NCBI GenBank assembly: GCA_030765455.1
Contig: JAVCCM010000067.1
Coordinates: forward strand, 1-64,000
Origin: Candidatus Electryonea clarkiae
GTDB lineage: Bacteria; Electryoneota; Electryoneia; Electryoneales; Electryoneaceae
DNA length: 64,000 nucleotides
Reading direction: 5' to 3'
The notes below the pieces were generated by a model. The model saw only the letters and a list, made by a program, of their open reading frames with translations, was not told the origin of the DNA and searched no databases. The number at the start of each line of letters is the position of its first letter. The stretch's first letter is position 1. Shown here piece after piece: positions 1 to 64,000 of this stretch. The position numbers were made by a program, and so were the translations under genes.

Positions 1-185
1 AAACAGGCAAACACCACTTAACAAATGTTCAGTTCTCCCCATGGGGAGAACTGCCTTAAACAAACAAAACAAAAACGGGAACTCTAATTGTCGTTGGAGG
101 GAAATTATAGTTGACGTTGAACAGACAACCTCTTGAATTAGATAAACCGCAGCGCTGGTGGTATAATTAATATGGTTTAGAGTAG

Positions 186-206
186 TTCACTTTCGCCGAA
201 AGTGAA
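186..206. repeat. Perfect palindrome, dispersed hairpin family 1
   Basis: Ten-base arms (TTCACTTTCG / CGAAAGTGAA) surround one central C. The preceding bases (tatggtttag, agtag) are shared with the copy at 15157-15177, so the repeat unit is longer than the palindrome. A third copy at 39989-40009 has C/G in place of the outermost T/A pair. No T-run follows it, so a simple intrinsic terminator is not supported. Confidence 0.75.
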
Positions 207-257
207 TCATTCAAAATAAATCTCAGTTGAATTGTTAGTAATTTTAACAGTTAGAAA

Positions 258-284
258 CCCGACAGCAAGCGGTCGGGCCACCCG
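258..284. repeat. Dispersed hairpin family 2, copy 1
   Basis: CCCGAC and GTCGGG arms enclose a short loop and are followed by a conserved CACCCG flank. The reverse complement matches 31247-31273 closely, and a diverged copy with altered but still paired stem bases lies at 31396-31424. This is a short interspersed structured repeat of unknown role. Confidence 0.6.
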
Positions 285-386
285 CCGATTACCACAATCT
301 CTCGCACCCCTCTAAAGCGTTCCAGGGTTTGAAAAGAACTACCACTGCCTATACATATAGCAACGCTCGGAAATAAGTTCGCATGT

Positions 387-454
387 TGTAGGGGCAGGAT
401 TTATCCGCCCTATCCTACTGACTCAATCACGGGCGGATAAATCCTGCCCCTACA
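387..454. repeat. Inverted repeat with perfect 24-bp arms
   Basis: Arms at 387-410 and 431-454 are exact reverse complements (outer bases TGTAGGGG, inner bases CCGCCC) around a 20-bp loop. No coding sequence overlaps it. It resembles the short palindromic MITE/REP-like units found scattered in many bacterial genomes. Apart from these repeats I see no gene in 1-630. Confidence 0.8.
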
Positions 455-549
455 TTCCCATGTATCAAATGAAATTCCTTATAGTCATGCGAATTCATTT
501 GTTAGCACTGCTATAAACGGAAGGAGTCTTCAATTATTTATTTTAAAAG

Positions 550-622
550 GGTGGGGCGGGCGTCCCTGCCCGCCGTTTTTTATTAGAATTGAACTCAGGC
601 GGGCAGAGACACCCGCCCCACC
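550..622. repeat. Inverted repeat with 25-bp arms (two mismatches)
   Basis: Arms at 550-574 and 598-622 (outer bases GGTGGGGCGGGC) pair with two mismatches around a 23-bp spacer. It lies immediately upstream of the decayed Y1 transposase, as expected for a REP-type substrate, but the link is inferred from position only. Confidence 0.7.
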
Positions 623-636
623 TGTTATTTTAGCGA

Positions 637-1088
637 GTCAACAGTTTCTTAATAGGCACTAATTATCAACTCCTGGCGTGGTATGAACAAAACAATCCGG
701 GAGTACACCAATTCCTGAAAATAAATGAGGGAAAACGAACTGTAAGACGATTCTGGCAAGCGGGCGCGGGTTTTGATCGACATGTAGAAGGAAATGAAGT
801 ATCCCTGGAAAAATTATAGAATACATTCATAATAATTTGGTGCTGTCAGTACGTTTTGGTGCTGTCAGTCGCCCCCCGTTTTGGTGCTGTCAGTCGCCCC
901 CGGCTGACAGAAATAGGGATCGCTAAACGGTGTCAAGCGAGGGCGCATGACACCACTACGACTAAAATAATCCAGTTCGCTCCGGGTTGGTTGAATTCCC
1001 GGAAGAATGGAAATGGTCAAGTGCAAATGACTGGTCTGAAACTGGGAAGAGCAGGGTAAAGATTTCATCGCCATGGGATGAAATTTGA
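637..1088 (+). pseudogene. Decayed REP-associated tyrosine transposase (RAYT, Y1_Tnp-like), C-terminal half
   Basis: Translating across frames recovers the typical C-terminal half of a RAYT/IS200-like transposase. It contains LLAWYEQNNPG, then RRFWQAGAGFDRHV, then IEYIHNN in a shifted frame, then LVEFPEEWKWSSANDW, and a stop at 1086-1088. The Y1 catalytic N-terminal region (HUH motif) is not found. One base appears to be missing in the A-run at 809-813, which puts a TAG in the original frame. The IEYIHNN-P-V-R-x-G-L-V block is split at 837-971 by a small inserted element. The gene cannot make an active enzyme. Family assignment rests on motifs read by eye; the 5' boundary is uncertain because the inverted repeat at 550-622 abuts it. 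Confidence 0.65.
837..971. mobile_element. Small insertion (about 135 bp) inside the RAYT pseudogene, built of tandem repeats
   Basis: The transposase reading IEYIHNN / PVRSGLVEF becomes continuous if 837-971 is removed. The same six bases, aataat, occur at 831-836 and 966-971, consistent with a target-site duplication. The insert begins with three head-to-tail copies of a unit containing GGTGCTGTCAG followed by C-runs (about 838-900), then CTGACAG, which pairs with the unit, and a GGTGTCA...TGACACC inverted repeat (929-954). It encodes no protein. Probably a non-autonomous element. Confidence 0.55.
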
Positions 1089-1103
1089 CTAAAAACAACA
1101 AAA

Positions 1104-1146
1104 CCCCGTTGGATAATCCGCCAGGGGACGGACAAGACCAACGGGG
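1104..1146. repeat. Inverted repeat with perfect 9-bp arms downstream of the RAYT remnant
   Basis: CCCCGTTGG (1104-1112) pairs with CCAACGGGG (1138-1146) around a 25-base loop. It lies 16 bp past the RAYT stop, where REP sequences usually flank such transposases. No poly-T tract follows. The rest of 1147-1231 shows nothing recognisable. Confidence 0.5.
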
Positions 1147-1231
1147 GCATATGCCGTGGTGTCAAACAAAATGAACGAGATGAAGAAAGTCGTTTTGGTT
1201 AAATAGAGAAACTTCAATTCTCGACATCAAA

Positions 1232-1978
1232 TTATTTGTCAGTCCAATGAATGAATTTACGTTCAAACTTAATAAATCCTTGATTGAGCAGGTAGCCGAT
1301 TGCTCCGGTGACTATAATTGTTGCATACATTTTTGCGGAATCAAAAACTAAATGATAATCATATATTTTTTTTCCAAGTCCACTTTTTGATCCAATAAAC
1401 ATTTCAACAACTATTGTTAGCACTAAAGCCAACGAAAGCGCCGTCCTCATACCTATAAAAACTTGAGGTATTGAATCCGGAATTACAATCTTGAAAAACA
1501 CTTGTGCCTTATTAAGTCCATATACTTTCCCAACTATTCTTCTTAGGGTTGGAGCATTTAACACCCCGTAAACACTGTTTACAATAATTACTAAAACACA
1601 TCCATAAAAAGGCACTCCAAGTTTTGAGAGTTCGCCTATCCCCAGTGTTAGAAGGAACACTGGAAATAAAGCAATGGGCGGAATAGATCTAAAAAAATCT
1701 ACTAAAAATTCTAAACTCCTGTAAACTGGAGCAATATAGCCCATCAATAATCCAATCGGAATACCTATTAAACATGCAAAAATAAATGAAATTATTGTTC
1801 TGTATAGTGTCAACCCTATATGCAACCACAAATCAGCCTTTATGGCAAGGATATCAATTAATCCAGTTAAAACCTGTAATGGACTCGGAAGTATCAATTT
1901 GGAAATGGTGCCTAAACTAGCAATCAGAAACCAAATCAATAGAATGATTATTGGTCCGAGAATTCGGGTGAATTTCAC
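1232..1978 (-). CDS. ABC transporter permease, SsuC/TauC/ThiX type
   Basis: Integral inner-membrane subunit of a nitrate/sulfonate/taurine/pyrimidine-type importer (BPD_transp_1 fold), 248 aa as usual for the family. About six hydrophobic segments are visible, beginning with residues 7-27. A cytoplasmic EAA-loop-like stretch is present (VYGLNKAQVFFKIVIPDSIP, then G-M-R-T-A-L-S-L-A). The start is GTG and overlaps the stop of the upstream ATPase gene by 4 bp (GTGA), so translation is coupled. It is the last gene of the six-gene minus-strand operon beginning near 8.4 kb. The substrate is not predictable from this subunit; linked hydrolases suggest a nitrogenous compound such as a pyrimidine, hydantoin or ureide, which is inference. 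Confidence 0.9.
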   Translation of the reverse strand: MKFTRILGPIIILLIWFLIASLGTISKLILPSPLQVLTGLIDILAIKADLWLHIGLTLYRTIISFIFACLIGIPIGLLMGYIAPVYRSLEFLVDFFRSIPPIALFPVFLLTLGIGELSKLGVPFYGCVLVIIVNSVYGVLNAPTLRRIVGKVYGLNKAQVFFKIVIPDSIPQVFIGMRTALSLALVLTIVVEMFIGSKSGLGKKIYDYHLVFDSAKMYATIIVTGAIGYLLNQGFIKFERKFIHWTDK

Positions 1979-2757
1979 TTCCCTACCTCACTTCTGAATC
2001 TATTGAGTACATCTGTTCTCAATTTTACATATGGCTCTGCAGATAGCATTTCAAGTTTTCTAGGTCTGCTGAGAGGCACTTCATACCAACTTGCAACGGT
2101 TGCCGGTCTCGATGTCAGCAAAAGAACACGATCAGCTAAATAAATTGCTTCATCAATTTCATGAGAAATGAAAATCGTAGTTACATTAGTTTTCCCCCAT
2201 ATATCCTGCAAAATCTCCTGCATGCTAATCCGGGTTTGATAATCTAAAGAAGCAAAAGGTTCATCCAAGAGAAGTATGGATGGTCTTCGAATCATTGCCC
2301 TTGCTATACATGTTAACTGTTTCTGCCCTCCACTCATCTGGTAGGGATAACTATCTAATGGTAAATCAATATCGAGTTCTTCTAAAATCTTAAAAGATCG
2401 TTTTCTTCTTTCTTTCTTTGAAAATCTATTTTCAGCTTCAAGTGGTAACCCTATATTATCCAAGCAAGTTCGCCATGGAAGTAGTGATTTATCATAATTC
2501 TGAAACACGATGCCGATTGAAATAACATCTTCAGCATTGGATTTTATTGAGATGGTGCCTTCATCAGAGTCAATTATTCCCGCAATTAAATGTAATAAGG
2601 TGGATTTTCCACAACCATTTGGACCGAAAATACTTATAAATTCGCTTTCATAAACATCCATATCGAAATTAGATAAAACTTGGACTTTCTTGCCTTGTGA
2701 ATCATAGGATTTCTCTATGTTCTGGAGAGATAGTTGTGGTTTTAAATTGGAGGACAT
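1975..2757 (-). CDS. ABC transporter ATP-binding protein, SsuB/TauB/ThiZ type
   Basis: Cytoplasmic ATPase that energises the permease encoded next to it; 260 aa, normal for the family. Walker A is GPNGCGKST (around residue 45). The Q-loop is VFQNYDKSLLPWRT, the signature MSGGQKQ (Met replaces the usual Leu), Walker B LLLDEPFASLD and the H-loop ISHEIDEAIYLAD. All residues needed for ATP hydrolysis are present. ATG start at 2757; the ORF ends inside the GTGA overlap with the permease. It follows the binding-protein gene after 9 bp, so the three transporter genes form one transcription and translation unit. Confidence 0.93.
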   Translation of the reverse strand: MSSNLKPQLSLQNIEKSYDSQGKKVQVLSNFDMDVYESEFISIFGPNGCGKSTLLHLIAGIIDSDEGTISIKSNAEDVISIGIVFQNYDKSLLPWRTCLDNIGLPLEAENRFSKKERRKRSFKILEELDIDLPLDSYPYQMSGGQKQLTCIARAMIRRPSILLLDEPFASLDYQTRISMQEILQDIWGKTNVTTIFISHEIDEAIYLADRVLLLTSRPATVASWYEVPLSRPRKLEMLSAEPYVKLRTDVLNRFRSEVGK

Positions 2758-2766
2758 TTAATAACC

Positions 2767-4134
2767 TTATTTCTTCTCAAGGAAATCTTTTGGAATCATA
2801 ATGTTAGTAATCTCTACAGCTTTATCGATGATTTCAAGTTCAATAAACTTATCAGCAAGAGCTTGAATTCTCTCACGGTCTATTTCCTCCGTCGTCCAGT
2901 ACTCAGAATCATTCATTTTTAATGACATCTCAGGTGAAATCGGAGTATATTTCGCAATATAGCCTGCAATTTCATCTTCGTGTCCAGGTTGTCGCATATA
3001 GATTATTGCTTTTTCTAATGCTCTTATTATTTTTCTTGCATCATCTGGTCTTTCATTGATTAATATCTTCGAAAGTGCTGTTCCAGAGATTGGTATTGGA
3101 GGAGCAAAGATATATTTCAATGGATTTGCCACTAAGACATGAGCTTCACCGGTTTCAACAAGAGTTGTAGCCACAGGATCCATGCAATAAACTCCATCGA
3201 CTCTGCCAGCTGATACCGATGATTGCATTATAGCTGGTTTTAATTCTAAAAAACTGATTCCGCTTAAGTCTAATCCAAAGTATTCAAGAACTGCTTTGGA
3301 AAAACCACGCACTGCCGAACCTGGATGGAGGCCGACAACATGACCTTCGAGCTGTTTCAGACTATCAATATCTGATCCCTTTCGAGCGAGAATGTAGTCA
3401 GGAAAACTATTATCTTTCCAGACTAACATGTTCACAAGTTCAAATCTGTCGGGATCTTTTGATTCTACAGATAATGCAACTTCCATATTAGATAAACCGG
3501 TAGCATCCAATTTACCAGCGATCATTGCCTGGATCATCTGATTCGCTGAAACAAACGGTCTAACTTCAACCTTTACCTTTTCTTGATCAAAGTATCCTCT
3601 CTCAATTGCAGTGAAAAGATGACGGTATAGAGCTATTTCCTGGTAACCAATTATCACATGATTTGACTTTGTGTTGGATTTGCATCCTGAGATAAAAAAT
3701 GCACTAACGTATAGACACAACACGATGATAACAAGCCCCCAACCTAGTCTTATTGCATATAACAATCGTTTTGTGTCATCGTGTTTCAACTGTTCTTTCT
3801 CGAAATCTTCTTTAATTTCCTTACGTTTCTTTGGAAGTTTCACAGGTCCCTCCTTACAATTTTCTTCTTTCTGTTGAACGATTAACTCATCGTTTAATTC
3901 TAATAGTTTATCCAAAACTCGACGTCTTTCTAGAAAACAGAAAATAACTACAGACCAATAAACCAATACAATACCGAAAATAACTGGTAACAACTCCCAT
4001 CGATCCGGTACTTTTAAATTCAGTATTACACTACTGGTAATCAAATTGATGCCAGCACTACCTAAAAGTGTACCCCATATAGTTATTACAACTTCTGACA
4101 AAAGAAGCAATCTTCGAAATGTCAAAGACACCAT
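2767..4134 (-). CDS. Membrane-anchored NMT1/SsuA-type substrate-binding protein with N-terminal extension
   Basis: Residues about 158-455 are a periplasmic binding protein of the SsuA/NMT1/THI5 class (IIGYQEIALYRHLFTAIERG at its start, later GLHPGSAVRGFSKAVLEYFG and VDGVYCMDPVA). Unusually, about 150 residues precede it. They comprise two hydrophobic segments (about 9-38 and 48-68), a charged, partly coiled-coil cytoplasmic-looking stretch (69-125) and a third hydrophobic segment (128-150) ending in FISGC, which looks like a lipobox with Cys151. An ancestral lipoprotein binding protein therefore seems to have been fused to a membrane/coiled-coil module. Starts by TAATG overlap with the CHAT gene. 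Ordinary SsuA-type proteins are about 300-340 aa with only a signal peptide, so the extension may contact the CHAT protein or the transporter (inference). Confidence 0.88.
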   Translation of the reverse strand: MVSLTFRRLLLLSEVVITIWGTLLGSAGINLITSSVILNLKVPDRWELLPVIFGIVLVYWSVVIFCFLERRRVLDKLLELNDELIVQQKEENCKEGPVKLPKKRKEIKEDFEKEQLKHDDTKRLLYAIRLGWGLVIIVLCLYVSAFFISGCKSNTKSNHVIIGYQEIALYRHLFTAIERGYFDQEKVKVEVRPFVSANQMIQAMIAGKLDATGLSNMEVALSVESKDPDRFELVNMLVWKDNSFPDYILARKGSDIDSLKQLEGHVVGLHPGSAVRGFSKAVLEYFGLDLSGISFLELKPAIMQSSVSAGRVDGVYCMDPVATTLVETGEAHVLVANPLKYIFAPPIPISGTALSKILINERPDDARKIIRALEKAIIYMRQPGHEDEIAGYIAKYTPISPEMSLKMNDSEYWTTEEIDRERIQALADKFIELEIIDKAVEITNIMIPKDFLEKK

Positions 4135-6773
4135 TATGTAATCTCCATAACTTCAATAAATTTTCGCGCTTCATCAGTAAAATCTTGTGTAATTTCTTTA
4201 ACCACAACACCTGTAATTTTTGTCCTTTTACATAATTCTAATGTGAGTTTTTTGAGGTCTGAACTATCCATACTTTCTCGCTTATTCAGCTGATCTAAGA
4301 AGAATTGTTTCATTACCTCAAGGTTTTCCGAAAATATGCTTTTTTGTTTTTCTGTTCCTTCAATCTTTGTTTGGTAATTACCTATATAATCTTTCAACTT
4401 TTGAATAGAAATATGATTTCTAAAAGCGAAATTATCCCAATCGAATACTGAAGGTAGATTAAAGAAATTTGATTCAGCAATGAGTTTTATGGCAAGTAGA
4501 TGGTTTGGATCGCTTTTGCTATAAGACAGCAAAGGTAAGTCCTTTTCTGATTCATATCTTATTGTTTTTGAGCCTTCATTTTTGATCTTAGATACTCCCG
4601 AATTATATTCCGCAAAAAATTCTTCAAAAAAGGGTTTCCATTCATGATTTGCAAGACTACCTCTTTTGCAAATAAAAATCCCACGTGGAATTATTTTACC
4701 AGGCAACTCAAGAAGACTTGCTGTTACATCTTCGATATTATTGCTTATAATATTATAAGCATGGTTTTTTGATAAATCTATGAGATCATTTCCCAATAAA
4801 AGCACACAATCATATTTATTGATATTCCTTGTCACCAGTATATTATTAAGTTTTTCAATCGACAGAATTTCAATTTCATTAATTATTTTAATATATTCTT
4901 TGTCTATTTGATCATTTTTTATTCCTCCATTTTCTAATAAAATATGCTTGATAAATGTTCTAATCATAAATGTTGAAGTCAATTTCTTTTGTAAAATGGC
5001 AATATTCATTACTTTCTTATCTTCAAAAGACTTAATAAGCATACTCTTAAATTCTTGAAAATTCTTAATGTTCTTTGAGGCTAATCCAATCGATCCACTT
5101 GATGCAAATGCAGGACCGAGAATGACATAGTTCGAGTCTTCAACGCATAATCTTATAGCTGTCGCTAAAGGTGCGAGTCCTATTTCGATTTCCTCATCAC
5201 GCAATGCGAAACTCGTAATTGGAGTGACAGTTTCATATTTGATAATACGATATGTTAATCCACCTTTAGGGTTGATCTCTAATTCATCGAAGGATGGCTG
5301 CCATCTATCGGTTATAATTAACTTGACAGGAAGTATATTATCTTTGGTTCTTGAATCGTATGGAAGGCTGAGATGTGCTCTGACATCACCGAATATACAT
5401 AGCGATGTTTTCTGATAAAGTTCACACATTTTCTTTTCATTCTTATCATCTCCATTTACTAAATCATCCGTAAGGACTTGAGCTTGGAGAAGACTATGTG
5501 AAACGAATTGATTTCCCTGATTTTTTAAGACCGTCATCAGAAAATCATTTGCTGATGATCCCTCAACATCTGATAAAAGCGAGAAATTTGATCCGACGAA
5601 AAGTGAGCCCTTACTTATATACTCTAGGATTGTAGCACCGTGGTCTTGCATTACTGCGGACCTACAAGCGTTCATAATAATCAAACTATCCTTACAATTA
5701 TCGGGAGGGATTGTATTAAGTAGTGGTGCACCAGTTAAGAAACCGGTGACCCATCTACTATCCTTTTTCAGAAAATCATGGACAGTCAATCCCTGTTCAT
5801 TGTCAAAATAAATATTTGCTACATGTAGATTATCAACGAGTTCGCAATCCCAATGTCCATTATAAAAGATTAGATTAGGAGATATTGTAGATCGTGATGA
5901 TATTAGATCACGCACCTGTATATCTGTTATCCCTTGGAAGGAGCGCCTAGTATCAAAGTCTCCATTTTCTTTGATTGAATTTAATTGATCAATATTTTCA
6001 ATTTCACCATCAAGAAAATTCCATTTGCATGAATCCTGATTAAATAAGGATAGTAATATTTCAATCATTTCCTCTTTAAGTGGGAATGAATTAAGATCAA
6101 AAGTCGGGCGAGTAATTGTTAGAATCTTTAGATCATCAAACTTTAACTTGGGTGGATATGTGTCTCCCAAAGAGGATATTGCAAAAGCATAGCGACAGCA
6201 CCAGATTGATTTTTGGTCTGCGGTTCTGGATAGCCACCAGGGAATGTTTAGTAAATCCTCTCCAATTCTTATTTGAAGTAATGGAATTTCATATTTTCTA
6301 TCTTCTTGTGATTTTAAAGCATTTAATGTAGGGAAATCTACAATTTCTTGAAACTTATCCCAAAATATGTCGTTTTCCAATGGCATTATATTATAATATA
6401 TTTTTTTCGAACACTTAAGTATGAATCTCCCTAACTCTACTCTATATCTTGTTTTCGCTATATTTAATTCATCTACCCATTCCTGTGAACTCAAAATATT
6501 TCGAACTTCATCTCCGAAAATTTCATCTTCTGGGGATTTGGATTTCAGAGACTTAGCAAGTATTTTATGCACTTGATTCCAATAATCTTTTTCTCTTTGC
6601 TTTATACCACGATGATAATAATTGACTAAGCTATCAATTTCTCTTTTTGTAATCTTTCTTTCTGCTTTCGTTATTTTTGTGCTTTCCCAGTTTTCAGACA
6701 GATTGAACTGAATTTTTGATTCTCCCGACCTCAAAATTTGAAGTCTTAATCGCTTTTGCTCTTTGGTTGACAT
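4134..6773 (-). CDS. CHAT-domain cysteine protease fused to a cytoplasmic substrate-binding-protein-like domain
   Basis: 879 aa with no signal peptide. Residues 1-130 are charged and helical. Residues about 160-470 match a CHAT (caspase-like, clan CD) domain: LLNIPWWLSR and RYAFAISS strands, the His motif LIFYNGHWD (His307) and the Cys motif LIIMNACRS (Cys370), so the catalytic dyad is intact. Residues about 480-740 read as an SsuA/NMT1-like binding fold, with EIEIGLAPLATAIRL followed by GPAFASSGSIGLASKNIKNF and a second lobe. The last 140 residues are helical and unrecognised. ATG start preceded by AAGGAA. It lies between the isochorismatase and the membrane binding protein in one operon. 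Inference: a ligand-sensing protease tied to transporter status. The SBP-like call is by eye and less certain than the CHAT call. Confidence 0.8.
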   Translation of the reverse strand: MSTKEQKRLRLQILRSGESKIQFNLSENWESTKITKAERKITKREIDSLVNYYHRGIKQREKDYWNQVHKILAKSLKSKSPEDEIFGDEVRNILSSQEWVDELNIAKTRYRVELGRFILKCSKKIYYNIMPLENDIFWDKFQEIVDFPTLNALKSQEDRKYEIPLLQIRIGEDLLNIPWWLSRTADQKSIWCCRYAFAISSLGDTYPPKLKFDDLKILTITRPTFDLNSFPLKEEMIEILLSLFNQDSCKWNFLDGEIENIDQLNSIKENGDFDTRRSFQGITDIQVRDLISSRSTISPNLIFYNGHWDCELVDNLHVANIYFDNEQGLTVHDFLKKDSRWVTGFLTGAPLLNTIPPDNCKDSLIIMNACRSAVMQDHGATILEYISKGSLFVGSNFSLLSDVEGSSANDFLMTVLKNQGNQFVSHSLLQAQVLTDDLVNGDDKNEKKMCELYQKTSLCIFGDVRAHLSLPYDSRTKDNILPVKLIITDRWQPSFDELEINPKGGLTYRIIKYETVTPITSFALRDEEIEIGLAPLATAIRLCVEDSNYVILGPAFASSGSIGLASKNIKNFQEFKSMLIKSFEDKKVMNIAILQKKLTSTFMIRTFIKHILLENGGIKNDQIDKEYIKIINEIEILSIEKLNNILVTRNINKYDCVLLLGNDLIDLSKNHAYNIISNNIEDVTASLLELPGKIIPRGIFICKRGSLANHEWKPFFEEFFAEYNSGVSKIKNEGSKTIRYESEKDLPLLSYSKSDPNHLLAIKLIAESNFFNLPSVFDWDNFAFRNHISIQKLKDYIGNYQTKIEGTEKQKSIFSENLEVMKQFFLDQLNKRESMDSSDLKKLTLELCKRTKITGVVVKEITQDFTDEARKFIEVMEIT

Positions 6774-6794
6774 TTTTAAATTCCTTACTAGATT

Positions 6795-7460
6795 CTAAAA
6801 CATTTTCAATATCTCTTCCAAATTTATCACATCAGCATATTTCATGTGCATATCCCATAGGCTTACCAAATGGGAGAGTTCAAAACGGTCAAATGTGCAA
6901 TCTTCGATGACAAAAACAGTGAAATTATTTGATAACGCATCAACTACCGTAGCTCTAACGCATCCGGAAGTGCTCGTTCCGATGACCAGCAAAGTATCTA
7001 TTTTCATTTTATTTAGAATCAAAGCTAATGACGTTCCAAAAAACGCGCTTGCTTTTGTTTTTCTAATAATTAGATCATTTAAATTGGGTTTAATTTCCTC
7101 AACAATCTCCTGAGATTTTGAATCCCATTTTTCATCCGGTTTCCAGATCTTATCTGGTCCGCCTGTAAATTTTGTAACTGATACATCATTTGTGGTATAT
7201 ATGACTGGTATATTTTTGTCCCGACAAACATCTATGCATTTTTTGATATGATCTAACGCCACCCAACCACTCTTCCCGCAGCTTGTCCTATATTTATCGG
7301 TCGATTCCAGTTTGTCAGCCCCCTTTAATCCAAGAAAGGCATTATTGACATCAACAACAATCAAAGCTGGTCTACTTCCAAACATCTGTTTTTTACCAAA
7401 CCCTGCCTTTTCTGCTAACGCACGATCTTCAGCAGTAAATATTTCTTCCCACTTCTTCAC
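6795..7460 (-). CDS. Isochorismatase-fold cysteine hydrolase (N-carbamoylsarcosine amidase/ureidoacrylate hydrolase-like)
   Basis: 221-aa cytoplasmic hydrolase of the isochorismatase-like superfamily, whose members mostly cleave C-N bonds of carbamoyl, ureido or nicotinamide-type amides. The catalytic triad is visible: Asp37 in ALIVVDVNNAF, Lys134 (or Lys136) in IIRKTKASAFFGT, and Cys167 in GTSTSGCVRATVVDA. The start is GTG at 7460, with GAGGT eight bases upstream. It sits 21 bp upstream of the CHAT gene and 62 bp downstream of the PuuE-like deacetylase. Co-location with an NMT1-type importer suggests it degrades the imported nitrogen compound; the exact substrate cannot be read from sequence. 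Confidence 0.88.
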   Translation of the reverse strand: MKKWEEIFTAEDRALAEKAGFGKKQMFGSRPALIVVDVNNAFLGLKGADKLESTDKYRTSCGKSGWVALDHIKKCIDVCRDKNIPVIYTTNDVSVTKFTGGPDKIWKPDEKWDSKSQEIVEEIKPNLNDLIIRKTKASAFFGTSLALILNKMKIDTLLVIGTSTSGCVRATVVDALSNNFTVFVIEDCTFDRFELSHLVSLWDMHMKYADVINLEEILKMF

Positions 7461-7522
7461 AAATATTTACCTCATGTTTTTTTTATCTTTAAGATAAGCA
7501 GACTAGTTTTCTTCAGTTCATC

Positions 7523-8395
7523 CTAACGCTTGTTGTTTTCCTGTTCAAACCAATTAGCAATATCTCCACTTGTGGTTAACCATACGTCGTCATGATTTTC
7601 AATATACTTTAAGATTCTATCAAACTCTTTGATTCTAAAAGGTTGTCCGATAATGAACGGATGTAAACCAATGCACATCACTCGTGGATTGATGCTTCCT
7701 TCCTTATAAAGCGTATCAAAGTTTTCTTTAAGAATCTGAAAGTAGTCTTCTGGACTAAAATTTTGAATTAAAAATAGCTTATAATCGTTAATTTCAACAG
7801 AATAGGGAATTGATATCATTTTGCCATTTTCTACTTTCATGTTAAATGGCTGGTCATCACAACACCAGTCACAGACATAAGAAATTCCTTCCTCAGAAAG
7901 TAAATCAAGCGTAGCAAACGTTTCCTGCAAAGCAGGACTTAGCCAACCTCGTGGCTGTTGTCCTGTTGATTCAGTAATTGTATCCACACATGATCTAATA
8001 ATTTTCTTCTCTTGTTGTTCACTCAAACCATTAAGCAATACAGAGTTACTATTACCATGACCTAAAAACTCCCATTCAAGTTTTTTCCCATGTTCAATGA
8101 TCTCAGGATAGTGATCACATACATCTGAATTCAATAGAACAGAGGCTTTCACACCATATTTTTGTAGAATTTCGGACACACGCCAAATACCAATACGATT
8201 ACCGTAATCACGAACGGAATAATCAAAAACATTCGGTGGTTCTACTTTAAACGACTGTATCCCCCCAAATTCTACTAAATTAATATCAAAATACTCGATA
8301 TTGATTCCCACCCAAACAGCTATTTTTGCATTGTTTGGAAGAATCAGTTTTTTTCTCAAATTTATTGGACAATATTTGTATCGTAATTTATCCAA
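7523..8395 (-). CDS. Polysaccharide-deacetylase-fold hydrolase, PuuE/allantoinase-like
   Basis: NodB/CE4-fold protein of the PuuE-like group, which in characterised cases acts on cyclic amides such as allantoin rather than on sugars. Family blocks are clear: KIAVWVGINIEYFD, RDYGNRIGIWR, LLNSDVCDHYPEI, EFLGHGNSNS, TGQQPRGWLSPA, CDWCCDDQPF and LHPFIIGQPFR. The usual CE4 D-D pair is replaced near the N-terminus (IEYFD), as in PuuE relatives. There is no ATG. The frame is open to a TTG at 8443, but I prefer the TTG at 8395, which has AGAGGAAG six bases upstream and gives the usual N-terminus (about 24 residues before the first strand). The extra 16 codons overlap a 16-bp inverted repeat. First gene of the operon. 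Confidence 0.85.
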   Translation of the reverse strand: MDKLRYKYCPINLRKKLILPNNAKIAVWVGINIEYFDINLVEFGGIQSFKVEPPNVFDYSVRDYGNRIGIWRVSEILQKYGVKASVLLNSDVCDHYPEIIEHGKKLEWEFLGHGNSNSVLLNGLSEQQEKKIIRSCVDTITESTGQQPRGWLSPALQETFATLDLLSEEGISYVCDWCCDDQPFNMKVENGKMISIPYSVEINDYKLFLIQNFSPEDYFQILKENFDTLYKEGSINPRVMCIGLHPFIIGQPFRIKEFDRILKYIENHDDVWLTTSGDIANWFEQENNKR

Positions 8396-8417
8396 AATAG
8401 ACTTCCTCTTGTGATTC

Positions 8418-8868
8418 GGGCGGGTGACACTGTCTGATTCCAAAAATGGAATATTTTATATCTTCACCCGCTCTAATAGGTTTCCTTCACATATTAATCA
8501 GATACTATATAGATAATTTGCTAAAATATACAATATATTAATTCTTGTTGTAAAGTGTATTTCTTCAATTATTACGAAATCCCTGATAAATGGCTCTCGG
8601 AGGAGAACTCAACTGCTTATTATCAGGACACCTGCCGGGAATCATTCTCCAAATAATTATTTCCCTTTTCGTTCTCAGTTAGGATTATATACCTGTCATT
8701 TGTATATTTAGATTATCCCCGCAGAAATTGTGTTTGCCACTGAATCCTTATGCAAAACAAATGAGCCGAGAAAAAGGATTGATTATGAAAAAGATCCTCT
8801 GCAATCCATGTCTGTTTTAGTACAATATTAAATTTAGTTTGTACATCAGCAAACAGTGTCACCCGCCC
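8418..8868. repeat. 16-bp perfect inverted repeats bounding a 451-bp AT-rich segment
   Basis: The bases at 8418-8433 (gggcgggtgacactgt) recur in exact inverse at 8853-8868. The enclosed stretch is AT-rich with no convincing ORF. It may be a non-autonomous element that landed just upstream of the operon and now supplies its leader, or two copies of a short palindromic repeat. From 8869 to 9100 I see no gene; a short region at 8926-8945 resembles the GGGGGCGACTGACAGCACC unit of the 837-971 insertion in reverse orientation. Confidence 0.5.
8525..8554 (-). promoter_or_regulatory. Candidate sigma70-type promoter for the six-gene operon
   Basis: Read on the minus strand: TTTACA at 8554-8549, an 18-bp spacer, and TATATT at 8530-8525. 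It points toward the deacetylase gene, about 130 bp from the preferred start. The surroundings are very AT-rich, so chance matches are likely. Confidence 0.3.
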
Positions 8869-9110
8869 TCGGTTTATGCGCCTTTTGCGCGCTACGATTC
8901 CGGTTTTCACATGCTATTCAGCCAGCCAGGGGCGACTGGCAACGCACCGCTTGAGAATAACAAACCAACCTGTTTGCCTCCTGGAGTCAGACATGCAATC
9001 GATACCAATTCACGACACTCGAAATACCGGCAAGGATTAACTCCTAGAAATTTAATAAGTCTCCAGCGATTTGACACGAATTAACGAACAATAGCATAAT
9101 GAACGATATA

Positions 9111-9124
9111 AGTATATATATACT
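9111..9124. promoter_or_regulatory. 14-bp palindrome, possible TetR operator
   Basis: AGTATATATATACT is self-complementary and ends 18 bp upstream of the -35 hexamer of the tetR promoter. TetR-family proteins usually bind palindromes near their own promoter, so autoregulation is plausible. An alternating AT stretch can also arise by chance. Confidence 0.35.
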
Positions 9125-9142
9125 ACAATAGTAATATATCTC

Positions 9143-9171
9143 TTGACTCGTTAGGTCTTTGTCCTTATACT
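9143..9171 (+). promoter_or_regulatory. Sigma70-like promoter of the tetR-OMP-ABC operon
   Basis: TTGACT at 9143-9148, a 17-bp spacer, and TATACT at 9166-9171: near-consensus spacing and hexamers, 40 bp upstream of the preferred tetR start codon. It should drive the whole plus-strand cluster up to 15.1 kb. Confidence 0.6.
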
Positions 9172-9211
9172 ATGATTAGAGATCAAAGAATACTTGGGAA
9201 TAACAAATATC

Positions 9212-9844
9212 ATGAACCATCAAATATCAACAGAGATTGAAATGCCTGACTTCATGGATCGTCCAAAGAAGGAGGGCGACATCCTGCGTAAAGCACAGGA
9301 ACTATTCATGCAGTTCGGCTATAGCCGTATCACTGTGGAAGAGCTTTGCCGTGAGGCTAGTGTTTCGAAGGTCACTTTTTACAAATATTTCCCCAACAAG
9401 TTCGCTGTTCTTGAAGACTTCTTCAACACACTGCTTGATGGTAGTTGGAAGGTTTTTGAGGCGATCCTTGAAGCGGAAGCTCCCTTTGTTGAGAAGCTGC
9501 AAGCTATAATCGCAATGAAAGAATCCGGTACAAGCAAAATGAGCCCAGTCTTTTACCGTGACCTTCAGAATGGCGATGCTGTAGTTCAACAGTTATTTGT
9601 CGATTCAGTAGAAAGAACCACAAAATTCATGAGAGAATTCTTCCGTAAAGGTCAGGTCAACGGCGAAATTGATCCCGATATGAATATTGATTTTCTTATG
9701 CACATGTTTTCTGTTTTCTCTGATGAAGCTCGCAGCGAGAAGGTTCTGAGTTATTACGGTGATGATCTGGTGCATCTGTCCCGGGACGCATTGCATTTCC
9801 TCTTTTTTGGAGTGTCAGGGGAGGAGAGTTCAGGTCGAAAATGA
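9212..9844 (+). CDS. TetR/AcrR-family transcriptional regulator
   Basis: About 210 aa. The N-terminal helix-turn-helix is typical of TetR: ILRKAQELFMQFGYSRITVE, then LCREASVSKVTFYKYFPNKF. The C-terminal helical ligand-binding half is divergent as usual. I use the ATG at 9212; an upstream in-frame TTG at 9194 also exists but has no better ribosome site. The stop overlaps the ATG of the next gene (ATGA at 9841), so it is co-translated with the envelope system it probably represses. The inducer is unknown. Confidence 0.88.
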   Translation: MNHQISTEIEMPDFMDRPKKEGDILRKAQELFMQFGYSRITVEELCREASVSKVTFYKYFPNKFAVLEDFFNTLLDGSWKVFEAILEAEAPFVEKLQAIIAMKESGTSKMSPVFYRDLQNGDAVVQQLFVDSVERTTKFMREFFRKGQVNGEIDPDMNIDFLMHMFSVFSDEARSEKVLSYYGDDLVHLSRDALHFLFFGVSGEESSGRK

Positions 9845-10974
9845 AAACTCTGGTTTCCATATCGTTTTTTCTGTTGGCTTCGTCAATGTCACAAGCCCAT
9901 GCACAGTTCACGACCAGGGGGCAGGCTTCTCTGGCGGCTTTCGCTGCTTCCTCCACTGGAGACGAGACTTCCTATTTGCTTGGCTTGCGATACATTCCCG
10001 AGGGAGATTTCAGTATGCCCTTTGACAATGGCAGGAGTCTGGATATTGGTATGGCAGTAAATCTCTCAGCCATGAACAAAGGGATTTTCAACGAAAAGAG
10101 CACTGATGACTGGCGGGGTAAAGCTTACAGGGCAACACTGCGTTATAACACTGCCTACAGCGAAACACGGGTAGGGCTGCAAAAAATCAATTTCGGTCCG
10201 GCGCAGGTCCTTCGTGCCGAGCAGTGGTTTGATGCACTGGACCCGCGTGATCCGCTGTCGCTGACTCCTGGGGTTTGGGGGATGGTCCATCGAAGATATT
10301 TCAGGAATAACGCTAATTTTTGGATCTGGGGACTTTACGGCAATGAGGAATTAAAGGGTATAGAGACGACTCCCACAGCAGAGGAAATGCCGGAATGGGG
10401 CGGGCGGCTCCAACTCCCGGCATTGGGCGGATCATCGGCAATTACGATGCATCACCGCAATTTGGAGCTTTCGGACGGAGAAGATGCAAAGTCTGAACGT
10501 CTCGTCGCCCTGGATGGTCGCTGGGATTATGGTGCCGGTTTCTGGTTCGAAGCGGTGGCGGCAGAGATTGTAAATGAGGGAGTGGCCGCGTCCTCGCCCG
10601 GGAACAGGACGTTATTTACCCTGGGGATTGATTACACTTTAGGAGTTGGAAGCGGTATATATGTGTTAGGCGAGGTAATGCATGCCACTTTCGGGGACGA
10701 ATGGCTGGACAACAAAGCAGAAAATGCAGATGTCCTGGCTCTGGGTTCGTCATATCCACTTGGACTTAGTGACCAACTTTCGACCTGGGTTATTCATTCT
10801 CCTGACGCTAAGAGTACAGCCTGGATCGGTAGCTGGAGCCATACACGGGAAAACTGGACTATCCAGTCGAGCCTCTTTTCCTATCCAGAGGAGAGCGGGA
10901 CAGCCGGGAGTTCAGATACCGGAATCAATCTCAGGGGTAAGGGTGCGCAACTGCATTTGATATATAATCATTAG
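9841..10974 (+). CDS. Outer-membrane beta-barrel protein linked to a Lol/MacB-like exporter
   Basis: 377 aa with a signal peptide (residues 1-21, ending SQAHA before QFTTRG). The remainder alternates polar and aromatic residues as in a barrel protein. The block LRAEQWFDALDPRDPLSLTPGVW resembles outer-membrane proteins (DUF1302-like) encoded with ABC/FtsX/LolA-like genes. No plug or TonB box is seen. It overlaps tetR by 4 bp and precedes the ATPase gene by 158 bp; that gap contains a dispersed palindrome. Probable role: outer-membrane acceptor or sink of a trans-envelope lipid or lipoprotein route (inference from neighbours). Confidence 0.75.
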   Translation: MKTLVSISFFLLASSMSQAHAQFTTRGQASLAAFAASSTGDETSYLLGLRYIPEGDFSMPFDNGRSLDIGMAVNLSAMNKGIFNEKSTDDWRGKAYRATLRYNTAYSETRVGLQKINFGPAQVLRAEQWFDALDPRDPLSLTPGVWGMVHRRYFRNNANFWIWGLYGNEELKGIETTPTAEEMPEWGGRLQLPALGGSSAITMHHRNLELSDGEDAKSERLVALDGRWDYGAGFWFEAVAAEIVNEGVAASSPGNRTLFTLGIDYTLGVGSGIYVLGEVMHATFGDEWLDNKAENADVLALGSSYPLGLSDQLSTWVIHSPDAKSTAWIGSWSHTRENWTIQSSLFSYPEESGTAGSSDTGINLRGKGAQLHLIYNH

Positions 10975-11037
10975 AGTGAAACCTGGCAGGAGGTTTCTCC
11001 TCTGAATGAGGAAATAGATTGATCTGTAGAGTGTTGT

Positions 11038-11062
11038 CATTCCCGGGTCAAGCCCGAGAATG
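11038..11062. repeat. Dispersed palindrome (CATTCCCGGG type) inside the operon
   Basis: CATTCCCGGG and CCCGAGAATG pair with one mismatch around a five-base loop. Related copies are at 45607-45633 (inside the giant ORF), 56641-56667 and 56977-57003, in both orientations. Between the barrel-protein and ATPase genes it could act as an mRNA stability or attenuation hairpin, as REP elements do; no T-run follows. Confidence 0.7.
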
Positions 11063-11132
11063 ACAGAGCACCCCATGACATGTGAACAGATTCAATATTT
11101 TAATTCTGAAGATAAAGTACGAGGAGTGTATC

Positions 11133-11837
11133 ATGGAAAACGGGACGCTGGTCAAGACTAAAGGTCTTACGAAAAGTTATCCCATAGGTGGGGAACATTT
11201 CCTTGCCCTCAAAGGGGTGGACCTGGAGATCAACAAAGGTGATTTTACCGGGCTTGTTGGTCCCAGTGGATCTGGCAAGACCACCCTGTTGAATATCCTC
11301 GGAGTGTTGGACAATCCTACAGATGGTGAGGTAGAAGTGCTGGGAGAGGATGTTAAAAAGATCAAAGCCGTTGCTGCTGCACGGCTTCGCTCCAAGATGC
11401 TGGGTTTCATATTCCAGACCTACAATCTCCTGCCTGTCTATACGGTATTCGAGAATGTGGAATTTCCTTTATTGATCCTCAACGGTTGGTCAGCAGCTAA
11501 ACGAAAGGAAGCAGTGATGCAAGCTCTCGAGTGGGTGGGATTGACAGATAAGGTCAAGAACCGTCCGGCTCAGCTTTCCGGAGGGGAGAGCCAACGGGTG
11601 GCTGTGGCGCGTGCCATGGTCAAAAAGCCGCAATTGATCCTGGCAGACGAACCTACCGCCAACCTTGACGCTGAAAATTCGTTGAACATTCTTGAGACAA
11701 TGCAGAGCCTGAACAAGGACCTTGGCACAACTTTCCTGTTCGCGACTCATGACGAGAAAGTAATCGGATTCCTGAAACGTAAAGTGACATTAATTGATGG
11801 ATTGATCGCAGCTGACGAGGCAGGTGCGGCAGCCTGA
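11133..11837 (+). CDS. ABC transporter ATP-binding protein, LolD/MacB family
   Basis: About 234 aa, the usual size for LolD/MacB-type ATPases that power FtsX-like permeases. Walker A GPSGSGKTTLLN, Q-loop FQTYNLLPVYTVFENVEFPL, signature LSGGESQRVAVARAM, Walker B LILADEPTANLDAEN and H-loop FATHDEKV are all intact. I start at ATG 11133, which has GAGGAG seven bases upstream, rather than the in-frame GTG at 11082, which would add a non-conserved tail. It is followed after 49 bp by the first of two FtsX-type permeases. Expected to act as a mechanotransmitter that extracts substrate from the outer leaflet of the inner membrane. Confidence 0.93.
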   Translation: MENGTLVKTKGLTKSYPIGGEHFLALKGVDLEINKGDFTGLVGPSGSGKTTLLNILGVLDNPTDGEVEVLGEDVKKIKAVAAARLRSKMLGFIFQTYNLLPVYTVFENVEFPLLILNGWSAAKRKEAVMQALEWVGLTDKVKNRPAQLSGGESQRVAVARAMVKKPQLILADEPTANLDAENSLNILETMQSLNKDLGTTFLFATHDEKVIGFLKRKVTLIDGLIAADEAGAAA

Positions 11838-11886
11838 CTGGTGACCACAATTTTGATTAAACTCCGCTAAGCGGGAGGGAATTGAA

Positions 11887-13059
11887 ATGGTACTTTTACA
11901 ACTTGCATTAAAAAATATTATGGGAGCCAAGCTCCGTACATGGTTGAATATCTTCGTACTGGCAATGTCCTTCATATTGATTGTCTGGGGCAAAGCCATT
12001 GTCGTTGGAATGGGTGACCAGATCATAGATGCGATGAAGGATGTAGAGCTCGGTTACGGTGGACAGCTTTGGCATCCTGATTATGATGAGGAAGATCCGC
12101 TGACAATCAATGATGCTCACGGGTCTATCCCGGATGAATTAGTCCCAGGTATCGAGGCAGGGCAGATCGTCCCGATTCTGATGGCAACCGGGAATATTTA
12201 TCCAGAAGGGAAAGTTCGTTCAGTGTTGATCCGTGGGATCAGCCCGGACCAACAAATTCTGGATCTCCCCAGTTCAGTGCTGAAAGATAGAAAGGGAGTG
12301 GACTACCCTGCCCTGATCGGAAAACGCATGGCAAGGAAGAATAATCTCGCTGTGGGTGATATGGTCACTGTGCGTTGGCGTGACACAAACGGAGTTTTTG
12401 ACGCACGGGAAGTAGAAATCGTCCACATCATGAATACAGTGGTTTACACTGTAGATGTGGGGCAAATCTGGTTCCCCCTGGAGACATTACAGAAAATGCT
12501 GGTTATGCCCAATGAAGCGACGATAATAGCACTTGGCAAAGATACTGGAATAGCCGGAGACCTCACAGGCTGGACGTACAAGAGTCTGGATGATCTGCTG
12601 GCAAATGTGCTGGAGTTACTGAGGATGAAAAATGGCGGTGGGAACATTATGTACGGTATCATGTTCTCGATTGCGCTGCTTGCCATTTTTGACACACAGG
12701 TGCTATCAATTTTTCGTCGGAAAAAAGAAATTGGTACACTGATGGCGTTAGGGCTGACTCGCAACAAAGTTATCGGACTGTTCACCCTCGAGGGAAGTTT
12801 ACATGGAGCTTTAGCCTTTATACTCGGCGGAATTCTTGGTTTTCCTTTCTTCCGTTATTTTGCAGTTAAGGGGTATGCTATGCCAATAGAGGGGGATGAA
12901 TATGGCTTTGCTCTGGGCAATGTAATCTATGCCAAATATGGTGCTGATCTGCTGATAGGTACTACGCTGCTTCTGATGGCGACTGTGGTGCTGGTGAGTT
13001 ATCTACCCACCCGACGTATTTCAAAAATGACGCCAACTAACGCCCTGCGTGGGAGATAG
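11887..13059 (+). CDS. FtsX-like ABC permease 1 (LolC/LolE/MacB type)
   Basis: 390 aa with the MacB/LolCE topology: one N-terminal membrane helix (about 18-42), a large periplasmic domain (about 45-250) and three C-terminal helices (about 255-278, 300-325, 355-378). It ends in the family's PTNALRGR motif. Strong ribosome site GGGAGGGA before the ATG. Only 2 bp separate it from the second permease, so the two probably form a heterodimer with the LolD-like ATPase. The cargo is likely lipid or lipoprotein given the downstream LolA-like protein (inference). Confidence 0.9.
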   Translation: MVLLQLALKNIMGAKLRTWLNIFVLAMSFILIVWGKAIVVGMGDQIIDAMKDVELGYGGQLWHPDYDEEDPLTINDAHGSIPDELVPGIEAGQIVPILMATGNIYPEGKVRSVLIRGISPDQQILDLPSSVLKDRKGVDYPALIGKRMARKNNLAVGDMVTVRWRDTNGVFDAREVEIVHIMNTVVYTVDVGQIWFPLETLQKMLVMPNEATIIALGKDTGIAGDLTGWTYKSLDDLLANVLELLRMKNGGGNIMYGIMFSIALLAIFDTQVLSIFRRKKEIGTLMALGLTRNKVIGLFTLEGSLHGALAFILGGILGFPFFRYFAVKGYAMPIEGDEYGFALGNVIYAKYGADLLIGTTLLLMATVVLVSYLPTRRISKMTPTNALRGR

Positions 13060-13061
13060 AG

Positions 13062-14339
13062 ATGTTCAAATTTTTAGTTAAAGGTCTAATACGTGACCGA
13101 CATCGCAGCCTGTTGCCGATCATAGTTGTTGCCCTGGGTGTACTGATTACGGTTTACACGTACACCTATATGAAGGGTGTTTTTGGTGAGTCGTTAGAAA
13201 TTGCCGCCATTTTTGATTCCGGTGATGTTAAAATTACCAGCCGTGCTTATTACGCTGAAAAGGATGAGGCTCCTAATGACCTGGCGCTCGAGAACACCGG
13301 GGATCTGCTTGGTCAGATACGGAAAGATTTTCCTGAACTGGCATGGTCTGAGCGAATTAAGTTTGCCGGACTCGTGGATGCGTTCGATTCAGATCGGGTG
13401 ACGAGGGCTCAATCCGGAGTGAGAGGCGTAGCAATTGATCTGCTTGGTTCAGATAGCAGTGACCGTGATCGATGGCAACTGGAAACTGCCGTAACAGAGG
13501 GTCGAGCGCCTGAAAATCCGCGCGAGATACTGATCACCCAAAAATTAGCCGAGCGGATGAAAATTAATGTTGGCGAAGAAGTAACTTTGATTACCAATAC
13601 GATCAACGGTGCCATGAGTGCGGTGAACCTCACCGTATCCGGGACAGTGTATTTCGGTGTGGGATTCATGGATCGAGATCTGATCCTGGCCGACCTGAAG
13701 GATATTCGCTGGATTTTGGACATGGAGGGCTGGACATCTGAGTTATTAGGTTTTTTTGATCTGCCTGCCTATGATGACGAAATCGCCACTGCTCTTGCTG
13801 ATGATTTCAATTTGAAGCATGCAGACAGTTCTGATGATCCCTACGGAGCTGTGATGAACACGATGCTCGATGACTCCGGGATGCGTGAGTATTTCAATTA
13901 TGCTGAGAATGCCGGCAGCATCGTAATCATTATCATGATAACTGCGATGGGTGTTGTGCTCTGGAACGCCGGGCTCATGAGCGGTATTCGTCGTTACGGT
14001 GAAATGGGTTTGCGACTGGCCGTAGGTGAATCCAAGGGTCATGTTTACCGATCACTCCTCGGTGAGAGTATCGCAGTAGGGCTGGTGGGTACTTTCTTTG
14101 GAACCCTCCTCGGGCTTGGATTGGCTTTTTATCTCCAGGAAGTGGGTATTGATATCAGCGGTATGATGGGAGATGCCGAAATACCATTCCCGACAATTCT
14201 GCGAGCCAAGATAAATGGAATGGCATTTGTTATCGGGGTATTCCCAGGTGTTATGTCAACGTTTTTTGGAGCTGCCCTGAGTGGGCTTGCGATTTATAAA
14301 CGCAACACTGCCGCATTATTCAAGGAGCTTGAATCATGA
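13062..14339 (+). CDS. FtsX-like ABC permease 2 (LolC/LolE/MacB type)
   Basis: 425 aa, same topology as the preceding permease: an N-terminal helix at about 15-40, a periplasmic domain to about 280, and helices at about 285-308, 332-358 and 385-412. A MacB-type block, ITQKLAERMKINVGEEVTLI, is visible in the periplasmic part. The C-terminal P-T-N-A-L-R motif is degenerate (NTAALFKELES), suggesting the two permeases are specialised halves. Its stop overlaps the ATG of the LolA-like gene by 4 bp. Confidence 0.9.
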   Translation: MFKFLVKGLIRDRHRSLLPIIVVALGVLITVYTYTYMKGVFGESLEIAAIFDSGDVKITSRAYYAEKDEAPNDLALENTGDLLGQIRKDFPELAWSERIKFAGLVDAFDSDRVTRAQSGVRGVAIDLLGSDSSDRDRWQLETAVTEGRAPENPREILITQKLAERMKINVGEEVTLITNTINGAMSAVNLTVSGTVYFGVGFMDRDLILADLKDIRWILDMEGWTSELLGFFDLPAYDDEIATALADDFNLKHADSSDDPYGAVMNTMLDDSGMREYFNYAENAGSIVIIIMITAMGVVLWNAGLMSGIRRYGEMGLRLAVGESKGHVYRSLLGESIAVGLVGTFFGTLLGLGLAFYLQEVGIDISGMMGDAEIPFPTILRAKINGMAFVIGVFPGVMSTFFGAALSGLAIYKRNTAALFKELES

Positions 14340-15103
14340 TGGAAAATAAACTTATCGCTGGTTTGGCTGGAGTTGCACTGGTTTTGCTTTTTAATGCACC
14401 ACAATCAGCATGTGCCAATGCACCTACTCCAGAACAAATACTTCAGCGCGTGGACGCTAATATGGTCTTTGAATCTGCTATCAGTAAGACTTCTATGACA
14501 ATTACTAATCGCAGGGGAAGGACTACCAGTATCATTTCCAAATCATGGAGCAAAGGTGAAAAAAATGCCCTGGTAGAATATCTGGCACCGGCAAGGAATA
14601 AGGGCACAAAAATGCTGATGCTAGATGATGAGCTATACACCTATTCTCCAGCTGCCGACCGCATCATCCAGATCTCAGGACATTTACTGCGTCAGAGCGT
14701 TTCCGGCTCTGATCTCAGCTACGAAGATATGATGGAGAATGACGCATTGCTGGAAGTGTACGATGCTGTGTTGGACAGCGAGGAAGTCTGGGATGGGCGC
14801 AATTGCTTTGTGCTGGCACTTAAGGCTAAAAAAATGGAAATCGCATATCCAAGCCGCAAAGTCTGGATCGACAGTGAGCGTTATCTACCGTTAAAAGAGG
14901 AACGTTACGCCAAGAGCGGCAAGTTGCTGAAAAAAATAGAAATCCGCGACCTGGTCAGAACACAGAACCGTTGGTACCCCAGGGAGATTTTCTTCAAGGA
15001 TATGCTTTCCAATGGACAAGGTACGATCTACCGCATTGAAGAGATACAATTCGGTGTAGATATCCCTGAGCACCTTTTAACCAAAGCGGCATTAAGACGG
15101 TAG
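14336..15103 (+). CDS. LolA-like outer-membrane lipoprotein-sorting protein
   Basis: 255 aa with a signal peptide (about 1-27, ending QSACANA). The mature part matches the 'outer membrane lipoprotein-sorting protein' group (LolA-like half-barrel): EQILQRVDANM, MTITNRRGRTTS, EYLAPARNKGTKMLMLDDEL, LRQSVSGSDLSYEDMM, and KVWIDSERYLPLKEERY. In related operons this soluble periplasmic protein shuttles a hydrophobic ligand between the FtsX-type transporter and the outer membrane. It is the last gene of the tetR cluster. With the barrel protein as acceptor it completes an inner-membrane, periplasm and outer-membrane path. Confidence 0.88.
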   Translation: MMENKLIAGLAGVALVLLFNAPQSACANAPTPEQILQRVDANMVFESAISKTSMTITNRRGRTTSIISKSWSKGEKNALVEYLAPARNKGTKMLMLDDELYTYSPAADRIIQISGHLLRQSVSGSDLSYEDMMENDALLEVYDAVLDSEEVWDGRNCFVLALKAKKMEIAYPSRKVWIDSERYLPLKEERYAKSGKLLKKIEIRDLVRTQNRWYPREIFFKDMLSNGQGTIYRIEEIQFGVDIPEHLLTKAALRR

Positions 15104-15156
15104 ATTACATCCTGTCGGAAAGTTGCTCTTTAATGAACCATATGGTTTGAGAGTAG

Positions 15157-15177
15157 TTCACTTTCGCCGAAAGTGAA
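15157..15177. repeat. Perfect palindrome, hairpin family 1, copy 2
   Basis: Same 21-base palindrome as at 186-206, together with the upstream bases tatggtttgagag. It lies 53 bp past the end of the LolA-like gene, so it could end or protect that mRNA, but there is no T-tract. The rest of 15180-15600 is AT-rich and without a gene. Confidence 0.75.
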
Positions 15178-15295
15178 TCAGGATGAGATTAATATCTGCA
15201 TCAATATTCAAATGAATTGATGCGTAATATTTGGAGTGCGCAAGCCATGCCTACGCTTTTTTGTTTACGAAAGTCGCACTCTCGTATTTGCGAAG

Positions 15296-15375
15296 CAGGT
15301 ACTAAGTTCGCAAAGATTTTCTCTGAGCCCTTTGTGGATTCTCTGCGATCTTTGCGGTTTTTCTTTTTTCTACCG
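15296..15375 (-). repeat. Dispersed 'CTTTGTGG' repeat, copy 1
   Basis: The stretch contains ttctctgagccctttgtg and ctttgcggtttttctt. It recurs at about 18657-18700 in the same orientation, and as reverse complements at 43596-43692 and 56747-56842. It is a short interspersed non-coding repeat with no encoded protein. Confidence 0.55.
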
Positions 15376-15640
15376 ATAGAGTATGGATTTCAATCATTAC
15401 TAATATCTTGATGATACAAGACTGTAAGAATCACATTAATATTTTAAAATGAAGCATAATTTTCAAAAAACAGAATATTATCATCTTTTTTCTAAATTGC
15501 CGTTGTATAGACAAGAATATTAGTTACATTTCTAAAGTTAAGAATATTTTAAACCAAATTTGATCTGTTTTCTCAGTTTAACCTATGGGATAAAAGCATA
15601 CTAAGAACCTCATCTAACTGACCTTTAGCGGGAGGAACGA

Positions 15641-18523
15641 ATGGAAGAGATAATGCCTGATATCAATTGGAATGAAATAGGTGAAATGCTGAAATCTGCT
15701 TTCACTTATGCGAGAGATCCTGCTGCTAAAGAAGCAATAAAAATTACCGTGAAAGAATCGCTGGATGGTATAAAAAATCTCTTCCGTAAGAAACACGGAA
15801 ATAATGAAGATTTGAATGAAGCTCTACAGGAATTAGAGGCAAATCCTGGTTCGAAGATTATCAAAAATGCTCTTATTAATGAACTTGAATCGGAAAAAAT
15901 AGAGAAAGATGCTGAGATTGTCGCACTGTTTCGCGTCTTGGTAGAAAATCTTGCAAAGACCCCGCATGGCGACACATACAACGCTCAAACAATTATACAA
16001 GGCAACCAGAAGGTCACAATAATTAAAGGTAACCAGATCATAAACGAAGGACCTGGTGAACTCACAAAAAATAATGACAACCTTCGCCAACGTTATCTGC
16101 GTGATTTAGCTGCTAAAACAAGTACTCTTCCATTGGCTTATGTTGATCCTGATTATGCGGATCCTGAGCGGGGTCAGACTCTTCGTCTTGTGGATATTTA
16201 TACCGCGCTTGACACTACGGAGCATGAGCGGATGGAGACTGAGGATGAAGCCCGCGATTTCCTCAAACACCAGGAGGAGACAAAACGTATTTCAGTACAG
16301 GAGTTGGTAAACAAACGTAAAAAATTAGTCCTCCTGGGCGATCCGGGATCGGGAAAAAGCACTTTTGTAAATTACCTGACATTAATTATGTCAAAAGCCG
16401 GAGACTCAGACGAAAGCTCCGGTGAGTGGCTGGAAAAACTGGAGAACTCGGGCGGGTGGGATCATGATATCCTTCTCCCGGTACGAATAATACTACGTGA
16501 TTTTGCCGACACATTCGATGTCGACAGCAAGAAGGACAACGCTGAGATTCTTCAGTCATATATCAGGGAGAGTTTTAAAAATGCCGGTGTGGATGATTTC
16601 TGGAACGAATTTCATGATGGATTGCAGAAACCGGAAAAAGAGTACCTGGTTTTACTCGATGGGCTCGATGAAGTCCCGGCTAAAAAGCACAAAAGAATGG
16701 TTCAAATAATAAACGATTTTTCCAGGAAGTATCCTGATCATCGATATCTTGTCACCTGCCGTATTTATGCCTATGTCGGCAGTGATGTCCAGTTAAATGA
16801 TTTTCACCAGGCAACTTTGACATCGTTTAGTGAAGAACAGATAAAGAACTTTATTTCTGCCTGGTACAAAGAGCTGGAACTTCAAAAACGCTTCACGGAA
16901 GAGCGATCTTCAGAATTGGCGGAAGGATTAAAAAAGGCTGCCCTGCGACCTGATTTAAGGGGGCTTTCAGAACGTCCTTTATTGCTCACGACCATGGCAT
17001 TACTTCATTCTTTTGAGGGTCAGTTACCGGAGGATCGAATTGAACTATATAAATGGACAGTTGACCTGTTGTTGCGCCGATGGCAGAGCAAAATAACCAC
17101 TGAGAAGGGAATAGTGGATCTGCTCGAAGTCGAAGGGCTAAAAATGAGCGATTTGCAGGATGGTTTGAATACCATTGCTTATACTGCTCATTCAAAATCA
17201 GATGATTCGAATGAACTCAGCGATATCGGTGAGGAATTAATACGAAAATGTCTCCTGCCCCATTTGGATGATAGTTTTGATAAAGCAAAAATATTTTTAA
17301 ATTATATCAGCAAGCGTGCTGGACTGCTGATACCGTATAAAACAGACACATACACCTTTCCGCATCGTACCTTCCAGGAATTTTTAGCCGCCTGCCATCT
17401 TGTAGGACTTGGTGATTATCCCACGAAATCTGTTGAACTATTGAAGAAAGATATAGTCCGATGGCGTGTCGTTTTCGTCCTTGCCGCCGGTTACGCTCCT
17501 CGTGGTCAAGGGATAGCTGCGATTACTCTGTTATGCCGTAAATCTGTCAACGAAAAGAAAGATAAAAATTCGAAAGATTTTGAATTGGCAATAATTGCCG
17601 GAGAAGCGCTGTTGGAAATGGGCTTGAAAAAAGTCAGCCTGGATGATCCGGGAAGAGATTTATCGGATTGTATTAAAGGTTGGTTATTGGCAGCTATACA
17701 AGCAGATGAGATTCTGAAACCACAGGAGAGAGTAGCCGCCGGTAATATCTTATCCAAGCTTGGCGATCCTCGATTTGATCCGGACAATTTTTATCTTCCT
17801 GTTGATGAAAACCTCGGGTTTGTCAAGATTCCAGCGGGGGAATTCCAGATGGGCAGCGATAAGGAAAAGGATAGTGAAGCTTTTGATTGGGAATTACCGC
17901 AACATCCGGTAACAGTTCCGGAATTCTGGATATCTCGCTATCCTGTAACCGTTGGTCAGTTCAGGCAGTTTTTAAAGGACAGCAAGCACGAAATGGATAA
18001 AGACTGGAATAACTTCAATACGATTGATAACCATCCGGTTGTAAAGGTTTCGTGGGAGGATGCTCAATCCTTTTGTGCCTGGTTGATCTTAAAATCAGGT
18101 GATAAAGGCAGTAAAATACGATTACCTTCCGAAGCTGAATGGGAATATACCATAAGAAAAGACGGCGATACTATCTACCCCTGGGGTGATGAAGCAGATT
18201 CAAACAAAATGAATTATAGAGAAACAGGAATAGGTACAATCAGCCCGGTTGGTTGTTTCCCGGGTGGCTCCACTACAGATGAAATTGAAGACATGAACGG
18301 CAATGTTTGGGAATGGTGTGAAGATGATTGGCATGGCAGCTATGAAGGAGCACCAGATGAAGGGAGTGCTTGGAGTGATGAACCGAGGGGCTCCTCCCGT
18401 GTTCTGCGTGGCGGTGGCTGGGGCGACCTTGCCGGGCCCTGTCGATCAGCGTATCGCTACTACGGCGCCCCGTCGATCCATTTCAGCATCATCGGTTTCC
18501 GTCTTGTGAGGGAAGGACCTTGA
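15641..18523 (+). CDS. NACHT NTPase with C-terminal FGE-sulfatase/C-type-lectin-like domain, candidate DGR target
   Basis: 960 aa, cytoplasmic. The N-terminal about 130 residues are helical, then comes a short strand-rich repeat (TIIQGNQKVTIIKGNQII). A NACHT ATPase follows: Walker A GDPGSGKS (about 233-240), Walker B LLDGLDEVP (about 338-346), then helical NACHT-associated and solenoid-like sequence. Residues about 725-958 are a formylglycine-generating-enzyme fold (FVKIPAGEFQMGS, ISRYPVTVGQF, RLPSEAEWEY, PWGDE, DMNGNVWEWCEDDW, VLRGGGWG, IGFRLV). NACHT proteins of this class act in bacterial immunity. Here the FGE fold is probably a binding head, since it ends in a pattern typical of DGR variable proteins. 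Good ribosome site GGAGG before the ATG. No partner gene adjoins it. Confidence 0.9.
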   Translation: MEEIMPDINWNEIGEMLKSAFTYARDPAAKEAIKITVKESLDGIKNLFRKKHGNNEDLNEALQELEANPGSKIIKNALINELESEKIEKDAEIVALFRVLVENLAKTPHGDTYNAQTIIQGNQKVTIIKGNQIINEGPGELTKNNDNLRQRYLRDLAAKTSTLPLAYVDPDYADPERGQTLRLVDIYTALDTTEHERMETEDEARDFLKHQEETKRISVQELVNKRKKLVLLGDPGSGKSTFVNYLTLIMSKAGDSDESSGEWLEKLENSGGWDHDILLPVRIILRDFADTFDVDSKKDNAEILQSYIRESFKNAGVDDFWNEFHDGLQKPEKEYLVLLDGLDEVPAKKHKRMVQIINDFSRKYPDHRYLVTCRIYAYVGSDVQLNDFHQATLTSFSEEQIKNFISAWYKELELQKRFTEERSSELAEGLKKAALRPDLRGLSERPLLLTTMALLHSFEGQLPEDRIELYKWTVDLLLRRWQSKITTEKGIVDLLEVEGLKMSDLQDGLNTIAYTAHSKSDDSNELSDIGEELIRKCLLPHLDDSFDKAKIFLNYISKRAGLLIPYKTDTYTFPHRTFQEFLAACHLVGLGDYPTKSVELLKKDIVRWRVVFVLAAGYAPRGQGIAAITLLCRKSVNEKKDKNSKDFELAIIAGEALLEMGLKKVSLDDPGRDLSDCIKGWLLAAIQADEILKPQERVAAGNILSKLGDPRFDPDNFYLPVDENLGFVKIPAGEFQMGSDKEKDSEAFDWELPQHPVTVPEFWISRYPVTVGQFRQFLKDSKHEMDKDWNNFNTIDNHPVVKVSWEDAQSFCAWLILKSGDKGSKIRLPSEAEWEYTIRKDGDTIYPWGDEADSNKMNYRETGIGTISPVGCFPGGSTTDEIEDMNGNVWEWCEDDWHGSYEGAPDEGSAWSDEPRGSSRVLRGGGWGDLAGPCRSAYRYYGAPSIHFSIIGFRLVREGP
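18400..18510 (+). other. Putative diversity-generating-retroelement variable region (3' end of the NACHT-FGE gene)
   Basis: The codons for VLRGGGWGDLAGPCRSAYRY through IGFRLV show the classical layout of a DGR variable region: invariant R-G-G, W, C-R-S-A and I-G-F-R framing variable codons, within 15 codons of the stop. The stretch is distinctly GC-rich and A-poor compared with the rest of the gene, as expected when template adenines have been replaced. No template repeat or reverse transcriptase gene lies in this window, so the call rests on the target side only. Confidence 0.5.
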
Positions 18524-18582
18524 TTTTGTTACAATTTGCAGTTATACCATTTTACGGTTTTCAGATTTTTGACCGAAGAGAA

Positions 18583-18710
18583 GCTGCGAGAGGGCGAAGC
18601 GAAGCCGTCCCTCCGCAGCGAAGCGAAGGTCTCGCAGCGCTTTAGCGCGGGGAGGATTTTCTCTGAGCCCTTTGTGATCTTTGTGGTTTTTCTTTCTTTC
18701 ACAGATAGAT
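18583..18710. repeat. Composite intergenic repeat after the NACHT-FGE gene
   Basis: GCTGCGAGA (18583-18591) pairs with TCTCGCAGC (18630-18638), enclosing two direct CGAAGCGAAG copies. The 'ctctgagccctttgtg' interspersed repeat follows (about 18657-18700). The segment separates two convergent genes and may work as a bidirectional RNA end, though there is no clear T-tract. Confidence 0.5.
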
Positions 18711-18727
18711 CAGGTATTTCCATGAAA

Positions 18728-21424
18728 TCACTTGATGTATGCCAGCTTTTTTACCATGCTTTTTCCGGGAGATTCAAGAATAGCAAAATAGACACCCGCC
18801 GCCAGGTTGTCCGCGTCCCATTTGATGGAATGTGTTCCCGGTGATAAACTCCTGTTTATCAAGGTTGTAACTTGACGTCCCAGGATATCATAGATATCAA
18901 GCTTTACGTCAGATTTATAAGGGACATGTATCTTCAAATTGGTTGATGAGTTGAATGGATTTGGATAAACTGAACTGATATCGAATTCATCAGGAATCTG
19001 ATGCGCAGGTTCTGTATTATCAGGTACTTCTGCTACATCAAACCATGAAAGAATCGAACTCATGACCTCATGTCTCAGTGCGGTTTCCGACCCGCCGGTA
19101 ACGGCTTCAAAAGCGAAAGAAAAGTAAACATGTTTCCGGTCATCATCTTCGTAGAAAATTCCGCCGTCTCCATCCATAGTCAAGTATTCATAGGCGGAAG
19201 AGGCATCTCCAAGCGGTTCTATTATATCCGGACTGTTCCTTCCATTGCCAGCGCCACCGGGACCAACCAGGACCATGCGGCTTTCAGGAATTATCGGTCC
19301 TTCAACACCTGATACAGCTTCGAGCCCGACCTCGTTTTCAGCTTCGCCGCCGCTTCGAGCGAACAGGTAGTCTGAATAGAATTCGGTACCATCAAGCTGC
19401 TCATCCAGGGTTTGTCCAAACATGAAAAGGTTTGTTCCTTCATCCATTGCATGTTGTAGCGCTTCGATCTCCGCATCGTTTAACGGGTCGGTCTCATCTC
19501 CGGTCATCCAGATTATCGCATCATATTCAGCCAGTTCATCCCCGGATGGTGATACTAACATGACAGAAATGTCATGATGAAAATAATTATAAAAGTGTTG
19601 ATGAAGGTCTTCCCGAATAAAGCGATCATAATCAGCGCCGCCATCGTCATCTATAAGAATGATATCCGGCGTCCCCAACATAATGGTTTTGGAAACTCCT
19701 ATGGAGTAATTATGCGGAGAAGCAGTGACTGTCAGGTTAAATGTGCTGAAATGCCCGTCCGGTCCGCCCTCCGGAATTGTAAAACTTAATGGTGAATCGT
19801 TGTTATCAACTTCATCCCCACCCTCCAATATTCCGAGTTGAACGCTGGGTACGTCAATCCTCACGCCCGGATAACTCAATGAAATGGAAGCGGTTGTAAA
19901 TGTGGCAGTCTGCCATCCCACCTGGTTAGAAACATTCAGGCGAACTTCAATCTCCTCACCAACATCCGGATGACCGTTTCCATTCGGATCGGTCATTGAC
20001 CATTCCTCAATAACCAGTTCAGGCCAGTAGTACTGTGTGACTGCCTTGTATGCGTTGACTTCACCAGAGCCGATAGGACGGTTGGTGTTGATAGGATCGG
20101 TAGTGTTGACTACAACATCAGTCCAATATGAGTTGGATTGATTTGGAAACATTGATATTACAAGCGCGCCTACTCCGGCAGCGATGGGACTGGCGACACT
20201 GGTGCCGTCCCATGATGTATAAGTATTGTTAAACCAGGGAGTGTAGCATCCAACACCAGGGGCGGCAACGTCAACCCAGTCACCCCAGTTGGAAAAGCCT
20301 GCACGACCACCATCTGTACTTGTTGCAGCGACAGAAATCACGTTGTTATACGCGGCGGGGAAAAAAAAGCCGGTACGCCCATCGTTTCCTGTTGCTGCAA
20401 ATAACAGGGCACCGTCTTCCCATGCGGCTTGAAGAGCGTTGTCAGTTCCCTGTGAGGATTGATTACTACCAAAAGACATGTTCAGGACTTTTGCGCCATT
20501 TTCGACAGCATACCTGATTGCAGGGATATATGCTGTTGATACAGTAACCCCATTGCCCTGGGCTGTTTCGTATCCGCAACGCAAAGCCATTATTTTACAG
20601 CCATAAGCTATACTTGCACCACCGATACCATTGTCACCCGCCGCCGCCATTGCCGCTGCAACACCGGTGCCGTGACCGTTAAAGTCTATAGGATTATTAT
20701 CCCTGGTCAATCCGTCTTCGCCGTTGGCGGCATTATTTATACCCTGGATCCAATCGTAACCAATGAAATCATCAACAAGACCGTTGTCGTCATCGTCAAT
20801 GTCATTCCAGTCTCCAGCCGTACCGGGCAAATCGTCAAAAAGATCACCGAATGGTCTGTGGTCATCATCCATATCTTCGCCTGGATTTACCCATATATTT
20901 TCAGCAAGGTCAGGATGGTTCCAGTCAACACCGGTATCTATTCCAGCCACTATAACCGATTCACTTCCGGTAACTATATCCCAAGCTCTTTCCGCCTCTA
21001 TTGCCCCAAGCCACCATTGCGAACCGAGGGATGGATCATTGGGAGTATAACAGACAGGATAATGAAAATCCGGCTCTGCCCAGACGACTTCGCTCAGTCG
21101 CGAAAACTCTTCAGCGACAAGCTCCATGTCGGTGCCGGACGGGAAGACAATTATATGATTATTCCTGGTTTCGTAAAGATAATCTTCATCCTTAGAGATA
21201 TATCCCCCGAGGTAATCACGAAGACCATAAGCATTAAATCTATCCAAAAGACGGTCAATTTCCACATCATCGACCGATACGATAGCTTCTGTATTAATTT
21301 CAGGCTCGAAATCCTTGGCAAAACGGATCATCAAAACACCATCCGAATATGTAAGGGGTCCGGCTAAAGTCAAGCCTGTTAAAAAGAAAACAACAATCAG
21401 AACAAGAAAAGCATGATATTTCAT
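18728..21424 (-). CDS. Secreted subtilisin-like serine protease (S8) with T9SS sorting domain
   Basis: 898 aa. A signal peptide (1-21) and a propeptide-like region (to about 140) precede an S8 peptidase domain. The catalytic triad is complete: Asp163 (AGIDTGVDWNHPD), His251 (FNGHGTGVAA) and Ser409 (WDGTSVASP), with oxyanion Asn347 (AATGNDG). An Asp-rich loop (about 185-220) probably binds calcium. Beta-sandwich-like regions follow (about 470-800). The last about 80 residues are a type-A sorting domain (SSVYPNPFNSSTNLKI, DILGRQV, GVYFAILE, KLAYIK) that directs outer-membrane translocation and surface attachment or release by T9SS. ATG start; convergent with the NACHT gene. Confidence 0.93.
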   Translation of the reverse strand: MKYHAFLVLIVVFFLTGLTLAGPLTYSDGVLMIRFAKDFEPEINTEAIVSVDDVEIDRLLDRFNAYGLRDYLGGYISKDEDYLYETRNNHIIVFPSGTDMELVAEEFSRLSEVVWAEPDFHYPVCYTPNDPSLGSQWWLGAIEAERAWDIVTGSESVIVAGIDTGVDWNHPDLAENIWVNPGEDMDDDHRPFGDLFDDLPGTAGDWNDIDDDDNGLVDDFIGYDWIQGINNAANGEDGLTRDNNPIDFNGHGTGVAAAMAAAGDNGIGGASIAYGCKIMALRCGYETAQGNGVTVSTAYIPAIRYAVENGAKVLNMSFGSNQSSQGTDNALQAAWEDGALLFAATGNDGRTGFFFPAAYNNVISVAATSTDGGRAGFSNWGDWVDVAAPGVGCYTPWFNNTYTSWDGTSVASPIAAGVGALVISMFPNQSNSYWTDVVVNTTDPINTNRPIGSGEVNAYKAVTQYYWPELVIEEWSMTDPNGNGHPDVGEEIEVRLNVSNQVGWQTATFTTASISLSYPGVRIDVPSVQLGILEGGDEVDNNDSPLSFTIPEGGPDGHFSTFNLTVTASPHNYSIGVSKTIMLGTPDIILIDDDGGADYDRFIREDLHQHFYNYFHHDISVMLVSPSGDELAEYDAIIWMTGDETDPLNDAEIEALQHAMDEGTNLFMFGQTLDEQLDGTEFYSDYLFARSGGEAENEVGLEAVSGVEGPIIPESRMVLVGPGGAGNGRNSPDIIEPLGDASSAYEYLTMDGDGGIFYEDDDRKHVYFSFAFEAVTGGSETALRHEVMSSILSWFDVAEVPDNTEPAHQIPDEFDISSVYPNPFNSSTNLKIHVPYKSDVKLDIYDILGRQVTTLINRSLSPGTHSIKWDADNLAAGVYFAILESPGKSMVKKLAYIK

Positions 21425-21552
21425 TTGTACACCTCAAAGGTTTCACCGTTAACCTTACAATATGACTTAATAATGAGTATTAGGAAAGACTACTAATTGT
21501 GCGCCTGGATGCTTAGAGAGACAAAACATAAGAATTTAATCCGATTGTACTA

Positions 21553-21581
21553 TGGACACAAATAGAGAACTGTGGTATAAT
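21553..21581 (+). promoter_or_regulatory. Strong sigma70-like extended -10 promoter
   Basis: TGGACA at 21553-21558, a 17-bp spacer, and TATAAT at 21576-21581 preceded by TG at -15/-14 (TGGTATAAT). It lies 36 bp upstream of the hydrolase start and faces it. It is the closest match to consensus seen in this window. Confidence 0.6.
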
Positions 21582-21616
21582 AGATTATCACATGAAATTT
21601 GAAATTTGCTGTTAAT

Positions 21617-22507
21617 ATGAAAATATTCAGAATTGTCATGGCTGTATTGATTTCATTTACGCTTTTAATCGGTATTTTCGACACCGGAATGGGGATTTGG
21701 GCTCACTATGAATTGAAGAATTCAATTCATAGTGAAACACCCTGGTTGATCGAGACACAGATCCTCGAACCCGATTCGATTGTACATGATCATTCTGTGA
21801 TCCTTGTACACGGATTTGCCGGAAGTCCTTTCGATTTCAAGCAGCTTGCCGGTGAGATACGCGACAAAGGTTTTCGGGTTGTTGTTCCAATGATGCCCGG
21901 ACAGGGAAGAACAATATCTGCGTATCAACGTGGTAATTATGATCCGGAGTTTTATGTTGCCTGGTTAAAAGATATTGTGCGTAAGGAAACCGAATCGACA
22001 GGGAATAAGCCATACCTGGTTGGTTTTTCCATGGGCGGCACGATCTCGACAATAATCGCTTCGGAAGATTTAGTAGCGCGTCTTGTCCTGCTTTCACCTT
22101 TCTTTTCTCTTCCAAAGTCAAATTCACTGATAAGAATATCTTCCCGAATAGTCAGCAATGTAGTTCCCATAACTCCCAAACGTGGCAGGGGAAGAATAAA
22201 CGAGCCTGAAGGATACCGGGACTATACTCCAGGTTCGTTCATAATATCTTTTGCAGCTTTCGAGCAGTTGCAACGCCTGGCAGTTATGGCAGGGAAACAA
22301 GTGGAACAAATAGATATTCCCGTGATGATAGCAGCCTCATCCGGTGATGTTACAGCTTCTTTCGAACAGACTTTTCATTTATTCGAACCCAAACCAAATG
22401 TTACTTTCATGAAATACGATCGTTCCAACCACATTTTACTATATGATTATGACAAGGAGATTGTTACTTCGAAGATTTTGGAGTTTTTGTTATCTGAAAA
22501 TGAATAG
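21617..22507 (+). CDS. Alpha/beta-hydrolase (esterase/monoacylglycerol-lipase-like), membrane-anchored
   Basis: About 296 aa. An N-terminal hydrophobic segment (residues about 5-26) is probably a signal anchor. The core is an alpha/beta-hydrolase: oxyanion region VILVHGFAGSPFDF, nucleophile elbow GFSMGG (serine), a late acid in SSGDVTAS, and His in YDRSNHILLYDYD. This resembles carboxylesterase Est30-type or lysophospholipase-type enzymes acting on short acyl esters. I choose the ATG at 21617; the TTG at 21599 only adds six non-conserved residues. Transcribed divergently from the subtilase gene and monocistronic. Confidence 0.85.
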   Translation: MKIFRIVMAVLISFTLLIGIFDTGMGIWAHYELKNSIHSETPWLIETQILEPDSIVHDHSVILVHGFAGSPFDFKQLAGEIRDKGFRVVVPMMPGQGRTISAYQRGNYDPEFYVAWLKDIVRKETESTGNKPYLVGFSMGGTISTIIASEDLVARLVLLSPFFSLPKSNSLIRISSRIVSNVVPITPKRGRGRINEPEGYRDYTPGSFIISFAAFEQLQRLAVMAGKQVEQIDIPVMIAASSGDVTASFEQTFHLFEPKPNVTFMKYDRSNHILLYDYDKEIVTSKILEFLLSENE

Positions 22508-22751
22508 CGCCCTGACAAATATGTTTCGATAGGTTTATTCACAGTATGTAAGGATATTCAGGATAACTAATGTATTTTTCATACTTCTACACTTTATTAA
22601 ATGTGAGATTCTCCCAATACTTTGGTAGAGCCTATTTCAAATATGCATAATACGATTGTATCTTTTTTAAAAATGAGAACATATAAAATTCCACTTACAG
22701 GAATATAGTTTCTTAACGACGCAAATATTGAATTCGGAACCAATTTTTTTT

Positions 22752-24620
22752 ATGCCAAGTGATCTAGAGATAAAAATCCTTTCTGCATTTCCTGATCGTT
22801 GGATCGTGGAATCACACCTTCCGTCAAAGGAATTCAGGGGCGACCTACTTATATCCAATATCCGCAAGATAAAGAAAGCGGTCTCTTCGGAGGTAAAGGT
22901 TCCCCTGTCACTCCTTAGTTATTCCGATATCGTAAGTAAAAAACGAACCGAAGATGGTCTTGTTGTTGCTTTCACTTTTGTACGAATCAAAGTTGAACAA
23001 GGACCTCCCGAAGTTCGAATCGAGCCTGTAATCACTACATCAGGTATAACATTAAAGAATATGAAGGCTGTTGTTGATCTCTTTATTACAGATCAATTTG
23101 ACAATGAAGTAGATATTAACATGGTCAGGCTTGCAATCGAGAAATTTAAATTTCGTATTGAAAACGTTGACTATGACGCTTTAGAGAATGCAATAAAACA
23201 AGTACAACTTGATCATCAGCCTATGAAAGGTTATATCCTCTCGCAAGGAACCATGCCGGATATAGGGGAGTCGGCAGAAATAGAATTCTCCTTCAGCCAG
23301 GAACAGGTCGATTCACAAATGAACAAGCTTATGGGAGCTACAAAGGTTTTCAAAGATGACCTTCTATGCTCTATTTCATCGCCAACAAAAGGCGAATTCC
23401 CCGGAAAAGATATCTTCAACAAAGTAATACCACCTCTTCTTGGAACATCGGTTGAGCTTAAAACAGGAAAAGGAGTTGTTCAGTCACTCGACCAATCATG
23501 TATATCTGAATGCGATGGAATCGTCAAGGTGAAAAAAGAATGGGTTCAGCGCAATGATGTAATGGGATTTGAACGTAAGGTTTTTCACGTTGAGATAGAT
23601 GTCGAACCCATACGGATTGTTAAAGGATCTGAAATTGATAGTCTCACAACAACTGATCATGTCGAAATTCAAGGTCCTTTGAAGGCTGGCGCCAAGATTA
23701 TGACTTCGGGAAGTATCTTCGTGGATGGAGCGGTTAATGATGGCGCGAATATAAGGTCAATGAAGGAACTTGTCGTTACCGGTGAGGTTTTTAATAGCGA
23801 TTTAAATGCTGATGGTTCTATCACTGTTGATAATAATGTCGCTGGTTCAACAGTTAGAAGTAATGAAGACATTGATATCAAAGGTCTCGCTGCAAATTCT
23901 ACAGTCAGCGGCAGAGACATTAAAATTGATGAGGTCTTGAATAGTACTATTGAAGCGGAGGAAGGTGTAACAATAAATCGTGTTTCCGGATTGGAAACTG
24001 GCGATCCAAGTAAGCGAACTCGAATTAGAGTAGGCGTTGCTGATTTCATGCAAAATAAAATAGACAGCGATAAAGAACTCATAGAATCATCACGGGAATC
24101 ATTGAAGCGGCTCACCGGTTTATTGGGTGAGAAACTTGCTGCTGATATAGGTGTTAAACCTGTCCAGACTATCCTGATTAAATTCGTTTCACAAGAGAAG
24201 AAAAAAGGGCATCCACCATATTCGCAGGAGCAGTTACAGAGCATCAGAACATTGATAGAATCCATCGAGCCGTTGATGATGCTGATACAAGAAAAAAATG
24301 AATCACTTGATGTTCAGCGCGAAAAGATGAAAAACATTGACAAAAGTAAAGGTGTTGTACTGATTAAGGAGAAAGTTACTGTTCCAATTGATATAGAAAT
24401 AGGCGGTGAAAAGACTACGATCGAAGATCGAGCAGGTCCTATGAATATTAAATTGAAATTTAGTGAAGAGAAGGATGCAATGGTTGCGGACGTTTCGGAT
24501 GCAGAAGACACACCGGTAGCACCATCAATTCAGACTGAACAAAAACCTGAACCAATGGAATCAGCAGCACCTCCGGGAGAGGATGACAAATCCACCACAA
24601 TGGATTTTATCTTCGAATAA
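22752..24620 (+). CDS. FapA-family protein (DUF342)
   Basis: About 622 aa, cytoplasmic. Residues about 90-290 are the FapA N-terminal region. Residues about 300-430 form a right-handed beta-helix made of short repeats (GSIFVDGAVNDGANIRSMKE, VTGEVFNSDLNADGSITVDN and so on). A coiled coil follows to about 545, then a charged tail. DUF342 proteins occur in many flagellated and non-flagellated bacteria, with suggested roles in polar or flagellar localisation; the biochemical function is not established. Start taken at ATG 22752; a TTG at 22728 is also in frame. No flagellar genes adjoin it. A polymer-binding or scaffold role is only a guess. Confidence 0.82.
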   Translation: MPSDLEIKILSAFPDRWIVESHLPSKEFRGDLLISNIRKIKKAVSSEVKVPLSLLSYSDIVSKKRTEDGLVVAFTFVRIKVEQGPPEVRIEPVITTSGITLKNMKAVVDLFITDQFDNEVDINMVRLAIEKFKFRIENVDYDALENAIKQVQLDHQPMKGYILSQGTMPDIGESAEIEFSFSQEQVDSQMNKLMGATKVFKDDLLCSISSPTKGEFPGKDIFNKVIPPLLGTSVELKTGKGVVQSLDQSCISECDGIVKVKKEWVQRNDVMGFERKVFHVEIDVEPIRIVKGSEIDSLTTTDHVEIQGPLKAGAKIMTSGSIFVDGAVNDGANIRSMKELVVTGEVFNSDLNADGSITVDNNVAGSTVRSNEDIDIKGLAANSTVSGRDIKIDEVLNSTIEAEEGVTINRVSGLETGDPSKRTRIRVGVADFMQNKIDSDKELIESSRESLKRLTGLLGEKLAADIGVKPVQTILIKFVSQEKKKGHPPYSQEQLQSIRTLIESIEPLMMLIQEKNESLDVQREKMKNIDKSKGVVLIKEKVTVPIDIEIGGEKTTIEDRAGPMNIKLKFSEEKDAMVADVSDAEDTPVAPSIQTEQKPEPMESAAPPGEDDKSTTMDFIFE

Positions 24621-24737
24621 CATTTCAGCCGCAATTATTTATCATTTCACAATTATTTTCATTAAGACCTACATCGCCTTGAATTATTCTCTATTTCTTC
24701 ATATTATTAATAGTTCATAAATTCACAAAGTTGCAGG

Positions 24738-26099
24738 ATGATTCGCACAGTACTACTAACCGGTTCAAACGGATTTCTTGGCAGCCATATCGCCGATGCC
24801 TTGTTAAGGAATGATTACAAAGTTCGCGCAATGGTGCGACCGACTTCTGACCTTACCTGGCTGGAACAAAAGCCGGTCAGTTATGTTTATGCCTCCCTGA
24901 ATGATCCTGAGTCCCTGAAAAAAGCTGTGGAAGGAGTTGATGCCGTCATCCACAATGCTGCTGTAGTCTCATCGGATAACAAGTATCACTACTACAAGCA
25001 TAATACCGAAGGAACCAGGAACCTGGCAGAAGCTGTTCTGGATAAGGCGCCGGATATAGAACGGTTCGTCTTCGTCTCCAGCCAGGCAGCTGGCGGTCCG
25101 ACAGAAAATCAGGATCCACGAAAAGAAGATGTTCTTCCACAACCGGTAACAGATTATGGACACAGTAAACTCTTGGCAGAGAATCATCTGCGAAAGTTCA
25201 AAGACCTGCTTCCGATATCCATAATCCGCCCACCGGCATTATATGGACCTCGCGATACGGCATGGTTGACATTTTTCAAATTGATATCGAGAGGAATAAT
25301 GCCCCTGGTGGGTCGAAGACGGGAATTGACTTTGACACATGGGCAGGACGCAGCCAGGCAGGTATTGCTCCAGTTGGAGAAAAAAGAAGCGATAGGCGAT
25401 ATTTTTCATTCAGCACCTTTTGAACCGACAACATTTGAAGAATTTGGCAGGTGTATCGCAAAAGTGCTTGGTGTAACACCTAAAGTTTTTGTCGTCGAGG
25501 ATATTCTTATAAAGACTGTTTATCCCATAATCTATCCTGCATTTGGTATTTTTAAGATAAAACCGCCCTTCAGGAAGGATAAGGTTGTCGATGCATTGGT
25601 TAAGAGATGGACGATCAACGGCGAAAAAGCGCATGACCTTCTGGGCTTCGAGGGACGATTGCCGTTAATGGCTGGAGTGGGACAGACAGTGGAATGGTAT
25701 AGATGGAAAGGTTGGTTGCAATCCCCCCGTGACCGGTTGAAAGCGAGAGGTGGGTCTGTTACAAAATCTCGTCAGGTTGAAAATCACAAGGTTCAATATG
25801 ATCCTTCCTGCGATCTGTGCGCCCTAGCGATCGACGGCGAAGTTAAAACTGTAAAACATTACGAGGATGATGATTTTATAATCGTTGATTGTCTGATCTG
25901 CCGTGAACCTATGGCTGTACTGAAAAATCACCGTGCTCATTTTACAGATGAAGAGAAAGACCGTCTCGACCAGATTTTTGTTAATGTTTTAGATAAAAAA
26001 TATTACACGGATTATGAACAGCGCCGCATTCCAGAACACGCGCATGTACATTGCCGCTCACATCGCCACGCCCTCCCCTGGCAAAAAAGACCTGAATAG
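24738..26099 (+). CDS. NAD-dependent epimerase/dehydratase (extended SDR) fused to a HIT-like domain
   Basis: 453 aa. Residues 1-330 are an extended short-chain dehydrogenase: TGSNGFLG (8-15), VFVSSQAAGG (Ser114/115), and catalytic Y140-x-x-x-K144 (DYGHSK). The C-terminal about 100 residues look like a HIT-type nucleotide-hydrolase/transferase domain with zinc-like ligands: CDLC (358-361), YEDDDFIIVD, CLIC (385-388), and the histidine-triad-like HAHVH (434-438). I do not know this fusion as a standard architecture. If both parts are active, it could link nucleotide-sugar or isoprenoid-type reduction to nucleotide cleavage (inference). Monocistronic. Confidence 0.85.
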   Translation: MIRTVLLTGSNGFLGSHIADALLRNDYKVRAMVRPTSDLTWLEQKPVSYVYASLNDPESLKKAVEGVDAVIHNAAVVSSDNKYHYYKHNTEGTRNLAEAVLDKAPDIERFVFVSSQAAGGPTENQDPRKEDVLPQPVTDYGHSKLLAENHLRKFKDLLPISIIRPPALYGPRDTAWLTFFKLISRGIMPLVGRRRELTLTHGQDAARQVLLQLEKKEAIGDIFHSAPFEPTTFEEFGRCIAKVLGVTPKVFVVEDILIKTVYPIIYPAFGIFKIKPPFRKDKVVDALVKRWTINGEKAHDLLGFEGRLPLMAGVGQTVEWYRWKGWLQSPRDRLKARGGSVTKSRQVENHKVQYDPSCDLCALAIDGEVKTVKHYEDDDFIIVDCLICREPMAVLKNHRAHFTDEEKDRLDQIFVNVLDKKYYTDYEQRRIPEHAHVHCRSHRHALPWQKRPE

Positions 26100-26207
26100 A
26101 GCTGTATCAAGTTTCAGCTTTCGTATAAGTTTAGAGTCCAAGCTTCAGCTTGCGCGGGTCAAAGAAAGAATTCTTGAACTGTTAAGTTTGTGTCATTCCT
26201 GCGGTTG

Positions 26208-26287
26208 TGTCATTCCTGCGAAGGCAGGAATCCATTGTGTTAATAATATCAAATAGTTACTGGATTCCTGCCTTCGCAGGAATGACA
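26208..26287. repeat. Inverted repeat with perfect 27-bp arms between convergent genes
   Basis: Arms at 26208-26234 and 26261-26287 are exact reverse complements (TGTCATTCCTGCG...AATCCA) around a 26-bp loop. Each arm is itself partly palindromic (CCTGCGAAGGCAGG). A partial direct copy, tgtcattcctgcgg, precedes it at 26191. This is the widespread 'CATTCCTGC' interspersed palindrome. Its position between two gene ends allows a role as a bidirectional transcript end. Confidence 0.8.
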
Positions 26288-26332
26288 CTCTGAGTGTTTA
26301 TTCTCATTCTCAGACACCTGAAGAGCGAATTC

Positions 26333-28600
26333 CTATTTCACCAAAACTATTTTACTCATCTTATTAAACTTACCAGGAGCACTGATGTTCAGGAAATAGA
26401 TACCACTCGCCATCCCTCCAGCATCAAAACTGAATTGACGATACCCACGATCTACAGTCTGATTGAGAAGGACTGCAACTTCTCGACCCAGCAAATCGTA
26501 GATATTAATAAACAGATCGTTTCTATGAGGTAAACCAACAACTACAGTGAGCGATGAGTTGAACGGAATTGGGTATATTCCCACCAACTCCCAATCCCCG
26601 GGTATTTCATTAAAATCAGGATCGTTCACATTACTGAAATAAAATGCGCGGGATTCTGTGGAATAGGTTCGATGATGTACTCGATCTTCAGCATATACCT
26701 GCCATAAATAAGTGTTTTCATAATCAAACTCATCAACAATGAGGAAGGTATCGGAATCAACGGGATAGACCCTGCTGCTATCGAAAACGTGATTAGTTGC
26801 AATCTCAAGCATGTATTGTATTGTGTCCCCCGGCGTGGGATCTGTGGTTCTGTGCCAGGTGAATAAAACGGGCGCTTCATTGTTTATCTCGAAATTCTCT
26901 GGTTCACCAAGATCGAACGAATTGGGCGCTAAACCGTCGCTCAGAATAAACATTGAGGTATCAGTTGAAATCGTAGGCGGCATATGTTCACCCTCGGCTA
27001 TCACCCGCCAATAGTAGAACCTTTCAAAATCTTCAAGCGCAATGGTGATAAACGTGTCAGTACCGGCATTATGTTGCTCTGCACCTTCAAAATTTAGCGA
27101 ATCCAGTTCAGTAATTGAGTTATAAATCTCAAGTGAATAATGAATAATACTGTCACCGGTCAGGTAATCAACCGATGGAAACCATGAAAAATTAACCGGA
27201 GATTCATTCTGTTCGGTGCCGCTATCAGGTGTAGCCAGGTTAAACGAAGCTGATATCGGTTGCCTTGAGAATGGGATAAAATCTTCTTCATCCATGGCCG
27301 AATCCACCGAATCGCCTAATCCCTCCTCATTCTCTATTGGATGATAAGGACCTGATGGATCGCCCCAGTAGCAGTTTTCAGCAGTTATCGTTCCAGTTTT
27401 TTCTATAGACAAGAAACCAACAGCGGCGGGAATATTACCTAAAAAATCACAATTAGAAATATAAACTCGCGTGTTTGCAAATGTAGCTGCTGCTGCACTG
27501 TTGGGAACAAACTCGTCTATGGGTCCATTATTGAGGAAAACACTATTGTAACAATTGATCGTCGGGCCGGAATAAGATGTAAAAATTGAGCTTCGTGGCG
27601 AGTGGTTATTGATAAACAGGTTGTCGTATAAATCGCAATCAGAGCCGAAAAAAATTGTACCACCATATTCTCCCTGGTTTCCTTCAAATCTGTTTCCATA
27701 TACTTCAAGATCTGCAAAATCACCAGCTATGTACATACCACCGCCATGTTCATCTGATATATTCTCGTAAAACAAATTATTACGTACTATCACCATCCAA
27801 ATTGGCTGAGCGTTGCGATTATTTCCGTAGAGATTTATCGCAGCGCCTGCACCATTATTATCACCATCTGCATGATTGTTCCTGAATATGTTATTTTCAA
27901 TCAGAAGTTCACCTCGAACTAAAGCTAATCCACCTCCTCGAGGCGCACTGTTTGAATCAAACAGATTTTCTCGAATGATTAGATTGCTCGTATTCGTGCG
28001 CATCCCCCCACCTGAAGTGGAAGATGAATTGTTGAAAAATGTGTTGTGCACTACCAACATCTGGCTGGAATATACACTTATCCCGCCTACTGATCCTGTC
28101 GATTCATTATCAGTAATCCGATTATTTTGAATTGTCCCGAAGCAGTGGTTTAGATAAACGCCAGCACTGTAAGATGCATTGTTATCGCGTATAACATTGT
28201 TGTACAAGTTAATTTTGGCGCCTTCACATCTAATCCCGCCTCCTCCTTCCCCACTTCTGCCATAAGCGAAAGTCAAACCGATAATATTGACAGTATCGGT
28301 ACCAAGCGAGTCAATTGTCAGGATTCTAAAACTATCCCCCCCTGAAAGAATTGTTTCTTCAATTATAGTTGTGTCTTGATCAAAGAGATATTCGCTGGCA
28401 AGAGTAAGTCCGTGGTCCTCGATTTCAAGCCTTTCTTCATATTCACCCGGAGCGATCAGAAGCGTATCGCCCTGTTCAGATTCATCAATTGCGTCCTGGA
28501 TGGAATTATTGTCCTCGGGGATTCTTATGATGTCTGCCTGAAGAGAGAAAGAGAGAGCTAACAGAAGGACGGACATTAAGGGTAATCGCTGATAATGCAT
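26333..28600 (-). CDS. T9SS-exported right-handed beta-helix protein with Ig/Fn3-like modules
   Basis: 755 aa. The signal peptide (1-22) is followed by a parallel beta-helix (about 25-430) rich in short N-x-F/Y and GGG turns (RDNNASYSAGVYLNHC, NNSSSTSGGGMRTN), as in NosD/PbH1 and polymorphic outer-membrane repeat proteins. Two Fn3/Ig-like modules follow (about 440-660), each with the DPTPGDTIQY-like block also used in the giant protein. A type-A sorting domain ends it (PIPFNSSLTVVVGL, DLLGREV, GIYFLNI, KIVLVK). Probably a surface adhesin or polysaccharide-binding protein; no catalytic residues are evident. ATG start with GAGGGA upstream. Confidence 0.88.
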   Translation of the reverse strand: MHYQRLPLMSVLLLALSFSLQADIIRIPEDNNSIQDAIDESEQGDTLLIAPGEYEERLEIEDHGLTLASEYLFDQDTTIIEETILSGGDSFRILTIDSLGTDTVNIIGLTFAYGRSGEGGGGIRCEGAKINLYNNVIRDNNASYSAGVYLNHCFGTIQNNRITDNESTGSVGGISVYSSQMLVVHNTFFNNSSSTSGGGMRTNTSNLIIRENLFDSNSAPRGGGLALVRGELLIENNIFRNNHADGDNNGAGAAINLYGNNRNAQPIWMVIVRNNLFYENISDEHGGGMYIAGDFADLEVYGNRFEGNQGEYGGTIFFGSDCDLYDNLFINNHSPRSSIFTSYSGPTINCYNSVFLNNGPIDEFVPNSAAAATFANTRVYISNCDFLGNIPAAVGFLSIEKTGTITAENCYWGDPSGPYHPIENEEGLGDSVDSAMDEEDFIPFSRQPISASFNLATPDSGTEQNESPVNFSWFPSVDYLTGDSIIHYSLEIYNSITELDSLNFEGAEQHNAGTDTFITIALEDFERFYYWRVIAEGEHMPPTISTDTSMFILSDGLAPNSFDLGEPENFEINNEAPVLFTWHRTTDPTPGDTIQYMLEIATNHVFDSSRVYPVDSDTFLIVDEFDYENTYLWQVYAEDRVHHRTYSTESRAFYFSNVNDPDFNEIPGDWELVGIYPIPFNSSLTVVVGLPHRNDLFINIYDLLGREVAVLLNQTVDRGYRQFSFDAGGMASGIYFLNISAPGKFNKMSKIVLVK

Positions 28601-28692
28601 AATTCCCTCGAAAGATTTAGTTCTATTGCTTCACACAATTGTAAAGTAACAACTTTTGAGTACTATTGCTAAAAGATTGCAAGAATTTATTA

Positions 28693-31152
28693 TTATCTCA
28701 ATAGCACAATTTTCCGCACCTCATCCATCTTCCCCGGCACACTCGCGTAGATGAAGTAGATTCCGGTGGAAAGTTCATCGGCGTTGAATGTGAATTGATA
28801 GTATCCAACTGAATAGTGTTCATTCGCAAGGACTGCCACTTTTTGTCCTGTTATATTATAAATACTGAGCCTCAATTCGGATGATGCTGGCAATCCTATC
28901 GAAATGGTTGTCGATGAATTGAACGGATTAGGATATACCGATGATATCTCAAATCTTTCAGGTACTGCACTTGGATTTGAAGTTGTTATATCTGTCCAAT
29001 TGACTACTAACGGTCCTGCAGGTTCGCTCTCTCCATCATCGTACAGCGAAATGACCGTGTACTCATAACTACCGTATCCAGCTAATTCGTCTGTATAAGA
29101 TGGATCATCCGAACGACCAATCTCATCACCGTCACGATAGATTTTGTATCGAATGAAATCGTCTATTTCTCCGGCGAGAACATCATAACGACTGTCAGTG
29201 TATTGGACATTCGCTCTAATAAAATAAGTTTCAGTCCAGGGCGACCAGTTTCCACCAGACAATTCCCAGCTCCGGCCATTATCGTCGTTCGCGTCGATAC
29301 CGAGGCTGGTAATATTGTCGATTGAACCAAATCCGACAATAAAATCATCGTCGAAATTGAGCCGTTGATTGTAAAGATCAAGAGTGATCCACTCGCCATC
29401 AGTAACCGGAAGTCCGTTCATCTCCGCTTCGTAGACAGATTCTGCAGAAGGTTCGTCGTCGTTCCAATTGTAGATCTCCGCATTGAACATTCCGCCTTCA
29501 CCGTTAGTAGATATCAGCCATGAAAGTGAATGCAAACGACACGGTTTTTCAGGGGAAAATTGTGTTGCCAGGGTTCCGTCAGGTAAACGGGTGAATCCGG
29601 TTTGGCTCCCATCATCATAGATCAAGTCAACAATATCAACGGGGTAAGGACCTTGCTCCCAAGTGAGGTTTACACTACCATCCTCATCATTCAGATCTGC
29701 CATGAGATTGTATGGTTTCGGGGTGAGATCGATTGTGAATGCCCACGCTAAAGAGTCGCCGTTGGCCCAAGTCATAAGCCCAAAATTATCGGTTGCATAG
29801 ACTCGCCAATAGATTGTGCTGTCGTTTGGAAGTTCTACTTGATCACCAAGTTCAGTAATTGTGAAAGTCGTATCTGTGGTGACAGCATGAAAAGTATTTT
29901 CTTCAGCGAGATCGGGATCGAGCGACCAATCAATATGATAGCTAATAATATCATTTTCGTCATTGTCGGCTGCTTCTGACCAATACAGGGTAACTTCATT
30001 AACTATTACTGTGGAAAAGTTTTGAGGCGCTGAAAGATTGAACTCTTCCGGGGTGCTGGGATCAAGAAGACTTTCAAGCCAGTAAAGTGATCTGCCATGT
30101 AATAAAAGATCTATATCACTATCGCCATCAATATCACCAGCGACCAATTTTTCCTGATCGTTTTCGGCGATCTCATATTCATCAAAATTAAGGTCACCAT
30201 CATTATTTAACAAAACAATACTGCCACTATCAATCTTTATTGCGAATAGATCAATATCCTGGTCGCCATCAATATCAGCCGGACAAATCTTGTATGGTGT
30301 CGAAAATTCTTCAAAGATTGGTTCTTCAATGAATTCAAAATCACCTTGATTTATCCAAAAAGTAGGTACATCTCTCTCTGCTGACGCGACAATATCTATA
30401 AGGCTGTCGGAATTTATTTCAACTGGAAAATAATTATAAATTCCGCCGTAATCTTCCTCAAATATTTGTCCATATATTGAAGAATAATCGCCTAAATTTT
30501 CCCAATAAGATATTAAACTGGCTTCATATTGCATACCTAATACATCATAATCTTGATCATTGTCAACATCTACAATGTGCAGGAGTGATCCACCACTACC
30601 TAATCCGAATTCATGACTTTCAAAGTTTCCATCTCCATCATTTTCCCATACGATTAGGTAGCTATCAACGTTATAGAGACGATGCCACGTAAGAATATCA
30701 TTATCTCCATCTTCGTCAAAATCAATTATCGCAGTTTCCGGACGTTGAAACTCGTAAGCGTGTCCATGATAGAGGTCATGTTCTTCGAAATTCTGATCAC
30801 CATCATTTTCAAACCATCTGAAATCCGGTCTGTTGTGATGTGCCGTAGCCAGATAAAAATCTCCATCAGAATCTAAATCGCCAATGGCGATGGATTGACA
30901 CCAATAGTCCTCATAGATAACATTAACGGTAAATTCTTGTTCTCCATCATTCTCGAACCAGAATATGCCTCTTCCAGCACTTATGATATCCATATCACCA
31001 TCTTCATCGAGATCGAATAAAATAACATCGTAGGTCACAGTATCTTCCATAATTACATGCTCAGTAAACTCAATCTGGGCATAACTGTAATTCGTGAAGA
31101 TGATGAAGTAAAACAGCAGAAGAGAAAATGCTTTAGTGTAGTTGCTTAGCAT
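28693..31152 (-). CDS. T9SS-exported VCBS/FG-GAP repeat protein
   Basis: About 819 aa. A signal peptide ends near SYAQ. Residues about 25-360 contain at least six VCBS/FG-GAP-type blades with calcium-loop sequences (DLDEDGDMDI, DFDEDGDNDI, DVDNDQDYDV, DIDGDQDIDL, DIDGDSDIDL), suggesting a beta-propeller. Ig/Fn3-like modules follow, then a type-A sorting domain (SSVYPNPFNSSTTISIGLP, NITGQKV, GIYFIYA, KIVLLR). I start at ATG 31152, which has GGAGGT seven bases upstream, rather than the in-frame TTG at 31167. Role: cell-surface or secreted binding protein; the ligand is not predictable. Confidence 0.9.
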   Translation of the reverse strand: MLSNYTKAFSLLLFYFIIFTNYSYAQIEFTEHVIMEDTVTYDVILFDLDEDGDMDIISAGRGIFWFENDGEQEFTVNVIYEDYWCQSIAIGDLDSDGDFYLATAHHNRPDFRWFENDGDQNFEEHDLYHGHAYEFQRPETAIIDFDEDGDNDILTWHRLYNVDSYLIVWENDGDGNFESHEFGLGSGGSLLHIVDVDNDQDYDVLGMQYEASLISYWENLGDYSSIYGQIFEEDYGGIYNYFPVEINSDSLIDIVASAERDVPTFWINQGDFEFIEEPIFEEFSTPYKICPADIDGDQDIDLFAIKIDSGSIVLLNNDGDLNFDEYEIAENDQEKLVAGDIDGDSDIDLLLHGRSLYWLESLLDPSTPEEFNLSAPQNFSTVIVNEVTLYWSEAADNDENDIISYHIDWSLDPDLAEENTFHAVTTDTTFTITELGDQVELPNDSTIYWRVYATDNFGLMTWANGDSLAWAFTIDLTPKPYNLMADLNDEDGSVNLTWEQGPYPVDIVDLIYDDGSQTGFTRLPDGTLATQFSPEKPCRLHSLSWLISTNGEGGMFNAEIYNWNDDEPSAESVYEAEMNGLPVTDGEWITLDLYNQRLNFDDDFIVGFGSIDNITSLGIDANDDNGRSWELSGGNWSPWTETYFIRANVQYTDSRYDVLAGEIDDFIRYKIYRDGDEIGRSDDPSYTDELAGYGSYEYTVISLYDDGESEPAGPLVVNWTDITTSNPSAVPERFEISSVYPNPFNSSTTISIGLPASSELRLSIYNITGQKVAVLANEHYSVGYYQFTFNADELSTGIYFIYASVPGKMDEVRKIVLLR

Positions 31153-31246
31153 ATGTAGAACCTCCAATCTTTATCATGATCGTTTAGTATCAACAAACTC
31201 ATCTGTAATTATATTCGTAAATAGTAACGGGTGACAGGTACCCCGA

Positions 31247-31273
31247 CGGGTGATCCGACTGCTTGCTGTCGGG
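31247..31273. repeat. Hairpin family 2, copy 2
   Basis: CGGGTGATCCGACTGCTTGC followed by TGTCGGG matches the reverse complement of 258-284 with few changes. It lies in the 592-bp gap upstream of metH. No riboswitch fold, promoter or ORF is convincing elsewhere in that gap. Confidence 0.55.
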
Positions 31274-31395
31274 TTACTTTCCGATGATGCAAAACTTTCA
31301 AGTACAATAATATAATATTAACTATGCAGTGACATTATAATCAAGTGAAACTCACAAAGCTGTGTCATTCATTTTTGAAAATCAGTGAACTCAGG

Positions 31396-31424
31396 CGGGT
31401 GGCTTGGGCTACTTGTTGTCCAAG
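31396..31424. repeat. Hairpin family 2, copy 3, with altered but paired stem
   Basis: The CGGGTGG flank and the loop pattern CTACTTGTTG are kept relative to the other copies, but the stem is CTTGG/CCAAG instead of CCGAC/GTCGG. Both sides changed together, so pairing is preserved. Confidence 0.45.
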
Positions 31425-31744
31425 TATCTTATGATCAATCTGAAACTTCGTGAAACTCGGCTAATCCTCCCCATCATATAAGCAATTAAGCCGACCATCC
31501 GTACTATTTTGGTGACTTATAGTTGTTTTCAGATTTCTTTCCTCCAGTACTATACATCATAACCGGATTCAAGAAACCAGGAGCACTATTACTCCGATTA
31601 TCCAGAATAAATTCCTTTTTGATTACTCTGTATATCTAGTAATCGTTATTATCAAATTAATGGAATCGTATGAGTTCGAGCAGATGGAAACATAATCCAC
31701 AGTACATGGTATAAATGATTCATATCAACTTTTAAGAGAAGCAT

Positions 31745-34700
31745 ATGTCTATCTCTAAAGATCAAGATAAAATTACAAAGCAAAAGCTGCGGGAATTACT
31801 CAGCCAGAGAATCATTGTGACTGACGGCGCTATTGGTACCGGGCTGGAAGTTCTCCAACCGACCGACGAAGATTTCGGCGGGGAAAGATTTGTCGGCTGC
31901 AATGAAACTTTGAATTTATATGCTCCACATATAGTAGATCAGTTACATAAATCCTATATCGAAGCTGGCGCGGATATTATTGAGACTAATAGTTTCAATG
32001 GTTCCCCAATTGTTATGGAGGAATATGGTATTGCTGATCAAGCGCGGGAAATTGCTAAAAAATCAGCAGAACTGGCTAATATCGCAATTGAACGTTATGC
32101 AGGGGATCGGAAAGTTTTTGTCGCAGGATCAATGGGTCCCGGTACTAAATCCATATCAGTAACAGGAGGGGTAACATTCGATGAGATTTTTGAATGTTAC
32201 AAGGAATATGCTTCCGGATTATTAGAGGGCGGCTCCGACCTTCTCGTCCTTGAAACCGTGCAGGATACCCTGAACCTGAAAGCAGCTATTTTCGGTATCC
32301 GGGCGGCACAGCGTGAACTCGACAGGGATGCTCCCCTTATGGTTTCGGTGACTGTTGAATTAGGCGGCACCATGTTAGCCGGACAGAATATCGAAGCATT
32401 ATATCATTCGCTTTCAGGATTCGACCTATTCTCCCTCGGATTGAATTGTGCCACAGGACCTGTCTTGATGACAGATCATCTGCGCACTCTTTCATCTTTA
32501 TCGAAATTCCCCGTCTCAATCTGGCCAAATGCCGGTTTACCTGACGAAGACGGCAAATACAGTGAGGGACCTGAAGATTTTCGCGAAGTGATCGGAAGAT
32601 TTGCCCGAAATGGATTCTTGAATATTGCAGGCGGTTGCTGTGGCACCACACCTGACCATATTCGAGTAATAAGGGAAACAATTGATGGATTAAAACCTAG
32701 GAGCATTCCAGTTAAAGGTAATTTCCCTGCCCTGTCCGGCAATGAGGCGATGGTTGTGGAAGAGGACAATCGACCTGTATTTGTGGGCGAACGCACCAAT
32801 ACCATAGGGAGCAGGAAATTTAAACGACTGATCAGCGAGGAAAAATGGGATGAAGCTGCCGAGGTTGGTGGCAGCCAGGTACGCAAAGGCGCTATGGTGC
32901 TTGATCTGTGTGCTGCCGATCCGGACAGGGAAGAGGTTGATGACTTTGTAAATGTTCTGAAACCATTACTTCGCAAGGTGAGAGTACCACTTTTCTTAGA
33001 CACTACCGATCCTGAAGTAGTGAAAGCAGCTCTCAAAAGCATTGGTGGCAAACCAGCAATCAATTCTGTCAACCTGGAAGATGGAGGCGAAAGGCTCCGT
33101 GAAATTGCCGGGCTGGCAAAAGAGTATGGAGCTTCGCTTATCTGCGGTTTGATTGATGATGATCCGGATGCTGGAATGGCAGTCACAGTTGAAAGAAAGC
33201 TGGAAGTTGCGGGAAATATATATAGAATCCTTAAGGATGAATTTAATATCCCCGATCAGGATATAATTTTTGACCCCCTTGTTTTTCCAGCCGGCACCGG
33301 GGATCCGAACTATCTTGGTTCTGCAAAGCATACTATCGAGGGAACAAGGAAAATCAAAGAGGTATTTCCTGATTGCCTGACTGTTCTTGGAATTTCTAAC
33401 GTTTCCTTTGGGCTGCCGGTAGCGGGGCGTGAGGCAATAAATTCTGTCTTTCTCTACCTTTGTACCAGGGCAGGGCTCGATATGGCAATTGTTAATACCC
33501 AACGGCTTAAAAGGTATCCGAGTTTATCCGAGGAAGAAATAAAACTGGCTGAAGATGTACTTTTTAATGGCGATTCATCCTCATTAACTTCCTTGACCGA
33601 CCATTTTCGCGGCGTAAAAGTCTCAAGTGGCGAGGATGAATGGGCAGAACTCTCAATTGAAGAAAGAGTCGCGCGTGCTGTGATTGAGGCTCGTCACACT
33701 GGATTAATCGACAATCTTGATAGTCTCCTGATAGACAACAATCCGTTAAGTATTATCAACGGACCATTGATGAAAGGTATGGATGAGGTAGGGAAGCTTT
33801 TCGGAGAGAATAAATTAATCGTTGCTGAAGTCCTCGAATCGGCAGAAGTGATGAAAGCGGCAGTTGACCATTTGCAGAAATTTTTCCCGCCAGGCACTGA
33901 GCAGCAAGCCAAGGGAAAAATGGTACTGGCGACTGTTAAAGGCGATGTCCATGATATAGGCAAAAACCTTGTAGATATGATTATGTCGAATAATGGGTTC
34001 GATATAATAAATCTGGGTATTAAAGTTCCTCCTGAAACAATTATCGACGCTGTACATGAACACAATCCCGACATGATCGGTCTTTCCGGATTATTGGTTA
34101 GAAGCGCACAACAGATGGTTCACACTGCCACAGATCTTTCTGCTGCGGGGATAGACCTTCCTCTCATGGTCGGTGGCGCAGCTTTGACACGAAAGTTTGC
34201 CCTGACTCGTATTGCGCCAGCGTACAATGGAACTGTGTTCTACGCTTCTGAAGCTATGGATGGTTTATCTCTTGGTAACAAGCTGGTTGATGAGGAGAAG
34301 CGAGGTCCATTGATTGATGAATGGAGCAAACGCAGCGCGGAACTAAGAGATAAAGATGATGCACCCAAACCTGCCGCTACCAAACCAATGCTGGATGTCT
34401 CAGATTTTGGATGGATTGAAACAGCAGTACCTGAACCGCCTGACCTGGATCAGCATATTCTGGATACAATGCCTGCTGAGGCGCTCTTTGACATGATAAA
34501 TCCGGTCATGCTTTACAGCAAACATCTCGGGGTGAAGAAATACAATAAACGTTCCAAAGATCCGAACGACACGAAACTGTTAAAATTACAGAACCAGGTC
34601 AGGGAAGTATTTGAACAAGGACTAAAGGAAAGGATATTTGAACCAAAAGCCATTTATCGATGGTTCCAGGCATCTCCAGAAACAGACAAAATTGTTATCG

Positions 34701-35212
34701 AAGATCCGGAAAACAGGGAAGTATTCAGATTTAACTTCCCGCGACAAAAAACCGGGAAAGGATCATGCGCCACTGACTGGGTAAGACCGCCCGAAAAAGG
34801 CGGGGATCATTTATGCCTGTTCGTGACAACTGCCGGACAGAATATTATTCAGCGTTCTTCAGAATTGAGAGATGAGGGAAAACTACTCGCTTCACATATT
34901 CTCCAGGCGATTGCCATTGAGCTTGCAGAAGCTTCAGCGGAATGGCTTCATGTAGAATTGCGGAAACTCTGGGGTATTCCCGATGATCTGACTCTTTCAA
35001 CAAAAGATCTTTTTAATACCAAATACCACGGGATCAGGCTGTCTTTCGGATATCCCGCATGCCCCTTTATAGAAGATCAGGCAGGATTGTTCAAACTTAT
35101 GAAACCGGAACAAATCGGCGTCTCATTGACCGAAGGATATATGATGTACCCGGAATCCTCGGTTTCAGCCATAGTATTTCACCACCCGAAGGGTCAATAT
35201 TACGTTGCATAA
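31745..35212 (+). CDS. metH: Cobalamin-dependent methionine synthase
   Basis: 1155 aa, all four MetH modules present. The homocysteine-binding domain (1 to about 320) has zinc ligands in GLNCATGP and GGCCGTTPDHI. The pterin (methyl-THF) domain (about 340-620) starts FVGERTNTIGSRKF. The B12 cap and binding domain has GDVHDIGKN, with His736 as the lower axial ligand of cobalamin. The SAM-binding reactivation domain (about 850-1155) has RPPEKGG and SFGYPACPFIEDQ. It catalyses methyl transfer from 5-methyl-tetrahydrofolate to homocysteine in the cytoplasm. Slightly shorter than E. coli MetH (1227 aa). ATG start with AAGAGAAG upstream. No B12 or SAM riboswitch was recognised in its leader. Confidence 0.97.
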   Translation: MSISKDQDKITKQKLRELLSQRIIVTDGAIGTGLEVLQPTDEDFGGERFVGCNETLNLYAPHIVDQLHKSYIEAGADIIETNSFNGSPIVMEEYGIADQAREIAKKSAELANIAIERYAGDRKVFVAGSMGPGTKSISVTGGVTFDEIFECYKEYASGLLEGGSDLLVLETVQDTLNLKAAIFGIRAAQRELDRDAPLMVSVTVELGGTMLAGQNIEALYHSLSGFDLFSLGLNCATGPVLMTDHLRTLSSLSKFPVSIWPNAGLPDEDGKYSEGPEDFREVIGRFARNGFLNIAGGCCGTTPDHIRVIRETIDGLKPRSIPVKGNFPALSGNEAMVVEEDNRPVFVGERTNTIGSRKFKRLISEEKWDEAAEVGGSQVRKGAMVLDLCAADPDREEVDDFVNVLKPLLRKVRVPLFLDTTDPEVVKAALKSIGGKPAINSVNLEDGGERLREIAGLAKEYGASLICGLIDDDPDAGMAVTVERKLEVAGNIYRILKDEFNIPDQDIIFDPLVFPAGTGDPNYLGSAKHTIEGTRKIKEVFPDCLTVLGISNVSFGLPVAGREAINSVFLYLCTRAGLDMAIVNTQRLKRYPSLSEEEIKLAEDVLFNGDSSSLTSLTDHFRGVKVSSGEDEWAELSIEERVARAVIEARHTGLIDNLDSLLIDNNPLSIINGPLMKGMDEVGKLFGENKLIVAEVLESAEVMKAAVDHLQKFFPPGTEQQAKGKMVLATVKGDVHDIGKNLVDMIMSNNGFDIINLGIKVPPETIIDAVHEHNPDMIGLSGLLVRSAQQMVHTATDLSAAGIDLPLMVGGAALTRKFALTRIAPAYNGTVFYASEAMDGLSLGNKLVDEEKRGPLIDEWSKRSAELRDKDDAPKPAATKPMLDVSDFGWIETAVPEPPDLDQHILDTMPAEALFDMINPVMLYSKHLGVKKYNKRSKDPNDTKLLKLQNQVREVFEQGLKERIFEPKAIYRWFQASPETDKIVIEDPENREVFRFNFPRQKTGKGSCATDWVRPPEKGGDHLCLFVTTAGQNIIQRSSELRDEGKLLASHILQAIAIELAEASAEWLHVELRKLWGIPDDLTLSTKDLFNTKYHGIRLSFGYPACPFIEDQAGLFKLMKPEQIGVSLTEGYMMYPESSVSAIVFHHPKGQYYVA

Positions 35213-35227
35213 GGAAGTCAAGGGATT

Positions 35228-35275
35228 ATGCTTTTCTTTGCGTTCTTTGCTCCCTTAGCGTCTTTGCGTGAGAAA
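35228..35275. repeat. Interspersed 'CTTTGCG' repeat between metH and hflX
   Basis: cttttctttgcgttctttgc and gtctttgcgtgagaaag form the common 'CTTTGCG' interspersed sequence, related in style to the copies at 15296, 18657, 43596 and 56747. It lies between convergent genes. Confidence 0.4.
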
Positions 35276-35285
35276 GAAAGTCAAG

Positions 35286-36599
35286 TCAACCGATTATCTC
35301 TTCTTTCCTTAATCCCTTATTATACATTACCGACTTGATCAGCTTATCCGGTCCGGTCAGTACTACTCTTATTGAACCATCTTCCCACTCTTTTCTCGTA
35401 ATGCTGATTTGATCACTCAGATTATCAAGCATATTAAGTCTTGCAGGGGAAAGGACAAGCTCTAAACGTTTGCTGCCCTGGTATAGTAGCCGCTCCATCT
35501 TTTCGCACAATTCCCATATCCGTATTCCTTTCTTCGCTGATACGATCAGGGCTTCGGGATATTTCTCCTGCGTTCTCTTCAATACGGCAGAGCTTGTTAC
35601 TGCATCCGCCTTGTTGAACACAAGTAGAAGGGGCTTATGATCAAGCTCAAGATCTTCGAGGACTTTATCCGTTTGCAGCATCTGTGCTTCAACCTGGGGA
35701 TGCGAGATATCGGAAACATGTATGATCAGGTCAGCTTCCCCGGTTTCTTCAAGCGTAGATCGAAAAGACGCTACAAGATGATGAGGCAGTTTTCGGATGA
35801 ATCCAACTGTATCGATTACAAGCATTGGTTTGTCGGGATTATGAGCCACTCTTCGTACTTTGGAATCCAGGGTAGCGAAAAGCCTGTCTTCGACAAATGC
35901 ATCCTCTTTCCCGGTCAAAGCATTAAGGAGGGATGATTTGCCCACATTTGTATAACCTACCAGGGCGGCGGTTGGTGTATCGTGTCTTTTCTTACGACGG
36001 GTGGATCTCTGGCGAGCGATAATTTTCAACTCTTTTTTCAAATGAGTTATTTTCCTCTGCACCGCCCGGCGGTCAACTTCCAGTTGGGTTTCTCCGGGAC
36101 CCCTGAAGCCGATCCCTCCCTGTTGACCTTTCAAATGGCTCCATTGGCGGGTAAGACGTGGGTAGTAATACTGGTTTTGTGCAAGCTCCACCTGGACTTT
36201 AGCTTCTTTTGAACGGGCGCGGGATGCAAAAATATCAAGGATCAAACCACTGCGGTCCAGCACCTTTCCCGGGAGCTGGCTTTCAAGATTACGAACCTGA
36301 ACCGGGGTGAGGTCATCATCGAAAATAACCAGTGCCGCTTTATGACGTTTGCAAATGGAGGCGAGTTCGCTCACCTTGCCCGCGCCAATCATGGTCGCAG
36401 GATTCAGCTTCATTCGACGCTGAATCACTGTTTCGGCAACATCAGCGCCAGCGGTATCGGCGAGTGAAGCCAGTTCCGCAAGGTGATCTTCAACTATCCA
36501 GGCTTTATCACCGGCTTTTATTACTGCCACGAGGACAGCGCTCTCCCGTTGATTTTCGCTGCCAGATGTATTCTTAACAGTATGAATCTTTAATGCCAT
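35286..36599 (-). CDS. hflX: Ribosome-associated GTPase HflX
   Basis: 437 aa. The N-terminal HflX domain (about 20-205) carries the family motifs RMKLNPATMIGAGKV, LDRSGLILDIFASRARSKEA and GFRGPGETQLE (164-173), plus a coiled region. The GTPase domain follows: G1 GYTNVGKS (215-222), G2 FATLD (Thr243), G3 DTVG (263-266) and G4 NKAD. HflX binds the 50S subunit and splits stalled or hibernating ribosomes under stress. ATG start at 36599. Convergent with metH; no hfq or other partner nearby. Confidence 0.96.
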   Translation of the reverse strand: MALKIHTVKNTSGSENQRESAVLVAVIKAGDKAWIVEDHLAELASLADTAGADVAETVIQRRMKLNPATMIGAGKVSELASICKRHKAALVIFDDDLTPVQVRNLESQLPGKVLDRSGLILDIFASRARSKEAKVQVELAQNQYYYPRLTRQWSHLKGQQGGIGFRGPGETQLEVDRRAVQRKITHLKKELKIIARQRSTRRKKRHDTPTAALVGYTNVGKSSLLNALTGKEDAFVEDRLFATLDSKVRRVAHNPDKPMLVIDTVGFIRKLPHHLVASFRSTLEETGEADLIIHVSDISHPQVEAQMLQTDKVLEDLELDHKPLLLVFNKADAVTSSAVLKRTQEKYPEALIVSAKKGIRIWELCEKMERLLYQGSKRLELVLSPARLNMLDNLSDQISITRKEWEDGSIRVVLTGPDKLIKSVMYNKGLRKEEIIG

Positions 36600-36744
36600 G
36601 TTTGTATTAATGTTGTAGCTTATTCAGAAAAGTATATTATCTCTCAGAAAGAAACTATGGTCAGGAGAGCACCCCGCCCTCCTGATCGTGAATATACTCC
36701 AAAGTGATTCACTGAACACTACAAACAAAAAATTAACTATATAC

Positions 36745-36950
36745 TTTGTCCCGAAGGGACTATTGAATTTAGCCCATACTTTCAAATATGGGTGCTGGTA
36801 AACCAAAAGATTAAGTCCTGTAAGGACGACCGAAATTTCATAGATTTCCTGTAATTAAATCAGCCATCCCTATGGGACTGAACATTGGACTCATTAATAG
36901 TCCCACTTGAAAGCGTGGGCTAAGATCATGTCATCCTTACAGGATTAATA
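36745..36950. mobile_element. About 200-bp palindromic element with nested hairpins (MITE/REPIN-like)
   Basis: Four short hairpins occur in order: GTCCCGAAGGGAC (36748-36760), GTCCTGTAAGGAC (36815-36827), TCCCTATGGGA (36867-36877) and ATCCTTACAGGAT (36933-36945). In addition, CCCATA/TATGGG (36773-36792) and CCCAC/GTGGG (36902-36919) stems flank TTTCAA and TTGAAA cores. The left 50 bases and the reverse complement of the right 50 bases are alike, so the whole is an imperfect inverted repeat. No protein is encoded. The remaining parts of 36600-37129 show no gene. Confidence 0.6.
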
Positions 36951-37129
36951 TAAGCATATACAATAAAGGATAAGACAGGTTACGTTTCATCTCAAATGAG
37001 AGATATCCAAATATTAAGCTGAAATTGAAAGAAGCATTCCATCTTAATTCTTCTTATTTGTTTTGTTTTCAGGTTCGCTCTAACTTATCTTGCGGTTTAT
37101 CTTGAGAATCTGATTTATATTATATACTT

Positions 37130-38254
37130 ATGGCGCGAGTAGTTCGAAAATATGGCGGCAGCAGTCTAAAAAATGCCGACGAGATAAAACATATTGCTTC
37201 CCGGCTTGCCGACATGCGTTGGCAGGGTGATGATGTAGTTGTTGTCGTTTCAGCAATGGCTTCTACTACCGATGATTTGATGAAAATGGCGTATTCGCTT
37301 CACTCCGATCCATCACGACGTGAAATGGATATGTTGCTTTCCGTTGGTGAACGTGTAAGTTGTTCTCTTCTTGCCCTGGCAATTGAAGCTGAAGGCGTGG
37401 GTGCGGTTAGTTATACCGGCAGCCAGGTAGGAATTATCACTGACACGAGGCATGGCGAAGCGAGGATAGTTGATATACGTCCCGACCGGTTACTGGAATC
37501 AATCGAAAAAGGACTGATTGCCGTGATCGCCGGTTTTCAGGGAGTTTCGACAGATAAGGAAATTACCACTCTGGGGCGAGGTGGCAGCGATGCTACTGCT
37601 GTCGCGCTTGCAGCATCAATAAATGCAGACAGATGCGAATTAATGAAAGATATCGATGGTCTTTTCACTGCTGATCCCAATAAAGTTGAAGATGCAAGAA
37701 TTATAGATAGATTAGATTTTGACAGTGCTCTGCGATTAGCGGGAAGCGGCGCGACGGCATTACAGTTCGAAGCTGCGAGGATCGCTCGTGATCACAAAGT
37801 TGACATTGGAATCGGTAACGCAAAGCAAGATAAAATCGGAACGATAATTACTGAAGCTCCGTTTGATTGTGGAGATGTTATAGGCATTATCCGTAGGGAT
37901 GAATTAGTTCGTAAGCAAGGTTGCGGAATGGCAGAAAATCACGACAATTGCATTCAATTTGTTGAGAACCATGGTCAATGGGTGACCTGGCGCACGGCAA
38001 ATACAGGAGAAGAAGCGCCATATTCGGGAATCACAATTATAACTGCCGGTCGTCCTGTTTCTGGGCTCCACGAGGCAGTCAACAGTAGGTTTACCGATGC
38101 AAGCATAATTACTTTTGGCACAATGGATCGCCCCGGTGAGTATTGGGTATGTTTAAAAACGGAGCAGGCAGACGAAGCGGTCAGATTAGTGCATGATTTA
38201 TGTGTGGAAATGAGGTGGATGCGTAAGAACGGACGGAGTACCGGAATATGCTGA
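37130..38254 (+). CDS. Aspartokinase
   Basis: 374 aa amino-acid kinase that phosphorylates aspartate, the first step toward lysine, threonine and methionine. The N-terminal motif is VRKYGGSSL (canonical KFGGTS), followed by VVVVVSAMASTTDDLM, SVGERVSCSLLA, GRGGSDATAVALAA and KDIDGLFTADPNKV. It is shorter than typical 400-450-residue enzymes. The C-terminal regulatory part keeps one recognisable ACT-like block (ITIITAGRPVSGLHEAVN onward), while the other ACT repeat is strongly diverged, so feedback control may differ. ATG start without a clear ribosome site. The last 7 bp overlap the spoIID-like gene. Confidence 0.9.
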   Translation: MARVVRKYGGSSLKNADEIKHIASRLADMRWQGDDVVVVVSAMASTTDDLMKMAYSLHSDPSRREMDMLLSVGERVSCSLLALAIEAEGVGAVSYTGSQVGIITDTRHGEARIVDIRPDRLLESIEKGLIAVIAGFQGVSTDKEITTLGRGGSDATAVALAASINADRCELMKDIDGLFTADPNKVEDARIIDRLDFDSALRLAGSGATALQFEAARIARDHKVDIGIGNAKQDKIGTIITEAPFDCGDVIGIIRRDELVRKQGCGMAENHDNCIQFVENHGQWVTWRTANTGEEAPYSGITIITAGRPVSGLHEAVNSRFTDASIITFGTMDRPGEYWVCLKTEQADEAVRLVHDLCVEMRWMRKNGRSTGIC

Positions 38255-39963
38255 AATTCGGCTTAATCGTCGCTGGACTGGCTTTTCTGATGGGACTCGT
38301 CAGTTCTACCATTCCGCTTGTGGAGGAAACGTTAATGAAGTCGTCCGAAGCGACTCTTGAGAAAGATGTAGAAATTGCAGTTCCTGATACGCAGGTGGTC
38401 CTTGAATCACAGCCGCTTGTCCGTGTGGGTATCATGGAGAGATATGACCGAATCGATTTTCGTATCCAGGGAAACTTCAGCATTACCGACCTGAATGGAA
38501 CCACAATATTTTCAAATATCAAGTCTGATCGCAGATGGCGTTGTAAAGTGGAAACCTCAAGCCCGGCACGCTTCATCTTCAGCATTCTCATGGGAACCTT
38601 CAATATAGAAAGAAATGCGGAACGGCTGGCCGAAAAGCTTCGCAAAGAGGGATATCCTGCACGGATTCTGCCTTTTGGTAGAAATATTATTATCGGTGGT
38701 ATGATGGTTCATAAAGCGAATCGCTGGCGAGTGATTGTCGGCGCATACGATGATGAACAGCAAGCATTACCATTCCTGGAAAAATTATCTGCGGGGAACG
38801 AATCTCAACCGAGAATTCTAAAACACCGAATTGAGGAACCCCAGGGAACCATTGAATTATATGATTCGGAATATGATAGAAGTGCAATGCTGGAAAATGG
38901 CTTTCGCATAGTTCCCGAAAGTTCAGAAACCGAGGTTACACTCTATGATGTTCGTGTCGGAATCGGATACCATTGGGAACATATTGAAGACAGGATTTAT
39001 CGCCACGTTATCGAATTAAGGATTGACAGCAACAGCGAATTGTTAGCCCTGAATGAATTGTTGATTGATGATTATTTAAAAGGTGTTGTTCCTTCCGAAA
39101 TGCATCCTTCATACCCGATTGAAGCCCTTAAAGCTCAAGCGGTTGCGGCGAGGAGCTACACTATATTCAAGCTTGCCGATACTCCTACAAACGATCCAAT
39201 CGACTTTCCAGCAACAGTAGCTTTCCAGGTATATTCCGGCATAACAAATGAAGATCCAAAAACAAACAAAGCTGTAGCAGAAACAGCCGGGGAAGTACTG
39301 AAAACCGGCAAAAAAGTTTGCGAAACGTTTTTCAGCTCCAACAGCGGGGGGCATACCGAGAGCAAAGAATTCTGGAGTGCTCCCGGCGAAAGTTATCTGG
39401 TTGGAAAGCCTGTTATGCCTGCAAAGGAAGCAAAAAACTTTAATCTTGATCTTACTCTTGAGACCGACGCCGGAAAATGGATTCGAAGCCATCCCGACAA
39501 TTATTCTAATCCAAGAGGGACTGATATTGAAATCCTTGATAAAAATGTTCGGTATTTCCGGTGGGAAGTTACCTATTCAAGGCAGGAACTTGAATCAATA
39601 ATAAAACGGAAACTTGGGTTCGATATTGGCACTCTTATCGAATTACAACCATTACGCCGAGGAAAATCCGGACGTATTGTCGAGCTTGAAATACTGGGAA
39701 GCCATCGTAATCACAAGGTATTTGGAGAACTCAATATCAGGCGGGCACTGTCGGCATCCACACTGAATAGTTCATGCTTTATTGTCGAATCCGTCATGGA
39801 CGGCCAGGGAAATCCAGTTGAGATCACCCTAATCGGAGCCGGATTCGGGCATGGTGTAGGAATGGACCAGACCGCTGCCGGAGTTATGGCGACCAAAGGG
39901 CTTGACTATAAGAAAATACTTCATCTATTCTATGATAAAGCATCAATAGAAAAAATCTGGTGA
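38248..39963 (+). CDS. SpoIID/LytB-domain protein with SPOR-like region
   Basis: 571 aa. An N-terminal hydrophobic segment (about 2-22) indicates export or anchoring. Residues about 105-180 resemble a SPOR/SpoIID-associated repeat (AERLAEKLRKEGYPARILPF, NRWRVIVGAYDDEQQA). The SpoIID domain (about 265-571) is clear: LLIDDYLKGVVPSEMHPSYP, EALKAQAVAARSYT, ETFFSSNSGGHTES and GFGHGVGMDQTAAGVMA. SpoIID is a lytic transglycosylase acting on stripped glycan strands. In Gram-negative bacteria such proteins are thought to remodel or enhance peptidoglycan turnover. Overlap with the aspartokinase gene suggests co-translation without an obvious functional link. Confidence 0.92.
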   Translation: MLKFGLIVAGLAFLMGLVSSTIPLVEETLMKSSEATLEKDVEIAVPDTQVVLESQPLVRVGIMERYDRIDFRIQGNFSITDLNGTTIFSNIKSDRRWRCKVETSSPARFIFSILMGTFNIERNAERLAEKLRKEGYPARILPFGRNIIIGGMMVHKANRWRVIVGAYDDEQQALPFLEKLSAGNESQPRILKHRIEEPQGTIELYDSEYDRSAMLENGFRIVPESSETEVTLYDVRVGIGYHWEHIEDRIYRHVIELRIDSNSELLALNELLIDDYLKGVVPSEMHPSYPIEALKAQAVAARSYTIFKLADTPTNDPIDFPATVAFQVYSGITNEDPKTNKAVAETAGEVLKTGKKVCETFFSSNSGGHTESKEFWSAPGESYLVGKPVMPAKEAKNFNLDLTLETDAGKWIRSHPDNYSNPRGTDIEILDKNVRYFRWEVTYSRQELESIIKRKLGFDIGTLIELQPLRRGKSGRIVELEILGSHRNHKVFGELNIRRALSASTLNSSCFIVESVMDGQGNPVEITLIGAGFGHGVGMDQTAAGVMATKGLDYKKILHLFYDKASIEKIW

Positions 39964-39988
39964 TATTGTTTTGTTTTCATCCGAGTAG

Positions 39989-40009
39989 CTCACTTTCGCC
40001 GAAAGTGAG
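39989..40009. repeat. Palindrome, hairpin family 1, copy 3 (compensated end pair)
   Basis: CTCACTTTCG / CGAAAGTGAG around a central C. Compared with the copies at 186 and 15157, the outer T-A pair is C-G, so both arms changed. It lies 26 bp after the spoIID stop. No T-run follows. Confidence 0.7.
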
Positions 40010-40216
40010 TCCGACTGTATCAACGATTTCTGTGCATACGGAAGAAACTACCACTGTCTAACTGAAATGATCCGAACTCCAATTTATTAGAATCAAACTC
40101 TCCTGATTTATTTTTAATCACAACAAAAAATACAAAATAATATCTTGAATTCATTGACTTTCAAAATTTGAACAATTAGATTATTCAATGCCACGGTCCT
40201 TTTGGAGTTGCTGAAG

Positions 40217-43200
40217 ATGTGGAAGCGCTGCTTACTGAATATCCTGAAACGGTGGAATGACTCCCCGAACCATTCTGCTCTGGCATCCCTGTATAGTAAC
40301 ATTCTCAAGGATTGGTATGTCCTTTCCTTGCGAATACTGCCTATAATATTGCAGGTATTCCTGGTAATCATCATCCCCTCAAATTTAAATGCTGAAACAG
40401 AAATTCAAGGTGAAATGAGCGGGGTGCTTACAGTTGAGGACAGCCCTTATTTAATTACCGCTACGATACTTGTACCATACGGTGATACGCTCTCTGTTGA
40501 GCCTGGCGTGTATATCAGGTTTGTTCATAATACCGAAATCAATGTAAATGGAACATTCTTAGCCCTGGGAACTGAAGAAGATACAATTGTCTTCGCAGGA
40601 GAAGAGCGAAATGATAAACCAAAATTTGAACCTATAAATCCCGGTCAGGATACATCAATAGCTCTCTCATATTGCCTGTTTCCGGATGGAATAAAAATCC
40701 GCTCCGGCGAGGTCTTAACTCAACTGACATTCAGGAATTCAACTGTTCGCGGATATGTTTCCATACAGGCGAGAAACCTTTTAAGGATCTATCTATCATC
40801 AATCAACTTTGAAACTAATGATATAAATTTAAGTGCATTAGATTGGGGATACCTGGAACTGAAGAACTGTATCGCATTAACATATGGAAGCAGTTCAGTA
40901 ACTTTCTCAGAGGAAGCGACAGCAATAATAGATTCCTGCACTCTCCCGTATTTTACCATGAGCGGAGATTTCTTAAGCAGTGGTGGAGAAATAATTGTTC
41001 GTAACAGCAGATTCAATTTTATGCGTGCCAGCGGCTTAACGACTGTCTTACAATGTACGTTAGGTGCGTTTAGCGGGACTGGAAATATTGACATAAGGGA
41101 TAATATCTTTACCGGCTATATGAATCTGTATGGTGACACCGTTCGGATACGGAGCGGCGCTAATGGTGGAAACGTGAGATTAACCCTTGAGAATAATATC
41201 AATATACAGGGATTAAGAGTCGGTTATCTTGATAATGAATCGTCGGTAAAGAATAATGTGATCTATGGTAGGGTAGTTCTCGACAGTTGCCGGACGCCCT
41301 TTGAAAACAATACTGTCATCATCCCCAACGAAGAGATCAGGGAAGCTATCTACTGTGAAAACTACGGCAGACCGATTGTAAGGAACTCCATAATTGTCGG
41401 TTATCATCCAGAGACTACACTGTACGGAATCTCTTGCAGTGATTTTAGCCCGCCCGATGATTGTTTTTTCAGTTGGAACAATTTCTGGCAGGTTGGCGAA
41501 CCTTACGATTCACTGCTGGACGGCTCTAATGAGTTAATTGCCGATCCGCGATTTATCGGGGGCAATCCGTTCGATTATAATCTTCAAGCTATATCTCCCT
41601 GTATTGATGCCGGCGACTTCTATCCGCCTCGCGATCCTGACGATACAAGGTCCGACATGGGCGCTCTATATTTCAATCAGCTCTTTAATCACCCTCCGTT
41701 TATACCACCTCCTCACCAGGTTTTCGCCATGCGGGGTGAATTTTTCCGTTATGCTGTTTACGCAAACGATGACGGAGACGCTGTCCGGATCAGCTTCCTT
41801 GAATACCCTGACTGGCTGATTGTGGATGAACCTGATGGAGAGATAGATACAATCGAAGATTCACTTATTATCAGTGGAAGGATGCCTGCCGGGACAGACG
41901 ATTTTATGCTGCTTGTGAGAGCTGATGATCAAAACGAACAATCAACTACACAACCGATATATGTAACTGTCATCGGGAGCGTCATAGAAGGTGAAATCAA
42001 TGGAAGATTAACTGCCAGGGACTCTCCGTATCGTGTTACCGGTGATCTGCATGTTCCGGAAGGAGACACACTTACAATAGATCCGGGTGTGACGTTTCTT
42101 TTCAATCCTGTCATGAATCCCCAGGGACGTATTGGATTAAATATTGAAGGAGCTTTGTTAGCACAGGGTACTGAAGAAGATTCAATTATCTTTAAAAGTT
42201 TATCTTTTGAACCTGGAGGAGTGGAGTGGCATGGTATTACAATCACGAACCAGGATTCTATTTATCTGTCATACGTCAGTATTGAAAACGCTTTTTATGG
42301 TATTCGTGCTGATTCGTTTTCATATTTCAGATTGTCCGATTCAAAGATAGCCAATTCCGAATATGCACTGTACAAACTCAGTGGAAATAAAGCAACGTTC
42401 CGGGACTGTAATTTTGCAAGACTATATTCAGGATCATATACATATGAAAATCGTAATTATTATTGTCCCGACACCCTGAAGTTTTTCAGGAATGAGTTCA
42501 AATACATCAGCGAACATGCGATAAAACAAAAGGGATATATTGTTTTACAGGGAAATACAATATCCAATTGTTTTTATGGTTTAAAACATGACGGTCCTGG
42601 AACCGGTGACATCAGTGAGAACTGGTTTGAATATAATAACCAGGCAATTGATCTTAAATCAAGAGCGGATTATGTCTATTGGATAAGTATTCATAATAAT
42701 GTATTTATTGATAATAGATTTGTAGTGTTTTTTGAGGGCGCAAATGCTAATTTTTATAATAATACATGTATTGGATATAATTCTGGCATAGCACTGTTTA
42801 TGGATTTTGGGACAGATAGTTGCGAAGTTTATAACAATATATTTTATGATATTTCATCTATTCGCTTGGAGGGCATTCCATACGAAAATGATTGGGTATT
42901 CGCACATCATAATAACCAATGGCCTTTTGCATATTATGAAGATAGTGTCAATGTTGGTGAAGGAAATATCAATGAAGATCCTTTGTTTGTTGATCTGAGC
43001 ATCAAGGATTTTCGACTCAGAACAGGTTCGCCCTGCATTGATACTGGAGACCCTGATTCAGCATTGGATCCGGATAGTTCACGAGCAGATATGGGAGCAT
43101 TTACTTACGATCTTGATTGGAATAAAGTAAATGAGATTGCATTACCTTCGCATGATGAATTATTCCAGAATTACCCTAATCCCTTCAACAATATTACAAC

Positions 43201-43441
43201 TGTTTCTTTCATGCTTGGGAAACCTGCAAAAGTAAAACTCGAGATGTTTAATATCATAGGTCAAAAAGTTTCGACGATATCTCACGCTAATCTATTGACC
43301 GGATTTCACTCGATAACGTGGAAAGGTATTTCAAATAATAATGTTCCTGTTGGAAGCGGATTATACTTTATTCGACTTGAAATTTCCAGAACTGAAACTG
43401 AAGATATCTACTACACAACAAAGGCATTACTGATCAAGTAA
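40217..43441 (+). CDS. T9SS-exported large right-handed beta-helix protein
   Basis: About 1074 aa. A hydrophobic export segment (LRILPIILQVFLVIII, about residues 37-53) precedes EIQGEMSGVLTVEDSPYLIT, and a similar opening block recurs at about residue 590 (EGEINGRLTARDSPYRVTGD), so the protein holds two duplicated beta-helix domains. Repeated N-N-x-F/I turns and a type-A sorting domain (QNYPNPFNNITTVSF, IIGQKV, GLYFIRLE) follow. I use ATG 40217. An in-frame TTG at 40328 would place the signal peptide exactly at the N-terminus and may be the real start. Probably a surface protein; no enzyme motif seen. Confidence 0.82.
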   Translation: MWKRCLLNILKRWNDSPNHSALASLYSNILKDWYVLSLRILPIILQVFLVIIIPSNLNAETEIQGEMSGVLTVEDSPYLITATILVPYGDTLSVEPGVYIRFVHNTEINVNGTFLALGTEEDTIVFAGEERNDKPKFEPINPGQDTSIALSYCLFPDGIKIRSGEVLTQLTFRNSTVRGYVSIQARNLLRIYLSSINFETNDINLSALDWGYLELKNCIALTYGSSSVTFSEEATAIIDSCTLPYFTMSGDFLSSGGEIIVRNSRFNFMRASGLTTVLQCTLGAFSGTGNIDIRDNIFTGYMNLYGDTVRIRSGANGGNVRLTLENNINIQGLRVGYLDNESSVKNNVIYGRVVLDSCRTPFENNTVIIPNEEIREAIYCENYGRPIVRNSIIVGYHPETTLYGISCSDFSPPDDCFFSWNNFWQVGEPYDSLLDGSNELIADPRFIGGNPFDYNLQAISPCIDAGDFYPPRDPDDTRSDMGALYFNQLFNHPPFIPPPHQVFAMRGEFFRYAVYANDDGDAVRISFLEYPDWLIVDEPDGEIDTIEDSLIISGRMPAGTDDFMLLVRADDQNEQSTTQPIYVTVIGSVIEGEINGRLTARDSPYRVTGDLHVPEGDTLTIDPGVTFLFNPVMNPQGRIGLNIEGALLAQGTEEDSIIFKSLSFEPGGVEWHGITITNQDSIYLSYVSIENAFYGIRADSFSYFRLSDSKIANSEYALYKLSGNKATFRDCNFARLYSGSYTYENRNYYCPDTLKFFRNEFKYISEHAIKQKGYIVLQGNTISNCFYGLKHDGPGTGDISENWFEYNNQAIDLKSRADYVYWISIHNNVFIDNRFVVFFEGANANFYNNTCIGYNSGIALFMDFGTDSCEVYNNIFYDISSIRLEGIPYENDWVFAHHNNQWPFAYYEDSVNVGEGNINEDPLFVDLSIKDFRLRTGSPCIDTGDPDSALDPDSSRADMGAFTYDLDWNKVNEIALPSHDELFQNYPNPFNNITTVSFMLGKPAKVKLEMFNIIGQKVSTISHANLLTGFHSITWKGISNNNVPVGSGLYFIRLEISRTETEDIYYTTKALLIK

Positions 43442-43595
43442 TGTCTATGAAAGAATCATAAATCCGGGAACAGTACAGATCTATTTGAACAGCTTGAGTT
43501 TTTGGAAGTGAACTACCCCGCAGTAAGCTACGATGCATAAATTCGCAGCTCTGCCGTGAAGTCAACGCGAACATATGTTTTGCAATCACCGGGGT

Positions 43596-43692
43596 AAAAA
43601 GAAAAACCGCAAAGTCCTCGAAGAATTCACAAAGGACACTAAGAAGAGCTTTGTGGCCTTCGTGCTTGCTTTGTGTTCTCTGTGGTTTAAAG
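43596..43692 (+). repeat. 97-bp interspersed repeat, left flank of the giant gene
   Basis: Begins aaaaagaaaaaccgcaaagt and ends tctctgtggtttaaag. It is similar along its whole length to 56747-56842 in the same orientation, so the giant gene is flanked by direct repeats. The remainder of 43442-43834 also holds a 'gcttcgtcgcttcgcttcctcg' interspersed sequence and no gene. Confidence 0.6.
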
Positions 43693-43834
43693 ACTATTGG
43701 ATTTCTTTAAAACTTTACCTCTCAAAGTGAGTTGTTCAAATTCAAATAACTCCGTTTAGCTTGTTGTAATTCAGGAGATTGCTTCGTCGCTTCGCTTCCT
43801 CGCAATGACGGTGGCGGTTGTTTTTCTACAGGAA

Positions 43835-46800
43835 CTATTTCACCAGTACAATTTTTCTGATTGCACTGGTCTCACCGGGTACTATTGCAGTGACAAAATA
43901 AATACCGCTTGAAAGATTACCTGCATTGTAACTTATCCTGTGATACCCGGCATTATACCCGCCATTGGCGATTTCTGCAACTTTTCTTCCAAGGGAATTG
44001 TACAGGTAAACTATTAAATCAGCTTGATTCGGCAGACCTACCACAATCTGTGCGTTGGCATTAAATGGATTAGGGAAGATTGTCGAAATATCGAAGCTTT
44101 CGGGAATACCCGCCCATTGATTGAAACGTCTGTAAGAGAACGGGACATAGAAGCTTTGAGTTTCTTCCGCCCAGGTTCCTTCTGTATTACTGTCATTTGC
44201 ATAAACACTCCAGTAATAAGTACAGGCGTTAATTAATGGATCAGCTAATGTGAAAGTAGTTTCTGCAATATCTTCCGCAAGCATCCAGCTATTCAACATA
44301 TCTGGTAGAGTGTCCAGCATAACGTTAAAGGTCAGGGTGTCATAAGGATCAGGATCGTAAGTTGACTCCCAGATCAAATATACCACACTGTCGGGAATTG
44401 CTCTCGCGTTGACAGGAGAGACCAATTCGAATGATACCGGTTCTTCTGGAACATTAATATCGAATGACCAGCCATTTGCAGGAATGGACATGGTTTCCAT
44501 GCCATACAAATCTAATGCGCAAACTCGCCAGTAAATCGTAATATCATCAAATATATCATCAAGTGAGTATCCTGTAATCACAAAGGAGGTATCGGATGTA
44601 ACTTCCTCATTTTTGAATGCAAACAGTGAATCGGCAGACCACTCGACCCTGTAAGAAATCCTGTCTCCCGGATCTATATCTGTTGAAGAACTCCAGGTAA
44701 CGCGAATTCTTTTTGAATCAACTTCTGTCCTGTCAGCAAGCTCTAATAAACTGATGGGCGCTGGCGCTTCAGGGACATATACGTCAAAGTTTATGGCACT
44801 CCTCGACCAGATATCCTCACCGTCTGTATCATCATCTCCAAGGGCGAGCACCTTCCACCAGTACTGGGTATCATCCTCGAGTTCAGTTATTGTGAAGCAG
44901 GTATCGGCAACAGTATTGAAGTTGACGAATCCTGAATCGCTGGCAAAAGACGGATTAGTACTCCACCAGACCTTATAATTCTGCTCAGCATCAGTTCCCT
45001 GAATTTCAATAGATTCCCATATAACTTGAACTTCATTATTCCAGACAGTGTCACCAACGGCTGGAGTCAGCAGACTGAATCCTAACGGTTCACGCGGAGC
45101 TGCCAGGTAGAATCTGTTAGTCTGCGATGACCAGGTTCCCTCAGTATTTGTATCTTGAGCACGAACCTTCCAAAAATATTCATGGTCGTCAGAGATTCTC
45201 GGCAACCGAAGGCTAATGCTGTTAACTACAGCAGAATCAACATTTGAAGAGAATGTGGAACTCGTTGAGTACCACACCACGTAATGAAGATTGTCACCCG
45301 GATCAACGTCCCTGGAACGCTGCCAGGAAAGGGTAATATCATTTTCTTCTAAGAATTGACCATCTTCAGGGCTGACCAGGTCAAACGCTGCGGGTGGATC
45401 GTAGATATAAACCTGGAACGAAACGCCGTCCGGCTCATTATCAACAAAGGTCTCCAAGCCATAAGTATCTATGGCGCGAACACGCCAATAAATCACCAGG
45501 TCATCCGGTAATCCATCGAGTTCATCGGTTTCTGACGAACGTGAATCAGCGTTTTTTCGCCCTCGGATATTGCTATTATTTCCCTGGAGTTGATTTGCGG
45601 ACGGTGTCATTCCCGGGCTTGACCCTGGAATGATATTTCGTGCGCTGTTAAGGGACAATAATTCATTTGCATTATTCGATATTTTTTGATGCTCTATCCC
45701 GGGACTATTCTTCATCGCAATTGAACCGGAATTTCCATTGCCCGGTGGTTTATTGTTAAGCGCCATGAAAATTCCTGATATGTCATCTAACTCATAAGTG
45801 GTATCGGTCAGGGTCTCGACAATGCTAATAATGAAGCTTTGGTCTAATGAAATCTCGAGATAGTAAGAAACGGAATCTTCAAGATCGGTATCGATTGCCG
45901 GTTCCCATATCAACAATGCAATATCTTCATGAATCTGTCCGCCATTCAAAGGACTGATGACGCTGAATGCGTCCGGTGCATTTGGAATATTGCTGACAAA
46001 ACTTAAAGCCTGGTTAGACCATGTTCCTGTCGTGTTCAAATCCTGTGCGCGTACTTTCCACCATATATACGAATTATCCTCATATCCGGTAATAACACCT
46101 GATGTATCGGGTGTTGATGTAGAATCCACTCCTGTCAGGAATAGTGAATCACTGGAGAACCAGATAGAGTAATAAATCGAATCTCCGGGATCAGGATCAA
46201 TTGTGGAGTGCCATGTAAGATTCATCTCCCCGGTAAAATTGGTGTCTTCTTCCGATGGAATCAGGTCGAATGCTGCCGGCGGTTCGCTCATATAGATTTC
46301 AAAAGTCCAACCTGTCGAAGGAGTGGATAATGTTGCCAGGTTGTACGTATTACGAGCAATCACACGCCAGTGAACAATGATATCATCCGGCAATTCTGCC
46401 ATCGGACCTTCAGGCAGTAAATCTTCGAGTGCAGTTATTACAAAGAATGTATCATCTGTTGTGCCACTGAAATAATCCGAGAAATCTTCAGTCAAGGACC
46501 ATATTACATTGTATGAAATACCTTCTTCATTTGGATCTTCAGAGCTATGCCAGCTGACAGTTACTGTGTCATCATCAAATAGACTCCCGCTATCCGGACT
46601 TGCCAGTGAAAATTCAGAGGGAGCTAATGGACTGTAAGATGCAAGCCTTCTTGCTTCATTACCCCAGGTTCCATCAGTATTTGTATCCTGTGCGCGCACG
46701 TTCCACCAGTAAATAGCGTTTCCGAGGCCAGTAATATCAGCAGTGGTGGTGTCTGTAATTACCGAATCGACCGGCTGTGTGAAATTCTGATCCAAAGCCC

Positions 46801-49800
46801 ACATCAGAACATATGTAATCGTATCACCCGGGTCAGGATCTGTCGTAGCTTCCCATGTCACCGTAGTGTCACCATCCCAGCAGGTATCGCTGTCTTCCGG
46901 TGTCAACAAATTAAACGCCAAGGGCGGGTCATAAATAAATATATCAAATGAATAACCATCCACAGGCGAAGCGGATGTTTCAAGGTTATATGAATCCTCC
47001 GCGACCACACGCCAGTAAACAGTCGTATCATCGGGAAGTTCATCAATATCACCCAAATCGGGTATCACGAAGAAAGTATCGGTCGTAGTTCCACTGAAGT
47101 AAGGATCAAAATTGCTAATGCCAGACCATTCAACCCGGTAGGATACAGAATCATCCGGGTCGTCATCTAATGAAGTACTCCAGGAAACCAAAATCGAATC
47201 ATCATGTACTATTTCCCCGCTGTCAGGCGTTGCGAGACTGAATGCTAACGGTGCATCGGGTATGTAAACAAAGAACCGGCTTGTGTCGTTTGACCAGATT
47301 CCTACGGTGTTTTCATCCTGTGCGCGAACTGTCCACCAGTAAGTTTCAAGATCACTCAATCCGCCCAAGTCATAATCGGTGTCTGTGGTTGATGCGGAAT
47401 CGAGATTTTCAGTGAAGTCAGAATCTGTTGCCCACCATACCCAATAAGTAATTTCATCACCCGGATCGGGATCAATAGATGCTTCCCAGGTTAAAGTAGT
47501 ATCCCCAGACCAACATGTGTCATCGTTTGCTGGGCTGCTTAAACTGAATTCACCCGGTGGATCAAAAAGATAGACATCAAAGCTGAAACCTTCTGCAGGT
47601 GTAGCCTGGGTTTCAAAACCGTAATTGTCAAACGCTTTTACACGCCAGTAAACAGTAGTATCGTCCGGTAGTTCATCAAGATCATTAAAGTCGGTAATCG
47701 TAAAAAATGTTTGTGTAGTAACATTGGTATAATTGTCTTCAAAATCCTCATTCTCCGACCAGTCCACTCGATATGCAAAAAAATCACCGGGGTCCGGGTC
47801 GGATGATGCCGTCCATGAAACAACAACGGTATCATTATTTACTTGTACACCGTCTTCCGGTAAATCAAGCGAAAAAGCAACTGGTGCTTCAAGTTTATAG
47901 ACTACAATGGATAGCGTATCGTCTGCCCAGCTTTCAAGTAATCCTGGATCGCGAGCTCGAACTGTCCACCAGATCGTCTCATCATCTGTCAGGTTTGTAA
48001 CATCAAGAGAAGTATTTGTCGTCGAAGCTGAATCGAGATCTTCTGTCAAATCAGAATCCGTCGCCCAGAAAACAGTGTAAGTTATCTCATCATCCGGGTC
48101 GGGATCAACCGCGGCTTCCCAGGTGAATGTTGTATCGCCTGTCCAGCAGGTATCGCCATCACCAGGGTTCGTCAGACTGAAAGATTGAGGTGTTTCATAC
48201 AAATAGACATTAAATAACCATCCTATCTGAGGCGAAGCAGAAGTCTCATTATTAAATTCGTCAATTGCTTTAACCTTCCAGCGAATTGCAGTATCATCGG
48301 GAAGCTCGTCAATCTCGCCATTTGCAACCATGTCTTCCAGATCGGTTATTGTATAGAAAGTATCAGTTGTTGTGGCTGTGTAAGTATCATCGTCACCATC
48401 AATTCCCCATTCAACTTCATAATACAATTCATCATCAGGATCGTTATCATCTGATGAAGTCCATACTACTGTTACAGTATCATCATGCACCTGCGAATTA
48501 TTCGGCGGGCTGCTTAAAACGAATGTTGCGGGGTTTTCCGGGATATAAACTTCAAATGACCATGTTTCGTCTGACCATGTTCCGACGGTATAATTATCCT
48601 GGGCACGGACTTTCCACCAGTATGTCTCGTCATCGGTTAGTCCTGTCAGATTCTGTTGTGTGTTATTTGTAGAAGCCGAATCAAGATTTTGAGTAAATGC
48701 TGAATTCGTTGCCCACCAGACTTTATATGTGATTGCATCGCCCGGATCAGAATCTGTTGCGGTTTCCCATGTAAGCGTAGTGTCGCCTGTCCAGCAGGTA
48801 ACGCCATCATCAGGCGAAGTCAAACTGAATGCGTTTGGTACGTCCGGAATGAATACATTAATTGTGAAAGTCTCATCAGACCAGGTTCCCTCGGTATTTT
48901 CATCCTGTGCTCGAACCTTCCACCAGTAAGTTTCATCATCTATCAGGTTTGCCAGGTTCCGGGTTGTACCGGTTGTTGATGCTGAATCGAGATTCTGGGT
49001 GAAGTTGGCATCCGTCGCCCACCAGACCTTATAAGTGATATTATCGTTTGGATCAGGATCGGTAGTGGCTTCCCACGTAATAGTCGTATCGCCTGTCCAG
49101 CAGGTATCACCACTGCCGGGTGTAAGCAGGCTGAATGCTGCCGGCGGATCATAAACAAATATATCAAATGACCATCCATTTGAAGGAGTGGCATCTGTCT
49201 CAAGACCGAAAATATCTGTTGCGGTTACACGCCAGTAGATGGTTGCATCGTCAACAATGCCTGTGATTTCATAAGAAGTATTTGAAGTTGTTATTATGGA
49301 GGAATTATCAAAGTTTGCGTTAACTGCCCACTCAAGAGTATAGGTTACCTGATCGTTGGGGTCGGGATCAGTTGATGTTGTCCATGATACCGTAACGGCC
49401 TCGTCATTAATCGCTGAACCGCTGTCAGGCGATGAGAGATCAAAACTACCAGGCGCTTCAGGAATATAAACATCGAAATCAAGAATATTGTCCGACCATG
49501 TCCCCTCTGTATTGTTGTCACGCGCATGTATCTTCCACCAATAAGCGGCGTTATCTGTCAAATTCGTAAGCGCATAGGTGGTATCAATGGTAAATGCCGA
49601 ATCAAGGTTCTGGGTGAAGTTTGAATTTGTAGCCCAGAATATTGCATAGTTAGTTGTGTCGAGAGGATCGGTTTCTACCGCTACTTCCCATGTTAAAGTT
49701 GTATCACCGGTCCAGCAGGTATCTCCGGTGCCGGGATACAGAAGACTGAAATCAGCCGGTGGATCATAAACGTAAAGAACATGAAAACGCCATCCGGCAT

Positions 49801-52800
49801 TAGGCGTACACAACTTCTCAAGTCCGAAATTGTCAATAGCTGTCACACGCCAATAGACCGTAGCATCATCTGGCAATTCGTCAAGATCGCCCTGCCCGAT
49901 TTGATCTTCGAGGCCTGTTATTATCAAGAATGTATCAGTTGTAGTGGCTTCGTAGGTCAAGGTGAAGAGGCTGTCTTCACTCCACTCAACCAGGTAATAG
50001 AAATCGTCACCCGGATCGTTATCGCTTGATGGTTCCCAGACTACGGTTACAGTATCCGTATTAAAGAGTGTATCCGCTGAAGGAGAAAGGAGATCAAAAT
50101 CTTCCGGCGCTTCGGGGATATATACATACAGCCGGTGTGTTTCATCCGACCAAGTGTTATTTGAGAAAATATCGACCGCCCGGACTTTCCACCAGTATTG
50201 AGTATCATCATTCAGCCCGGAGAGATAGTATGAAGTTGAGTCCACACTTACAGAATCAAGGTTTTGTGTAAATCCGGAATTTGTAGCCCACCAGACAACA
50301 TATCTTACAGAATCATTCGGATCAGGATCAGTGGAAACTTCCCAGGTCAGTGTTGTATCACCGCTCCAACATGTGTCGTTAACTCCCGGTTCCAGCAAGC
50401 TGAAGTCTTCAGGATCTTCCTGCACATATACTGTGAACTGGTATGTTTCATTAGACCAGGTTCCATTCGTATTGGAATCCTGGGCTCGTACTTTCCACCA
50501 GTAGATGGTATCATCATCCAGGTTGGGAATGGTGTAGCCGGTATTAGGTGTCGAAGCAGAATCGAGGTTTTGAGTAAAGTTCTGATCAGTTGCCCACCAT
50601 ATTTTGTAACTATCAACATCATCACCGGGATCAGGATCGCTGGAGGCTTCCCAGTCTAAAATAACATCATCAGTCCAGGATGTATCGGTGCTGTCCGGAG
50701 AAATCAGGCTGAACGCTTCCGGCGGTTCAAAGATATATATGCTGAAAGACCAACCATCCTCGGGGTCTGCCCAGACATCATTCTGGAATTGATCGGTAAC
50801 TTTTACATGCCAGTAAACAGTGATATCATCAGGCAACTCATCCAGGCCGCCTTCGCCAACCAGGTCTTCAAGGTCAGTGATAGTTAAGAATGTGTCTGTA
50901 GTAGTGCCTGTATAAGATTCGCCGAAATCTTCATCTGTTGACCATTCCACGGTATAATAAATCCAGTCGCCGGGGTCAGTATCCGATGAAGCTGTCCATG
51001 CAACCGTTACAATATCGTCATCAAACTGTTCACCGTCATCAGGGCTGGCAAGCTCGAAATCTTCCGGCGGGTCAGGAATGTAAACGTGAAAATTGTATGT
51101 TTCATCCGACCATGTTCCAGTGGTGTTCGTATCCTGCGCACGGACTTTCCACCAATATTGTGTGTCGTCGGAAAAATCATTCAGAGCAATTGATGTGTTT
51201 GCCGAAGAAGCTGAATCCAGATCCTGTGTGAAGTTGGAATCAGTCGCCCACCAGATCTTATAGGTAATGTTATCCCCTGTATCCGGATCGTTGGACTGTT
51301 CCCAGGTAAACGTAGTATCACCTGTCCATGTGGTATCACCATTCTCGGGTGAGACAAGACTGAATGAAGATGGCGGCTCAAAGATATAAACGTCAAACGA
51401 CCAGCCATCTGTCGGGGTGGCATATACTTCATTATCGAAGCTGTCTGTAACTTTTACACGCCAGTAATAAGTTTCCTCATCATCCAGACCGGTAATCGAA
51501 TAAGTGGTATCTGTCAGGTTCGCTGTTGATGAGCCTGTGAAATCATCGTTCTGTGACCATTCAACCGTGTAGGTTATTTCGTCGTTTGGGTCAGGATCGA
51601 TAGAGGTTGTCCATGCCAATGTAACATTGTCAACATTGATAGTGCTGGTATTTGCCGGGCTTGAAAGACTGAAAGCACCCGGATCTTCGATGATGTAAAC
51701 TACCAGGGTATTAGTCTCGTCTGACCAGGTACCCTCTGTGTTATCATCCTGTGCCCGGACTTTCCACCAGTGAGTTACATTATCTTCAAGATTGTTTATT
51801 GTCAGTGTGGTATCTGTCGTAGATGAAGAATCGAGATTTTGAGTGAATTCGTCATTCGTCGCCCACCAGAGCCAATAAATAACATCATCACCAAGATCAG
51901 GATCGGTGGATTCTTCCCATGTAAATGTAGTATCACCTGTCCAGCAGGTATCACCATCGCTTGGGGAAAGCAAGCTGAAATCAGTGGGTGGATCATATAT
52001 AATTACGTCAAACGACCAGCCATCTTCAGGGTCGGCGTATGTTTCATTATCAAAACGGTCTGTAGCTTTTACACGCCAGTAATAAGTCACCTCATCTTCA
52101 AGGTCGGTGATATCGAAACTTGTGTCTGCTGTTGTGCTGATTGACGATTCGGTGAAATCATCATTTTCAGACCACTCAACTGTATATGTAACATGATCGC
52201 CCGGGTCGGGATCGATTGAAGTAGTCCATCTCACAACCGCATGAGGGTTATGGACTTCAGTGTTATTCTCGGGGCTGGAAAGATCAAAATCTCCGGGTGG
52301 ATCGGTGAAAAATACATGAATCTGTCTTGTCTGAGTTGACCAGGTACCGTTGGTATTACCATCCAGGGCTCGCACTTTCCACCAATATGTTTCATCATCG
52401 GAAAGATCAGCCAACGCATAGGAGGTATCGATGGTGAAAGCAGAATCAAGAGCTTCAGTGAAGTTTTCATTGGTTGCCCACCAGATCATATAACCCTCAA
52501 CCTCATCACCCGGATCGGGATCAGTCGTTGATTGCCAGCTTAAATCGGTGTTTCCTGTCCAATTGGTATCACCATCTTCCGGGAACAATAGATTGAAAGC
52601 TGCAGGAGGATCATCCTCGTAATTGAGATAAAAAGACCATCCTTCTTCCGGTGTGCCGTATGTTTCTAAACCATAATTATCCCGTGCTCTAACACGCCAG
52701 AAAAGTTGAATATTATCGGGCAATTCATCAAGCTCACCCTGACCAACAAGGTCTTCGAGGTCTGTGATGGCAAAAAATGTATCCGAAGTTGATCCGGTAT

Positions 52801-55800
52801 AATATCCGTCAAAACCTGAATCAAGGGACCAGTCAACATGATATGTAGTAGGATCATTATTATCGGGATCAGTCGCAGCATCCCAGTAAACGGTAACTTC
52901 ATCTTCCTCTAATAGACTTTCATCCGCCGGACCGGCAAGATCAAAATCACTTGGCGGTTCCGGAACATTTACCCAGAATGACCATGTTTCATCCGACCAG
53001 ACGCCGGAAGTATTATTGTCTTGTGCTCTTACCTTCCAGTAAAAAGTTGTTTCATCAGCTAAATTAGTCAGGGTATAAGTAGTGTCACCGGTTGAAATTG
53101 AATCAAGGTTCTGAGTGAAATTAGCGTCTGTCGCCCACCATAGCTTATACTCTATCCAATTGTCGGGATCCGGATCGATAGCTGTTTCCCATGCCATTCT
53201 TGCAGTATCGGCTGTGATCGTATCCCCATCACCAGGAGATAAAAGGCTGAATGGTTCAGGTTCATCGATAAAATATACACTCAAACGGAAGGTTTCATCG
53301 GATAGCGTACCATTGGTATTCTGATCCTGCGCCCGAACTCTCCACCAGTAAGTATTATCTTCTTCCAAATCCTCCAGGTCATATTCTGTATCGAATGTTG
53401 TTGCTGAATCAGCATCTGAAAATTCATCGTCAGTTGACCAGTACAAACGGTAAAAGACAAAATCGCCGGGATCGGGATCCTGCGTATCTTCCCAGGTAAA
53501 AGTTGTATCACCAGTCCAGCTTGTATCACCGTCTGCCGGCGAAATCAAGCTGAATGCATTAGGACTGTCGTACATAAATACCTGGAAATTCCATCCTCCC
53601 GTAGGTGTACAGTTCCTCGAATTGTCAAAACTGTCTGTTGCTCTTACCCGCCAGAAAATTCTTGTATTGTCGGGAAGCTCATCAAGCTCCCCCTCTTCCT
53701 GCTGGTCTTCAAGGTCAGTAATCAGGTAAAAATTATCTGTGGTGGTACCTTCGTAATAGTTAGCGAAATTCCCCTGTGTTGACCATTGCACAGTATAAGT
53801 AATGACATCATGAGGGTCAGGATCATTCGCCGCCAGCCATACTACTGTGACTGTATCATCATAAACACGCTGGTTACTCGAGGGACTGAAGAGCACAAAA
53901 TTACCGGGCGATTCAGGAATATATACTCTTAAGCGCCTGGCCTGGTTAGACCATCTTCCAACTGTGTTGTCATCCTGGGCGCGGACTTTCCAATAGTAGT
54001 TTTCGTCATCATCCAGGTTTTCAAAAGTATAGGAAGTATCTGTCGTTGAAACGGAATCAACATCCCAGACAAAATTCTGGTCGAGAGAAACCCAGAGCTT
54101 ATAAACAATATCATCACCATCTGGATCTGTAGTGGATTCCCAAACAAAAGTCTGGTCACCATCAAATGTCGTATCGTTATGACCCGGAGAAATCAGGTTA
54201 AAGGCAGAGGGAAAATCTGCAATTCCAACAGTGAACGACCATCCATCTTCAGGAGTAGCGTAAGTGAATGCCCCAAGTCGGTCAACAGCTTTTACCCGCC
54301 AGTATATTTCGTCATTATCGTTTAATCCCGAGATCGTGTACTGGTCGTCAGCAGTAGATGCGGTCTCAAAGTCTTCGAAATCTTCATCTAATGACCATTC
54401 AACCCAATAGGTAATCATGTCATTATTGTCAGGATCAGTTGATTGATCCCAATAAACAGTAGCTTGAAAACCCTCGATATTAGCGCCATCCTCCGGTGAA
54501 TCAAGGCTGAAAGCGCCGGGGGCTTCATTCAGGAATGCCACAACCGAAAGTGTATCCTTTGACCAGGTTCCCTCTGTGTTGCTGTCCGTTGCTCGAACCG
54601 TCCAGTAATAAGTATGGTCATCAAGCAGATTGTTAACATCAATCGTACTGTCAGCACTGCTGTCTGCTATCTGCCAGGCTGTGGATAAATCCTCCGTGGT
54701 ATCCAACCAGACATCATAATGGGGAACATCATTCTCGTTTATATCCCAGGTATGATCCCAGGTAAGTGTTGTGTCGAGGGTATGGCAGGTATCGCCTCCT
54801 TCAGGAGACAACAAGTGGAATGGAAGCGGTCGTTCCTGAAAGCTGGGAAAAGCTCCCATATCCGCGACAGTTGAATCAGGATCAAGCGAACTTTCCGGAT
54901 CTCCTGCATCTACGGCAGGCGATCCTTCTTCGAGACCATAATCACCGTTTACCGGATCAATCAGTTGTGGATCAATGTAAATATTGTAATAGACGTCCGA
55001 GGAATCATAATTCGCATTTATTGTAGTCAGATCACCGATGCCATCGGGGATCTGACCCTCGAAATTGCCATCATCGTGATTATAGACGGTATTGTAGCGG
55101 AAAGTCAGGGTGCTTGCATCATCATCTCGCCAGAGACCCTCACCATTTGTGGAACCTTCCAGGATTGAGTTTATACATTCAAGTTCAGCGTCTTCACCAA
55201 TAAATATACCACCGCCATCAGGAGCATCGTTTCCGGAAATCGTCGTTTTATCAATTTCCATATCAGTGAAATCGTCAATAAATATTCCGCCCCCATCACT
55301 GTTGGCGCTGTTGCCGGAAATCAGGCATCCCTCTATCTCCGGGTCGGAGTTGTCGATAAAACACAAACCTCCGCCTGCACCACTGGCATTATTTTCGCTG
55401 ATAATACATGAATAAAGCTCAGCGTCGGATTGAAGCCCATAAATGCCCCCGCCATCATCGTCACAGGAATTATCGACGATTTCAGTGCCAGTAATCACTG
55501 GTGCGGCATTTGACAGATATATTCCGCCGCCATCCCGCTCCGCATCATTATTCTCAATCTTACATCCCGTTATTATCGGGCTGCCGTTGATTACATATAT
55601 ACCGCCGCCTTCACCGTATCGATTCCAACTGGAATTTGCTGTATTCCCTGTAATTGTGCAATTGGTTATCACAGGTGAAACGTCTGCGTTTATACAAATC
55701 CCACCACCATAACCTGCATCATTACCGGTAATAGTGCAGTTTGTAATGGTAGCGGTTCCTTGTACTAATATACCGCCTCCAGCCCCATTTTGCGCATCGC

Positions 55801-56224
55801 CTCCTGTGATGGTACAATGGTCTATCGTAGCATCGTTATATAATTTCAGGGCGGCAGTGTATGAATTTGAAATATGGCAGTATTCCATGCGGCTGTTATC
55901 ATCGGCATTTGCAAAGAAATATACTCCCATCCAATAGGCCCACCATTGCTGCTCTTCACCGTCATGAGAAAAGTAGATGGTGTCTTCTTCAGTACCGATA
56001 GCTTCGAGATAACCATAGATAATGAAATAAAAACGACCTTCGGAGAGGATAATTGTACCGGGTTCAATAATGAGGCTGTCGCCCGCCTGGATGAAGCAAT
56101 TAGCGGTCATCAGGTATTCGTCTTCTTCGAGGACACCGTCCAAATTGCCGGAGATCTCCTCCTGGGCGAGTGTGGTACCTGCCATAATTATCAATAACAT
56201 ACAAACAAGTAACCTAAATCTCAC
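43835..56224 (-). CDS. Giant T9SS-exported protein: beta-helix plus about 33 Ig/Fn3-like modules
   Basis: 4129 aa, starting with GTG behind a GGAAGGAG site; signal peptide 1-20 (MRFRLLVCMLLIIM). Residues about 20-455 are a parallel beta-helix (GGGIYLSNAAPVITG-like rungs). I count about 33 modules of 95-115 aa in two alternating types. Type A has WTGDTTFTWE, DPDPGD, WWATDxNFTQNLDS and YWWKVRAQDxNTxGTWS. Type B has DDTVTVxW, DPDPGD, YTVEWS, DELPDD and YWRVxAxD. Some A-A neighbours break the alternation. The end is a type-A sorting domain (STIFPNPFNANAQIVVGLP, LGRKV, GIYFVTA, KIVLVK). One type-B module near 45.5-45.8 kb carries a foreign insertion of about 81 residues. Acidic, threonine-rich modules suggest a long surface fibre or adhesin (inference). 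Confidence 0.93.
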   Translation of the reverse strand: MRFRLLVCMLLIIMAGTTLAQEEISGNLDGVLEEDEYLMTANCFIQAGDSLIIEPGTIILSEGRFYFIIYGYLEAIGTEEDTIYFSHDGEEQQWWAYWMGVYFFANADDNSRMEYCHISNSYTAALKLYNDATIDHCTITGGDAQNGAGGGILVQGTATITNCTITGNDAGYGGGICINADVSPVITNCTITGNTANSSWNRYGEGGGIYVINGSPIITGCKIENNDAERDGGGIYLSNAAPVITGTEIVDNSCDDDGGGIYGLQSDAELYSCIISENNASGAGGGLCFIDNSDPEIEGCLISGNSANSDGGGIFIDDFTDMEIDKTTISGNDAPDGGGIFIGEDAELECINSILEGSTNGEGLWRDDDASTLTFRYNTVYNHDDGNFEGQIPDGIGDLTTINANYDSSDVYYNIYIDPQLIDPVNGDYGLEEGSPAVDAGDPESSLDPDSTVADMGAFPSFQERPLPFHLLSPEGGDTCHTLDTTLTWDHTWDINENDVPHYDVWLDTTEDLSTAWQIADSSADSTIDVNNLLDDHTYYWTVRATDSNTEGTWSKDTLSVVAFLNEAPGAFSLDSPEDGANIEGFQATVYWDQSTDPDNNDMITYWVEWSLDEDFEDFETASTADDQYTISGLNDNDEIYWRVKAVDRLGAFTYATPEDGWSFTVGIADFPSAFNLISPGHNDTTFDGDQTFVWESTTDPDGDDIVYKLWVSLDQNFVWDVDSVSTTDTSYTFENLDDDENYYWKVRAQDDNTVGRWSNQARRLRVYIPESPGNFVLFSPSSNQRVYDDTVTVVWLAANDPDPHDVITYTVQWSTQGNFANYYEGTTTDNFYLITDLEDQQEEGELDELPDNTRIFWRVRATDSFDNSRNCTPTGGWNFQVFMYDSPNAFSLISPADGDTSWTGDTTFTWEDTQDPDPGDFVFYRLYWSTDDEFSDADSATTFDTEYDLEDLEEDNTYWWRVRAQDQNTNGTLSDETFRLSVYFIDEPEPFSLLSPGDGDTITADTARMAWETAIDPDPDNWIEYKLWWATDANFTQNLDSISTGDTTYTLTNLADETTFYWKVRAQDNNTSGVWSDETWSFWVNVPEPPSDFDLAGPADESLLEEDEVTVYWDAATDPDNNDPTTYHVDWSLDSGFDGYYTGSTSDTFFAITDLEDLVGQGELDELPDNIQLFWRVRARDNYGLETYGTPEEGWSFYLNYEDDPPAAFNLLFPEDGDTNWTGNTDLSWQSTTDPDPGDEVEGYMIWWATNENFTEALDSAFTIDTSYALADLSDDETYWWKVRALDGNTNGTWSTQTRQIHVFFTDPPGDFDLSSPENNTEVHNPHAVVRWTTSIDPDPGDHVTYTVEWSENDDFTESSISTTADTSFDITDLEDEVTYYWRVKATDRFDNETYADPEDGWSFDVIIYDPPTDFSLLSPSDGDTCWTGDTTFTWEESTDPDLGDDVIYWLWWATNDEFTQNLDSSSTTDTTLTINNLEDNVTHWWKVRAQDDNTEGTWSDETNTLVVYIIEDPGAFSLSSPANTSTINVDNVTLAWTTSIDPDPNDEITYTVEWSQNDDFTGSSTANLTDTTYSITGLDDEETYYWRVKVTDSFDNEVYATPTDGWSFDVYIFEPPSSFSLVSPENGDTTWTGDTTFTWEQSNDPDTGDNITYKIWWATDSNFTQDLDSASSANTSIALNDFSDDTQYWWKVRAQDTNTTGTWSDETYNFHVYIPDPPEDFELASPDDGEQFDDDIVTVAWTASSDTDPGDWIYYTVEWSTDEDFGESYTGTTTDTFLTITDLEDLVGEGGLDELPDDITVYWHVKVTDQFQNDVWADPEDGWSFSIYIFEPPEAFSLISPDSTDTSWTDDVILDWEASSDPDPGDDVDSYKIWWATDQNFTQNLDSASTPNTGYTIPNLDDDTIYWWKVRAQDSNTNGTWSNETYQFTVYVQEDPEDFSLLEPGVNDTCWSGDTTLTWEVSTDPDPNDSVRYVVWWATNSGFTQNLDSVSVDSTSYYLSGLNDDTQYWWKVRAVDIFSNNTWSDETHRLYVYIPEAPEDFDLLSPSADTLFNTDTVTVVWEPSSDNDPGDDFYYLVEWSEDSLFTLTYEATTTDTFLIITGLEDQIGQGDLDELPDDATVYWRVTAIDNFGLEKLCTPNAGWRFHVLYVYDPPADFSLLYPGTGDTCWTGDTTLTWEVAVETDPLDTTNYAIFWATNSNFTQNLDSAFTIDTTYALTNLTDNAAYWWKIHARDNNTEGTWSDNILDFDVYIPEAPGSFDLSSPDSGSAINDEAVTVSWTTSTDPDPNDQVTYTLEWAVNANFDNSSIITTSNTSYEITGIVDDATIYWRVTATDIFGLETDATPSNGWSFDIFVYDPPAAFSLLTPGSGDTCWTGDTTITWEATTDPDPNDNITYKVWWATDANFTQNLDSASTTGTTRNLANLIDDETYWWKVRAQDENTEGTWSDETFTINVFIPDVPNAFSLTSPDDGVTCWTGDTTLTWETATDSDPGDAITYKVWWATNSAFTQNLDSASTNNTQQNLTGLTDDETYWWKVRAQDNYTVGTWSDETWSFEVYIPENPATFVLSSPPNNSQVHDDTVTVVWTSSDDNDPDDELYYEVEWGIDGDDDTYTATTTDTFYTITDLEDMVANGEIDELPDDTAIRWKVKAIDEFNNETSASPQIGWLFNVYLYETPQSFSLTNPGDGDTCWTGDTTFTWEAAVDPDPDDEITYTVFWATDSDLTEDLDSASTTNTSLDVTNLTDDETIWWTVRARDPGLLESWADDTLSIVVYKLEAPVAFSLDLPEDGVQVNNDTVVVSWTASSDPDPGDFFAYRVDWSENEDFEDNYTNVTTQTFFTITDFNDLDELPDDTTVYWRVKAFDNYGFETQATPAEGFSFDVYLFDPPGEFSLSSPANDDTCWSGDTTLTWEASIDPDPGDEITYWVWWATDSDFTENLDSASTTDTDYDLGGLSDLETYWWTVRAQDENTVGIWSNDTSRFFVYIPDAPLAFSLATPDSGEIVHDDSILVSWSTSLDDDPDDSVSYRVEWSGISNFDPYFSGTTTDTFFVIPDLGDIDELPDDTTVYWRVVAEDSYNLETSASPVDGYSFDIFIYDPPLAFNLLTPEDSDTCWDGDTTVTWEATTDPDPGDTITYVLMWALDQNFTQPVDSVITDTTTADITGLGNAIYWWNVRAQDTNTDGTWGNEARRLASYSPLAPSEFSLASPDSGSLFDDDTVTVSWHSSEDPNEEGISYNVIWSLTEDFSDYFSGTTDDTFFVITALEDLLPEGPMAELPDDIIVHWRVIARNTYNLATLSTPSTGWTFEIYMSEPPAAFDLIPSEEDTNFTGEMNLTWHSTIDPDPGDSIYYSIWFSSDSLFLTGVDSTSTPDTSGVITGYEDNSYIWWKVRAQDLNTTGTWSNQALSFVSNIPNAPDAFSVISPLNGGQIHEDIALLIWEPAIDTDLEDSVSYYLEISLDQSFIISIVETLTDTTYELDDISGIFMALNNKPPGNGNSGSIAMKNSPGIEHQKISNNANELLSLNSARNIIPGSSPGMTPSANQLQGNNSNIRGRKNADSRSSETDELDGLPDDLVIYWRVRAIDTYGLETFVDNEPDGVSFQVYIYDPPAAFDLVSPEDGQFLEENDITLSWQRSRDVDPGDNLHYVVWYSTSSTFSSNVDSAVVNSISLRLPRISDDHEYFWKVRAQDTNTEGTWSSQTNRFYLAAPREPLGFSLLTPAVGDTVWNNEVQVIWESIEIQGTDAEQNYKVWWSTNPSFASDSGFVNFNTVADTCFTITELEDDTQYWWKVLALGDDDTDGEDIWSRSAINFDVYVPEAPAPISLLELADRTEVDSKRIRVTWSSSTDIDPGDRISYRVEWSADSLFAFKNEEVTSDTSFVITGYSLDDIFDDITIYWRVCALDLYGMETMSIPANGWSFDINVPEEPVSFELVSPVNARAIPDSVVYLIWESTYDPDPYDTLTFNVMLDTLPDMLNSWMLAEDIAETTFTLADPLINACTYYWSVYANDSNTEGTWAEETQSFYVPFSYRRFNQWAGIPESFDISTIFPNPFNANAQIVVGLPNQADLIVYLYNSLGRKVAEIANGGYNAGYHRISYNAGNLSSGIYFVTAIVPGETSAIRKIVLVK
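45532..45774. mobile_element. Palindrome-bearing insert inside the giant ORF (in frame)
   Basis: Between ELDDISG and DELDGLPDD of one type-B module there are about 81 residues absent from every other module. They are low in Asp and rich in Asn, Ser, Pro and Gly, quite unlike the flanks. Their DNA contains the dispersed palindrome at 45607-45633 (tcattcccgggcttgaccct and following bases), also found at 11038, 56641 and 56977. The reading frame stays open across it. Exact ends are approximate. Confidence 0.65.
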
Positions 56225-56640
56225 TTTGTGTATCTCCTTCCTGGCATCTTACTCTACTATTCAAAGGCGAATGGAGCATTGTTATAACATAGTAACAATA
56301 TGGGGCAACTGCCATGCCAACTACAAGAAAAATCTACTTTTGTGAGCTTTTTGGGCGGCAAAAACTCTGGAGGAAAATGATTTTGGTGGATTATTTAAAA
56401 AATCACCCAAAAATATATCAAATAGAAGCGGTTTTAACTATACCAACATTACTTTTGAGCGCAGAATATTCACAGGCGAAACGCATATTATTTGCATTGT
56501 TGTCAATGTCTGCGCTTTCTGCGTCAAATATAGCTCATGAATATTCCGTAATTGCGCGGAAACGAAGCGTCAAAGCAATCCGCTGATAATTGATTGTTCA
56601 TACAGCGATACTGCTATGATTCATCAGATTCCAGGAGCTG

Positions 56641-56667
56641 TCATTCTTGGGCTTGACCCGGGAATCC
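56641..56667. repeat. Dispersed CATTC...GGG palindrome, copy
   Basis: cattcttgggcttgacccgg and the following bases form a stem around CTTGA. It belongs to the family at 11038, 45607 and 56977. It lies in the 809-bp gap (56225-57033) between the giant gene and the decarboxylase beta subunit, in which no convincing gene is seen. Confidence 0.6.
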
Positions 56668-56746
56668 ACCATTTATGCTATTTCTTAAAAGTTTTGCCTC
56701 GTTAATATAAAACACATACTTGAACGATCTCTTGCTCAACAGCACT

Positions 56747-56842
56747 AAAAAGAAAAACCACAAAGTACTCAAAGAATTAGCAAAGAGCACGGAGATTGTC
56801 TTTGTGATCTTAGTGCATACTTTGTGTTTTCGGCGGTTTGTT
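56747..56842 (+). repeat. 96-bp interspersed repeat, right flank of the giant gene
   Basis: Begins aaaaagaaaaaccacaaagt and contains ctttgtgatcttagtgc and ctttgtgttttcggcgg. Direct-orientation homologue of 43596-43692 on the other side of the giant gene; reverse-orientation relatives lie at 15296 and 18657. Confidence 0.6.
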
Positions 56843-56976
56843 GTTTTCTTTTTGACCTATCGACTCTAAGTTTCTGATAATTTTACTTTATCATTAACAC
56901 ATGGAATAACCAGACTTTTAGCAATAAACATGACACAATACTTTCAAGAACCAGATATATCTTGATTCCGAGCATG

Positions 56977-57003
56977 GATTCCCGGGTCAAGCCCGAGAAT
57001 GAC
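56977..57003. repeat. Dispersed CATTC...GGG palindrome, copy
   Basis: gattcccgggtcaagcccga and the following bases, nearly identical to 11038-11062. It lies 31 bp downstream of the OadB stop codon (minus strand), where it could end or protect the decarboxylase mRNA. Confidence 0.65.
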
Positions 57004-57033
57004 AAAGGATCCCAAAGCATATGAACTGATCTA

Positions 57034-58179
57034 CTACTTACCAAGAAAATACGAGAGAAGAACTCCCGCTGCAGTGGCTGATCCAATTACACCCGCTACA
57101 TTTGGGCCCATTGCATGCATTAAAAGGTAATTATCCGGGTCATACTTTCTTCCAAACTGCTGAACGACCCGGGCACTGTTGGGAACGGCGCTGACTCCAG
57201 CCGCGCCGATTAACGGATTAATCTTGTTGCCTGGTTTAAGAAACAGGTTCATGAACTTGGCGAACAAAAGCCCGCATGCCGTTGCAATACAAAAGCTCAA
57301 AGCTCCGAGGATAAAAATAAATATCGACTGTGAAGTGAGAAAATATTGAGCCTGTGTCGAAGCGCCTACAGTCAAACCAAGCAGGATTGTGACAATATCA
57401 ATAAGCGAACTCCCCGCGGTCTTTGCCAGCCGGTCGGTCACTCCGCTCTCTTTCAACAGGTTACCGAAGAAAAGCATTCCCAGCAAAGGCAAAGCCGCAG
57501 GTGCGATAAAACATGTTCCCAAGAAGCCGAGCACCGGGAAAAGGATTTTTTCGGATTTCGGAACGCTGCGACTTGGTTTCATTCTGATCCGGCGCTCCTT
57601 GTCAGAGGTAAGTAGTTTCATGATAGGTGGCTGGATAACCGGAATCAGCGCCATATATGAATATGCTGCAATTGCAATAGCGCCCATGAATTGAGGAGCA
57701 AGTTTCGATGCAATAAAAATTGCCGTAGGACCATCCGCACCGCCGATAATTCCAATTGCCGCCGCTTCCTCTGGCAGGAAACCGATTGCAAGAGCACCCA
57801 CAAGTGTTAGGAATATCCCCATCTGCGCTGCAGCGCCGAGAAGCATTAGCTTGGGATTAGAAAGCAATGCTGAGAAATCAGTTAATGCTCCGATTCCAAG
57901 GAAAATGAGCGGGGGATAGATACCTTGAGTAACGCCAAAATATAGATAATTTAAGACTGATCCCTGTTCATAAATCCCGATTTCCAGGTTAGCGTCAAGA
58001 GCGAAAGGAATGTTGCCGATAAGGATCCCGAATCCAATGGGCACCAGCAGAAGAGGTTCATAATCTTTTTTGATAGCGAGGTAGAGAAAAAACAAACCTA
58101 CCGCGATCATAACCAGGTTTTTCCAGACATCAGGTTGAACAAAACCCGTATATCCGATAAATTTGGAAAATAATTCCAT
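57034..58179 (-). CDS. oadB: Na+-pumping decarboxylase beta subunit (oxaloacetate/methylmalonyl-CoA)
   Basis: 381-aa polytopic inner-membrane protein of the OadB/MmdB/GcdB family. It decarboxylates carboxybiotin and couples this to export of Na+. Family blocks: GFGILIGNIPF, GGADGPTAIFIASKLAP (conserved Asp region), YSYMALIPVIQPPIMKLL, LLFFGNLLKESGV-like region, GLTVGASTQAQYFL and GAAGVSAVPNSARVVQ. Length is normal. ATG start at 58179. It is the most downstream gene of the minus-strand cluster that contains the carboxyltransferase, OadG and biotin-carrier genes. From these partners methylmalonyl-CoA is the likelier substrate of the complex. Confidence 0.95.
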   Translation of the reverse strand: MELFSKFIGYTGFVQPDVWKNLVMIAVGLFFLYLAIKKDYEPLLLVPIGFGILIGNIPFALDANLEIGIYEQGSVLNYLYFGVTQGIYPPLIFLGIGALTDFSALLSNPKLMLLGAAAQMGIFLTLVGALAIGFLPEEAAAIGIIGGADGPTAIFIASKLAPQFMGAIAIAAYSYMALIPVIQPPIMKLLTSDKERRIRMKPSRSVPKSEKILFPVLGFLGTCFIAPAALPLLGMLFFGNLLKESGVTDRLAKTAGSSLIDIVTILLGLTVGASTQAQYFLTSQSIFIFILGALSFCIATACGLLFAKFMNLFLKPGNKINPLIGAAGVSAVPNSARVVQQFGRKYDPDNYLLMHAMGPNVAGVIGSATAAGVLLSYFLGK

Positions 58180-58322
58180 CTATTTTACCATTTTCTATTT
58201 ATAGAAGTACTTATGCTTCTCAAAAGAACCAAATAGACCAATTTTGACTTTTCGCGGGAATGACAAACCGTTGAATCAGGTGCATGACAGTACTAATCCG
58301 TTACTCAGGCAATAATTTACAC

Positions 58323-59609
58323 TCATTCCCTGATAATTATCCCGGTCGAATCCCCTACCGCCTTTTCAAACCTGGCGAATTTCACCCATTCGAATTCATC
58401 GTCATCTGGAACCGGCTTAACTTTCCAGAAATCAAATCCGGCATATTTCCTGTCACCGACTTCATCAAGTTCAATCAAACCGGTCACTCCATCGTACCCA
58501 TCCGCTATCTCGAGAAAAGATGTTTTCAAGTCTTCGAAAGATGGATTTACGAGTTCCAGGTTCAGGTATGTCTGTACCGCAATCCAGAGCGCGTCATAAG
58601 CTGCCAGAGCGTATGCGTCAGGTTCCCAATCCAGTATCAACTCAATTTCATGCTCGGGTCTTCTGTAGTCTTCAAGATCGGTTTCCCCGAAAATCGGGCT
58701 TGGCAAACCGCCAATCTTCACCACAAGTTCAGCAATACTCGCATTAGATGCCAAGTCGTGAAACCGCACATTCGCCGCGCTGCCATACCAGTTAACAAGG
58801 TCAAAAACATAATTGTCGCCATTATATAAGAATAATGAGGCGATTTCCGGTCCGGCTAAAACAAACACCGCTATTGTGCTGTCAGGATACAGGTTTTGCG
58901 CTTCACTGTATTCATCAAGCAGGGTATCCAGGTGTGCTGAAAAATCAGTATCAGCCGGATCGAACCTGACTCCATCCAGAACATTTCCACCATATTTTTC
59001 AAACTGGTTTGTCATGGAATTCAAAAGGCTGTCTCCCCAGGAATCGTTCCTGGCGAATGGGACAATCGCTTCAATATTGTCGTCCGCCAACAGGGCTGAC
59101 ATCGCCTCCATCTGCTGATGGTCGTTGGGAGAAATGCGGTAAATATTATCATCTTCCTGCAAGTAAGCTATTGAAATACTGGAAGGACTGACAAGCAAAA
59201 GGTCGTACTGGTTTACATAACTCCTGACATTATCTAATTCAAACCCCGTGGTTGGTCCGATGATCAACCGAATTTCGTCATTTCTGAAATTCTGGCATCC
59301 AACCAAGGCAAGTTCTTCGTCACTGTCAGTGTATTCGTAAATTATCTTTACCTCGTAATCGATATCTTCATCTTCAAAATATTCATTGATATCATCTTCC
59401 GCTACTTCAATTCCAGCTTTGCATTCTTGTCCGAAATCTGCTGCCGATCCCTCAGTAGCCAATAAAGCTCCAACACGAATAGTCGCAGGCGGGGGAGGTG
59501 GATTTACCGAATCATCATCACATGAAATAATCCCCGTAAATAATGTCAGCAGCAACAATCCAGTTGCGAGCAGCAAAGGTTGAGCTGTCAGTTTTTCAAT
59601 TCTCAGCAT
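58323..59609 (-). CDS. LivK-like ABC substrate-binding lipoprotein (Peripla_BP_6), orphan
   Basis: 428 aa. Lipoprotein signal with Cys30 (FTGIISC), a proline linker, then a type-I periplasmic binding fold: IRVGALLATEGSAADFGQEC, GIEVAEDDINEYF, LIIGPTTGFELDNVRSYV, LLVSPSSISIAYL, YRISPNDHQQMEAM, VPFARNDSWGDSL and YDALWIAVQTYLNL. It resembles branched-chain amino-acid or amide binding proteins, but no permease or ATPase gene accompanies it. It sits between the biotin-carrier gene (237 bp upstream) and oadB (143 bp downstream), splitting the decarboxylase cluster. It could sense or bind a short-chain acid or amino acid that feeds the decarboxylase, or simply be inserted (inference). Confidence 0.87.
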   Translation of the reverse strand: MLRIEKLTAQPLLLATGLLLLTLFTGIISCDDDSVNPPPPPATIRVGALLATEGSAADFGQECKAGIEVAEDDINEYFEDEDIDYEVKIIYEYTDSDEELALVGCQNFRNDEIRLIIGPTTGFELDNVRSYVNQYDLLLVSPSSISIAYLQEDDNIYRISPNDHQQMEAMSALLADDNIEAIVPFARNDSWGDSLLNSMTNQFEKYGGNVLDGVRFDPADTDFSAHLDTLLDEYSEAQNLYPDSTIAVFVLAGPEIASLFLYNGDNYVFDLVNWYGSAANVRFHDLASNASIAELVVKIGGLPSPIFGETDLEDYRRPEHEIELILDWEPDAYALAAYDALWIAVQTYLNLELVNPSFEDLKTSFLEIADGYDGVTGLIELDEVGDRKYAGFDFWKVKPVPDDDEFEWVKFARFEKAVGDSTGIIIRE

Positions 59610-59846
59610 CTAAAATTCTCCAGTGTTAACAAGTTTTTTCGGGCTGTACGGGGAGCAGCCATGCATAATTTAAATTCAATCAAATTGTCTTTCCTGCATT
59701 CCAGGAATAAAACCATCTACTGAGTAACAACAATACAGCAATCTTTTCTATCTCTCCCTAATCGCGGGGTTATTCAAACAAATATCTTTAATTGATACGA
59801 AAAACTAATATATGGAAATAATATTTCACAATTACAGCTTAGAAAC

Positions 59847-60290
59847 TCACCCGGCGCTAATTCTAACAAGTTCCTGTCCCTCAGACACAGAATCACCTTC
59901 GTTGACAAGTATCTTGGTAACCTTCCCATTTGTAAGTGCGGTAATCTGGTTCTGCATCTTCATCGCTTCCATCACCAGTACAGTTTCGCCGGCTTTGACC
60001 GAATCGTCTATTTTAACCGGGATTTTCAGTACTAATCCGGGAAGCGGTGCTTTTACAATTCCTGCGCCACTGACCTCTGAGGGTTTCGCGGTTATTTTTG
60101 TCGCTTCTCCGGGAACAGGCGCGTCACGAACAATCTTTGGAGTTGGTTTAGCGAGCATAACCTTCTTTTTGGGTGGCAGGTATGCTTTGAACTCCTGACC
60201 ATTTACAGAGATTACAATTTCCGAATCATCGCGGCGGATTACTTTTGTTTCATATTCATGACCATAAATTTTAAAATTGTATGTTTTCAT
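59847..60290 (-). CDS. Biotin carboxyl carrier subunit of the Na+-pumping decarboxylase
   Basis: 147 aa. The C-terminal biotinyl domain (about 76-147) has the modification motif VMEAMKMQN with biotinylated Lys111. The N-terminal 60 residues form a small beta domain similar to the pre-biotinyl segment of OadA/MmdC proteins, and a Pro/Ala/Lys linker joins the two. It carries CO2 from the carboxyltransferase to the membrane beta subunit. It lies 21 bp after the OadG-like gene and is part of the same operon. Confidence 0.93.
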   Translation of the reverse strand: MKTYNFKIYGHEYETKVIRRDDSEIVISVNGQEFKAYLPPKKKVMLAKPTPKIVRDAPVPGEATKITAKPSEVSGAGIVKAPLPGLVLKIPVKIDDSVKAGETVLVMEAMKMQNQITALTNGKVTKILVNEGDSVSEGQELVRISAG

Positions 60291-60311
60291 GATACCCTCA
60301 AGGATATAATA

Positions 60312-60728
60312 TTATACATCTTTCCCTCTGACCGGATCTGGTGCTTTCAGTACCGACGCTCTTGAAGGATTTCTTCCATGCCCCCAGGTGCGTTCCAGAT
60401 CACGCATCCACCAGTTGCTGTAAGGTTTCGACAATGCTTGCATTGTCAGAACCATCGACTCCTCATCGTGAATCTGCTCTTCCTCAAGAATAAGGGTAAG
60501 CGCTATGGCGGCTACCAGGACACCCGGGATTTCACCTCCAAGTTCAGGTGGCATATCATCCGTCTTGTCCGTGGTTTTCCTTTGCATACGTTGATGAAGG
60601 TATGATTGAACAATCCTTAACACATTCATCACAATTATCAAAAAAATAAGAGCAGAGAACACGACCAGGACACCGACCACCATCAGCATCCAACCCTGTC
60701 CCTGTTGTATTGCTTCAAATCCGAACAT
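60312..60728 (-). CDS. OadG-like gamma/delta subunit of the Na+-pumping decarboxylase
   Basis: 138 aa with one membrane helix near the N-terminus (about 13-37, GWMLMVVGVLVVFSALIFLI), typical of OadG/MmdD, which assembles the complex. The soluble tail includes GEIPGVLVAAIALTLILEEE and a tryptophan-rich WWMRDLERTWGHG segment. It lies 18 bp downstream of the carboxyltransferase stop and 21 bp upstream of the biotin-carrier gene. Assignment rests on topology and context. Confidence 0.87.
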   Translation of the reverse strand: MFGFEAIQQGQGWMLMVVGVLVVFSALIFLIIVMNVLRIVQSYLHQRMQRKTTDKTDDMPPELGGEIPGVLVAAIALTLILEEEQIHDEESMVLTMQALSKPYSNWWMRDLERTWGHGRNPSRASVLKAPDPVRGKDV

Positions 60729-60746
60729 TAAATCGACTACCTTAAA

Positions 60747-62306
60747 TTATAATGGAATACATCCATGTTTTTTTGGTGGATTCATATCACGTTTGCCTGC
60801 CAGGGATTCAAGTCCACGAATTATTCTAAACCTGGTGTTTCGGGGTTCGATAACATCATCAATATACCCCAGCTTGGCAGCATTATATGGATTTGCAAAT
60901 CTATCCCGGTAATCCTTCTCTTTTTCAGCGATAAATTCTGCACGTTTTTCCGGGTCAAGTTTTTTGATCTCCTTACCATAAAGCACTTCAACCGCACCCT
61001 GGGGTCCCATAACCGCGATTTCAGCAGTAGGCCATGCATAATTTAAATCGCCCCGCAGATGCTTTGAACTCATAACATCATAAGCGCCGCCGTAGGCTTT
61101 CCTGGTAATAACGGTAATTTTCGGAACTGTCGCTTCGGCATAAGCATAGAGCAATTTTGCCCCGTTGAGGATAATTCCTTCGTATTCCTGAACCGTTCCC
61201 GGCATAAATCCCGGTACATCGACAAAGGTAACGACAGGCAAGTTGAAAGCATCGCAAAAACGAATATGAGCGGCAGCTTTTCGACTTGATTTGTTATCAA
61301 GAACCCCGGCGAGAGCGTTGGGCTGGTTGGCGACAATACCTACCGCTCTACCATTTAACCGCGCAAATCCGCATATTATATTAGGCGCCCAGCGTCTCCT
61401 GATCTCGAAAAGATCGCCGTGATCGACGACCATCTCGATCACCTGTTTCATATCGTAAGGTAAATTGTGATCGTCAGGGATTATGTCGTTCAAATCGTCA
61501 TTTATCCTGTCGATTGGATCATCGCAGGAAACAAAGGGAGCTTCTTCGGTATTATTTGACGGCATGAAAGTAATAAGTTTCCTGATTAATTCCAGGGTTT
61601 CTTCTTCTGTATCCGCGACAAGATGGGCGACTCCACTTTTGGTGGCGTGAATATCAGCTCCGCCAAGCTCTTCCGGGGTAACTTCTTCGTGTGTAACGGT
61701 CTTTACAACCCTCGGTCCTGTTACGAACATATAGGCATGGTCGCGGGTCATAATATTAAAATCTGTAATTGCCGGGCTGTAAACCGCACCACCGGCGCAA
61801 GGTCCTAGGATTGCTGAAATCTGTGGTACCAGTCCTGAAGCCATTACATTCCGAAGGAAAATATCTGCGTATCCCGCCAGGCTAAGCACACCTTCTTGTA
61901 TTCGTGCGCCGCCCGAATCATTCAATCCAATAATTGGAACGCCGTTTTTAATAGCATAATCCATAATTTTACAGATTTTTTTGGCAAACATTTCTCCCAG
62001 TGAGCCGCCTCGTACCGTAAAATCCTGCGAGAATATAACTACCTGCCGATTATTAATTGTTGCATGACCTGTGACAACGCCATCGGAAAGATATTCGGCT
62101 TCATCAAGACCGAACCCCTTTTCCCGGTGAGTAACGAACATATCGAATTCTTCGAACGAACCCGGATCCACAAGGAGGTTAATCCTTTCGCGAGCAGTGT
62201 ATTTTCCTTTTGAGTGTTGAGCCTCAATCCGTTTCTGTCCGCCGCCAAGACGTGCTTCTTCACGCAGCTTTTTCAACTCTGTCAATTTTTTTTCTATTTC
62301 ACCCAT
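60747..62306 (-). CDS. Carboxyltransferase (alpha) subunit, methylmalonyl-CoA decarboxylase/propionyl-CoA carboxylase beta type
   Basis: About 520 aa crotonase-fold carboxyltransferase: [100 protein letters not shown], and [16 protein letters not shown]. It moves the carboxyl group of a CoA thioester, most likely methylmalonyl-CoA, to biotin. I start at ATG 62306, because the open frame upstream to 62435 encodes a repetitive I-Y-I-Y tract derived from a TATAAA microsatellite and has no homologous N-terminus. First gene of the decarboxylase operon. Confidence 0.94.
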
Positions 62307-62362
62307 GATCAGTCCGCACTTATTCGTTGAGTTGTATGCTTCAGTTCTTAAATTATTATAAT

Positions 62363-62395
62363 TATAAATATAAATATAAATATAAATATATAAAA
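62363..62395. repeat. TATAAA hexamer microsatellite upstream of the decarboxylase operon
   Basis: Four exact TATAAA units (62363-62386) and a partial TATATAAAA follow an ATTATA (62361-62366, TATAAT on the minus strand). The tract is 57 bp upstream of the carboxyltransferase start and overlaps -10-like sequence. Copy-number change could alter promoter spacing. Elsewhere in 62307-62670 I see no gene. Confidence 0.7.
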
Positions 62396-62672
62396 TGAAA
62401 TTGTATTGTCTGAGAATGCAAGGTAGAAATAACAATTTGTGTTTGCAATGGAGAGTTGTTTTAAAGAAAAGAAATCGACAAGATTACGGTTAGTTTAAAA
62501 TCACGATGAAACCAAAAAGTAAAGGAAGTCTCCTCGAGGCAACAAAAATGTACGGTTATTATTTCCGTATATATTTATCGTATTGAATAATACCGAATAA
62601 GAGATTAAACTTGCAGGTTTTTCAGCAGATAGACATGTATCCGGATTTGAGTACAGAGAGAGTTAAAAAACT

Positions 62673-62753
62673 ATGAAATCAAAAAAGAAAGTCTGGCTCG
62701 AGATTCGTCTTCCAGAAGGCATGATGGAAGATATTCATCGGATTGGTATTTGA
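62673..62753 (+). CDS. Possible 26-aa leader ORF before the dehydrogenase
   Basis: ATG-started frame encoding a short basic peptide (MKSKKKVWLEIRLPEGMMED and six more residues) that ends 5 bp before the dehydrogenase ATG. A weak AGAGAG lies upstream. It may be a translational-coupling leader, the relic of a longer protein, or chance. No homologue is recognised. Confidence 0.25.
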   Translation: MKSKKKVWLEIRLPEGMMEDIHRIGI

Positions 62754-62758
62754 TTCCA

Positions 62759-63748
62759 ATGAGTAAAATCACAAGTGATAACAGTGAAAAGATGCTGGCG
62801 GTAACTGTGAATGGTGGAGCACGTTCTGTTCAGGTGCGAAAACCTTCAGCAGGAACCGGGGAAGTGGTAATTCGAGTAGAGCGTGTCGGAATCTGCGGAA
62901 CTGATTGGGCTATGCTGAATGGATATTCTGATTTTCGTGGTATTATCGGTCATGAATTCGCAGGAATTGTAATAGAATCCGAATCAGCAATTATCGCCGG
63001 AACAAGGGTGACAGCTTCGATCAATATACCAAAAGATATAGATTCAGCTCTTGACTGGAAGAAAGCAAAACACGATCCTGACAGAACCGCAATGGGAATC
63101 AGGGGACGTGATGGCGCAATGGCTGAATTTGTAGCTCTCCCAGAAAATATTTTGCATAAGCTGCCGGATAATGTTGATTATGCTTCCGGAGCCATGGCAG
63201 AGCCACTCGCTGCAGCATTACATGCTGTTGAATTGATTCCATCCGATGCTGATGAAACTCTTATCGTTGGAGATGGACGATTAGCTCAATTAGTTGCTCG
63301 AGGGCTCCGATATCAAGGCATTCCAGCGGCAGTATTGGGCAAATCGTTGAAAAAAATGGGTATGATGCGAAAGTCTGGTGCCAGGATAATTGAAGATGAT
63401 CATGCTAAGAACGGTGATTTGTTTCAATATATAATTGAAGCATCCGGAGATGAAAAGGGTATCCAGACCGCTATTGATCTGGTGAGACCTGAGGGAACAG
63501 TAATTTTAAAATCTACAATGGCTCAACTAAATGAAATTGACCTTTCCAAGGTGGTTGTAAAAGAAGTTAAATTGATTGGTTCACGTTGCGGGGATATCGC
63601 AAAGGCATTAAGATTTATTAACTCGGGTGAAATCGAAGTCAACGATCTAATTTCAGCAGTATATCCCCTTAAGCAAGCGGCCCGGGCATTTGAGGCTATG
63701 AAAAATCCGGACACAATTAAAATTCAACTCAGTCCTCATGGCAATTGA
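62759..63748 (+). CDS. Medium-chain (zinc-type) dehydrogenase
   Basis: About 329 aa of the alcohol/polyol dehydrogenase superfamily. Catalytic zinc motifs are present: VGICGTDWAML (Cys) and GHEFAG (His-Glu). The structural-zinc loop with four cysteines is absent; the segment after TASINIPKD is short of Cys. The cofactor domain is shortened (LIVGDGRLAQLVARGL, with G-D-G-R-L-A-Q as the Rossmann glycine motif). It oxidises or reduces an unidentified alcohol or polyol with NAD(P). ATG 62759 is preferred over TTG 62750. The next gene begins 30 bp downstream. Confidence 0.87.
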   Translation: MSKITSDNSEKMLAVTVNGGARSVQVRKPSAGTGEVVIRVERVGICGTDWAMLNGYSDFRGIIGHEFAGIVIESESAIIAGTRVTASINIPKDIDSALDWKKAKHDPDRTAMGIRGRDGAMAEFVALPENILHKLPDNVDYASGAMAEPLAAALHAVELIPSDADETLIVGDGRLAQLVARGLRYQGIPAAVLGKSLKKMGMMRKSGARIIEDDHAKNGDLFQYIIEASGDEKGIQTAIDLVRPEGTVILKSTMAQLNEIDLSKVVVKEVKLIGSRCGDIAKALRFINSGEIEVNDLISAVYPLKQAARAFEAMKNPDTIKIQLSPHGN

Positions 63749-63778
63749 GGTTTCATTAACATAATATTAAGATAAACT

Positions 63779-64000
63779 ATGTATTTCGACGTTAGCTATT
63801 ATACAGAATCAGATAGATCAGAGTGGGAAAGATTCATTCGTCATTCTGCACAAGGCACATTTTTCCATTTTCAACGATTTTTAGATTATCATCCACCTGA
63901 CCGTTTTCAAAACCATCATCTTATCTTTCGCAGGAAAAGCCATATTGTCGCTGTCTGGACAGGAGCATTACGAGAAGAGAACGGGCAAAAAACCTGGGTC
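63779..64000 (+). CDS. FemAB/GNAT-like acyltransferase, N-terminal part (runs off the window)
   Basis: Seventy-four codons are visible from ATG 63779 to the window edge with no stop. The start YYTESDRSEWERFIRHSAQG, followed by TFFHFQRFLDYHP, is typical of the N-terminal lobe of FemAB/GNAT-type acetyl- or aminoacyltransferases found in cell-wall and polysaccharide gene clusters. Only 30 bp separates it from the dehydrogenase gene, so they are probably co-transcribed. The substrate is unknown. Confidence 0.65.
   Translation, partial: MYFDVSYYTESDRSEWERFIRHSAQGTFFHFQRFLDYHPPDRFQNHHLIFRRKSHIVAVWTGALREENGQKTWV

Follow-up and report, generated by a model that had tools for sequence, protein, structure and literature searches.

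An 879-residue orphan protein, encoded on the reverse strand at 4134..6773 of a 64-kb stretch of Candidatus Electryonea clarkiae DNA (hereafter the window), appears to join a CHAT-type cysteine protease to a fold of the SsuA/NMT1 binding-protein type, and lies within an operon for an ABC importer and two hydrolases. The protein divides into a CHAT-like region (residues ~1-470), a region resembling type-II substrate-binding proteins (SBPs; residues ~480-735) and a helical tail. This reading as two cytoplasmic domains survives the controls described below and is partly supported; the CHAT assignment and the SBP-like fold are both likely, and come from computations that are weak or partly circular. 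The protein may be a ligand-gated protease that controls its neighboring importer, a proposal we make tentatively.

The operon comprises six co-directional genes on the reverse strand (8395-1232), and their order is directly observed. In the direction of transcription a NodB/PuuE-like hydrolase is followed by an isochorismatase-family hydrolase, the 879-residue protein, an SsuA/NMT1 binding protein, an ATPase and a permease. Successive genes are separated by 62, 21, -1, 9, and -4 nt; the 879-residue ORF overlaps the binding-protein gene by 1 bp (TAATG) and the ATPase gene overlaps the permease gene by 4 bp (GTGA). ORF coordinates (1232-8395) thus bear out an earlier sequence-only reading of six genes linked by overlaps of 1-4 bp or short gaps. 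That reading also recognized the importer and saw no gasdermin or TPR partner for the protease. Both observations hold: Pfam (BPD_transp_1, ABC_tran, NMT1) and NCBIfam place the SBP, permease and ATPase of an SsuABC/NMT1-type importer within the one operon, and no gasdermin, TPR or Cas7-11 partner adjoins the protease within the operon, whose six genes were all identified as something else.

All of the genes flanking the orphan are encoded on the reverse strand. The ATPase (1975..2757) matches PF00005 (ABC_tran) at 6.3e-29, with SaoA/NtrCD/TauB-like NCBIfam matches that all fall below cut-off, and the permease (1232..1978), of the SsuC/TauC type, matches PF00528 (BPD_transp_1) at 4e-17. The first gene (7523..8395) probably starts with a TTG codon at 8395, upstream of which lies AGAGGAAG, and encodes a NodB-fold (polysaccharide deacetylase/PuuE allantoinase-like) hydrolase (PF01522, Polysacc_deac_1, 4.6e-8). 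Its nearest NCBIfam model is PuuE allantoinase (TIGR03212), at 151 bits far below the equivalog cut-off of 424.6. The second (6795..7460) encodes an isochorismatase-family cysteine hydrolase (PF00857, 1.8e-33) nearest to RutB and biuret amidohydrolase, with 52 bits to NCBIfam RutB, again below cut-off. The importer and hydrolase genes score beneath all NCBIfam cut-offs; the identity of the nearest models (PuuE, RutB and biuret hydrolase) suggests a ureide or N-heterocycle as the substrate of the operon.

Neither a signal peptide nor a transmembrane (TM) segment is present in the 879-residue protein; the first of these absences had been reported before, and the second is added here. The protein has no significant match in Pfam, NCBIfam or PDB sequences, and its halves searched separately against Pfam gave no match even at E=10. 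PADLOC returned one sub-threshold line for it (PDC-S11, E=0.019). In the CHAT-like part (residues 1-486, 5316..6773, reverse strand) the His/Cys dyad residues are directly observed and intact, as the sequence-only reading had held: His307 is found in NGHW (after LIFYNG) and Cys370 in NACRS (after LIIMNA). When aligned by MAFFT with 17 N-terminal-type CHAT domains, one from the same genome and the others from genomes G097, G010, and G011, W179, H307, and C370 fell in invariant columns without manual help. The canonical PWE motif reads PWW. The curated CHAT model PF12770 matched neither the full protein at E 1 nor either half at E 10, and a scan of the genome picked up two other CHAT genes, the 879-residue gene not being among the matches.

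Profiles of the N-terminal-CHAT subfamily gave a signal above controls. With HMMER the best score was only 2.3 bits, yet it exceeded all 500 shuffles. With hhalign the scores were 23.4-25.8, whereas the best of 100 shuffles in each run reached 21.8-22.6; in the comparison with 43 natural segments of the same window the protein scored 23.1 and no segment passed 18.3. The signal came from the N-terminal half only. The signal was specific to this subfamily profile, a broad CHAT alignment giving none in hhalign, and a global hhalign run of the CHAT part produced a meaningless 9-column alignment. The full-length AlphaFold model, for which CHAT rows were included in the alignment, is poor (pLDDT 45, pTM 0.34) and lends weak support; it places strands just ahead of His307 and Cys370, and its closest PDB structures in Foldseek are metacaspase-4 and caspases (E 0.008-0.2, none significant). 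Motif placement, weak profile scores above controls and this weak model together indicate that the N-terminal half is very probably a CHAT domain. The sequence-only reading had called this assignment firm, which is too strong given that no curated family (Pfam, NCBIfam) or PDB sequence is matched; the invariant W179, H307, and C370 and the profile scores still make CHAT likely.

The C-terminal half was modeled as residues 466-760 (4494..5378, reverse strand). It has no match at E 10 to the curated NMT1 models PF09084 and PF13379, and a home-made SBP profile scored -0.1 bits in HMMER, a value reached by 3 shuffles and no support for the SBP call on its own. Alignment by hhalign to 41 NMT1/SsuA-type proteins brings residues 505-610 into register with a score of 28.0, where no shuffle exceeded 19.2. 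This score is above that of 42 of the 43 natural segments, and the single higher one is itself from a periplasmic binding protein. AlphaFold, supplied with SBP rows and hence partly circular, gave a model with pLDDT 70 (80-93 in the core) and pTM 0.64. Foldseek matched this model best to TauA (E 7.7e-8), and also to a Parabacteroides ABC binding protein, SsuA, probable MqnA, Thi5, and PqqT (1e-7 to 1e-5), with TM-scores of only 0.4-0.5. Agreement with the full-length model provides a partial non-circular check of the C-terminal fold: that model had no homologous rows in this region, and its helices (597-614, 713-732) and strands (656-660, 698-702) match those of the SBP-row model.

Residues ~480-735 therefore probably adopt a type-II binding-protein fold, as judged from these alignments and models. 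The SBP-like call, which the sequence-only reading had offered as conjecture, is better supported than supposed there; the structure prediction proposed for residues 470-740 gave a model that most resembles type-II binding proteins, at pLDDT 70, although from an alignment that already contained SBPs. The fused domain lacks the EP motif that follows a conserved Asp in most SBPs, and the export signal of a true transport SBP was not found. Its identity to the co-encoded binding protein is 10%, within the 9-17% seen against other SBPs, and the idea of a copy of the neighboring gene was rejected on that ground. The type-II fold includes cytoplasmic enzymes and regulator domains, and a ligand-binding role is therefore one that we infer.

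The co-encoded binding protein (2767..4134, reverse strand) is itself unusual. Its NMT1 domain (PF09084, 4.9e-15, residues 173-381; NCBIfam SsuA_fam, 1.6e-25, 90 bits, below cut-off) is preceded by an N-terminal extension of ~120 residues, directly observed and overlooked by the sequence-only reading, that carries two TM helices and a charged loop. TM segments lie at 9-27, 48-66, and 130-148, the third serving as anchor, and the loop spans residues ~67-128. By the positive-inside rule the charged loop is predicted to sit on the cytoplasmic side, in the same compartment as the protease. The nearest relative of the importer is found in candidate division KSB1 (BS750m-G25), with identities of 34% for the SBP, 42% for the ATPase and 43% for the permease. 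There the SBP is a plain 330-residue lipoprotein without the TM extension, and the 11-kb contig contains neither a CHAT gene nor such hydrolases. Transporters of this kind thus do not generally come with the protease. A two-TM protein in the KSB1 genome was considered as a counterpart of the extension and rejected, as it showed nothing beyond a weak DUF4231 match.

What would a protease do in an operon for import and hydrolysis? In the proposal tentatively preferred here, the SsuA/NMT1-type importer would bring in a nitrogen-containing ring or ureide-type compound, which would then be broken down by a PuuE-like enzyme that opens the ring or deacetylates, together with the isochorismatase-type amidohydrolase. 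The 879-residue protein would act as a cytoplasmic CHAT-type cysteine protease that controls or guards uptake, its SBP-like domain binding either the compound taken up or a product of its breakdown, and so gating proteolysis. The protease probably acts locally, and its leading candidate substrate is the two-TM extension and charged, predicted cytoplasmic loop (~67-128) of the translationally coupled binding protein, cleavage of which would reset uptake; alternatively, it may cut a target whose loss kills the cell. Control of the importer by ligand-gated cleavage is proposed because the loop is predicted to be cytoplasmic, the extension is absent from the KSB1 relative and cytoplasmic sensors of this type have precedents. 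Tight translational coupling within one operon, and the established layout of an N-terminal CHAT domain followed by a second domain, also count in favor, and the NMT1-type sensor precedents help the sensor half of the model. Against it count the lack of a curated match or of a homologue that would reveal selection on the dyad or pocket, the partial circularity of the SBP model, the poor full-length model, the missing EP motif, the change of PWE to PWW, a fused domain no nearer to the co-encoded binding protein than to other SBPs, and the CHAT-free contig of the KSB1 importer. The ligand, gating, substrate and physiological role are those we infer for the protein, and on balance a ligand-gated CHAT protease controlling the importer of a nitrogen-containing ring compound is possible, with somewhat more doubt than confidence attached.

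The composition of the operon bears on a different explanation. Its GC content is 33-37%, compared with 43% for the window, and its GC3 is 27-34%, compared with 46-54% for neighboring genes. A MITE-like element with 19-nt terminal inverted repeats (95%) occupies 8418..8868, next to the upstream edge of the operon, with palindromic repeats on the downstream side. The operon was likely acquired by transfer. Atypical composition and MITE-like flanks are expected of acquired DNA, and would suit a conflict or cell-death effector that had hitch-hiked into a metabolic operon or that such an operon guards. On detecting a toxic or phage-linked small molecule, the SBP-like domain would unleash CHAT on a vital target, as in STAND-CHAT and TPR-CHAT systems. 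It also fits this explanation that the CHAT relatives found sit in STAND/TPR, NACHT and SIR2 proteins. However, no defense or mobile-element gene was identified beside the operon, where PADLOC gave only sub-threshold lines, and the remaining genes form a coherent import and hydrolysis set in which no adapter or pore-forming partner is seen. We regard a conflict effector as somewhat unlikely.

The 879-residue protein is a singleton. No homologue was detectable in ~1,300 searched genomes, nor in plasmids, viral contigs or a set of genome contigs. The genomes included relatives (sets of 193 and 386 genomes, the larger largely containing the smaller), the whole phylum (39) and the phyla of the KSB1 genome G039 (1 genome), G097 (400), G084 (291), and G065 (195). 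These searches returned the protein itself and chance-level matches (E 0.004-0.5), and what looked like an ABC ATPase and an ORF resembling a methyltransferase were among those inspected. A pattern scan of 85,000 species, which reaches close relatives only, likewise found none. The genome-neighborhood search for CHAT-NMT1 pairing suggested by the sequence-only reading turned up no second case: among 42 CHAT loci with ~4-5 kb of flanking DNA, an NMT1 domain was found in none, in the same frame or adjoining, apart from one match (3e-4) confined to residues 23-57 of a separate ORF, a signal-peptide-like stretch.

Could the protein be an orphan that is decaying or evolving fast, with a marginal resemblance to CHAT proteins and SBPs and no function as protease or binding domain? 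The lack of any curated-family match, the pLDDT of 45 for the full-length model and the altered EP and PWE motifs would agree with this, but the long frame is intact, as are the other operon genes, both catalytic residues are kept, and the scores rise above those of shuffles and natural decoys only in the half where each domain is expected; we consider this account unlikely. Least probable of the rivals is a reading of the C-terminal domain not as a sensor but as an enzyme or a structural relic, of type-II SBP-like fold, that the CHAT domain processes or scaffolds: the Foldseek matches do include cytoplasmic enzymes at ~1e-6 (probable MqnA, 7an*, an "enzyme of biosynthetic pathway"; Thi5, 4esx; ATP-PRT, 6czm), but transport binding proteins head the list of matches, and where an NMT1 domain is fused to a kinase or CheA it resembles an input module.

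Bacterial CHAT and caspase-like proteases are known chiefly as effectors of death and immunity that respond to nucleic acids, to proteins of phages or to partner proteins. If the ligand-gated reading is true, CHAT proteases would extend to direct metabolite sensing in a catabolic operon, and the protein would offer a simple two-domain system for the study of ligand-gated proteolysis. The boldest form of the claim, in which a metabolite-switched CHAT protease acts back on the importer encoded with it by editing the membrane-anchored binding protein, and so defines a new class of small-molecule-gated bacterial protease, is held back by singleton status and is distinctly improbable. The literature searched held no paper joining a CHAT protease with substrate binding, the only one to contain both CHAT domain and NMT1 describing an unrelated fungal genome; the architecture thus appears undescribed there, and is built from known parts.

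Those parts can be compared with several known systems. The N-terminal CHAT domains of STAND/TPR and SIR2 proteins (L068, L158, L144) carry their Trp motif, His and Cys in the same order as here and are likewise joined to a further C-terminal module. Unlike the 879-residue protein, such STAND/TPR, HEAT/NACHT, and SIR2 CHAT proteins match PF12770, and their C-terminal part was never NMT1-like in the 42 loci. TPR-CHAT (Csx29) of the type III-E CRISPR Craspase resembles the proposed switch in having a CHAT domain allosterically gated by a fused or bound sensor, and differs in its TPR part and its Cas7-11 RNA trigger, neither of which occurs in this operon. On the transport side, the KSB1 importer (L064/L070) shares the gene order SBP-ATPase-permease but not the protease, such hydrolases or the TM extension of the SBP. 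The regulatory domain of the cyanobacterial nitrate importer subunit NrtC is kin to the binding protein NrtA. This C-terminal domain is cytoplasmic, contains a putative nitrate site and is encoded in the importer operon (PMC6603209). In NrtC it is fused to the ATPase, whereas here the SBP-like domain is carried by a protease. Closer to home, the same genome encodes a 1,744-residue hybrid histidine kinase (L065) with an NMT1_2 domain (6e-57) between PAS and HisKA, and genome G135 encodes an SBP-CheA fusion (L066) without evident export signal. Both have a cytoplasmic NMT1-type input, as is proposed for the 879-residue protein, but their output is a kinase rather than a protease.

Within the binding-protein gene (2767-4134), an in-frame GTG at window position 3843, codon 98, is preceded by AAGGAGGG and is a possible internal start. 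Were it used, the binding protein would be made without its two-TM extension. The AT-rich operon is flanked on either side by palindromic and MITE-like repeats (window 387-454, 550-622, 836-901 and 8418-8868), which include the perfect 24-nt inverted repeat TGTAGGGGCAGGATTTATCCGCCC and a triple TTTGGTGCTGTCAGT. Elsewhere, the window encodes a protein of 4,129 aa (43835-56224, -) that contains fibronectin-III repeats and carries a Por secretion tail. Downstream of the KSB1 relative of the importer lies a 210-aa two-TM protein (L064:7660-8292) with a weak DUF4231 match (0.01).

NMT1-type domains are also joined to kinases. A 1,744-aa hybrid histidine kinase of the same genome (contig C98, L065:4917-10151), apparently cytoplasmic, carries an NMT1_2 binding-protein domain (6e-57) between its PAS domains and HisKA, with receivers and an Hpt after these. 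In genome G135, an NMT1 binding protein is the N-terminal fusion partner of a CheA-like kinase (L066:501-3533), with no export signal evident in the fusion.

The genome that carries the operon also encodes two ordinary CHAT-STAND-TPR proteins (L067:2944-6252; L068:6607-10410), neither of them linked to it. Genome G097 holds at least 14 CHAT genes, among them one whose product fuses an N-terminal CHAT to a C-terminal SIR2-like domain (L144:4528-6639; SIR2_2, 4e-25).
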